Assembly: GCA_964036195.1 (NCBI GenBank)
Contig: OZ038456.1
Span: 15,934,001 to 15,998,000 of the forward strand
From: Sphaerolaimus hirsutus
Lineage: Eukaryota; Nematoda; Chromadorea; Monhysterida; Sphaerolaimidae
DNA length: 64,000 bases
Direction: 5' to 3'
Position 1 is the first letter of the stretch, and every line of letters begins with the position of its first letter. A program made the translations under genes and the position numbers. The notes beneath the pieces were generated by a model that worked only from the letters and a program-made list of their open reading frames with translations, was not told the DNA's origin and made no database searches. This document shows positions 1 through 64,000 of the stretch, piece after piece.

Positions 1-83
1 CAGTTTCGATGGTGTGCCCCTGGCCGATCCCGAACTGCGCACTGAAGCCGGTGAAGCCAGACGTGCGGCTGGCGTGTAGATTT
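1..83 (-). CDS. Exon e64: Ser/Gly/Pro-rich linker (runs off window)
   Basis: Acceptor GTCATTTTAG, entry phase 1. Reads EIYTPAARLASPASVRSSGS, then ARGTPSKL to the edge. Low complexity, following the fifth post-kinase Ig. The frame is set by phase only and no donor or stop lies in the window. Confidence 0.6.
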
Positions 84-3000
84 CTAAAATGACGGTAGTT
101 GTTTGTTTCAATGAAAATACAACGCGATGTTGGGTAGCTGTGTTTTTAAGATGAAGGTTACTGCTACCGTATGAGCTTGAATAATCCCCCCCCCCGTAAT
201 ACAAGTGAGAGCAAAATGATTAGAATAATAATGGGAATTATTCGAGCAAATACAGCATATTAAATTTTTTCAGTAAATTAAGTAGGTAAATCATTTTTTC
301 TCTCCAGTTTTCAGCTATTTCCGACCCTGTTCTAAACGCACCAGTAATTCTCACGCTGCAGTGGGTGTTCGCACTGCCCGCCTTATTAGTCGCCGTCACC
401 GAATAGTTGCCCGCGTCGCTTTGTCTCGAATTCATCACGTTCAACCTGCAGACGCCCTTTCTGTCCGTGTAGCACAGCATTCTGTTTTCCAATGTCAATT
501 TGGACCCGTCCTTGTGCCAGGCGATCTGCGGCAGCGGTTTGCCCTGCACCCGGCACTCGAGGATCAGCTCCGAGTTGCTCATGGCGGACACGTCGAGCAG
601 CGGGTCGATGAACTTGGGCGCCACCATGTCGGGCGTGTCGTCGCCTGCGTGCGGTTGAAAATTGCAATGTAGCGCCGCGCGATTTTTACATTGGTTTAGC
701 CCAGGTTGACACGATGTTTCAAATTGAATGTCGAGCTATTTTCACATCTAATCGACATCGACAGTTACACAAAATGTCGATAGCGACAAGTCTACCTGTA
801 TATCGTATCGATATCGAGCATTGCTGCATATTAATAACTTCTTGAATATGAAAAACGTCAGGCATCCAAAAACTGCTGTGACAGCAACATTAAGCATTGG
901 CCCAGACATACCTGCGACGGTCACTGTGCAGGTAGTCTTTGCACTGCCGTTTCTGTTCTGTGCCGCGCAGCTGTATTCACCGGCGTCAGCTAGTGTTGCG
1001 TTCGGAATTGACAATTGACACACTCCGTTGTCGAACTGAAATGGGATACAATGTGTGTTCGAACGTTCTACGGTACTGGTTTGTGAAAATGTGTGATAAA
1101 TGATACGCAATGTAAAATCATGTCCATGTGACGGGTACACTATGAAATTACAAGTAAAATTGTCCTTCAAAAAATTTGTCAAAAGCAGTTTTCATGTAAA
1201 TGTATGCTTCAAAGCTTACCAAATACAACTTATCTTACCTTAGCTTTTGCACAATTACGCCTGAGTAGTGATGGTGCCTAGCACTAGCGCCATAGGAGAA
1301 AGCGCCATGGTGTTTTTTCTGTGACGCCATTGGCTCTTGGCGCCGCACCAATGAAAAGCGCCATGGCGCAATTTTTCCATGGCGCTAGGAACAAAACGTC
1401 TGGTGCTGGCGCTCGGCGCAAACGTCAAAGCAAAAATAGCCATGTCTCTTTTGCACTTGGCGCCATTCCATTGGCGCTTGGCGCTGGGGTTCGGAAAAGC
1501 GCCATGACGCTTTCTTCCATCACTACGCCCTAGGTTCAACCCACCTTGATATCATATTGATTAGGCGGCAACAGCACGCCATTCTTGTGCCAGGTGACTT
1601 TTGGCGTCGGCGCCCCGGTGACCGAGCACACCAAACTGATGCCGAAACCGACGGGAATCGTCCTGTTCTTCATCGGCAATCGGAATCGCGGCGCTTTTGC
1701 CTCGTCGATCACCGCGTGTCGCTCGTCCAGTTCTTGGGGGGGGGGGGGGGGTATTTTAGTCGTTTGGGGTTTTTGGTAGGGTTTGGACTGAGTGCTGGTA
1801 TGGCTAGGCAGGATCCAACTTGGTCTTGGATAGGGTTGGAAAAAAAACGTTTTTTTTTAACTCGATGTTTTTAAAAAAAAAACAACGTTTTTTTAAAAAA
1901 AAAACGTTTTTTTTTTAAAAGCTCCCAGATATGACCTAGTGTCAACATATATAGGTATATCAGACACTGGCAATACTCTGTGATGTTAAATATGACCATA
2001 TAATGGCTGTGGAGCCATGGGATAGCATTATAATTGGTGATTTGTGTCAAAAATATCCATTTTTCGTCGACATATCGTTTGTATATCGCCTTATAGTCGA
2101 ATGTTTGTGACTTCAGGTAAAGTTTGGCACGGAATGGTGATCAAACAAGGTTATAAAAGGAGGTTGTTACTTTGGGAGTGAAGTTACACACTGTGGAGGT
2201 ACATGGAAGCACATTACCTCAATATTATATATTACAGCAACATATGTCGGCTTATTCACCCATGGTAGCACATAGAAATGGATGTTTTGATACTAAAAAT
2301 GCAACAAAACCAATGAAAACAACCACCAATGTCAATTTGTGTGTGAAATTGCGCGCTTGCGCGCAAAAATTTTGCAAAATACCTAGTGCTTAGTACTAAA
2401 AATTTCGGCCGATGTTTTTTTTAAAAAAAAAACATTTCGGACGTCATGTTTTTTTTAAAAAAACAACGTTTTTTTTAAAAAAAAAACGTTTAAAAAAAAA
2501 CATCGGCCAACCCTAGTCTTGGAGAGTCACCGCAGTGGAAATAGTATTTGTAATTTTTGAAAGTTTGGCAGAATGTAGCAGAAAACTTCAATTTTTTTGT
2601 CAATTGATATTTCCAGTATTTATCAGCAGGGCCCGTCCCGCAAGTGGCAAAGTACTTTACTCTTTACTCGTCAATTTAGTATTCAATTTACTCTTAACTT
2701 CACCATTTACTTTACTCTTTACTCTTTACTTTTCATTTTACATTTATCTTTTTACTATGTTTTTTGACTTCACGCTTTATAATCTTTACTTTTATCTTTA
2801 CATTTTATTTACTTTTTACTTTACTCTTCACTTGACTCTTTACCTACATCTGTTCATACTCAACCACCTGCCCAGTCTGATCGAATCCTAGCCACAATCA
2901 AGTGCACCCACCTGACACGCCGATGTGACACTCGCAGGCGGCCTCGCCAACAACGTTCCTGGCGACGCACTTGTACGCGCCGCTGTCCTCGGCGTACACG

Positions 3001-6000
3001 TCCAGGATGACAAGCGAGTACGTGTGCCGCATGTCGTCGTAGATCATCCGGTAGTGCTGCCCGTGGACCAACTCTTGCCCGTCTTTGAACCTGAGGGGCG
3101 TTGGGGGGTGCTTGGGGGTTGGAGTTGAGTAGTGGTGCTTTGGCGTCGCTATTTTGGCGCCTGACAGTTTGCTGGTTGACACCGTATTTCCTCGCAATAC
3201 CCCCAGGTAGTGATGGAATGGCGCCATGGCGCTGGCACCATTTGATGGCGCCAAATGGCGCCGCGTTTGGCGCTTGGCTCCCTCTTTCCGTGGCGCCCTT
3301 GGCGCCTGTCGCGCAGTATCCGAATGGCGCCGTTTTCTCGTGGCGCCGGGTTTCCGAATGGCGCCATTGGCGCTTGGCGCCTTTTTTCTGGCGCTTTTCC
3401 ATCACTACCCCCAGGGGGGTTCATTTTGTTTAATTTGCAAATTTTGAGGGGGGTTTATCCAGAGAGTGTTTGCTCTGTACACTCATTTTGGGGTGGGGGT
3501 ATTTCGAGTGACGGTTTTTTCGCAAGCTCACTCAGACCTGGGGGTATTTCGAGGTGGGTATTTTGAGGGGGGTGTTTCGAGGAATTACAGTATACCCCAG
3601 CTCAACTCACCAGTAAACCTCAGGGACGGGCTGCGCGAGCACCTTGACCTCCAATTTCAACGCATTAGTCTCCACCACCTTCTCGTCCATCAACACCACA
3701 GTGAACTCGGGTGCCTTATATTCATCTGGTATGATCACATTGAGCCTGCAGTGCGATCTGCACTGTCCATATGGCGAAGTGCCAACTGCCTCCCAGAGAC
3801 CCGCGTCGCTGCCGGCGGCCGCGTAGATGCGCAGGGTGCACCTGCCTTTGTCGGTCAGGATGTGCATGCCTGGGGTTAATGGTTCAGTGTGTTGAGGTGT
3901 TCAGTGTGCATGTTTGCCTTGTTTGAGTCATGCAGCTTGGCTCTAACAATTTATTCTGTGTTTATCCACATCATTATCTGTTTATTATCTCGACTAAGTC
4001 CTCCCCTTGAATAGGTAAGCCTCTTTAAAAAACGTTGTGTCATACAAATGACTAAAAACTTTGAATAGCTGAATGGACTACTTCCGAATATATATGTAGT
4101 AAATGGTAAAATGTAGCAAAGTTTTTGTGCATTTTTGTAGTTATGATAAAAACCATAATTACCCTCCCCATTGAGAATATATCTCCTCTGTGCTGTTAAA
4201 CAAACAATGATGCAATTACTCCTAAGAGGAGTGGTGTGAAGTAGTATTTATTTACTCTACTGGCATCTTATGATCAACTACAATCATTTTCCTCTCTCCA
4301 AAATTGGTGATATAAAATACCCATTCTCACTTCAACAATACTCTCAAGCCAAATCACCCCAAGAAGAACAACTCCCCCAGTGAAATGACCGCCTACTGAA
4401 CCAACCGGGCTCGTTGACATCGATGGGCAGGCCGTCCTTGTACCACTGCACGGCCGGCTCGGGGATGGTCGTGCTCGTCACGGTCAAGTCCAGTGGCTGG
4501 CCCAGACGCACTTCCATGTCTGCCAGGTGCAGGTGGAAGCTGGGCGGCAGCATTTCCGCTTCTGAGAGGTCCGTGGCCTGTGGGGGGGGGCGGGGGTTGG
4601 ATTTGGTTGTGCTGTGGTTGTGTTTATGTTTGTTGTGTTGCTTTTTCTACTCTTGTTGTGCTCTGCGTACCTGAATAAAATTTGTCAAATATTGAACAAA
4701 ATTATGTGCCCGGATTTTACTTGTGGCACTAATTTCAATACATATACCTGATAAACTATTCATAAAGTTATTAATGACTGTATTTCTTCGAAAGACCCCT
4801 CGAAATACCACCTCAAAATGGCCACTATGTATTTATCAACCCTCCTTGAGATAATCCCCCGTCGGGAATAACTTCTCAAAGTTTGCACTATGAAAATAAA
4901 CCCCCGGGGGGTATTTCGAGGAAATACAGTATGCCAAAATTGAAACCAACCTGCGAAGTGAGCGCCATCCTGGACACATCGTCGGTGGTACCCCTCGGTC
5001 TGCGCGCCACCTCGCCAGTGCTCGACACGGACTCCGGCTCCACTTTGAGCTCCGCAAAAGTCTCCGTGCTGCCGAGTCGATTGTAAGCGCGGCACGAGTA
5101 CAAACCAGCGTCAGTAATCTCCACGTCCCTGATCTTCAGGGTGGCCACGCCGCCCAGGTCGCCGCCCACGGTCATGGCGTACTTCTCGGGCCTGTCGGCG
5201 CCCAGCTCCGCGTTGTCCTTGAACCACTTGATACCCGGGTGCGGGTTGCCGTCGAAGGCGCAGTTCAGCTTGCAGATTAGGTCGCCCACCCGAGCCACGA
5301 TGTTCTCCATTTGTAGTAGGACGTGTGGAGGGTAGTCGGGCAGTTCTGTGGGAGGTGTCATTTTGTGAGAGTTGTTTGTTGATTATGTATAGTCTACTCG
5401 CTGTGCAGCTCACAGGGAAAGTTACGAAAGCACATAAAATGCATAAATAACTTAAAGAATTTTTTTACAACACATTACGTTGGTTTCATGATTGAAGTGA
5501 ATTTGGTGGATAATTGCAATAGGGGGGGGGGCAGCACACCCCCATTGAAGACCCCTGCAATGGCTCTACATGTCGAGCGGGTTTAAATGTCTAGATAGGG
5601 AGCCTATGTCCAAATTCCCATATCGCCTCACTAACCCATATGAATTTCCCTCTGGAAAACTCCATCCATACTGAGCCTCCTGAAAATGGCGCCCCTCTTA
5701 GCCAGTCGTCCAATGGGCAGAAGGTCATCCGACCAGCGGCGCTTGGACAAAAATTGCCTTTTTGTGCGCATGGGAATGCCTTCGGTGCGCTGTGGTGGTA
5801 GCTGGCCCTGTGTGGATTGAAAACACAGGTTTGATAGTGCTGTTGTTGGTGTGAGTGTGAGTAGTGAACTGAGTACACGGTTTGAACTGAATACACATTT
5901 TTGAACTGAAAAAGTTTAGACAAGCACACCTTTAGAAGACCCTGGAGTTCTTTGCGTGTTCCACGCATGCCCTGTAAAGTAGATGGGTAGCATTTTGTTG

Positions 6001-9000
6001 TTAGCAAACGAAAACGAGTATCACGCGAACAGAATGAAATTATAAACTTTGAAATTGTGACAGTTGACAAAAAATAATAGGAAACACAAAACACGACAAA
6101 ATTCAATGAGAAAATGTCAGATTAATGTTAGGTGAAATCAGGACATGACATCGACAACATTGAAGACACTTCCGGATGCTTACCGTAATCCACGGATGTG
6201 CCAGTGCCTCATCAATACTCATTCTATGCCTGCAAATGACATAAAGTTTAACACATTCAAGTTTTTCATCAAAAATCAACCAGATTTTCGCAAATAACCT
6301 TTTGTCCTTTACCATAACTCGGCAAATGAAATCCTTAGCCAAGTCAGAAACATCATCCCATGCTGGGTCATCAAAATCCCAGTCCGCTGAAGCCACGTTT
6401 GCCAGGGTTTCAGCATCTGTTTCACCCAGGAATGGTGACAGGCCGGACAGACTGAAATGTTTGAAATTTTTCTTTTACATGTGTATGTATTGAATACGTG
6501 ATCGGGATGCTGAACAATCAATATTTTGAATTGAATTAGCGAGGAATGTTTAAGCAAATTTGGTTTGTTTCAGTTGCTGCCGATTAGAACTTCATTAAAT
6601 CGGCTTTATGACCAAAAATCTGACTGGCCATTTGGCATTTGGCATTGGCTTTTGGCTAATTAATAAACCATTTGGCTAATTAAATCTCATCTGGCGTCAG
6701 ATCTTCCGCACTCACAGAATGTAGGAAATGACGCCCACAGTCCACATGTCGGTGTTGAAGGACACGGGCTCGCTGTTGACCACCTCGGGCGCGCAGAATT
6801 CCGGCGTGCCGAACAGCAGCTTCACGGTCTTGTTGGGGTCGAGTCTCCTGGCCAGGCCGAAGTCTATGATCTTGATGTCGGTGCTCTTGTCGGTGGTGAG
6901 CAGGATGTTCTCGGGCTTGAGGTCCAGGTGCACGATGTTCTCCTTGTGCATGTACTGGACGCCGAGCAGAATCTGGCGCAGGTAGTTGCGCACCTCGTCC
7001 TCGGCCATGAGCATGTCGCCCTCGACGATCTTGTCGAACAGCTCGCCGCCGGACACGCTGCGTTTCGGGGTGTGGGATTGAAAGTGCATACAGGATGGCA
7101 TGAATAGTAGTGTCCCTACCATTCCACACCCTTCAAAAGGTCCTGTAAAAACCCAACGTCATGAAAAGTGTCAAAAGAAATGTAAAATTTCATCAAAGGT
7201 GTTAAAAGTACAGAGAATACAATTTGACATTTTGCCGGGCATTTTACATGATTTTCGACACTTTGCATGCAATTTGACAATCTACATAGTGATTTACAGG
7301 ATCTTGGCGTGGCCCTAAGAATGAGTGCACCCGGAAATAACACGGGAACACGATATGTACACAGCTGTACAAAACTAACAATTCCTCAATGAGCACCATT
7401 TCGTTGCCCAGGTCAAAAGCTTCGTGCAGCGCGAGCAGCTTGTTGTGATGCAGGCTGTTCATGATGCTGATCTCATGTCTGAAAATCATTTGAAATTCAT
7501 CATGGATACATTTATGAATGATGCTATTACATGTTCAACGTTAAACTTACAGCACACTCTCTTTCTTCACGCCAGGCCTCACTTGGACAACTTTTGCTGC
7601 CCAAACCTGGCCCGTGGCTCGCTCAATGGCACGGTACACGGTGCCATATGCACCGCGGCCCAGCTCCTCACACAGAATGTACTGTAATGGAGGGTATATA
7701 TTAGATTGTTAACAAATTTGAACTTGGATTTTGAGATGGGCTTTCTGTAAGCACTTCTGTAATTACATAAGGACATATATATGACCCAAATTGTAATTTC
7801 TGAAACACATGTTCTGTAAACAGGTACTTTTCAAAAGTATGTGTAAAAGTGATTTATTCAGCACTTGAGTATAAATATGTACCATTTCATGTACTGGTTC
7901 CATTTAAATATGACACCATTTCTCTCAATATCCAATTGCACCATGATCACACAAAGCACATTTTAGCATTCTTTATATTTATATGGCACATATCAATGGT
8001 TCCCTTCATTCATGCATTGTTATTTTCCAGTACATTTGAGTTACCAACCTTGTCATGCAAGTCACTGGGCAGTCGCTTGGGATCGATTTTTTTGTGATCC
8101 ACGGGCGGCCTGGCCTCCACCTGCGCGTCGTAATCTTGGCTTTTGTCGCGCGTCAGTTTCGGCTTGGCTTTTTCCAATTCAATTGGACCAGTTGTTTTTG
8201 GTACGGATTGAATTTCCACCTGAAATGTGTTCATTGTGCAGAAGTGCTACAGCGTTTAAATCGTCCTATGACGCTTTATTGATGGGCCCACACACACTAG
8301 TTGACACCGCAAATTAGTGTCAACTAGAGCTAAATTTTAGCGAATTAAATATGTGATTTCAACTTTCCTGTCTGATAGAGCATAGTTAATTAGGTGTACA
8401 TCACGACACTTAGATTTCATTGTTTCTGTTAAGTATGATGCTTTTTGTGTTATTTAGTTGACATTGAGTTGACACGAATTTGCGATGTCAATAAGCATGT
8501 GTGGCCCCATTGTTACAAGACCAACCAAATCGCTTGGTTCGCTTGGATCACTGGTGCCGTAGACATTATCTGCTACGATTCTGAACATGTAGCTTTGGCC
8601 CAGTTCCAAATTAGATATGGTAGTGAATGGATGCTTGACCACGTCTGCTTTTTCCCAATCTGCCTGGTCATGTCTGTGCAATGTAATTCTGTTGAAAATT
8701 GTAATTTTGATTAGAGATGTTGCGATTTTCGATTTATTGCTGGACGATTTATTGCTGAATTCCCTGAACAGTATAAATTTCCTCAGTAAGAAAACGTAAA
8801 ACAGGAAATGTCCATTAAAACCTATTATCGTTGAATTGATACCTTCCCAACGTTTAGCGGCAAATTGAGTACAGTGCCTTACATTTAAATTGTCATAGAT
8901 ATTAAATACAGCATAATCCACAAAGAAGTTCTCAAACAAACTGACGTCTTCATATACACAGTGTACATTCTAATCGGGCTGCCGTTGTCCTGCATGGGCG

Positions 9001-12000
9001 GCGCCCAGGACAGGCGCACGTTGTCGTAGTTCACGTCCTGCACGACCGGCTTGCCCGGCGCGTCCGGCCTGTCCGTGATGCTCATGGGCACGTTGGCCCG
9101 GTCTTCCCCGTGCTCGTTCTTCACCGTCAGCATGTAACGACCGCGGTCCGCCTGGGGAGTAATTGAGGGTGGGGTCGGATGGTATGGTGCCAAGCCTAGA
9201 AACTGTAAAAGGCCCTGTAAAATGTCAAATGTCATGCAAAGTGTTGAAAGTGATGTAAAAGCCCTGACAATGGCAACCAAAGTTTTAAAAATTTACAGGG
9301 AATTTTACATGAATTTTGACACTTTGCATAACATTTCACATTTTACAGGGCATTTTACATGCTCGGGATTGACCCATATGCTTGAATGGGATCAATGCTG
9401 GCTTACCGGCTGGCAATCTTTGATTGTGATGGATGAACTGTTTTGTTCAATTTTGATTTCATACTTTTTGCCCGACTCGCACTGTTTTTCATCCTGGAAC
9501 CACTGGACCGTTGGCGTTGGGTTGGCTGAAATGTTACAAAAGTGTTTTGCACGAATTTTAGAAATGGCGAATGATGTGTAAATGTCGAAATTGGTCAATT
9601 TTGGTTTTTAAATCAAGAATTGCTACCCAAACTGGTTTCATTAGAAATCACAAACAGTATCTTTGAGTGACTTACCAACAAAATTGAGTTTGAGCGTCAC
9701 ATTTTCATGACTGTCGACCATCTGCGTCTCAGTGTATCTCTCAGGCACAGTGATTTTCGGCTTGCACTGCACCAACAGTTCACTGGAGCACTCGACCGTC
9801 TCAGCGGCGTTGGTCAGTTTCACGGTCAGCGAGCCTACATCATCTTCGCGCGGCTCCGCGATCACCAGGCTGCTAGTGGTCTCGGTTGTTTCCAGCCACC
9901 GACGTTTGGTGTCGAACACCTGGGATATTTGTGGCTTGATGAGATTGTGGGTGGAACTGTTGGAATTATATGAATTGTGTTTAAATTTAAGGTTGGAAAC
10001 CCGACCCAACCCGACCCGACCCGACCCGACCCGATCCAACTCGACCCAACCCGAACCCGATACCCGCACATTTTTGTAACCGAGACCCGATACCCGAACC
10101 CAATTCTGCTACCCGAATTCGAACCCGAAACCTAACCTCAATACACGAACCCGAACCTGATACCCGCAATCCTTTTGGAACCCATACCCGATACCCGAAG
10201 CCAAAAATTTTGAAATTCCCAATAACAAATTGCAGACCCCCATTATTTACCTGTTTTCCGTTAATAAACCAGGTGACTGCAGCCTGCGGACTGCCGCCCT
10301 CAAAAGTGACACTGATCTTGAATTTCTTGTTTTCCAAGGCTATCACCTTTGTTGGGAGTTTGGTGACAAAGTTAGGTGCGACTGGCACCGTGGCGCATGC
10401 CACAACGACTGATTCTGCGCTCGGCTCGCTGACGCCTGCTTCATTTTCAGCCAAAATTCTGAATATGTAGTGTTCGCCTTCTTCCATATCGGGCACCTGA
10501 TTTGATAAAATATCATGATTTGTTGAATTGATATTGTGATATTTTTAAAACATACCAACCAACAATAGGTGTGCCACCTTACAATGAAATCTACCATATT
10601 CCATCTGAATACACAAATGGACATAAAAACTTTTCCTCATCACATCGTATTGCTCCCACTTCGGGTGAATTTTGGTGGACAAATTTTACGTAACCTTATT
10701 CATCAAAATATGGTAGCATTCATAGTATAGCTTTTTGTCCATCACCATAAAGAAAGAAATCGAGAAAAAAATCCAAAAAACCTCAAATTTCCTCTCTGTC
10801 AATGTTTGCTTTGATGCAGCCGACCACTTCAGTTTGGTATTCTTTTTCTTCTCTACAATGTAATTTGTGATTGGTAGACCACCATCCTTGTCAGGGGCAT
10901 CCCAGGTGATTGTACAAGATTCTTTCATGAGCTCAACCACTTGCGGCTGGCCTGGGGCACTGGGGCGCTCAACTTTCCTTTTAATTAGCACAGTTTCTGA
11001 TTGCAGTTCTTCACCAACTCCAGCAGAGTTCTTTGCTGCCACCTGTGTCAGTTGTGTGTAAATACATATGTACTTGTTATTCAGGTTCAACTTTTCAATC
11101 TTGCTTGAAACTTTGCAGAAATGGCAAAGTATTAATTGTATTAAAATTTTGGACCACTTTTATCAATTTTTGTTAACTTCATTGTCACAGAAATTTACTT
11201 GAATATTTTATTAAAATTGTATTTTATTTTTCTTCTCCAGTAAATTTGTAGCACTTATCATAACTTCTCAAAAATAATAGTCGAGTAAATTGTTCATTTT
11301 CACAAACCTGGAACATATACTTTGCATTCTCTTTCAAATTCTTGATGGTGTATTCATTGACAAACTCTGGCACCGTTTCCACCTCATTCCAAGTCTTGCC
11401 ATGCATATCCCTTCTCGAAAGCACATAGCCACTGATGTCTTCTCCACCATTGTCTTCTGGTGCTTGCCAGGTCAAAGTGACAGTGCTTTCTGTCACTGTG
11501 GTGATTTTCAATGGGGCCTTGCATGCACCAGGAGGTTGGATAGTGTCTTTTGGCCTTTCTGCTGTCACTGGCTCAGATTCCAGTGGCTCAGATTGACCGA
11601 TGGCATTGACAGCGATCACTCGGATCTGTGTGTCAATTGTTTGTTGCAGAGATAGTTGCATACAGAGATAGGGATTGCCAGTGAATGTTTAACTTGCACG
11701 ATGCCAGTCGAAATTGAACAGAAATTGAAAATTTAATTTAAATGAAATAGCTTTAAATAATAATTTTGCTATTACCTGATGGCGATGGCTGATGTAAAAT
11801 GTTAATCAGAACAAAAAAAGAAAATATTTTATCACTGAAATTTTGCATGATAATTGACAAATTCGTATGCCATTTTCTATTTGACTTTACACTATCACAA
11901 AAGTGATCAAAAGACATTGCTTTGACACAATGCAGATTTGTCGGATTTCTATGGCGGCATTTTTTCTCACCCGATTTAATGTGGTTGTTGACATCAGCAA

Positions 12001-15000
12001 CGATGGAAAAAACACAGAAATTGAACACAGAAACTCATTGAGTTTCTGTGTTTTTGTTTTACACAGAAACACGGAAACTCATAAATTTTGAAAAACTCAA
12101 AACTCAAATGAGTTTTTTTTTGGAGAACACAGAAACACAGAAACACAGAAAAGTTTTTTGAGTTTTTGTGTTTTTTTCAGCGAAGTGGTTGAATGCACAT
12201 TAATTCAGTTAAACTAAACAAGATAAGATAAGCATCTATAGTATGTAAATATGTACATAATGTATTCATATTTTATAATGGTACAAAAAAGAAATTAAAG
12301 ATGGCATGCACATCTCATGGTGGATTTGACAATTTAAGTTTTGACATTTAAGTATACCTTATTACCTTGAATAAACCCCCCCTTGAATTAACTCCCCTCA
12401 AAATGGACTGGTGAAATAATAAGTCCCGCCCCCCTTGAAATACCCCCCTCCGGGATGATGTACATCATGTATCCAATGTACATGATGTATTTATTACTGC
12501 TTATTTGCATCGCAGCTACACAGACTTTACTAGGTTGTGTAGCTGACTATATGTTTTTTTCAAATATATCCTGTTTGTACGCATTTATAACCTGTTTTGG
12601 GTATGTAAATGCCTACTATTTTCTATGATCCTTACAAAACTTTTGGACGAAATAATAATGCCCATGGGGGTATTTCGAGGTGATATGGTAGTTGTAGTTC
12701 AAATCAATTCCGTAGTCTTCCATACAGTGCACATCCATTGAAGAATTTTGGAGTACTGCGTAAATTGTCGTTTCTGGGCATTTTGTTGCTGGTGTTGTGA
12801 TGGTGATGTCCTCATTGTGGACATTTTTAAGGACTTTTCTGACACTTGAATGAATACACAAATGTTATGTGGGGTTAAAACATGTGCCAAACCAATATTT
12901 TATAAGAAAACCACTGTTTCCAGATCGAAATGCTGTAAATCTAAATTTTTTGTGGGAAAACTCGAATTTTTTTGGAAAAAACTCAAGTTTTTTTAGAAAA
13001 AACTCAAAAAACTTGAGTTTTTACAAAAAACACAGAAATAAAAACAGAGTTACTCAAGTTTTTTTCAAGAAAAAAACTCAAAACACAGGTATTCATTTTT
13101 GAAAAACTCAAAACACAGAAAGTGTTGTTTTTTTGAGAACTTACCCATCGTTGGACATCAGACATGGCAGTGCAGTAGATAACACAAATGTGTATGTGTA
13201 CATTGTATGAATACAACACTCACAACGTAAGTTGATCCTGAAGTCAAGTCTGTAATCTCGGTGGTCAGTTGGTCAGCTGAAACACTGGATGCTTGGAGCC
13301 ACGTGGTGCGCCGAATGTCACGCACCTGTAATAAAAATATTATTTTAATTAATTCTAGCAACCACTTTGAACTAGCCATTTGAAAATACAGTGCTAAAAA
13401 TCCATTAAAAAACCCAGCAACAGAGATTTTGATTTTTGTTCACTAGAGAACATTCATGCAATGATTTAAAGCTGTTTCGTCATTAGTTTGAAATTCATTT
13501 AAGCACACGGCGAACCGCAATATTTTTGTGCTGATCTTGATCTACTGAGTGCCTTGAATTTTTTTATGTATGACAAACTACAGACTAAACAAAACACAAC
13601 CGAACTCACCAGTATTTTGTACCCAGTTAAGGGTGAGTGTCCATCAAACTCTGGTGGGAGCCATTTCACTTCAAAACTACTGTCTGTTATTAAAGTAACC
13701 ACCAAAGGCCCAGTTGGTTTGGTAGGCTCGCTGGGTGGCGCCTTCAAGACGATTGTTGCTGAAGTGTAGAGAGATTCACCGGGCCCAGCTTTGTTGACAG
13801 CATACACTCTGTAATTTTGACATATTTTTGTATATTTGATTATCATATAAAAGTCTGACATTTAAGTTCATCAAAAAGTCCTTTAATAAGTCTAACGAAA
13901 AATTTATTCCACGTGGAAATTATTCAAACAAATACAGTATATTAAGAATTAATCATTTTTTTATGTTATAATTTTTTGAAGTGCTGATTATGGCTTTCTG
14001 TATGTAGTACTGCTGACATCAAACAGAGGATTTTTTTGGGGGGGTTTTCATACTGCTTAGGGGATTATTCAAAGGGATCCAAAGATTATGGTTGTTTGAT
14101 GCTATATCGCATGCATAGCTGCATTTTATGCCCGCTATTGCAAAAAATGCGATAATCGAACCTGAAGTCAAAGCTGGCCTCAAATTCCAAATCATCAATT
14201 TTTGTGAATGGTCTGTGTGGCTTTGTTTTGGCGATTTCCGTCCACACATCCGTGTCCACTTTCCTGCATTCAACCACATATTCAATAATTTCTGCGCCGC
14301 CAATGTCTTTGGGCGCGTGCCATTTGAGCGAGCAGTTTTTGCCACCAATGTCAGATACCTTCAACGGGTTAAGTATCAGTGTTGAATTCAGTTACCGTAT
14401 TACCTCGATCATCACCCCTTGAATTAAACCCCCCTCGAATTAATCCCCCCCCTCAAATTGGGCTGGGGAAATAATAAACCCATGGGGATATTTCAAGGTA
14501 ATACGGTGTGATTGTTTTTTCTTCTTCAGAATTTATGTAATTTCCATTGGAACTGACATCCAGAGGGCCTTCCGGTGGGCCTGGTGCAGTGACCGGTCTC
14601 TCTGGTTTGATTTTCTCTGATTCTAATGGCTCACTTTTGCCAATTTTATTTTCAGCTGTGATGCGGAATATGTATTCACGTTCCGCGCTGAGTTTCTCCG
14701 CTTTGATAGTGCACTTGTCATATTTGGTGCTGCCAACTGTGATCCATATGTCCTGTGGGGCGTTATTGAATGTTTGTTGGTATAAATATTGCCAATCAAC
14801 AGTTAGCGTTCCAAACATCTTTGGAGATTTATATTTTTCAATATAAGAAAATGTAAAAAAAAATTATTTGTTTTATTTTCTCCAGGTTTTTTTTTCCAGA
14901 TAGATTTTATTATATTTGGTTTATGAAAAAAATAATAAAAAAATCTCCCATTTGTAATTTTTTTATTTTCTCTGTTTTTTTTTCTCCAGAGTTATTGAAT

Positions 15001-18000
15001 TATAAATATTTTATTTTTCGAGAGATTCTCTAACATTATTTTTCATTAGGTATATTTTCTGTAATTTTTTTGATCCCTTTTTGGAACGCTCACGACAGCA
15101 TGACTCAACATACTTTGGTGACGTCGCGTCTCTCCACAACATACTGTAGAATGGCAGCGCCGCCATCGCTTTCTGGCGCCTTCCATTTGAGCACAACTTG
15201 GCCGTCATCGATGATGTTGTATTCAACTGGACCCATGGGTGTTTGAGGCTTGGCTGTGAATGGGCAGTGATTGTTTATGATTGGATTTTAATTTTGTCAG
15301 AAATTTTTTAACATCTATTTAGATGTTTGGTCTTTGTCATAGCTTAATGTGTGTTCCATATAGATGCTTGGGTAGTGAAAAGCATATTCCTATATATTTA
15401 GAATAGTTCTGATGAAATTAGCGACCCTCTCGAAATACCCCCCTTTGTCTAACCCCCTCAAAATTTGCACTAGAAAAAATAAATCTCCATCTCGCGGAAA
15501 TACGGTATAAATCGTGTAACTAACTGTGTTTGCTCTTTATTAGCACAGACTCTGTTGTTTGCAATGGTTCACTCTGACCAATTTCATTTTCAGCCACCAC
15601 CCTCAGGTCATATTTCTTATTCTCAGACAATGCCTTGACTGCCACCTTAGTTTCTGTGGAGCTCTTTGTGCTGGCTGCATGTGTCCATGTTTCACTGGTG
15701 GCTTCCTTCTTCTGAATCACATAACCGGTGACCTTGGCACCACCATCATTTTCTGGCTGCTGCCACGTCAGTGTACAACTGCTACTACTGATTTCTGACA
15801 CTTTGAGTGGACCGATGGGTTGGCTGGGCACATCTGTGGATGAGAGTTGTGGTATAGGGTGACAAACAAACCAAAAAAGCATTTATCTACATATTTTGCA
15901 AATGACCAACCTTTGACGTTTATTGTGAACTTGGCGGTGTATTGGCCTAGGGAGTTTTGTGCAGACAGGACATATTCACCAGTATGCTCCACTGTTGCTG
16001 ATATTGTAGACAAACTGATGTGTGGTGGAAGGTCTTCAACAGTAAGACCTGTGGAATGTAGATTTGGACTGTTTTAAGTGACGAGAAGTCTGGTAAGTGA
16101 TGAGTAAATTTGAGTGCCAAGTCAAGTGATGATCTGTACTTAAATAGAATAATTATTTGGATTTAGCTTTACACATCACCGTTCTTGTCACATGTCTACT
16201 TGAAGAATTGGTACGAGTAGGCACTGTAAATTTCGGTTCAACAATGACAATCATTGTAAAAACAACCACAAGCCGACCTTTGTCTCCGTCAACCAACGTC
16301 TTCCCTTTGTGTGTCCATACGATTTCAGGCGTGGGCACACCGTCCACATGTGCAGCCAGTCTGAGTGGCTTGCCTGCAACTGCTGTGATGCTGGTGATCC
16401 CGTCGGCAATGATTTTGGGTGGCTCTGTTTAGGGAATTTTGGGGGAGTGTAAAATTGGTGTCTAATAATTTTGATGTTTGCTTTTTGTGCTACATATTTT
16501 ATGGTAATTTCTACATTGTACACATGTTTTTTATGTAGTAAATATGTGTGTTATTTTCAGTTAAATGTAAATTATACTTATTCCGTTAATTATACTTATA
16601 CTTACTTAAATTATCACCGTTGTTGAAATGTGCCAAATAGTTTGGTGCAGAATTGTGCCTTTGTGTAAAGTGATCTACTGAATGCAGATAATAATGGTGG
16701 ATAGAAGCAACAATGCGTGTTAAATAGCACTACACCGATAATAACAAACCCTCGATGGCCAATGTAAACTGGGCTTCAGTCTCTGAGCATTCACTTTCAG
16801 CTTTCAAAGTATAGCTGCCGCCATCAACACTGTCCACTCTCTTTATCTTCAGTGAAGCCTCCTCATCTGTCACTTTGATTTCATACTTATCCGCCGACTC
16901 GGTGGTTATCTGTTTTTCATCTTTGAACCATTGGACCTGTGCCAGTTCTCCCTCACTGGTGATCAGATGGTGAATTGGTGCAGTAAATTCCACATCCTCC
17001 CCGATTTGCACCGTTTGATCCTCCAGCGGCGTGATGAAAAAGGGTGCCATGCCACGTTTTTTCAGTGTGACGGGCAGTGACGGGTGTGACGGTAAACTCT
17101 CGCCCATCGCATTCACGGCTGTTACCCGGAATATGAACATCTCTTTGTGTTTCAGCTTTCTGATCGTGTATTTGAGATCTTTTATGAGCTGGCCCTTTTC
17201 GACTTTGTGCCATGTCCGGCCGTGTTCTGCCTTCACCTCGAGAATGTATCCCAGAATTGGGGAACCACCGTCTGACTGTGGCACCTGCCAATGTACCACC
17301 ATTTCTTCTGAGGTTACGGTATCTAAGGGGATCTCGGGTTCCTTGGGCTGGCTTGGCACTGAAATGGGTTAAAATGTTAAAATTGTGAGGTTTGTCTTTA
17401 TTATTTACTGTCTCTTTATTATGTCTATAGGTGGTGGTTTTGATTTATTATTGAAATGAAGCAGTTTTTTAAATGCCCATTTTTGAATACTAAACTTGCA
17501 AATAGAGAATGTATTTGTGTCAGGGTTAGTACGTGACTTTTACACCTTTAATACATTGTAAATTTAAAAATGATGCAGTGCATTTCTAATTATGCCACTA
17601 GGTGTGTGCGAGAAGTGATCTAGATTCTAATTTTGGTGCCTTTTGTCATTCTGTGCCGTTTGGTATTTGTAATTTTTTGGTACCGGTGCATAACTTAACA
17701 TAGTGCTTGTGTCACGTAATGCGACACGTATTTCTGAATTTTTTGTTAAGGCAACCTCGAATTTTGTTGCCATGTGCAAAAACTTTTCAGCTGCTGGTAT
17801 ACTCTGCGGACCACACACTATGAATTTTTCTGAGGGAAATACTCCATGACACCATCATAACAATTTAAAATGTTCCACAAATAAGGAAAAATATCTCATA
17901 AAAATAAACATTCATTGTTTCTATGCGTTTCTATGCATTTTTCTTTTTAAATATTTTTTTTGTGAAGGTACGTGCATAAATGTTGTACCCGCGCGTTATC

Positions 18001-21000
18001 AACCAAAACAAAGTAAATTTGGGTGCGAACTTTGCGGTCCGCTGAGTATACCAATATTCGCTGAAAAAATGATGGTGCTGAAATAAAGGAAATCATGGCT
18101 GCGGTCATCTGGGGTGCTGAATGCTGATGTATTCACTACAGCGGTTGAATATCACGGTGCGCTGTTTACAAGCCCACAGGGCAGTTCCCTGAAACCATTC
18201 AAATTTAACAAAAAAACAAACCCGCAGCGATTTTGCCAGTGTTCACAGCTGGTCCATGTCCCACACTGTTCACTGCCTTCACATCATAACTGATCATCTT
18301 GCCTGATACGTCTTCATTGATGGTGTAAGTTGTTTGTGTGGCAGGCACTTCTGCAAGTGGCTTGTCAGCTCCTTTTTGCTCCACGACATAGCCAGTCAGT
18401 TCACAGCTGCCTGTTTCCTTGGGTGGCTGCCAAGTGATGGTCACTGATTTTTGAGTGACTTCCTTCACTTTAAGGTTCTGTACTTCACCTGTGTGAACAA
18501 TGATAATTACGTAAATTTTAATAGTGTGGGAAATAGTTTAAAATAGCTGTCAAACCTGGCAAATCTTTGACCATCAAGGTGAATTTTTCACTTGCAGTTC
18601 CAATCTTATTCTCAGCCACCACTTCAAATGTATGACTGTCGTGGCCGGTCAATGATTTTATTTCCAACACCAATAACTCATTCTCAAATGTTTGCACCAC
18701 CCTCGCTGATGCCAACTTCAACACTTCACTGATTTCTTTTCCATCACACTCCACTCTGACATTCGGTTTGGGCATACCCGTTACAATAATTTCAATGTGC
18801 ATAGTTGTGCCTCTCTCTTTTTCAATGGTCCTGTATTTCTCAGAAATGTTCACAGTCGGCTTTTTGTCCTCTGCCTTTGTCACTGTCATTTTTGTGGCAG
18901 TACTTTGGCCTGTACTGGTGGACTTGCATGTGTAGTTGGCAGTGTCATGCTTGTCTGTTTTGTGGATCACAAGCCTGCAAATGTGTCGCAAACATAGTAT
19001 GGCCCCAAATATTGATACCATATTTCCTCGAAATACCCCCTTGAATAACCCCCCCCTCTCGAAATACCCCCAGGTGTTTTCGAGCTGAGGAGAAATACCC
19101 CCCCCCTCGCAATACCCCATGTTTTGAATGATGTACATCATGTATAGAATATTTATTGGGGTGACATCTCATCGCAGCTATACATATAGTAGTTTCTATA
19201 GCTATCAACGTTTGTATGTCCTAATATGTCCCGTTTGGTGACGTTATTACCAGTTTTGGGTATGTAAAAGCCCATTCTTTACTAGAATATTTACGAAAAT
19301 TTCAGGCGAAATCATAACCCCCCCCCCCGCTTGAATAAGCCCCCCTCGAAATACCCCCTCAAAATTTCCACTCTAAAAAAATTAAACGCCGTGGGGTATT
19401 TCGAGGAAATCGGTATATCCATTGAAATTGGTCACTTCCATTTTGCATTAAGTTGAATATTGATGCCCACAAACCGTCGAATGTTCTTTTCCACAATGAC
19501 TTCAAAATGACCGGTTTTAAGTTCTTGTTTGCTGATGGGCTTGCCATCTTTCAGCCATTCCACAGTGTCAGCAGGTAGAGTCAATGTACATTCCATTGTC
19601 ACATCATTTCCCTCTGTTACCTGCATTTTGAACTCATGATGTAGTTTTGGATGGGAAGTGTATTTTTTTTATTGAAAAGTCTCACCTCAATCTTTTCTGG
19701 AAGGAATACAATGAATGCAGCAGCCACATCCTTGCTTGGCAACTTCATTGAGAATTCACCACTGACATCTTCTGGTGACTCCTCTGGTTTTTTCTCATCT
19801 GCACATTTTTTTACAGTATATGATGATTGATTTTTTAGTGTATTAGTGTTAAAAATGACAAACCTTTTGTTGTAACAGTGAATGTTGCAAATGCATCACC
19901 AAGCTCAGTAGTTGCCGTCACTGTATAGTCCCCAGCATCATCCAAGGTTATGTCTTTTCTAGTCAAAGTTGGTGTTGCATCTGTGACAGTCAGCTCAGTC
20001 TTTTTATCAGGCTGAATAACTTTGCCATCCTTTTTCCATGAAAATGTCACATCCGCTGGTGCCTTGAAATTGGCACTGAGCACAATAGTTTCACCTACTT
20101 TTACCTGTTGCATGGTGTCCATTTGTGAGATGATTTCCGGTTTAACTGTGTATGAGATTGATTTGATTTAGAAACATCTGTGTAAATATCATTGACATGA
20201 ACCAAGCACAAAACATGACAAACATTGAACACTAAGTTCAGTACTTGTAACGCTGCCATCAGCGATCACCAGGTATGTTCCACTGTCATCAGGCTCAACC
20301 TTGTGAATTGTCAGTGAAGATTTGGTACCATCAACATTTGCTTCAAATCTGTTCATCTCACGAGGTTCAGATCTGAAAAAGCCATGGCATTTATGTATGC
20401 TTCACTGATTCCACACATGCACTGAAATCTATCATAAACTGTCTGAAAAACAACATTTTTATTTTTTTCATCAACAATGCATTGGTTTCTCTATGATCTA
20501 TAACGAAAAAATTTATCACATCACTATTCATAAAAAATGGTGACATTCTGTGCAGTGGCATGACAAAGTGGTCTCAATTTACAATAAGTAAAAGCTAACC
20601 CCTCTTTCTGCCATGTGACATCCTTTGGCTTTGTTGAGTAATTGATGGATATTGTAACATCTTCACCCACTTTAGCTTTGACTTTTTCAGGCAAAGTTTC
20701 CATTACTGTTAGAGATGCACGCCTGTTTGGTTTCAATTGTGTTATTTTGAATAAAGTTGTGTCATATTCATAATATTGTACTTATAGTGGTGATAAAAAG
20801 TTACCTTTTGCTGGGCTCAGTGCGGGTTTTACTGGCAATAAATTTCGCAGTGACCACCTCTTCCACTGATGGCATTTCTTCTGGCTTCTCTTGTTTCAAT
20901 TTTAATGTGGCTTCTGCATCACCACCCTCTTTAAGTACCTCTTTTGCTTTCTGTGGGATATTCAGTGTTTCTGACACTTCTTGCTCTTTTCCCTCTGGTT

Positions 21001-24000
21001 TTTGTTGTACCTTTTCTGGCAGTCTCAATTCAGCATCCTCCGAGATGCCTGCAAAAGTATTCTTTATTTTATAAAAATAATAAGTTGTTTGGCTAGATTC
21101 AAAAATATTTATGTCTGGAACATTTGTCAGAAACAAGCCTATAAATGTGTATGTTATCGTGGCTTTATGTGTGAACTATAAAGTATGAAAGCTGTGAGTG
21201 CATGCATGTTTTAAATAGCTTTAAATTGAAAATTCAAACCTTGAGGTATCTCTTCTGGTTTCGACTTCAATGTTATTGATTCAACTACCTCATGTGTCTC
21301 TTCAACATTCTCTGGCACAACCTGTGGCTTCAATTTCATTGTAAATGCAGCTTCTATGTCCCCTGCTTCATCTGCCACATCTGGCTTTGCTGCCAATGGC
21401 ATTGTAAATGTGGCATCAGTGTCTTCCTGTGTTTCCGTTTCTGGTTTTGCAGTGTCTTTTGGTGCCAGCTTGATCACGGCACTTTCTTCAACCTCTTCAA
21501 CAGGTGCATCCTTTTTCTCAGGTGCGATTTTCATCAAAAATGCAGTTTCCTGAGTGTCCTCGATCTGCGCAATGGCTTCCTTTGGTTTTGGTGCCACTGT
21601 CATTGTTGTTTCCATTTCCTGTGGAGCCTCTGTTGGGACTTCCTTCTTTGGTGCCAGCTTTACTTCCGCTGTAGTTTCAATTTCATCTGTAGTTACCTTT
21701 GGTGCCTCTTTTGCCTTGAGCTTCATGGTAAATTCTGCGTCTTGGGGTTCTGTGGTATCTGAGACCTCTTTAGATTTTGTTGGCAATGTCATTGTGAATG
21801 CAGCTTCAGTGTCATCAAGTTCAGGCTTAATTTCTTCTGGCTTTTGTTCCAGTGCGATTGTGGCCTCATGCTCTATTGGCTTTGATTCTTCTGTGTAAAT
21901 ATGATAACTATTTTATGGACTACAGTGCAATGTGAGCAACCATATCATTGTGACCTCATCATAATGAGATCAGTATGACATTTGGTGAAATTAATCACTG
22001 ACCTCATTTCTCATGATATGGTTACATTGTCTAAAAATGTGTGTTTGATCATTATACCATCAAATTCCGTATTTCATGTAAATACCCCACTGGGGGTTTA
22101 TTTTTCATAGTGCAAATTTTGAGTGAGGGGGTATTTCGAGGAAACCTAGTATCTTTACAGTTTTTACAAATTCATAGCTATGGCTGATTCTGAAAACCTT
22201 TTTAGAAAACGTAACAAAACATGATCTTGATTGATGATATAAAAGTCAGTCAGAAGGGATGTTAAAGGCTGAAGGGATGTTCCAATCAAGATGAAGAGCT
22301 ACTTCAAAAGTTGCTACTGTATTCAAATGTTTTTGTTATGGATGCACACAAATGTGTGTATATCCATCATGGATACACATGGTGCCATTAGTAAGAGTCT
22401 GTCAATATGTGATTTTGATGGATTTGTGGAAGTGTGAAAAAAGGTGCACTATTGTTATCAATATACCCTGAATGGATCTGAAAACGTGTCAGTGCATAAT
22501 CATACCTTTGGGTGCCTTCTGTGTGGTAATTTTCTCCTCCGGTTTGGTCTTTTCTATTTCAGGTTGTTTCAATTTGACCACATCAGCCACAGCTTCAGTC
22601 ACTTCTGCCAACTCCTTCTCAGCTTGTTGTTTTGGTAGACCAAAGGTGAATGCTTCTTCAATCTGATCTGCTTCCACAGCTTCTGGTTTGACTTCTTTCA
22701 AAACAAGCTGGGCAGTTTCCTCCACAGGTGCTTGTAGCTGCTTGGCAGCAGCATCCTGTGTCTTGAGTGGCTGTTTGGTTTCAGACTGTGCTACAGCAAG
22801 GGGTGCTTCCAGTTCTACACCCAGTGCAGTTCCCTCCTCTTTTGATGCTGACAGGTCTTTCTTAGATTTTTCTGCAGCCTGCGCTTTATCCTTTAGAGTC
22901 TTGTGAGCCTCACTCAGAGCCTCCTTTGGTCCAGTCTTTTCCACATCAATTGTTGCTTCCTCTGGAATTTCAGGTGTCAGTTTTATGGTCTCAACCATTG
23001 CAGCATCTTCTGGTACAATCTCTGTCCCCTTTGGAGCTAAGCTTAATGAAAACTCGGCGTGTGCATCTTCTGGTGCTGTGGTAGGCTGTGGCTGTTCTGC
23101 CTTTTGTGCAGGTGTGATGGTGAAATCAGTGTCCATTTCTTTGTGTTCTGTGTGAGTTAAAAATGTGAGTGCTTGCGGTTTGTGGTGAACAATACTTCTG
23201 TGTTTGTGAAAAAAGTTGAATAATAAAATTTTTTGAGGTGACCGATAAAAATTTTTTTCTCAAATTGCATGGTGCAAATTTTGATAAAATAATAACTCCT
23301 CCATGTGAAAAATTATCCTTAAATAGTATGATAGCTCCCCCAGTTTGATGGGTAGGAAAAATTTCCACAACATTTCATATTTACAAAAAAACAACATATT
23401 TTATGTATTTATTATGTATTTATTAGGTATATGTATAGGTATATTTCAGCTGGAGTTCACTAACATCGATTTCACTGCTTGTATTGTGGATTTTGTATTC
23501 TTGCAAATGATTCATGTTAACAAATTTACCCCATTTGTGCAGTAAATAAATCAAACATTTGGCTGAAAATTCTGACAAAAATAACTCCCCCTCAAATAAA
23601 TCCCCCAAAACTCTTCTGATGAATAAAAAAACTCCCTGGGGACTTATTCGATGATATACAGTATAAATTTATTTATATATTTATCTATTGGTGATCATTG
23701 GAGATCATTGAAGGAGACAATTTTTCATTGGAACCTTTTTAAGGGATTTGCTATTGCATACAACACATTCTCCACTTGCAGTGTTATCCTATTTCATTTC
23801 ATTTTTTAAATAAAATCACTGACCTTTCGGTGTTTCTACTGCAGCAATGTTCTTCTGAGCATTTGCTTGTTCTGGTTCAGGTTTGACCTTTTGTATCAGC
23901 TCTGCTTCAGCTGATGGTACGTCTTTCTTCTGTAGTGCCCCATCCACCTGTGATGTCACTTCTTGTGATGCCTTTGTTTCCTTCTTTAGAGCTTCTGTAG

Positions 24001-27000
24001 CTTTTAAAGGTACTGCTTTTTCAACAGCTTTTGCTTCTTTTGTTTTCTTCTGTTCAATGTCAGTGGTGGCCGCTGTTTCTGGCATCAATTTGACAATTTC
24101 TGCTGCTTCTCCATGTACTTCTGCCACTTCCTTCTCAACTTTCTTTGCTGGCAGACCAAAGGTGAATGCAGCCTCAAACTGATCTTCTTCCACTGTTTCT
24201 TCCACTGGTTTTTGATCCTTCAATGTAAGCTTTGCTGTCTGCTCTACAGAGGCAGATTCTGTCACTTCTGGCAATTCAACAGTGGTTTCAGCTTTCTCAT
24301 CATCTGGCATTTTTATGTCAGCTTTCTCTTCAGCTTTAGTTTTGAGCTTGGTTGTCTCAGTCTTGCTGACATCCTCAGCTGGCTTTGCCTTTGTCAGTTC
24401 CACAGTTGCTTCAGCTTTCTGATCTTCTGGCATTTTGATGTCAGCTTTCTCCTCAGCTTTAGTTTTGAGCTTGGTCATCTCAGTCTTGCTGACATCCTCA
24501 GTTGGCTTTGCCTTTGTCAATTCAACAGTTGCTTCAGCTTTCTGATCTTCTGGCATTTTGATGTCAGCTTTCTCTTCAGCTTTAGTTTTGACTTTGGTTT
24601 TCTCAGTCTTGCTGACATCCTCAGCTGGCTTTGCCTTTGTCAATTCAACAGTTGCTTCAGCGTTCTGATCTTCTGGCATTTTGATGTCAGCTTTCTCTTC
24701 AGCTTTAGTTTTGAGCTTGGTTGTCTCAGTCTTGCTTACATCCTCAGCTGCCTTTGCCTTTGTCAATTCAACAGTTGCTTCAGCTTTCTGATTTTCAGGC
24801 ATTTTGATGTCAGCTTTCTCTTCAGCTTTAGTTTTGGCTTTGGTTTTCTCAGTCTTGCTGACATCCTCTGCTGGCTTTGCCTTTGTCAATTCAACAGTTG
24901 CTTCAGCTTTCTGATCTTCTGGCATTTTGATGTCAGCTTTCTCGTCAGCTTTAGTTTTGAGCTTGGTTGTCTCAGTCTTGCTGACATCCTCAGCTGGCTT
25001 TGCCTTTGTCAATTCAACAGTTGCTTCAGCTTTCTGATCTTCTGGCATTTTGATGTCAGCTTTCTCTTCAGCTTTAGTTTTGAGCTTGGTTGTCTCAGTC
25101 TTGCTGACATCCCCAGCTGGCTTTGCCTTTGTCAATTCAACAGTTGCTTCAGCTTTCTGATCTTCTGGCATTTTGATGTCAGCTTTCTCTTCAGTTTTAG
25201 TTTTCACTTTGGTTGTCTCAGTCTTGCTGACATCCTCAGCTGGCTTTGCCTTTGTCAATTCAACAGTTGCTTCAGTTTTCTGATCTTCTGGCATTTTGAT
25301 GTCAGCTTTCTCTTCAGTTTTGGTTTTCACTTTGGTTGTCTCAGTCTTGCTGACATCCTCAGCTGGCTTTGCCTTTGTCAGTTCCACAGTTGCTTCAGCT
25401 TTCTGATCTTCTGGCATTTTGATGTCAGCTTTCTCTTCAGCTTTAATTTTGAGCTTGCTTGTCTCAGTCTTGCTGACATCCTCAGCTGGCTTTGCCTTTG
25501 TCAATTCGACAGTTGCTTCAGCTTTCTGATCTTCTGGCATTTTGATGTCAGCTTTCTCTTCAGCTTTAGTTTTGAGCTTGCTTGTCTCAGTCTTGCTGAC
25601 ATCCTCTGCTGGCTTTGCCTTTGTCAGTTCCACAGTTGCTTCAGCTTTCTGATCTTCTGGCATTTTAATGTCAGCTTTCTCTTCAGTTTTGGTTTTCACT
25701 TTGGTTGTCTCAGTCTTGCTGACATCCTCTGCTGGCTTTGCCTTTGTCAATTCAACAGTTGCTTCAGCTTTCTGATCTTCTGGCATTTTGATGTCAGCTT
25801 TCTCTTCAGCTTTAGTTTTGAGCTTGCTTGTCTCAGTCTTGCTGACATCCTCAGCTGGCTTTGCCTTTGTCAATTCGACAGTTGCTTCAGCTTTCTGATC
25901 TTCTGGCATTTTGATGTCAGCTTTCTCTTCAGCTTTAGTTTTGAGCTTGGTTGTCTCAGTCTTGCTGACATCCTCAGCTGGCTTTGCCTTTGTCAATTCA
26001 ACAGTTGCTTCAGCTTTCTGATCTTCTGGCATTTTGATGTCAGCTTTCTCTTCAGTTTTGGTTTTCACTTTGGTTGTCTCAGTCTTGCTGACATCCTCAG
26101 CTGGCTTTGCCTTTGTCAGTTCAACAGTTGCTTCAGCTTTCTGATCTTCTGGCATTTTGATGTCAGCTTTCTCTTCAGTTTTGGTTTTCACCTTGGTTGT
26201 CTCAGTCTTGCTGACATCCTCTGCTGGCTTTGCCTTTGTCAGTTCCACAGTTGCTTCAGCTTTCTGATCTTCTGGCATTTTGATGTCAGCTTTCTCTTCA
26301 GTTTTGGTTTTCACTTTGGTTGTCTCAGTCTTGCTCACATCCTCAGCTGGCTTTGCCTTTGTCAGTTCCACAGTTGCTTCAGCTTTCTGATCTTCTGGCA
26401 TTTTAATGTCAGCTTTCTCTTCAGTTTTGGTTTTCACTTTGGTTGTCTCAGTCTTGCTGACATCCTCTGCTGGCTTTGCCTTTGTCAATTCAACAGTTGC
26501 TTCAGCTTTCTGATCTTCTGGCATTTTGATGTCAGCTTTCTCTTCAGCTTTAGTTTTGAGCTTGGTTGTCTCAGTCTTGCTGACATCCTCAGCTAGCTTT
26601 GCCTTTGTCAATTCTACAGTTGCTTCAGCTTTCTGATCTTCTGGCATTTTAATGTCAGCTTTCTCTTCAGTTTTGGTTTTCACTTTGGTTGTCTCAGTCT
26701 TGCTGACATCCTCTGCTGGCTTTGCTTTTGTCAGTTCCACAGTTGCTTCGGCTTTCTGATCTTCTGGCATTTGAATGTCAGCTTTCTCTTCAGCTTTACT
26801 TTTGACCTTGGTTGTCTCAGTCTTGCTGACATCCTCTGCTGGTTTTGCTTTTGTCAATTCAACAGTTGCTTCAGCTCCTTTGTCTCCCTTCACCTTATGC
26901 TCTAGCAAATGAGTAGCAACCTGGAAATATATGCTGAAATTAATTATGTCATGAAATAATGCATTATGTCCGCTTTTCTTACACATTGCACCCTATCTGC

Positions 27001-30000
27001 CTTTGTTGTTATGGAATGTTTGCTGCTCTAGCAGATTTGTTAACATATGTATATGGCAATAACTGAAATGAACTCATACCTGCAACTAGTCCATAAAAAT
27101 TGACCAAAAATCTATTAAATTCAAATTTCACAGCAGCTTAATCTTCAAGCAATTTTGGAGTTTACAATTCAATTCAATTTGTATGTTGAGTAACAAAAAT
27201 TTGTTTGTATTTGGTGATGAGCTGTCTGTGTATTTTTGTTTTCTGTAAACGGTGCATTACTTTCTGTTTACTCACACGTTTTAGCGGTTACTTTTTGCAG
27301 GGATTCATTGCTGTATGAGAGAAATGTGTTAGTTTCACCACACTTACATCAGTTTTTATTTGTTCCTTCTGCAATGTTTCACTCTGAGCAGTTGTATCTG
27401 GCTGGGAAAGATCAACTGTTGCCACAGTATCCTCCTTTGTGAACTTGGCAGTTTTCTCTGCATGTTCTGTCATTGATATTGTTGCTGCCAAACCAGCATC
27501 AGCCTGTGTGTACAGGTGAGTATCAGTTATAGATATGTCTAGTAACTTGTTAGTTGACAAACAACTTCTTTTCATTATTTTTAGACACAGATCTAGCGAC
27601 AGTATTTTTTCTAAATACCCACTCAGAATACTTCACCTCAAAATGGACACTGGCAATTGTTTGTGTGGCAATCACTGATATTGCATTATTTTGCACTGTT
27701 CTAGATAAAGGCATAAATTATTAAAGATTTGATGTAAAATAAATCATTTCTGTTTGTTTTTTTGCAACTGCATACCAACCTTCTCAGCTTTCTTGGTCAG
27801 TTCCACACCACTGACACTTGCCTCTTCAGCTTCTCCTGGCAGCACTTGTTTATCTTTCGCCATCAATGTGACTGCAGCCTCAACATCATCTGCTGATTTC
27901 TGGATTTTATCTTTGGCAGTCAATTTCACTGATGTAATTTCCTCTGCTATCTTTGCATCTGCAGATACTTCCTCTTTGGGTTTCACTGTCTCAGCTGTAG
28001 CCGCACTCAATTTTTCACCCTCTTTCTTTTCATCTGCCTGCACGTCTGCTGTTGCACCACCAAACTGGACCTTGGACGTGACAGCATCTTGCTGCTTTGG
28101 TTTTTCTGTGATTACTGCCTGCAATTGTGTGAGTCAATTGACTGTAAATTAGTTCAGATGGTCAAGTGTACACTGAAATGGAAGTTTTCAGTTACCCATT
28201 GTTGTGAAAAGAACTCACAATGTTGTATTACTCAGTCAGTCACACAGTGAAAATCAAAATTATATCTTTATGTGAATAATTCCCCTGGAGATTTATTTTT
28301 TATTAGATTTTTTTTAGGGGGGACTACTCAAGGGAATAATTATTTCATATAATTTTTTAGGCATGTTCATTGCCACTTAATCCGCAAAGTATGCTTTAAT
28401 AATGCAATAGCATGGCATTTTTGAAGTACTTGGACATAACAAATTGTATCATGTCATGGGGATTATTCAAGAGGGGAATTATCGTTGTCTCACTGTCACT
28501 CGTCTAAAAGGGGGGATTTTGTGAGGGGCGGATTACTCTAAAGGGGGAATTATTCAAGTAAATGGAGTATATGCTACTAAATATCAGTTAAGCCAATATA
28601 AAAATGTGGGTAATTTTTTTTCTTCAGTAACATGGTTTGGATTGATTTCAATGCTGTTATACCGATGATGGATTTCTATCTATGCTGCTGAAGTTTTTAT
28701 TGTCTCATTTTTTCAATTATTCCTGAATTTTAAGCTTTTTGTGAATGAAAAGTGCATTCACAAACTACGAGTTGACAATCGAATACACTTCACTTGCCTT
28801 GGCACCAGCCTTCTTAGCATCCTTTTTCAATGCTACCTCTGCTGTTGAGTCTTCTTGAGTTGCTTTTGTTTTCTCATGCAGAATGTCAGCTTTGACAATC
28901 TCTGGTGTTTCTGGCACTGACAATTTTGCCTCCATTTCTTCATGGTGTGATTCTTGAGAAGCAACAGTTGTGTCAATTGTAGTCTCAGATGGTTGCACTG
29001 AAGGTGCAGGTTGTTCCTTTGCAGCAGCTGTCACCTTTTTCTTTGGCAAAGTTTCAGTTTTCACCTCTGCAGAAGTTTGTTGTAGATGATTAAATTTGAA
29101 TGTAAAAAAATTGTAAATATGACAAGGCTTCCACAGCTATTTCAACATAATGCATGCACTAGTGGACAGAGACAAAGAAATGAAAATGGACAATGTTAAT
29201 ATGGCACTGATACAAACCATTAGTTTGTTGTATTGATAATGCATATTGTGACTGACTTGTTTTTTTACACACATTTTACAAAACCACATGCATTGTATTT
29301 CTTTCAGAAAAGATCAACAAAGATAACACAGGATGCACACATCAGCAAATCAAGACATAAATGCAAACCAGGAACAAGGGACAGGTCAGCATAGGACCAA
29401 GCCTGGCCAGCTATGTTCTTTGCTCTAACTGCATATTCCCCTTCATCTCCTTGGTTTATGTCATGTACTACAAACCAGCTTAGGTCACTGTTCTCTGCAT
29501 CTGTAAGCAGTTCATATTTTCCAGCACTGTCCACCTGTGAGTTTGAAAGAATGTTCTTAAATTCAGTAGATTCTGAAAACAGCAATAGAATAGCTTGAAG
29601 GTTTGCACAAGACAGATATGACATAAATAATTTTGCCATGAACTTTTGTGTCCATTTTTATAGAGATTTGGCTGTTGGGATGGATGGATGGTTACAGGAA
29701 CTGAGGGTTTGCGAAAGTTTTTTCTTATAGTATGCATGGAGATAGAGGTATGTGGTTCAGTTCTTTTTGGATGTTATGCGGTTTGGTAAATAACACAAAA
29801 TTCAACACATGACTAAATTCTATGAATTTCAACTGATAATGCTGCATATATATGATCTAACCTTATCAGCAATCTTTGCAACATGTGGTATTACTTCACT
29901 GCCCTTTGCATAAAACTTGAGCTTTACTGCAGGCACACCGTGTATTTCAAATGGAAATATTGATGCACTATCTCCTAAATGCGCCTCTATGTTGCTAAGA

Positions 30001-33000
30001 GGCTGAACGAATCTTGGTGATTCAAAGTGTGGCAGGAGGAACTCCTCTGGAGTTTCACTTGGCTGCTCAATGACCTTTTTAAATCTGCTCGGTACTGACA
30101 TTTGCTGCTGCAGCTGAGGTCTAACTTCGCCGTTTTTTGCCGCTTCCGATTCTGACAATGATTTTGATTTATCTGATTTAGATTTTTTCTTGGAATGAAG
30201 CTTCGCATCTGAAAGTTATTTTGAGTACATTCAATTAAAATGATCAATTCTGTATGATCCAAGTGTTGATGCATACCTTGCTTTTGTCCTCTCCCATTTT
30301 CACTGGCAATGATTTGAAATGGTGCACTTGTGATACCTGCTACATTTTCTGCTACTATGGTATAATTACCTGCCACACCAGTTGATTCTGGCTTGTGAAC
30401 AGTAAGTGTTGCCAGACCTTCAGAGAATGTAGAGCCAAAGTGTGCGGTTGGCAGTGGTTCTTCATCAGTGGCCATTGGAAGTGGCTGTGAAGTTGAGGCA
30501 TCCAATGATTCATGTTCAAAGATGCGGTATCCAATCCAAAAATGGACAATTTCATAATTTTGGGACTGACTAAACTCGAATTATGATCTACTTCAAAATG
30601 ATAAAATCTTAATGAAGCAGCATGGAATCAAAACTGCAGTGAGAACATATTCCAGTAACTCAATGACAACAAAATAGTAAAATTCATTTTGGACACTGGT
30701 CAACAACTATTTTCTATGTGACTTTTCACAAAAAAATCCTTATACAAGTACATTCATTTATCCTTAATCATTAACTTAAATATTTGATGTTCAGAAGCTT
30801 ACAAAATATGACTTTTTATACAGTTTTACAAAAATATGAATACAAATATGAAATTTCACATTTAAAGGATTCACTATTATCTGGCTTAATTCGGATAGCA
30901 AATTTTTTCATGTCTCTAACATGCAAAAAATAATGATGTAACATGAAAATAATGGTAATAGAATCATGGGTCCATGTAAATTGATTTGTGAAAGACTCAC
31001 AGGTGATTGAGCAATTGGTTGTCCATTTCTTGTCCATGTTATCACTGGTTCTGGTTCTCCAGTCACACGTGCCTCAACTCTGTATGTTTAAATAAGTTTG
31101 TTTAACTTTGGATTAGTGCATTTTATTTTAGACAATCTATTCAAACATTTCCACTTGGCAGAACTTAAGATAATTTTTTTTACTCAAGACCACCGTGGCC
31201 TGTCACTAGTGATGGAATGGCGCCATGGCGCTTGCGCCCTTTAATGGCGCCAGCACCATTGCGCTTGGTGCCCTTTTCTGTGGCGCCAATTTGGCGCCTG
31301 GCGCCATTGTTTTGGATGGCGCCCGGAATGGTGCCAAGATGCCGGGATGAGGGGATATTTTTTCATATTCAAGTGCTTTATCTGCTGAATGATATCATTC
31401 AGGTGCTATTCAACACATTTACCTTTCTGATTTTGTGCTAGCATTGCAAGTTTGTTCATCGTTTCATACCACACTAGCAAATTTTGAGGAGGGTTAATTC
31501 AAGCGGGCTTATTCAAGGGGAGGGTTTATTAATTCGCAAGAAATTTTGTGAAATACCGCATTTCCTTGAATGACCCCCCTTGAATGGACCCCCCTCGAAA
31601 TACCCCCAGTTCTGGCAGGGACGTATACAGGATTTTTGAGCGGGGGGGGGGGCTGCTGGTTTACGGAGGTCGGCGAACGGGGGGGGGGGCTCAGCCCCCC
31701 CCTAAAATTTTACCTACAGAATGGCGGAATGAGGCCATGGCGCTGGCGCCATTAGTAGGCGCCACGCCATGGCGCCATTGGCGTTGGCACCAGCGCCATG
31801 CAACGCTGTACATATATGCCAATATACATACAATAACAGCAAAAATCACACCATTGAGTGTATTTGTAACGATTTTAGGCCACATGGGGCAAATCTGATG
31901 ATAATATAATACATTATGTGTGGTGAAAAATGCGCGCTTGCGCGCAAAATTTTTTACGCTGATGTTGAAAAAGTCACATTTTTCGGTCACTTTCTGGTCT
32001 CGCCCCGGGAAGGGGGGGGGCTGCAGCCCCCCCGCCCCCCCCCCCCTGGAAACGGCCCTGGGTCTGAGCGACCTGGAGAAATAAATAATAACTCCCCTCG
32101 AAAAAACACCCGTCTTGAATGATGTAAATATTTACATCATGTGTGCAATACACATGATGTTTTAATTGCTGCCAATTTGCATCGCAGTTACACATTACTA
32201 GATTGTGTAGTTAAATATCTACCATATTTCCTTGAATTATCTTTCACTAAAAGCTTTGACGAAATAATAAGCCCCCTTGAATAATCGCCCGGTCGAATTA
32301 ACCCCCCAGCCCTCAAAATTTGCTCGAATTAATAAACCCAATTTTATATGGCGCCCTTCAATTTTTCGAATGACGCCATAGCGCCATTGGCGCCTGACGC
32401 CATTTTTCCTGGCGCTTTTCCATCACTACCTGTCACAGTCAACACAACTTGCTGCTACAGTAAACCTGACTATGTCATACATTTTTTTCCAACTGGCAGT
32501 ATGAACACAATAACTTGATTTTTGACAAACTGACTGGTTCACATTTCACAAAGATTTACATGAATAAGCAAAAACCCAGCACTTACACCAGTGGGTGCCC
32601 TGGTTTCATTTCAGCATCTGCTGGTGCCCTTGTGATTACTGGTTTCTTGAGCATTTTTGTTTTCTTCTTTTTCACAATAGGGCTTTGTTCTTGCTCATCT
32701 GCACATAACAAAAAATTAATTAAACCATGGCAAAGTCCTGCAAAGTAAACACACAGTCTGATCAGCATACCAAGAACAGTGAGCATCATGTAAGTGGATG
32801 CACTTCCTGCATTGTTTGAGGCAATGAATTCAATCTTTCCAGCGTGTGTTTTCTTCACACCATCAATGATCAACATGAAAGTATACATTTGATTGTCAGA
32901 CATCAACACAAACTGAACATTCTCTGACTGCTGCAATTCTGTACCATTGTGCATCACTGTTATCTGTGTGTAAGGGAGTAAAAACGTGATTTAAAAAAAC

Positions 33001-36000
33001 AATCACAGCAAAAATGGATCTGTGAAGCGTGAGGAAGCGGGCTGGATCAGGGGTCTCGAATGGGGGGGGTTGGGGGGGGGGTTACCCCCCCCCAAACCGC
33101 CCAGCTATCTATCTATCCCGGAGGCCGCTCAGCTATCTATCTTTCCCGGAGGCAAAATTTTGGGCTACTACCCCCTAAACCCCCCCCCAAATCGCTCAGC
33201 TATCTACCTATCTGGAGCGATTTTTCAGAAACTATACCCCAATTTTCGCTCAAAATCGCTATTTTTCATACCTATATATAGATTTTCACCTCCAAAATCA
33301 GTGGTTCATGCGTCTAACTGCCTATTTTCAGCTATTTTAAGTACTATATGCTCTTGTATACCCATTTTGAGCTATTTTACACCTACTTTTAGCGATTTTT
33401 CTCCCTTTTCTTCCTTCTATGCCCCGAAAAAGCCTATATATCGAACCACCACAACCCCCCCCCAAACCCCCCCCCAGAAAATTTTTCAGCTATCTATCCC
33501 TCCGGAGGAGCGATTTGCTATCTATCCAACCACTCGGAGGGTCAAAATTCAAGATACCCCTGGGCTGGATGCGCGTGAAGCGGCGCGCTTCCACATGCTT
33601 CCACACGCTTCCACCAACATCATGAAAATCTCGGTGAAGTGTCTTCCACACACTTCACCTAGCTTCACCGCATTTTTAACGCGCATCCAAAATGTGGAAG
33701 ACACTTCACCTCGCTGGCGCTTCCACACGCTTCCTGTACGTATACATGTGTGTGGAAGCGCCATATAAGGAAGTGTGAAGTACCTTCACGCAGATTTTCG
33801 TGATGTGTGTGGAAGCGCTTGCGTGCTGCGTGAAGCGTCGGGAAGTGTCATCCAGAGTTGTTAAAAGGTACGTACGTTTACTAGAAAAATACGCGTACGC
33901 GAGTACGCGGTAAATACATTTACATATACTTTTCAAAAAAATACCGTACGCACTTGTACGCGTACACTTTCAAAGCATACGCGTACGGAAAATGTATTTA
34001 TGAAAATTCAATGTGGGACATTTTTATAAAGTAACTACACTACTATGTATTTACAGAAGTGGTTCCATTGAATATTTTAGACATGCGGGGGTAGTGCCTT
34101 TAAAATTTCAAAATTCGCAGCCAAATCGAAATGGTTGTGGAGACAATGGATCTGGTAAAAGAGTCGGGAGAACGATGATTTTTATCTCCTAGAAAAACGA
34201 GACCTTGAAAACTATATAATCTGTCATTTGGTTATAGAAAAACATACGCTGTGCTGTACACGTATGAAAAAGTGCCCACTTTTACACATTCTATGTCAAA
34301 AAGTAGTCGTTTCTACACTCACAAAAAAGTACCCACATTTACGCGTACATACGAGTAAAAAAAAGTATTTTACATTTTCTATACTTTGTGGTGAGTAAAA
34401 AAAATACTTAACGTTTACATATACTTTTCAAAAAGTTCAGTAATTCTAACAACTCTGGTGTCATCATGAAGACACTTCCCGACGCTTCACCGCACATCCA
34501 CACACCCTTTTTTGCTGTGAATGAATACATTCAACACATATACTAATATATCAAATTGATGAAATTAACCATTGGTGTAGGGTAGGCCACAAATCGTGTT
34601 TCCAACATCAGCAGTTCTCCTGCTTTTACTGTTCTTGCATTTGGCTTTTTCCAGAACATCGGTTTTGATACCTGCTGTTTGCTGGTTGATCGTTTTCGTC
34701 CTGCTTCCTCTTCCGATTCAGCTGCAAAAAACAATGTTATTCCTACAAACAAGTTTTGAGTCTAGTCATGAGCTCAAAATGATGGTAACAATAACTGTAG
34801 TTGTGAAGAATCAGTTTTTTTTAGCATTGCTAGATAATTCCTACTCTCAGTAAGCACATGGTTGCAAATATGTTGACAGTGTGTTTATTTTTGTTACTTC
34901 CTGTATGTTACTATTTACATTTGCTATTTTTCGTAATAACTACTGAACTTGATAAAACATTTGAATTTGAATAAATGATGCCCTTTTCACAGTTTGAATG
35001 CAAGGTAAAAAGGAACAAACATGTAACACTCAGTTCTGCCGCTTTGGTGTCATGACCAATGGCATTTTTTGCTATTGCTGTAATTGTGCCAGAGTCATCA
35101 GCCATTGCAGTTGCAAACTTCAATGTGTGCAAAAATTGTCCTTTGTCTAGTTTGATTGACTTCACAAGGAAATCTTCTCCTGGCTGCAACACAGTTGTAT
35201 GTCTTAGCCAGTGCACCACTGGTTCTGGATTACCTTCAACCTGGGTAAAAACATTACTTTTGAACTTATTCTGTGATAGATTATTATGCGCATCACCCAC
35301 CCTGACTGAAAATTCCACTTGTGTTCCAGTTTTTGTTATAACTGGCTGAGGCCCTTCCAATATTGCAGGCTTCAGTCCTCCTGACAGTGGTGGTGCTTCA
35401 TCTCCTATATTTCAATAATGTGGCTTTCAAACATTATTGTTATAACAACTTAATCTTTTGAACCTATACTCTGGTGACTTGTTGACTTATAGATGCCTCC
35501 ACTGGTAGCATGGCAAGCCAATGATAATGCATGCATGAAACACTAGTCAAAAAGGGAATGCTGTTAAAAGGATCATTCACACTAAGTTTTGACCAGCAAT
35601 TTTTATTTTTTGACCATAGCTGCAATTTGTGGTAATTGTTGACATCCTTTGGAAAGTCCACTGTATGTGCACATAATCAAGTCACCTGAGTATTAAATAA
35701 TAAAATCTTCCATTACCATCTGACAAATCCTTTGCAATCAAATGTATTTCATGTTTTAAACCAGATTTATATTGTTTCATTGGTATTGCACTTGTACTGG
35801 GGATCCAACCAGACTCCTTTGTATTCTCATTTTTCACAAAATACCATCCATTTGCAGTGTCTTCCACTAATAGTTCAACCTAAAGTTTAAATATAACAAT
35901 TAAAAAATGTTGCACCCTAAAATAAGTGATGCTCTCTTCAGTGGTCATCAATGAATCAGTTGCATTTAGGAATGGCCGAAGTTTTTGAACTGTTTTACTC

Positions 36001-39000
36001 TAAAAATGTACTTTTTGAGAAGAAAAAAATATGAAAGTTGCAAAAAATGGTGGCTAAAATTTTCAGTACTAATTCAATCATTAGCTGTTTTGAAACTTTC
36101 TGCTAGCAAGTGCACAATTTTATACACAAATTAACATTTGTGTAAGTTTTCATAGGTTTATTTTTGGTATTCTTGTTTCCATTTCCATAACCATGTGATG
36201 TTATTGTAATTTTTTAAATTGTCATATACATACGCTGACTTATTTATTGTGGACATTACATTACTCATTTTATTTATTGTGGACACAGATATAGATCATG
36301 TATCTAACTTTACAATTTTGTATAGTGATATTTATGTGATCACTGTACTTTTATATGGCTAAAGATTGTTTTGCACTCCCCACTTATCTATATCTGATTA
36401 TCAGTCCAGTGCGTAGCAACAGCTCACCGGAATTTCCAACGCACAACATAATTGTATCAAGCAGTTTTGGCGCGACACAAGTTTGTCGCGCAGGTAGTGA
36501 TGGAATGGCGCCACAGTGCTGGCACCATTTGAGGTTATTGATGTGTTCCATCACCAGCATAAAGCATTGTCTCCTGCACAACAAATCTCTGTTGCGCAAA
36601 AAACTGCGCAACAAAATATGTGTAGTGCACGAGTGGTGCCATGGCACAATACACTGGCGCCCTTAAATTGCGCCAGCGCCACGTCGCCATTCCATTACTA
36701 CCTGCGCAACAAAATTGTGTTGCGCAAAAACTGCGCGACACAATTGTGTTGTGCGTTGGAAGTTATTCCGACCCCGTAGCAACTACTGTGAAAATAATAC
36801 TGTATGTGATGCACAGCACTGGGAGAGAAAGATTTCAAGGTTGACTCACAGATTCACCACCTTGAAGTGTAATTGTGTTGGGACTCCCATCACTCATAAC
36901 AGTTGTAACCACAGCATAGGTACCTAATGATTTGAGGTTTTGAACATTATCTGGGACTGGCATGGGTACATGCACTTGCTGCTGTTCTAAGCTTGTCATT
37001 CCCTCTTGTGATTTTCTTCTTAGTGGTGGACCTCGTTTTGCTGACTGAAATTGAGTGTATGTTAATGCTGTTGAGACTGAAATTGAGTGTATTTGAATGC
37101 TGTTGAAACACAAGGATCATACATATCTCACCTGTGTCTGTGGGGTATCGGTATCAGACGAGCTAAGTTCTTGTTCAGGCATTTTGTGTGCCCTCTTTCT
37201 TATTGTATCCAGTCGCTTTGCAGCATGACCATTTGCTTTCTTTTTTGTTTTCCCCTGCATGCATAAACTCAAATAATACTAATTATACTTAAATAAATCC
37301 CCTGGGGAATTATTGTTGTCATACTTTTTGAGGGGAGGGGAGGAATATTTTAGGGGGATAATTTTTTCATCAAAATTTTCAAGCATGTTTCTATGAATTC
37401 ATTCAATAAAATATGCGTTACTAAGATATGACATGCTATTTTTGTTCTCAATACACCAAAAACGTTTATTATTTGTCAAAAGGATAAATACTTTTAGGAA
37501 GGAATTATTTTTCCGTGACTCATAATATTGGCGGGGGGGGGGGATTATTCAAATAAACATGGTACCCGTCATGACAATTATATTCAAATATTTATATGTT
37601 GGGTATTATCAAGCCTCAAAACTAACTTGTATGTCAATTTCATCAGATTCTGGATGCAACAATTCAACACCACTATCCATTGATTGCTGCATCAAAGGAA
37701 TACCATGCATCATTTGGGATGATGTTGGCAATGCTGCAAGCTTATCATCATGGTCAGATTCACACTCTTCCATGATTCGACTGCTACGTTTCACTTTAGT
37801 TGCCTGCAATTATTCACTCATGGTGCAGGGTTAGGCATGGAATAGAAAACATGAAAAAGCATTCAACCTTTTTAGGAAGATGGCCATGTTCATGATCACT
37901 TGCACTTGAATCTTCAGAGCCCTCATCATCTGCTGAGGCAGATGTAACATCTAAATCATCTTTCATACCACTTGTTTTCTTGGGCCTCATTTTTGGTTCG
38001 GCCTCGGAATCAATATCACTACTTAAGTCTGTTTTGGCAAGTTTTTTAGTTGACACACTTTGTGTGCTTGTAGCAGCTCTCTCCTTCTTTGTATCACTTG
38101 ACACAGATCCTATTTGTTTAGTTGTTTCTTTCTGTTGTTCAGCTGTTGCACCTGTATATTTTAAATGATAATTATTTTAAACTGTTTTTTTTTGCCAGTC
38201 ATTATGAGTCCATTTATCTTATTGACTCAAAAAGAATGCAAAGATAATAGTCCCATGAATACATTTAATGGAGGATTAAGAGTACATTTATCAGTTACAA
38301 AGTTGCTTTCATGCTTTAAAATACTTGCAAAACTTAAAGATTACACTCTATGCACATTTTGTATTCTGCTTCTACCTGGTGCATTCTGTAATTACTTGGC
38401 CAGTGTTTAAAGCCACACAATCCTTTATTTTGACAATTATAGTAACATTTATTATATAGTTTATTTAGTTTTTATATTCATAACAGTAAAATTCAGAAAA
38501 GCAAAAACGTTGCTCTATTGTTTTCACACAAGTGGAACAGAAGAGTTCAGTCACTGTTCATGTTACTGCATTTTTTCAATTTTTCCATACAATGGTGATG
38601 TTACCCACATGTACTCTCTGTCCACGTACTTTGACAACGGATTTATTCACCTTTTTTTCAGAGACACTTGTGGGTTTTACATAAAATCAGGAAATTTATG
38701 TATAGGAATTCAATGCACTGTTAACATTGCTTAGATAATATACTGAAATAACTAGTACACTGGCTCAGTGCTTTCAAAATGCACCTTCAAAAAAATATTC
38801 TCACATTATATACACTTTGTGCAGTATTTACTTTGTGCAATTACAACTCCTTCCATGTTTCTTCTAATGCTGGCTTTATGGAGTTAACCATTCTATTTTT
38901 CATGTCTTCACAAGGGTTGAACAAATTTTATATTTTTATCAGCCACACAAAATGAGTTTAATTAAAACAGATTTTTTGAAAATTGCATATACTTTGCTCC

Positions 39001-42000
39001 AAAATCATATTTAGTAAGGGCCATTTGAATTGATAGCCATTGTACTGACCATCATCTGTTGGCATATAGTTATTTATAGTGCCACACAGTTCATCTGTCT
39101 ACCCAATTTATCCTTATGAAAATTTGTGGCAGTGAGCTTTTTAAGAAAGTAAGTTATGCTGTGATAAAAATTTTGAAATGGCCACCACAACCCACATTCA
39201 TCAGAGTGTAACACAATTAGATGTTTCACATTGTTCCTAGATCAGTCTGTTAGAAGAAACATGGTTCTGCTATATAATTATTACCTGATTCCACATGCAG
39301 AGAATCCTGATGTTGTTCTCTTTCACCTCTATCTTGGTGGGTGTGCAATACCTGCGTGCTAGACTTTTTAGTAGTGGATAATTGTGGCTGTGTTGCAAGT
39401 GCATCACCACTAAAATCAGGCTTTGTGGTGCTGGGTGACACTTTCACAACAGTTAAGTTTCTAATTTCATCAATGTCGTCAGAAATAAGACTATTTGCTT
39501 TTTCAGCACCTCCAACATCTACCTCAAATTTATCACTTGACTCAATACTTTTTGAAGTATCTTGTACTGGTTTTGCCACAACTGGTTTCTCTCTCTCGAC
39601 CAATTTCTGTAAAATAAATTTACTCGCTACATCACCAAATTGTAAAATCCATTTTTCCTCAAAACACCCCCATTTATTTTTTTCAGTACTAATTTTGAGT
39701 TGATATTTTGAAGGGACTTACTCACACCAATTTTTTTTCAGATTTCATGAAATTAATAGTGTGGAATACTCTTTTATATACCCAAAACTGCTAACATGTC
39801 CCAAAATTGGAATTCATAGTGCAGGATATTATTTTACGTACCCAGTACTGCTAATGTGACCAAATGAGAAATATTGGCACATATCAACATTACATTGCTA
39901 TGCAAACTAGCATACATGTAGCTGTGACACAAACCGGCACCAATAAACAGATCATGTACATTGCATAAATGATGTACATCATTCCAGAAAGGTGTATTTC
40001 ATGATATACTTATTTTCCCTCAACTCACTGAGACCTGGAGGTATTTCACAGAAGGGAGGGGGGGTATTTTTGAGGAAATACGGTTGATGGTATCAAACCA
40101 TCCTTGACTATAAGTGGTACATCTATAACCTTGGTTGAGTCATCATCCAATGTCACTGGTTTTGCATCTGTTACCACAGATGTTTCATCTTTCCTTGATG
40201 ATGGTTGTTCTGTTTTCTCAGCTGTTGGCAATTTCACTTTCAGCTTATCAGCATCTGGTTCCATTGTTTCACTTTGCATCATTGCAGCACCAGGTTCTTC
40301 TGCACCACCATCTGTCTTTGTGGTAGGTGGTTTTGAACCATCCTTTGCTGCTGGCTTTGCATCTTTCACTTTAGATGTGTCATCTTTCTTTGATGCTGGT
40401 TTTACAGTTTTCTCAGCTGTTGGCAATTTCACTTTCAGCTTATCAGCATCTGGTTCCAATGTTTCACTTTTCATCACTGCAGCACCAGTCCCTTCTGCAC
40501 CACTATCTATTTTTGTGCTAGGTGGCTTCGAACCATCCCTTGCTGCTGGCTTTGCATCTTTCACTTTAGATGTATCATCTTTCTTTGATGCTGGTTTTAC
40601 AGTTATCTCAGCTGTTGGCAATTTCACTTTCAGCTTATCAGCATCTGGTTCCAATGTTTCACTTTGCATCATTGCAGCACCAGGTTCTTCTGCACCACCA
40701 TCTGTCTTTGTGGTAGGTGGTTTTGAACCATCCTTTGCTGCTGGCTTTGCATCTTTCACTTTAGATGTGTCATCTTTCTTTGATGCTGGTTTTACAGTTT
40801 TCTCAGCTGTTGGCAATTTCACTTTCAGCTTATCAGCATCTGGTTCCATTGTTTCACTTTGAATCATTGCAGCACCAGGTCCTTCTGCTCCACCATCTAT
40901 TTTTGTGCTAGGTGGCTTTGAACCATCCTTTGTTGCTGGCTTAGCATCTTTCACTTTAGATGTATCATCTTCTTTTGATGTTGGTTTTTCTGTTGTCTCA
41001 GCTGTTGGCAATTTCACTTTCAGCTTATCAGCATCTGGTTCCATTGTTTCACTTTGCATCATTGCAGCACCAGGTTCTTCTGCACCACCATCTGTCTTTG
41101 TGGTAGGTGGTTTTGAACCATCCTTTGCTGCTGGCTTTGCATCTTTCACTTTAGATGTATCATCTTTCTTTGATGCTGGTTTTACAGTTTTCTCAGCTGT
41201 TGGCAATTTCACTTTCAGCTTATCAGCATCTGGTTCCAATGTTTCACTTTTCATCACTGCAGCACCAGTCTCTTCTGCACCACCATCTATTTTTGTGCTA
41301 GGTGGCTTCGAACCATCCTTTGTTGCTGGCTGAGCATCTTTCACTTTAGTTGTATCATGGTCCTTTGATGCTGGTTTTTCTGTTGTCTCAGCTGTTGGCA
41401 ATTTCACTTTCAGCTTATCAGCATCTGGTTCCAATGTTTCACTTTTCATCACTGCATCACCAGTCTCTTCTGCACCACCATCTATTTTTGTGGTAGGTGG
41501 TTTTGAACCATCCTTTGCTGCTTGCTTTGCATCTTTCACTTTAGATGTATCATCTTTCTTTGATGCTGGTTTTACAGTTTTCTCAGCTGTTGGCAATTTC
41601 ACTTTCAGCTTATCAGCATCTGGTTCCATTGTTTCACTTTGCATCATTGCAGCACCAGGTTCTTCTGCACCAGCATCTATTTTTGTGCTAGGTGGCTTCG
41701 AACCATCCTTTGCTGCTGGCTTTGCATCTTTCACTTTACTTGTATCATCTTCCTTTGATGCTGGTTTTACAGTTTTCTCAGCTGTTGGCAATTTCACTTT
41801 CAGCTTATCAGCATCTGGTTCCATTGTTTCACTTTGCATCATTGCAGCACCAGTTTCTTCTGCACCACCATCTGTCTTTGTGGTAGGTGGTTTTGAACCA
41901 TCCTTTGCTGCTGGCTTTGCATCTTTCACTTTAGATGTATCATCTTTCTTTGATGCTGGTTTTACAGTTTTCTCAGCTGTTGGCAATTTCACTTTCAGCT

Positions 42001-45000
42001 TATCAGCATCTGGTTCCAATGTTTCACTTTTCATCACTGCAGCACCAGTCTCTTCTGCACCATCATCTATTTTTGTGCTAGGTGGCTTCGAACCATCCTT
42101 TGTTGCTGGCTGAGCATCTTTCACTTTAGTTGTATCATGGTCCTTTGATGCTGGTTTTTCTGTTGTCTCAGCTGTTGGCAATTTCACTTTCAGCTTATCA
42201 GCATCTGGTTCCATTGTTTCACTTTGCATCATTGCAGCACCAGGTTCTTCTGCACCACCATCTGTCTTTGTGGTAGGTGGTTTTGAACCATCCTTTGCTG
42301 CTTGCTTTGCATCTTTCACTTTAGATGTATCATCTTTCTTTGATGCTGGTTTTACAGTTTTCTCAGCTGTTGGCAATTTCACTTTCAGCTTATCAGCATC
42401 TGGTTCCATTGTTTCACTTTGCATCATTGCAGCACCAGGTTCTTCTGCACCAGCATCTATTTTGGTGCTAGGTGGCTTCGAACCATCCTTTGCTGCTGGC
42501 TTTGCATCTTTCACTTTACTTGTATCATCTTCCTTTGATGCTGGTTTTACAGTTTTCTCAGTTGTTGGCAATTTCACTTTCAGCTTATCAGCATCTGGTT
42601 CCATTGTTTCACTTTGCATAATTGCAGCACCAGGTTCTTCTGCACCACCATCTATTTTTGTGCTAGGTGGCTTTGAACCATCCTTTGTTGCTGGCTTAGC
42701 ATCTTTCACTTTAGATGTATCATCTTCCTTTGATGCTGGTTTTTCTGTTGTCTCAACTGTTGGCAATTTCACTTTCAGCTTATCAGCATCTGGTTCCACT
42801 GTTTCACTTTGAATCATTGCAGCACCAGGTCCTTCTGCTCCATCATCTATTTTTGTGCTAGGTGGCTTTGAACCATCCTTTGTTGCTGGCTTAGCATCTT
42901 TCACTTTAGATGTATCATCTTCTTTTGATGTTGGTTTTTCTGTTGTCTCAGCTGTTGGCAATTTCACTTTCAGCTTATCAGCATCTGGTTCCATTGTTTC
43001 ACTTTGCATCATTGCAGCACCAGGTTCTTCTGCACCACCATCTGTCTTTGTGGTAGGTGGTTTTGAACCATCCTTTTCTGCTGGCTTTGCATCTTTCACT
43101 TTAGATGTATCATCTTTCTTTGATGCTGGTTTTACAGTTTTCTCAGCTGTTGGCAATTTCACTTTCAGCTTATCAGCATCTGGTTCCAATGTTTCACTTT
43201 TCATCACTGCAGCACCAGTCTCTTCTGCACCACCATCTATTTTTGTGCTAGGTGGCTTCGAACCATCCTTTGTTGCTGGCTGAGCATCTTTCACTTTAGT
43301 TGTATTATGGTCCTTTGATGCTGGTTTTTCTGTTGTCTCAGCTGTTGGCAATTTCACTTTCAGCTTATCAGCATCTGGTTCCATTGTTTCACTTTGCATC
43401 ATTGCAGCAACAGGTTCTTCTGCACCAGCATCTATTTTTGTGCTAGGTGGCTTCGAACCATCCTTTGCTGCTGGCTTTGCATCTTTCACTTTACTTGTAT
43501 CATCTTCCTTTGATGCTGGTTTTACAGTTTTCTCAGCTGTTGGCAATTTCACTTTCAGCTTATCAGCATCTGGTTCCATTGTTTCACTTTGCATAATTGC
43601 AGCACCAGGTTCTTCTGCACCACCATCTATTTTTGTGCTAGGTGGCTTTGAACCATCCTTTGTTGCTGGCTTAGCATCTTTCACTTTAGATGTATCATCT
43701 TCCTTTGATGCTGGTTTTTTTGTTGTCTCAGCTGTTGGCAATTTCACTTTCAGCTTATCAGCATCTGGTTCCATTGTTTCACTTTGAATCGTTGCAGCAC
43801 CAGGTCCTTCTGCTCCATCATCTATTTTTGTGCTAGGTGGCTTTGAACCATCCTTTGTTGCTGGCTTAGCATCTTTCACTTTAGATGTATCATCTTCCTT
43901 TGATGCTGGTTTTTCTGTTGTCTCAGCTGTTGGCAATTTCACTTTCAGCTTATCAGCATCTGGTTCCATTGTTTCACTTTGCATCATTGCAGCACCAGGT
44001 TCTTCTGCACCACCATCTGTCTTTGTGGTAGGTGGTTTTGAACCATCCTTTTCTGCTGGCTTTGCATCTTTCACTTTAGATGTATCATCTTTCTTTGATG
44101 CTGGTTTTACAGTTTTCTCAGCTGTTGGCAATTTCACTTTCAGCTTATCAGCATCTGGTTCCAATGTTTCACTTTTCATCACTGCAGCACCAGTCTCTTC
44201 TGCACCACCATCTATTTTTGTGCTAGGTGGCTTCGAACCATCCTTTGTTGCTGGCTGAGCATCTTTCACTTTAGTTGTATCATGGTCCTTTGATGCTGGT
44301 TTTTCTGTTGTCTCAGCTGTTGGCAATTTCACTTTCAGCTTATCAGCATCTGGTTCCATTGTTTCACTTTGCATCATTGCAGCACCAGGTTCTTCTGCAC
44401 CAGCATCTATTTTTGTGCTAGGTGGCTTCGAACCATCCTTTGCTGCTGGCTTTGCATCTTTCACTTTACTTGTATCATCTTCCTTTGATGCTGGTTTTAC
44501 AGTTTTCTCAGCTGTTGGCAATTTCACTTTCAGCTTATCAGCATCTGGTTCCATTGTTTCACTGTGCATAATTGCAGCACCAGGTTCTTCTGCACCACCA
44601 TCTATTTTTGTGCTAGGTGGCTTTGAACCATCCTTTGTTGCTGGCTTAGCATCTTTCACTTTAGATGTATCATCTTCCTTTGATGCTGGTTTTTCTGTTG
44701 TCTCAGCTGTTGGCAATTTCACTTTCAGCTTATCAGCATCTGGTTCCATTGTTTCACTTTGAATCATTGCAGCACCAGGTCCTTCTGCTCCATCATCTAT
44801 TTTTGTGCTAGGTGGCTTTGAACCATCCTTTGTTGCTGGCTTAGCATCTTTCACTTTAGATGTATCATCTTCTTTTGATGTTGGTTTTTCTGTTGTCTCA
44901 GCTGTTGGCAATTTCACTTTCAGCTTATCAGCATCTGGTTCCATTGTTTCACTTTGCATCATTGCAGCACCAGGTTCTTCTGCACCACCATCTGTCTTTG

Positions 45001-48000
45001 TGGTAGGTGGTTTTGAACCATCCTTTTCTGCTGGCTTTGCATCTTTCACTTTAGATGTATCATCTTTCTTTGATGCTGGTTTTACAGTTTTCTCAGCTGT
45101 TGGCAATTTCACTTTCAGCTTATCAGCATCTGGTTCCAATGTTTCACTTTTCATCACTGCAGCACCAGTCTCTTCTGCACCACCATCTATTTTTGTGCTA
45201 AGTGGCTTCGAACCATCCTTTGTTGCTGGCTGAGCATCTTTCACTTTAGTTGTATCATGGTCCTTTGATGCTGGTTTTTCTGTTGTCTCAGCTGTTGGCA
45301 ATTTCACTTTCAGCTTATCAGCATCTGGTTCCATTGTTTCACTTTGCATCATTGCAGCACCAGGTTCTTCTGCACCACCATCTGTCTTTGTGGTAGGTGG
45401 TTTTGAACCATCCTTTGCTGCTTGCTTTGCATCTTTCACTTTAGATGTATCATCTTTCTTTGATGCTGGTTTTACAGTTTTCTCAGCTGTTGGCAATTTC
45501 ACTTTCAGCTTATCAGCATCTGGTTCCATTGTTTCACTTTGCATAATTGCAGCACCAGGTTCTTCTGCACCACCATCTATTTTTGTGCTAGGTGGCTTCG
45601 AACCATCCTTTGTTGCTGGCTGAGCATCTTTCACTTTAGTTGTATCATCTTCCTTTGATGCTGGTTTTTTTGTTGTCTCAGCTGTTGGCAATTTCACTTT
45701 CAGCTTATCAGCATATGGTTCCAATGTTTCACTTTTCATCACTGCAGCACCAGTCTCTTCTGCACCACCATCTATTTTTGTGCTAGGTGGCTTCGAACCA
45801 TCCTTTGTTGCTGGCTGAGCATCTTTCACTTTAGTTGTATCATCTTCCTTTGATGCTGGTTTTTTTGTTGTCTCAGCTGTTGGCAATTTCACTTTCAGCT
45901 TATCAGCATCTGGTTCCATTGTTTCACTTTGCATCATTGCAGCACCAGGTTCTTCTGCACCACCATCTGTCTTTGTGGTAGGTGGTTTTGAACCATCCTT
46001 TGCTGCTTGCTTTGCATCTTTCACTTTAGATGTATCATCTTTCTTTGATGCTGGTTTTACAGTTTTCTCAGCTGTTGGCAATTTCACTTTCAGCTTATCA
46101 GCATCTGGTTCCAATGTTTCACTTTTCATCACTGCAGCACCAGTCTCTTCTGCACCACCATCTATTTTTGTGCTAAGTGGCTTCGAACCATCCTTTGTTG
46201 CTGGCTGAGCATCTTTCACTTTAGTTGTATCATGGTCCTTTGATGCTGGTTTTTCTGTTGTCTCAGCTGTTGGCAATTTCACTTTCAGCTTATCAGCATT
46301 TGGTTCCATTGTTTCACTTTGCATCATTGCAGCACCAGGTTCTTCTGCACCACCATCTGTCTTTGTGGTAGGTGGTTTTGAACCATCCTTTGCTGCTTGC
46401 TTTGCATCTTTCACTTTAGATGTATCATCTTTCTTTGATGCTGGTTTTACAGTTTTCTCAGCTGTTGGCAATTTCACTTTCAGCTTATCAGCATCTGGTT
46501 CCATTGTTTCACTTTGCATAATTGCAGCACCAGGTTCTTCTGCACCACCATCTATTTTTGTGCTAGGTGGCTTCGAACCATCCTTTGTTGCTGGCTGAGC
46601 ATCTTTCACTTTAGTTGTATCATCTTCCTTTGATGCTGGTTTTTTTGTTGTCTCAGCTGTTGGCAATTTCACTTTCAGCTTATCAGCATATGGTTCCAAT
46701 GTTTCACTTTTCATCACTGCAGCACCAGTCTCTTCTGCACCACCATCTATTTTTGTGCTAGGTGGCTTCGAACCATCCTTTGTTGCTGGCTGAGCATCTT
46801 TCACTTTAGTTGTATCATGGTCCTTTGATGCTGGTTTTTCTGTTGTCTCAGCTGTTGGCAATTTCACTTTCAGCTTATCAGCATCTGGTTCCATTGTTTC
46901 ACTTTGCATCATTGCAGCACCAGGTTCTTCTGCACCACCATCTGTCTTTGTGGTAGGTGGTTTTGAACCATCCTTTGCTGCTTGCTTTGCATCTTTCACT
47001 TTAGATGTATCATCTTTCTTTGATGCTGGTTTTACAGTTTTCTCAGCTGTTGGCAATTTCACTTTCAGCTTATCAGCATCTGGTTCCATTGTTTCACTTT
47101 GCATAATTGCAGCACCAGGTTCTTCTGCACCACCATCTATTTTTGTGCTAGGTGGCTTCGAACCATCCTTTGTTGCTGGCTGAGCATCTTTCACTTTAGT
47201 TGTATCATCTTCCTTTGATGCTGGTTTTTTTGTTGTCTCAGCTGTTGGCAATTTCACTTTCAGCTTATCAGCATATGGTTCCAATGTTTCACTTTTCATC
47301 ACTGCAGCACCAGTCTCTTCTGCACCACCATCTATTTTTGTGCTAGGTGGCTTCGAACCATCCTTTGTTGCTGGCTGAGCATCTTTCACTTTAGTTGTAT
47401 CATCTTCCTTTGATGCTGGTTTTTCTGTTGTCTCAGCTGTTGGCAATTTCACTTTCAGCTTATCAGCATCTGGTTCCATTGTTCCACTTTGCATCATTGC
47501 AGCACCAGGTTCTTCTGCACCACCATCTGTCTTTGTGGTAGGTGGTTTTGAACCATCCTTTGCTGCTTGCTTTGCATCTTTCACTTTAGATGTATCATCT
47601 TTCTTTGATGCTGGTTTTACAGGTTTCTCAGCTGTTGGCAATTTCACTTTCAGCTTATCAGCATCTGGTTCCATTGTTTCACTTTGCATCATTGCAGCAC
47701 CAGTTTCTTCTGCACCACCATCTGTCTTTGTGGTAGGTGGTTTTGAACCATCCTTTGCTGCTGGCTTTGCATCTTTCACTTTAGATGTATCATCTTTCTT
47801 TGATGCTGGTTTTACAGTTTTTTCAGCTGTTGGCAATTTCACTTTAAGCTTATCAGCATCTGGTTCCATTGTTTCACTTTGCATCATTGCAGCACCAGGT
47901 TCTTCTGCACCACCATCTATTTTTGTGCTAGGTGGCTTCAAACCATCCTTTGTTGCTGGCTGAGCATCTTTCACTTTGGATGTATCATCTTCCTTTGATG

Positions 48001-51000
48001 CTGGTTTTTCTGTTTTCTCAGGTGTTGGCAATTTCACTTTCAGCTTATCAGCATCTGGTTCCATTGTTTCACTTTGCATCATTGCAGCACCAGGTTCTTC
48101 TGCACCACCATTTGTCTTTGTGGTAGGTGGTTTTGAACCATCCTTTGCTGCTGGCTTTGCATCTTTCACTTTAGATGTATCATCTTTCTTTGATGCTGGT
48201 TTTACAGTTTTCTCAGCTGTTGGCAATTTCACTTTCAGCTTATCAGCATCTGGTTCCATTGTTTCACTTTGCATCATTGCAGCACCAGGTTCTTCTGCAC
48301 CACCATCTGTCTTTGTGGTAGGTGGTTTTGAACCATCCTTTGCTGCTTGCTTTGCATCTTTCACTTTAGATGTATCATCTTTCTTTGATGCTGGTTTTAC
48401 AGTTTTCTCAGCTGTTGGCAATTTCACTTTCAGCTTATCAGCATCTGGTTCCATTGTTTCACTTTGCATCATTGCAGCACCAGGTTCTTCTGCACCACCA
48501 TCTGTCTTTGTGGTAGGTGGCTTCGAACCATCCTTTGCTGCTGGCTTTGCATCTTTCACTTTAGATGTATCATCTTTCTTTGATGCTGGTTTTACAGTTT
48601 TCTCAGCTGTTGGCAATTTCACTTTCAGCTTATCAGCATCTGGTTCCAATGTTTCACTTTTCATCACTGCAGCACCAGTCTCTTCTGCACCACCATCTAT
48701 TTTTGTGCTAGGTGGCTTCGAACCATCCTTTGTTGCTGGCTGAGCATCTTTCACTTTGGATCTATAATCTTCCTTTGATGCTGGTTTTTCTGTTGTCTCA
48801 GCTGTTGGCAATTTCACTTTCAGCTTATCAGCATCTGGTTCCATTGTTTCACTTTGAATCATTGCAGCACCAGTTCCTTCTGCTCCACCATCTATTTTTG
48901 TGCTTGGTGGCTTTGAACCATCCTTTGTTGCTGGCTCATCTTTCACTTTGGATGTATCATCTTCCTTTGATGCTGGTTTTTCTGTTGTCTTAGCTGTTGG
49001 CAATTTCACTTTCAGCTTATCAGCATCTGGGTCCATTGTTTCACTTTGCATCATTGCAGCACCAGGTTCTTCTGCACCACCATCTGTCTTTGTGGTAGGT
49101 GGTTTTGAACCATCCTTTGCTGCTGGCTTTGCATCTTTCACTTTAGATGTATCATCTTTCTTTGATGCTGGTTTTACAGTTTTCTCAGCTGTTGGCAATT
49201 TCACTTTCAGCTTATCAGCATCTGGTTCCATTGTTTCACTTTGCATCATTGCAGCACCAGGTTCTTCTGCACCACCATCTGTCTTTGTGGTAGGTGGTTT
49301 TGAACCATCCTTTGCTGTGGGCTTTGCATCTTTCACTTTAGATGTATCATCTTTCTTTGATGCTGGTTTTACAGTTTTCTCAGCTGTTGGCAATTTCACT
49401 TTCAGCTTATCAGCATCTGGTTCCATTGTTTCACTTTGCATCATTGCAGCACCATGTTCTTCTGCACCACCATCTGTCTTTGTGGTAGGTGGTTTTGAAC
49501 CATCCTTTGCTGCTGGCTTTGCATCTTTCACTTTAGATGTATCATCTTTCTTTGATGCTGGTTTTACAGTTTTCTCAGCTGTTGGCAATTTCACTTTCAG
49601 CTTATCAGCATCTGGTTCCATTGTTTCACTTTGCATCATTGCATCACCAGGTTCTTCTGCACCACCATCTATTTTTTTGCTAGGTGGCTTTGAACCATCA
49701 TTTGTTGCTGGCTGAGCATCTTTCACTTTAGATGTATCATCTTGCTTTGATGCTGGTTTTTCTGTTGTCTCAGCTGTTGGCAATTTCACTTTCAGCTTAT
49801 CAGCATCTGGTTCCATCGTTTCACTTTGCATCATTGCAGCACCAGGTTCTTCTGCACCACCATCTGTCTTTGCAGTAGGTAGTTTCGAACCATCCTTTGC
49901 TGCTGCCTTAGCATCTTTCACTTTAGATGTATCATCTTTCTTTGATGCTGGTTTTTCTATTGTCTCAGCTGTTGGCAATTTCACTTTCAGCTTATCAGCA
50001 TCTGGTTCCAATGTTTCACTTTTCATCACTGCAGCACCAGTCTCTTCTGCACCACCATCTGTTTTTGTGGTAGGTGGCCTTGAACCATCCTTTGTTGCTG
50101 GCTTAGCATCTTTCACTTTAGATGTATCATCTTCCTTTGATGTAAGTTTTTCTGTTGTCTCAGCTGTTGGCAATTTCACTTTCAGCTTATCAGCATCTGG
50201 TTCCATTGTTTCACTTTGAATCATTGCAGCACCAGGTCCTTCTGCTCCACTATCTATTTTTGTGCTAGGTGGCTTCGAACCATCCTTTGTTGCTGGCTTA
50301 GCATCTTTCACTTGAGATGTATCATCTTCCTTTGATGTTGGTTTTTCTGTTGTCTCAGCTGTTGGCAATTTCACTTTCAGCTTATCAGCATCTGGTTCCA
50401 ATGTTTCACTTTTCATCACTGCAGCACCAGTCTCTTCTGCACCACCATCTGTTTTTGTGGTAGGTGGCCTTGAACCATCCTTTGTTGCTGGCTTAGCATC
50501 TTTCACTTTAGATGTATCATCTTCCTTTGATGTTAGTTTTTCTGTTGTCTCAGCTGTTGGCAATTTCACTTTCAGCTTATCAGCATCTGGTTCCATTGTT
50601 TCACTTTGAATCATTGCAGCACCAGGTTCTTCTGCACCACCATCTGTCTTTGCAGTAGGTAGTTTCAAACCATCCTTTGCTGCTGCCTTAGCATCTTTCA
50701 CTTTAGATGTATAATCTTTCTTTGATGCTGGTTTTACAGTTTTCTCAGCTGTTGGGAATTTCACTTTCAGCTTATCAGCATCTGGTTCCATTGTTTCACT
50801 TTGCATCATTGCAGCACCAGGTTCTTCTGCACCACCATCTGTCTTTGCAGTAGGTAGTTTCGAACCATCCTTTGCTGCTGCCTTAGCATCTTTCACTTTA
50901 GATGTATCATCTTTATTTGATGCTGGTTTTTCTGTTGTCTCAGCTGTTGGCAACTTCACTTTCAGCTTATCACCATCTGGTTCCATTGTTTCACTTTTCA

Positions 51001-54000
51001 TCACTGCAGCACCAGCCTCTTCTGCACCACCATCTGTTTTTGTGGTAGGTGGCTTCAAACCATCCTTTGTTGCTGGCTTAGCATCTTCCACTTTAGATGT
51101 ATCATCTTCCTTTGATGTTGGTTTTTCTGTTGTCTCAGCTGTTGGCAATTTCAGTTTCAGCTTATCAGCATCTGGTTCCATTGTTTCACTTTGAATCATT
51201 GCAGCACCAGGTCCTTCTGCTCCACCATCTATTTTTGTGGTAGGTGGTTCTGAACCATCCTTTGCTGCTGGCTTTGCATCTTTCACTTTAGATGTATCAT
51301 CTTCCTTTGATGCTGGTTTTACAGTTTTCTCAGCTGTTGGCAATTTCACTTTCAGCTTATCAGCATCTGGTTCCAATGTTTCACTTTTCATCACTGCAGC
51401 ACCAGTCTCTTCTGCACCACCATCTGTTTTTGTGGTAGGTGGCTTTGAACCATCCTCTGTTGCTGGCTTAGCAACTTTTACTTTAGATGTATAATCTTTC
51501 TTTGATGCTGGTTTCACAGTTTTCTCAGCTGTTGGCAATTTCACTTTCAGCTTATCAGCATCTGGTTCCAATGTTTCACTTTTCATCACTGCAGCACCAG
51601 TCTCTTCTGCACCACCATCTGTTTTTGTGGTAGGTGGCTTTGAACCATCCTTTGCTGCTGGCTTTGCATCTTTCACTTTAGATGTTTCATCTTCATTTGA
51701 TGCTGGTTTTTCTGTTGTCTCAGCTGTTGGCAATTTCACTTTCAGCTTATCAGCATCTGGTTCCATTGTTTCACTTTGCATCATAGCAGCACCAGTCTCT
51801 TCTGCACCGCCATCTGTTTTTGTGGTAGGTGGCTTTGAACCATCCTCTGTTGCTGGCTTAGCAACTTTCACTTTAGATGTATAATCTTTCTTTGATGCTG
51901 ATTTTACAGTTTTCTCAGCTGTTGGGAATTTCACTTTCAGCTTATCAGCATCTGGTTCCGTTGTTTCACTTTGCATCATTGCAGCACCAGGTTCTTCTGC
52001 ACCACCATCTATTTTTGTGGTAGGTGGTTCTGAACCATCCTTTGCTGCTGCCTTAGCATCTTTCACTTTAGATGTATCATCTTTCTTTGATGCTGGTTTT
52101 TCTGTTGTCTCAGCTGTTGGCAATTTCACTTTCAGCTTATCAGCATCTGGTTCCAATGTTTCACTTTTCATCACTGCAGCACCAGCCTCTTTTGCACCAC
52201 CATCTGTTTTTGTGGTAGGTGGCTTTGAACCGTCCTCTGTTGCTGGCTTAGCAACTTTCACTTTAGATGTATAATCTTTCTTTGATGCTGGTTTTACAGT
52301 TTTCTCAGCTGTTGGGAATTTCACTTTCAGCTTATCAGCATCTGGTTCCATTGTTTCACTTTGCATCATTGCAGCACCAGGTTCTTCTGCACCACCATCT
52401 ATTTTTGTGCTAGGTGGCTTCGAACCATCCTTTGTTGCTGGCTGAGCATCTTTCACTTTTGATGTATCATCTTCCTTTGATGCTGGTTTTTCTGTTGTCT
52501 CAGCTGTTGGCAATTTCACTTTCAGCTTATCAGCATCTGGTTCCATTGTTTCACTTTGCATCATTGCAGCACCAGGTTCTTCTGCACCACCATCTGTCTT
52601 TGCAGTAGGTAGTTTCGAACCATCCTTTGCTGCTGCCTTAGCATCTTTCACTTTAGATGTATCATCTTTCTTTGATGCTGGTTTTTCTGTTGTCTCAGCT
52701 GTTGGCAATTTCACTTTCAGCTTATCAGCATCTGGTTCCAATGTTTCACTTTTCATCACTGCAGCACCAGCCTCTTCTGCACCACCATCTGTTTTTGTGG
52801 TAGGTGGCTTTGAACCGTCCTCTGTTGCTGGCTTAGCAACTTTCACTTTAGATGTATAATCTTTCTTTGATGCTGGTTTTACAGTTTTCTCAGCTGTTGG
52901 GAATTTCACTTTCAGCTTATCAGCATCTGGTTCCATTGTTTCACTTTGCATCATTGCAGCACCAGGTTCTCCTGCACCACCATCTATTTTTGTGCTAGGT
53001 GGCCTCGAACCATCCTTTGTTACTGGCTGAGCATCTTTCACTTTAGATGTATAATCGTCCTTTGATGCTGGTTTTTCTGTTGTCTCAGCTGTTGGCAATT
53101 TCACTTTCAGCTTATCACCATCTGGTTCCATTGTTTCACTTTTCATCACTGCAGCACCAGCCTCTTCTGCACCACCATCTGTTTTTGTGGTAGGTGGCTT
53201 CGAACCATCCTTTGTTGCTGGCTTAGCATCTTTCACTTCAGATGTATCATCTTCCTTTGATGTTGGTTTTTCTGTTGTCTCAGCTGTTGGCAATTTCAGT
53301 TTCAGCTTATCAGCATCTGGTTCCATTGTTTCACTTTGAATCATTGCAGCACCAGGTCCTTCTGCTCCACCATCTATTTGTGTGGTAGGTGGTTCTGAAC
53401 CATCCTTTGCTGCTGGCTTTGCATCTTTCACTTTAGATGTATCATCTTCCTTTGATGCTGGTTTTACAGTTTTCTCAGCTGTTGGCAATTTCACTTTTAG
53501 CTTATCAGCATCTGGTTCCAATGTTTCACTTTTCATCACTGCAGCACCAGTCTCTTCTGCACCACCATCTGTTTTTGTGGTAGGTGGCTTTGAACCATCC
53601 TCTGTTGCTGGCTTAGCAACTTTCACTTTAGATGTATAATCTTTCTTTGATGCTGGTTTTACAGTTTTCTCAGCTGTTGGGAATTTCACATTCAGCTTAT
53701 CAGCATCTGGTTCCAATGTTTCACTTTTCATCACTGCAGCACCAGTCTCTTCTGCACCACCGTCTGTTTTTGTGGTAGGTGGCTTTGAACCATCCTTTGC
53801 TGCTGGCTTTGCATCTTTCACTTTAGATGTATCATCTTCCTTTGATGCTGGTTTTTCTGTTGTCTCAGCTGTTGGCAATTTCACTTTCAGCTTATCAGCA
53901 TCTGGTTCCATTGTTTCACTTTGCATCATTGCAGCACCAGTCTCTTCTGCACCGCCATCTGTTTTTGTGGTAGGTGGCTTTGAACCATCCTCTGTTGCTG

Positions 54001-57000
54001 GCTTAGCAACTTTCACTTTAGATGTATAATCTTTCTTTGATGCTGGTTTTACAGTTTTCTCAGCTGTTGGGAATTTCACTTTCAGCTTATCAGCATCTGG
54101 TTCCGTTGTTTCACTTTGCATCATTGCAGCACCAGGTTCTTCTGCACCACCATCTATTTTTGTGGTAGGTGGTTCTGAACCATCCTTTGCTGCTGCCTTA
54201 GCATCTTTCACTTTAGATGTATCATCTTTCTTTGATGCTGGTTTTTCTGTTGTCTCAGCTGTTGGCAATTTCACTTTCAGCTTATCAGCATCTGGTTCCA
54301 TTGTTTCACTTTGCATCATTGCAGCACCAGTCTCTTCTGCACCGCCATCTGTTTTTGTGGTAGGTGGCTTTGAACCATCCTCTGTTGCTGGCTTAGCAAC
54401 TTTCACTTTAGATGTATAATCTTTCTTTGATGCTGGTTTTACAGTTTTCTCAGCTGTTGGGAATTTCACTTTCAGCTTATCAGCATCTGGTTCCGTTGTT
54501 TCACTTTGCATCATTGCAGCACCAGGTTCTTCTGCACCACCATCTATTTTTGTGGTAGGTGGTTCTGAACCATCCTTTGCTGCTGCCTTAGCATCTTTCA
54601 CTTTAGATGTATCATCTTTCTTTGATGCTGGTTTTTCTGTTGTCTCAGCTGTTGGCAATTTCAGTTTCAGCTTATCAGCATCTGGTTCCATTGTTTCACT
54701 TTGAATCATTGCAGCACCAGGTCCTTCTGCTCCACCATCTATTTTTGTGGTAGGTGGTTCTGAACCATCCTTTGCTGCTGGCTTAGCATCTTTCACTTCA
54801 GATGTATCATCTTCCTTTGATGTTGGTTTTTCTGTTGTCTCAGCTGTTGGCAATTTCAGTTTCAGCTTATCAGCATCTGGTTCCATTGTTTCACTTTGAA
54901 TCATTGCAGCACCAGGTCCTTCTGCTCCACCATCTATTTGTGTGGTAGGTGGTTCTGAACCATCCTTTGCTGCTGGCTTTGCATCTTTCACTTTAGATGT
55001 ATCATCTTCCTTTGATGCTGGTTTTACAGTTTTCTCAGCTGTTGGCAATTTCACTTTTAGCTTATCAGCATCTGGTTCCAATGTTTCACTTTTCATCACT
55101 GCAGCACCAGTCTCTTCTGCACCACCATCTGTTTTTGTGGTAGGTGGCTTTGAACCATCCTCTGTTGCTGGCTTAGCAACTTTCACTTTAGATGTATAAT
55201 CTTTCTTTGATGCTGGTTTTACAGTTTTCTCAGCTGTTGGGAATTTCACATTCAGCTTATCAGCATCTGGTTCCAATGTTTCACTTTTCATCACTGCAGC
55301 ACCAGTCTCTTCTGCACCACCATCTGTTTTTGTGGTAGGTGGCTTTGAACCATCCTTTGCTGCTGGCTTTGCATCTTTCACTTTAGATGTATCATCTTCC
55401 TTTGATGCTGGTTTTTCTGTTGTCTCAGCTGTTGGCAATTTCACTTTCAGCTTATCAGCATCTGGTTCCATTGTTTCACTTTGCATCATTGCAGCACCAG
55501 TCTCTTCTGCACCGCCATCTGTTTTTGTGGTAGGTGGCTTTGAACCATCCTCTGTTGCTGGCTTAGCAACTTTCACTTTAGATGTATAATCTTTCTTTGA
55601 TGCTGGTTTTACAGTTTTCTCAGCTGTTGGGAATTTCACTTTCAGCTTATCAGCATCTGGTTCCGTTGTTTCACTTTGCATCATTGCAGCACCAGGTTCT
55701 TCTGCACCACCATCTATTTTTGTGGTAGGTGGTTCTGAACCATCCTTTGCTGCTGCCTTAGCATCTTTCACTTTAGATGTATCATCTTTCTTTGATGCTG
55801 GTTTTTCTGTTGTCTCAGCTGTTGGCAATTTCACTTTCAGCTTATCAGCATCTGGTTCCATTGTTTCACTTTGCATCATTGCAGCACCAGTCTCTTCTGC
55901 ACCGCCATCTGTTTTTGTGGTAGGTGGCTTTGAACCATCCTCTGTTGCTGGCTTAGCAACTTTCACTTTAGATGTATAATCTTTCTTTGATGCTGGTTTT
56001 ACAGTTTTCTCAGCTGTTGGGAATTTCACTTTCAGCTTATCAGCATCTGGTTCCGTTGTTTCACTTTGCATCATTGCAGCACCAGGTTCTTCTGCACCAC
56101 CATCTATTTTTGTGGTAGGTGGTTCTGAACCATCCTTTGCTGCTGCCTTAGCATCTTTCACTTTAGATGTATCATCTTTCTTTGATGCTGGTTTTTCTGT
56201 TGTCTCAGCTGTTGGCAATTTCAGTTTCAGCTTATCAGCATCTGGTTCCATTGTTTCACTTTGAATCATTGCAGCACCAGGTCCTTCTGCTCCACCATCT
56301 ATTTTTGTGGTAGGTGGTTCTGAACCATCCTTTGCTGCTGGCTTTGCATCTTTCACTTTAGATGTATCATCTTCCTTTGATGCTGGTTTTACAGTTTTCT
56401 CAGCTGTTGGCAATTTCACTTTCAGCTTATCAGCATCTGGTTCCAATGTTTCACTTTTCATCACTGCAGCACCAGTCTCTTCTGCACCACCATCTGTTTT
56501 TGTGGTAGGTGGCTTTGAACCATCCTCTGTTGCTGGCTTAGCAACTTTCACTTTAGATGTATAATCTTTCTTTGATGCTGGTTTTACAGTTTTCTCAGCT
56601 GTTGGGAATTTCACTTTCAGCTTATCAGCATCTGGTTCCGTTGTTTCACTTTGCATCATTGCAGCACCAGGTTCTTCTGCACCACCATCTATTTTTGTGC
56701 TAGGTGGCTTCGAACCATCCTTTGTTGCTGGCTGAGCATCTTTCACTTTAGATGTATCATCTTTCTTTGATGCTGGTTTTTCTGTTGTCTCAGCTGTTGG
56801 CAATTTCACTTTCAGCTTATCAGCATCTGGTTCCATTGTTTCACTTTTCATCACTGCAGCACCAGCCTCTTCTGCACCACCATCTGTTTTTGTGGTAGGT
56901 GGCTTTGAACCATCCCCTGTTGCTGGCTTAGCAACTTTCACTATAGATGTATAATCTTTCTTTGATGCTGGTTTTACAGTTTTCTCAGCTGTTGGGAATT

Positions 57001-60000
57001 TCACTTTCAGCTTATCAGCATCTGGTTCCGTTGTTTCACTTTGCATCATTGCAGCACCAGGTTCTTCTGCACCACCATCTATTTTTGTGCTAGGTGGCTT
57101 CGAACCATTCTTTGTTGCTGGCTTAGCATCTTTCACTTTAGATGTATCATCTTCCTTTGATGTTGGTTTTTCTGTTGTCTCAGCTGTTGGCAATTTCAGT
57201 TTCAGCTTATCAGCATCTGGTTCTATTGTTTCACTTTGAATCATTGCAGCACCAGGTCCTTCTGCTCCACCATCTATTTTTGTGGTAGGTGGCTTCAAAC
57301 CATCCTTTGCTGCTGGCTTTGCATCTTTCACTTTAGATGTATCATCTTCCTTTGATGCTGGTTTTTCTGTTGTCTCAGCTGTTGGCAATTTCACTTTCAG
57401 CTTATCAGCATCTGGTTCCATTGTTTCACTTTTCATCACTGCAGCACCAGCCTCTTCTGCACCACCATCTGTTTTTGTGGTAGGTGGCTTCGAACCATCC
57501 TTTGTTGCTGGCTTAGCATCTTTCACTTTAGATGTATCATCTTCCTTTGATGTTGGTTTTTCTGTTGTCTCAGCTGTTGGCAATTTCAGTTTCAGCTTAT
57601 CAGCATCTGGTTCTATTGTTTCACTTTGAATCATTTCAGCACCAGGTCCTTCTGCTCCACCATCTATTTTTGTGGTAGGTGGCTTCGAACCATCCTTTGC
57701 TGCTGGCTTTGCATCTTTCATTTTAGATGCATTATCTTCCTTTGATGCTGGTTTTTCTGTTGTCTCAGCTGTTGGCAATTTCACTTTCAGCTTATCAGCA
57801 TCTGGTTCCATTGATTCACTTTGCATCATTGCAGCACCAGTCTCTTCTGCACCGCCATCTATTTTTGTGGTAGGTGGCTTTGAACCATCCCCTGTTGCTG
57901 GCTTAGCAACTTTCACTTTAGATGTATAATCTTTCTTTGATGCTGGTTTTACAGTTTTCTCAGCTGTTGGGAATTTCACTTTCAGCTTATCAGCATCTGG
58001 TTCCATTGTTTCACTTTGCATCATTGCAGCACCAGGTTCTTCTGCACCACCATCTATTTTTGTGCTAGGTGGCTTCAAACCATCCTTTGTTGCTGGCTGA
58101 GCATCTTTCACTTTAGATGTATCATCTTCCTTTGATGCTGGTTTTTCTAATGTCTCAGCTGTTGGCAATTTCACTTTCAGCTTATCAGCATCTGGTTGCA
58201 ATGTTTCACTTTTCATCACTGCAGCACCAGTCTCTTCTGCACCACCATCTGTTTTTGTGGTAGGTGGCTTTGAACCATCCTCTGTTGCTGGCTTAGCAAC
58301 TTTCACTTTAGATGTATAATCTTTCTTTGATGATGGTTTTACAGTTTTCTCAGTTGTTGGGAATTTCACTTTCAGCTTATCAGCATCTGGTTCCATTGTT
58401 TCACTTTGCATCATTGCAGCACCAGGTTCTTCTGCACCACCATCTATTTTTGTGGTAGGTGGTTCTGAACCATCCTTTGCAGCTGGCTTTGCACCCTTCA
58501 CTTTAGATGTATCATCTTCCTTTGATGCTGGTTTTTCTGTTGTCTCAGCTGTTGGCAATTTCACTCTCAGCTTATCAGCATCTGGTTCCATTGTTTCACT
58601 TTGCATCATTGCAGCACCAGTCTCTTCTGCACCACCATCTGTTTTTGTGGTAGGTGGCTTTGAACCATCCTCTGTTGCTGGCTTAGCAACTTTCACTTTA
58701 GATGTATAATCTTTCTTTGATGCTGGTTTTACAGTTTTCTCAGCTGTTGGGAATTTCACTTTCAGCTTATCAGCATCTGGTTCCATTGTTTCACTTTGCA
58801 TCATTGCAGCACCAGGTTCTTCTGCACCACCATCTATTTTTGTGCTAGGTGGCTTCGAACCATCCTTTGTTGCTGGCTGAGCATCTTTCACTTTAGATGT
58901 ATCATCTTCGTTTGATGCTGGTTTTTCTAATGTCTCAGCTGTTGGCAATTTCACTTTCAGCTTATCAGCATCTGGTTGCAATGTTTCACTTTTCATCACT
59001 GCAGCACCAGTCTCTTCTGCACCACCATGTGTTGTTGTGGTAGGTGGCTTTGAACCATCCTCTGTTGCTGGCTTAGCAACTTTCACTTTAGATGTATAAT
59101 CTTTCTTTGATGCTGGTTTTACAGTTTTCTCAGCTGTTGGGAATTTCACTTTCAGCTTATCAGCATCTGGTTCCATTGTTTCACTTTGCATCATTGCAGC
59201 ACCAGGTTTTTCTGCACCACCATCTATTTTTGTGGTAGGTAATTCTGAACCATCCTTTGCTGCTGGCTTTGCACCTTTCACTTTAGATGTATCATCTTCC
59301 TTTGATGCTGGTTTTTCTGTTGTCTCAGCTGTTGGCAATTTCACTCTCAGCTTATCAGCATCTGGTTCCATTGTTTCACTTTGCATCATTGCAGCACCAG
59401 TCTCTTCTGCACCACCATCTGTTTTTGTGGTAGGTGGCTTTGAAATATCCTTTGCTGTTGGAAGCACATCTATAACTTGGGTATCAGCTTTTCCTGTTGA
59501 TAGTTTTTCTGATATTCCAGCTTTTGTCAGCTTCACTTTCTCCTTATCAACAATTTCTCCTCTGATTTCACTTTTCATAGTTGTAGAGCTAAGTTCTCCT
59601 TGTGCTGTATCATCAAATTTTGTGGTGGATTGTTTCAAACCATTGTTTTCATTTTGATGGACATTTGTTGGTTTGGATGTATCATCCTTCTTTGATGATG
59701 GTTGCTGTGTTTTGTCATCTTTTGAATCTTTCACTTTCTTTTTATCAGCCTCTGTTCCAAGTACTTCAATGAGTGCAGTTGCAGATCCAGGTTCTTTCTG
59801 CAGTCCATCATCTGACTTTGTGATCAGTGACTTCAAACCATCTTTTGCACCTGGTGGTACATCTGTTGCTTTCAATGTATTATCTTTTTTTGGTGGCACT
59901 TTCTCTGTTTTATCCGCTTCTGGCAATTTCATATCATCAATTTCTATAGATTTTGTTTCTTTAAGCTTTGTCATTTTTGGTTTGATTACACCATCCTGCT

Positions 60001-63000
60001 GTAAAAAGTGTCTATAAACCTTATTTTATTTTGATTAATTATAAAAATTTACCTGTATATTTTGTGCAGCTATGTTGTCTTCCACATTCCAGCCAACTTT
60101 TTCCTTTGAATGTTCATCCATAACTGACACTTCTGGATGCTTTTGTATACTCATGACATTTTCCAGTTTCTCCTGATGTAGTTCCTTACCTGATTTTTGA
60201 TGATAGTTTTGTTGGAATTTTGGAGTAACAATGCAAGTTGACATTATAAAAGTACACATTTTCTGTGTAATTTTTCAGCTGTGACAACTGTTTCCGTGGA
60301 TTTATTTTTGACTAAATTTTTTAGATGTGCCACAATTTATTATTCAGTTTCTATAATGCTTCACACAGACATGAAACACTCACTTTGTGGTAACCTTCAA
60401 TGTCATTCACTATCCACTTTAGTGATATTCAACTACCTTATCACCTAATTGTCTTTCAATTCCTTGACATTTCTTGTAACATTTGTCATTTTGAGGTCAG
60501 AGGACATTGTCAGTAAAGCACTAATGATGTTTATTTTGATTGGTAGCTTTGTGAGAATTGTGTGTTGTAATGTAAATTGAGAATTGTAAATTGGGACAAA
60601 GTGTAATCTGATTTGTTATTATAACCTCAACTTATATTATAACTCCAACATGAGATGATATTCATGATATTTGAAGGTGCAAGAACAATCCATGCTACAT
60701 TGTAAAGTGAGTGTGCTGGAGCATGTGCTCTGCATGCATTACTAGTTTGTAGAAAACATTGAAAAAAACTTGTGACAAAATATTATGGGACCTACCTTCA
60801 CTTTTTTCCAACTCTAATTCTGTTGTATACAAAACCTTTTGTTCCCCGATTGACTGCTGCAGTTCTTTTTCTGCTACAGGCTTCATGATGGGTTGCTCTA
60901 AACCATCTTTTGATTTCGATGTATCTTCTTTCTTTGATGATGATTTTTCTGTTTTGCCAGCTTTTGGAAATGCAACTTCCTTTTTATCAACATCTGTTCC
61001 AAGTACTTCAGTTTCTGCAGCTGCAGTGCCAGGCTCCTTCTGTAATCCACCATCTGGCTTTGTTTTTGGCACCTTCAAACCATCGTTTTCTTTGGCTGTA
61101 TCATCTGTCTTTGATGATGGTTGTTCTGTTTTGTCAGCTTTTGGAAATTTCACTTTCTCTTTATCAGCCTCTGCCCCAAGTACTTCACTTTCTGCAGCTG
61201 CTGAGCCAGGTTCTCTCTGTAATTCATCATCTGGCTCTGTCTTTACTGACTTCAAACTATCCTCTGCTTTAGTTGTATCATCTTTCTTTGATGATGGTTG
61301 TTCTGTTTTGTCAGCTTTTGGAAATACCACTTTCTTTTTATCAGCCTCTGTCTCAAGTACTTCACTTTCTGCAGCTGCAGTGCCAGGCTCTTCCTGTAAT
61401 CCACCATCTGGCTTTGTTTTTGGTGACTTCAAACCATCTTTTGCTTTAGGTGTATCATCTTTCTTTAATGATGGTTGTTCTGTTTTGTCAGCTTTTGGAA
61501 ATTTCACTTTCTTTTTATCAGCCTCTGTCCGAAGTACTTCACTTTCTGCAGCTGCAGTGCCAGGCTCTTCCTGTAATCCACCATCTGGCTTTGTTTTTGG
61601 TGATTTCAAACCATCTTTTGCTTTAGGTGTATCATCTTTCTTTGATGATGGTTGTTCTGTTTTGTCAGCTTTTGGAATTTTCACTTTCTTTTTATAAGCC
61701 TCTGTCCCAAGTTCTTCACTTTCTGCAGCTGCAGTGCCAGGCTCTTCCTGTAATCCACCATCTGGCTTTGTTTTTGGCACCTTCAAACCATCTTTTTCTT
61801 TGGCTGTATCATCTTTCTTTGATGATGGCTGTTCTGTTTTGTCAGCTTTTGGAAATTTCACTTTCTTTTTATCAGCCTCTGTCCGAAGTACTTCACTTTC
61901 TGCAGCTGCAGTGCCAGGCTCTTCCTGTAATCCACCATCTGGCTTTGTTTTTGGTGACTTCAAACCATCTTTTGCTTTAGGTGTATCATCTTTCTTTGAT
62001 GATGGTTGTTCTGTTTTGTCAGCTTTTGGAAATTTCACTTTCTTTTTATCAGCCTCTGTCCCAAGTACTTCACCTTCTGCAGCTGCAGTGCCAGTATCTT
62101 CCTGTAATTCATCATCTGGCTCTGTCTTTACTGACTTCAAACTATCCTCTGCTTTAGTTGTATCATCTTTCTTTGATGATGGTTGTTCTGTTTTGTCAGC
62201 TTTTGGAAATTCCACTTTCTTTTTATCAGCCTCTGTCCCAAGTACTTCACTTTCTGCAGCTGCAGTGCCAGGCTCTTCCTGTAATCCACCATCTGGCTTT
62301 GTTTTTGGTGACTTCAAACCATCTTTTGCTTTACGTGTATCATCTTTCTTTGATGATGGTTGTTCTGTTTTGTCAGCTTTTGGAAATTTCACTTTCTTTT
62401 TATCAGCCTCTGTCCGAAGTACTTCACTTTCTGCAGCTGCAGTGCCAGGCTCTTCCTGTAATCCACCATCTGGCTTTGTTTTTGGCACCTTCAAACCATC
62501 TTTTTCTTTGGCTGTATCATCTTTCTTTGATGATGGCTGTTCTGTTTTGTCAGCTTTTGGAAATTTCACTTTATTTTTATCAGCCTCTGTCCGAAGTACT
62601 TCACTTTCTGCAGCTGCAGTGCCAGGCTCTTCCTGTAATCCACCATCTGGCTTTGTTTTTGGCACCTTCAAACCATCTTTTTCTTTGGCTGTATCATCTT
62701 TCTTTGATGATGGCTGTTCTGTTTTGTCAGCTTTTGGAAATTTCACTTTATTTTTATCAGCCTCTGTCCGAAGTACTTCACTTTCTGCAGCTGCAGTGCC
62801 AGGCTCTTCCTGTAATCCACCATCTGGCTTTGTTTTTGGTGACTTCAAACCATCTTTTGCTTTAGGTGTATCATCTTTCTTTGATGATGGTTGTTCTGTT
62901 TTGTCAGCTTTTGGAAATTTCACTTTCTTTTTATCAGCCTCTGTCCCAAGTACTTCACTTTCTGCAGCTGCAGTGCCAGGCTCTTCCTGTAATCCACCAT

Positions 63001-64000: not shown

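What the first reader, a model, noticed from the sequence alone, without database searches (positions are those of the whole stretch)
40082..59998. A single 19.9-kb coding exon with about 99 tandem 65-residue repeats
6,639 codons without a stop or intron, phase 0 at both ends, all in one 195-bp repeat. This is longer than the ~17-kb exon usually quoted for human titin, so it is among the largest exons known to me. Unit number would set spring length directly, and it is expected to vary between individuals.
Basis: partly seen in the sequence, partly recalled or inferred. Interest (0 to 1): 0.88.

Follow-up and report, generated by a model that had tools for sequence, protein, structure and literature searches.

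The report
Titin-like gene with giant spring exons
The stretch is real and is one of five giant repeat-filled exons in an invertebrate relative of the muscle protein titin, whose predicted elastic part is about ten times longer than a well-studied fruit-fly spring exon, so it could show how muscles set their stretchiness by repeat number.

Summary
Confirmed. On the minus strand, 40049-60025 is open for 6,659 codons and holds 98.9 head-to-tail copies of a 195-bp (65-residue) unit. It is not alone. With flanks from the same genome, a home-made splice model gives a gene of about 179 exons, 88.7 kb coding and 29,567 residues: Ig-rich N-terminus, repeat exons of 3.8, 18.0, 10.2 and 19.9 kb, SH3 and Ig domains, a fifth repeat exon (3.1 kb), Ig/Fn3, Ig-Ig-Fn3-kinase, and 19 more Ig hits, some partial. 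A closer match to twitchin lies on another contig and no RhoGEF was found near. So this is best read as an I-band titin (Sallimus / I-connectin / TTN-1 kind), not twitchin or obscurin. Four of the arrays are charged, predicted disordered and PEVK-type by a published rule: about 17,000 residues, 6.0 micrometres of contour. The mechanism (entropic spring, unit number setting length) is inferred. The size claim needs tempering: longer exons are reported in human (GRIN2B 27,303 bp; MUC12). No RNA or population data were available. Verdict: a new, extreme variant of a known kind.

The parts
40130..59998 (-). giant exon, 65-residue units (about 99), phase 0 to 0; alternative donor at 40082
40178..59461 (-). 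regular 195-bp tandem array inside the giant exon
60053..60189 (-). predicted 137-bp exon just upstream of the giant exon, with an intron of 54 bp between
60796..64000 (-). in-window part of the next repeat exon (59-residue units); the whole predicted exon runs to 70956, 10,161 bp
23824..26920 (-). repeat exon of 41-residue units (21 copies), 3,097 bp
21240..23147 (-). two further Lys/Glu-rich predicted exons (22506-23147 and 21240-21890) for which no tandem array was reported
35750..36990 (-). SH3 domain split over two exons (first ends at 36850, second starts at 35879; outer limits approximate); the splice model missed these exons
27780..39606 (-). linker exons and Ig domains between the main springs and the 41-residue array
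8526..20722 (-). Ig and Fn3 block: 8 Ig and 8 Fn3 hits, ending Ig-Ig-Fn3 before the kinase
6299..7681 (-). Ser/Thr kinase domain, titin/twitchin type, HLD and DFG motifs present
1..5345 (-). Ig domains after the kinase; the series goes on beyond the window's low end, 19 Ig hits (some partial) in all after the kinase

Best explanation
The tract is one coding exon of an I-band-type titin gene of an invertebrate with the invertebrate mitochondrial code. The gene codes for a protein of very roughly 29,500 residues. Five exons made of tandem units (77, 60-62, 59, 65 and 41 residues) lie between the Ig-rich N-terminus and the Ig/Fn3/kinase/Ig C-terminal part. The 60-62, 59, 65 and 41 arrays (about 17,000 residues) are highly charged, poor in aromatic and Cys residues and predicted disordered. 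Most likely they act as an entropic spring between the Z-disc-bound N-terminus and the thick-filament-bound C-terminus, and the number of units sets the extensible length. Shown here: open frame, repeat structure, domain order, composition, a separate twitchin-like kinase gene. Inferred: expression, filament anchoring, elasticity, length setting.
For: Open frame and array. The open frame scores best of six by codon use learned from the gene's predicted non-repeat exons (9,519 codons) in 5 of 5 repeat exons. No stop among distinct changes in the four arrays tested against 12.5 expected (3.9+4.8+1.5, 2.3). The main periods of all five arrays are multiples of three, with open frames on one strand. 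The 65- and 59-residue units are related, 48% identical. Ig, Fn3, kinase and SH3 domains around it by Pfam; 49 Ig and 9 Fn3 hits with local profiles. 19,991 of 29,567 predicted residues lie in 250-residue windows with over 40% P, E, V, K, the PEVK rule of PMC12063666 (section 18). Charge-hydropathy predicts disorder for 4 of 5 arrays and order for an Ig/Fn3 control. A separate kinase locus scores 397.5 bits to twitchin 1koa against 273.5 for this gene's kinase. Deleting a PEVK exon of about 1,700 residues shortens Drosophila larval sarcomeres (PMC12063666, section 8 and passage).
Against: No RNA, protein or mechanical data. Amino-acid constraint in the 65-residue array is weak: distinct changes give a nonsynonymous/synonymous ratio near neutral (about 1.15; 1.02 for the 59-residue array), although 0.68 and 0.35 in the 60- and 41-residue arrays. 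The 65-residue array only just meets the PEVK rule: 41.2% on average, 5,383 of 6,374 windows over 40%; the 77-residue array fails it, 0 of 1,033. No titin or PPAK family matches stretches of the five arrays. The gene model is home-made, missed at least the SH3 exons, will contain wrong exons, and its ends are not fixed. Structure prediction could not be run.
Confidence: 0.78

Rival explanations
1. The arrays are coding but are not mainly springs: they are long charged, disordered spacers or filament-binding and phosphorylation surfaces.
For: Near-neutral change in the 65- and 59-residue arrays fits a composition-only role. The title of Forbes et al. 2010 on C. elegans TTN-1, seen in reference lists, names filament binding besides elasticity. 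The 77-residue array is neither PEVK-type nor predicted disordered.
Against: Position between Ig-rich N-terminus and Ig/Fn3/kinase part, and PEVK-type composition of four arrays, match the elastic part of known titins. Spacer and spring are not exclusive.
Confidence: 0.15
2. The array is a non-coding tandem satellite in an intron that is open by chance or by youth.
For: Near-neutral nonsynonymous/synonymous ratio; very similar copies, some blocks duplicated recently.
Against: No stop in 6,659 codons while the other five frames of the exon hold 55 to 677; no frame-breaking spacing between units, one unit of 64 residues only; related arrays on the same strand in separate exons; best codon score of six frames; predicted splice sites at both ends.
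Confidence: 0.03
3. The array exists but its copy number is an assembly product (expanded or collapsed).
For: Long arrays of similar units are hard to assemble; no reads were available.
Against: No N run lies in any repeat exon; 77 of 97 full units are distinct and the longest exact repeat in this exon is 1,022 bp, so reads much longer than that should resolve it; the 125 genome matches to the unit all lie in this gene (150 of 159 candidates scored), so no stray copy was seen on another contig.
Confidence: 0.08
4. The gene is an obscurin/UNC-89 or a twitchin instead of an I-band titin.
For: The kinase's best PDB matches are twitchins (288.6 and 273.5 bits) over titin (219); an SH3 domain is present.
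Against: None of 32 RhoGEF matches in the genome lies on this contig between 8.89 and 18.59 Mb (exon-by-exon search); the obscurin kinase scores only 197 bits; a far better twitchin kinase lies elsewhere (397.5 bits); only one kinase was seen in the 274 kb read (148 of 231 candidates scored).
Confidence: 0.04

Closest known systems
C. elegans TTN-1 (Ce-titin)
   Same: I-band titin beside a separate twitchin, with Ig and PEVK-rich regions (PMC12063666 passage); about 2 MDa (PMC9886281 passage). A C-terminal kinase is recalled, not read.
   Different: This gene's predicted protein is larger (about 29,500 residues) and its repeats sit in a few giant exons; the TTN-1 sequence itself was not available for comparison.
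Drosophila Sallimus (Sls, D-titin)
   Same: I-band titin with PEVK exons; loss of exon 32 shortens sarcomeres (PMC12063666). An SH3 domain in Sls is recalled only.
   Different: Sls exon 32 codes about 1,700 PEVK residues against about 17,000 in four arrays here; in insects the kinase is in projectin.
Crayfish I-connectin
   Same: Long invertebrate connectin of giant sarcomeres; its title says up to 3.5 micrometres (reference list and passage). Tandem 68-71-residue repeats are recalled, not read (paper not held).
Lophotrochozoan titins (molluscs, annelids)
   Different: None was available for sequence comparison.
Human titin exon 327 and mucin repeat exons
   Same: Very long exons; mucin exons are tandem-repeat exons that vary in length.
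   Different: Titin's longest exon, 17,106 bp, is shorter; mucins are unrelated in function.

Membership tests
I-band titin (Sls / I-connectin / TTN-1) | Ig-rich N-terminal part before the spring | tested here: met
   19 Ig hits before the repeat exons in the predicted protein
I-band titin (Sls / I-connectin / TTN-1) | PEVK-type region, over 40% P, E, V, K in 250-residue windows (rule read) | tested here: met
   19,991 of 29,567 predicted residues; by exon 5,383 of 6,374 windows (65), 5,711 of 5,759 (60), 3,137 of 3,137 (59), 783 of 783 (41), 0 of 1,033 (77)
I-band titin (Sls / I-connectin / TTN-1) | A second, A-band titin (twitchin/projectin) elsewhere in the genome | tested here: met
   kinase on C3, 397.5 bits to twitchin 1koa; its Ig and Fn3 neighbours were judged by eye only
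I-band titin (Sls / I-connectin / TTN-1) | Protein sits in the I-band, N-terminus at the Z-disc | not testable with these tools
   needs antibodies or tags
I-band titin (Sls / I-connectin / TTN-1) | SEC14 and spectrin-repeat genes upstream (connectitin synteny, PMC12198301 section 12) | tested here: inconclusive
   spectrin repeats on the same strand about 350 kb upstream, but none of 3 SEC14 (PF13716) matches on this contig
I-band titin (Sls / I-connectin / TTN-1) | Tree position among named titins | not tested
   no named titin sequences other than PDB kinases were at hand
Vertebrate titin | Long A-band array of Fn3/Ig super-repeats in the same protein | tested here: not met
   9 Fn3 hits only
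Vertebrate titin | PPAK-type PEVK motif | tested here: not met
   no PPAK or titin family among Pfam matches for stretches of the five arrays
Twitchin / projectin | Kinase closest to twitchin of all in the genome, Ig-Fn3 super-repeats | tested here: not met
   another locus is much closer to twitchin; few Fn3 and giant springs present
Obscurin / UNC-89 | RhoGEF-PH module with SH3, and two kinases (recalled) | tested here: not met
   SH3 present but no RhoGEF match nearby and one kinase in the stretch read

The most novel reading that the evidence does not exclude
The gene encodes the longest elastic segment of any titin: five cassette exons, four of them with equal phases at both ends so that each could be skipped without a frame shift, giving muscles or individuals springs of quantised length up to about 6 micrometres, with repeat number evolving by unequal exchange as a genetic dial for sarcomere length.
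Probability: 0.3. Interest if true: 0.75.

Novelty: new variant of a known kind. Interest (0 to 1): 0.55.

Why it matters
Drosophila experiments show that I-band titin length controls I-band length and affects sarcomere length, and annelid gut muscles with sarcomeres up to 40 micrometres are cited as extremes (PMC12063666). A titin whose spring is about ten times a Drosophila PEVK exon, built of countable units in exons that could be skipped one by one, would let one test directly whether repeat number sets sarcomere length and passive stiffness. It also shows near-neutral change within a giant coding array, and warns that such exons may be missed or broken by gene predictors.

Tried and rejected
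A 21,477-codon 'open frame' in a spectrin match on another contig proved to be a run of N and was dropped. Jellyfish 'connectitin' (PMC12198301, sections 12, 13, 14, 18 and passages read) was considered because of SH3 and kinase; dropped because the mitochondrial piece reads ATA=Met, AGA=Ser, TGA=Trp, AAA=Lys at conserved cox1 positions (which animals use which code is recalled) and because no RhoGEF is near. Chaetognath was considered for the organism; a reading that resembles atp6 in the mitochondrial piece (my reading) speaks against it, since chaetognaths are recalled to lack atp6, and the published genome is 257 Mb (PMC12460157 passages). The idea that this contig carries a SEC14-spectrin-titin cluster was not borne out. 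Purifying selection on the 65-residue array was expected and not found. A first exon prediction with too low a penalty gave 1,002 exons and was discarded. For a stretch of the 60-residue array Pfam listed four families (BTH_I2711-like, RecO_N, DUF5130, DUF6751), three over their cut-offs for the whole protein, but with no stretch that passes on its own; I take these for sums of weak chance matches over repeats. Literature: searches listed no paper that I saw to describe this gene; with the organism unknown that is weak. Fukuzawa 2001 and Forbes 2010 are not held; their content is recalled or known by title and citing passages.
Full report
What was checked. The minus-strand open frame runs 40049-60025, 6,659 codons. 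Tandem Repeats Finder gives 40178-59461, period 195, 98.9 copies, 91% matches, 0% indels. Anchoring on the unit gives 99 units; 97 of 98 spacings are 65 residues and one is 64.

Is it more than chance? Among 121 distinct changes between 97 full units none makes a stop, where 3.9 were expected; for the 59-residue array 49 units, 97 changes, 0 stops, 4.8 expected; for the 41-residue array 21 units, 39 changes, 0 stops, 1.5 expected; for 39 units of 60 residues 51 changes, 0 stops, 2.3 expected, and for 19 units of 62 residues, which may share changes with the former, 40, 0 and 1.7. Units of other lengths were left out, and the 77-residue array was not tested. Expectations assume transitions twice as likely. 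A codon table learned from the gene's predicted non-repeat exons (9,519 codons) gives the open frame the best score of six in 5 of 5 repeat exons. Synonymous codon shares of the array correlate with those exons at r = 0.52.

Surroundings. The window is part of a 28.5-Mb contig of a 348.5-Mb genome with 762 contigs. I fetched flanks and joined 274 kb. Two runs of N occur in it, neither within a repeat exon. On the same strand four more repeat exons appear: 95092-77066 (18,027 bp, 60-62-residue units, about 95 copies), 70956-60796 (10,161 bp, 59-residue units, about 55), 101496-97648 (3,849 bp, 77-residue units, about 7.5) and 26920-23824 (3,097 bp, 41-residue units, about 21) (coordinates above 64000 continue the window's numbering). 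Four of the five have equal phases at both ends, 0/0 or 1/1; the 41-residue exon has 0/1. The 65- and 59-residue units are 48% identical over two units; the 60- and 41-residue units show weaker similarity to these and each other (28-34%); the 77-residue exon shows little (best E 0.003 over 34 residues, to the 41-residue unit); composition correction and low-complexity filter were off, so the weak ones may be composition only. The 125 genome matches to the 65-residue unit all lie in the 65- and 59-residue exons of this gene (150 of 159 candidates were scored).

Gene model. A home-made exon predictor, retrained on its own output, gave 199 exons over the 274 kb; I kept the 179 between window positions 165000 and -22000, limits set from the Ig hits: 88,702 coding bases, 29,567 residues without stop. 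It is approximate: it missed the two SH3 exons that I found by eye, and neither the first nor the last exon is established. Domains found with local profiles built from this region: 49 Ig and 9 Fn3 hits, some partial; 19 Ig before the springs, 3 in the middle, 8 Ig and 8 Fn3 before the kinase with the order Ig-Ig-Fn3-kinase at its end, 19 Ig and one Fn3 after it. Pfam on raw reading frames found I-set, fn3 and Pkinase matches far over the cut-offs and I-set in the middle part, and on the spliced pieces SH3_1 at 26.3 bits against a cut-off of 22.9, and Pkinase at 220.9 bits.

Which family. The kinase matches the twitchins 1kob (288.6 bits) and 1koa (273.5) best in the PDB, then among relatives titin (219) and obscurin (197); MLCK4 and DAPK kinases score between. 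That 1kob is from Aplysia, 1koa from C. elegans and the titin chains from human is recalled. Another locus codes for a kinase with 397.5 bits to 1koa, next to sequence that looks like Ig and Fn3 by eye, so twitchin is most likely a different gene. None of 32 RhoGEF matches lies on this contig between 8.89 and 18.59 Mb, which speaks against obscurin. PMC12063666 (sections 8, 13, 18 and passages seen) states that Ecdysozoa have an I-band and an A-band titin and that in molluscs and annelids there are also two, with mixed features. This gene fits an I-band titin with a kinase.

How it most likely works. By the PEVK rule of that paper (over 40% P, E, V, K in 250 residues), 19,991 of 29,567 residues count. 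By exon, windows over 40% are 5,383 of 6,374 (65-residue units, 41.2% on average), 5,711 of 5,759 (60), 3,137 of 3,137 (59), 783 of 783 (41) and 0 of 1,033 (77). Charge-hydropathy places the 65-, 60-, 59- and 41-residue arrays on the disordered side, and the 77-residue array and an Ig/Fn3 control on the ordered side; W, C, Y and F together make 0 to 1.9% of the first four. Stretches of the 65-, 59- and 41-residue arrays match no Pfam family, nor does the 77-residue array; a stretch of the 60-residue array lists four unrelated families without any stretch passing on its own. Stretches of the 65-, 60- and 59-residue arrays match nothing in the PDB. Four exons give 17,051 residues, 5.97 micrometres at 0.35 nm per residue (the figure per residue is from PMC12063666). 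In Drosophila, loss of about 1,700 PEVK residues shortened Sls by 0.5 and the sarcomere by about 1.5 micrometres. The reading that follows, inferred and not shown, is an entropic spring in a long or highly extensible sarcomere, its length set by unit number and perhaps by exon skipping.

Evolution of the array. Of 97 full units 77 are distinct; 32 of 4,656 pairs are identical. A block of 1,569 bp is duplicated at a distance of 1,560 bp with one mismatch, and one of 2,042 bp at 975 bp with 17. First and second halves are nearly as alike between as within (0.917 against 0.924 and 0.922). This fits repeated unequal exchange. The ratio of nonsynonymous to synonymous distinct changes is near neutral in the 65- and 59-residue arrays (1.15, 1.02) and lower in the 60-, 62- and 41-residue ones (0.68, 0.70, 0.35); counted over all pairs of units it is 0.84, 0.60 and 0.18 for the 65-, 59- and 41-residue arrays. 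Composition and frame seem kept, sequence less so. This weakens claims of a sequence-specific role.

Size in context. The exon exceeds titin's 17,106 bp (PMC9845391 passage), as does its 18,027-bp neighbour. It is not the largest known: PMC13345508 (preprint, passages) cites 27,303 bp for a GRIN2B exon and longer for MUC12, whose longest predicted protein is 23,080 residues. What is unusual is the total: five such exons in one titin gene.

Verdict. Observation confirmed; interpretation partly supported; an extreme new variant of the known I-band titins; a coding tract is very likely on sequence grounds, spring function probable, population variation untested.

Noticed in passing
window coordinates 77066-95092 (beyond the window, same contig and strand): A second giant repeat exon, 18,027 bp, 60-62-residue units, also fitted by a 546-bp higher-order period, also longer than human titin's longest exon.
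   Followed up: partly
window coordinates 97648-101496: A 3.8-kb exon of 77-residue units whose composition is not PEVK-like and is not predicted disordered; it differs from the other four arrays and its role is unclear.
   Followed up: partly
window coordinates about 136000-142000: Repeated pairs of predicted exons of about 152 and 181 bp (tandem periods 464 and 477 bp with introns) in the N-terminal part: whole exon pairs seem duplicated.
   Followed up: no
C3:21157001-21161000 (L026): Twitchin-like locus: a kinase with 397.5 bits to twitchin 1koa, preceded by Ig- and Fn3-like sequence.
   Followed up: partly
C16:7178001-7183000 (L027): A third titin-family-like kinase with HLD and DFG motifs, perhaps obscurin type (a guess, not tested).
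   Followed up: no
C9:16448109-16482936, minus strand: A cluster of spectrin repeats about 350 kb upstream of the gene on the same strand; could be the zormin/CCDC141-like neighbour of titin or an unrelated gene.
   Followed up: partly
window 15000-33000 and flanks, several places: Introns carry many reading-frame pieces like 'GYFE..ISRKYGI', apparently a short repeated, perhaps MITE-like element; a similar piece lies just past the 3' end of the giant exon. Seen by eye only.
   Followed up: no
L025 (contig C762, 4,335 bp held): Mitochondrial fragment, 80.8% A+T, with cox1 and readings that look to me like nad1, nad2 and atp6; no tRNA found by ARAGORN (bacterial code).
   Followed up: partly
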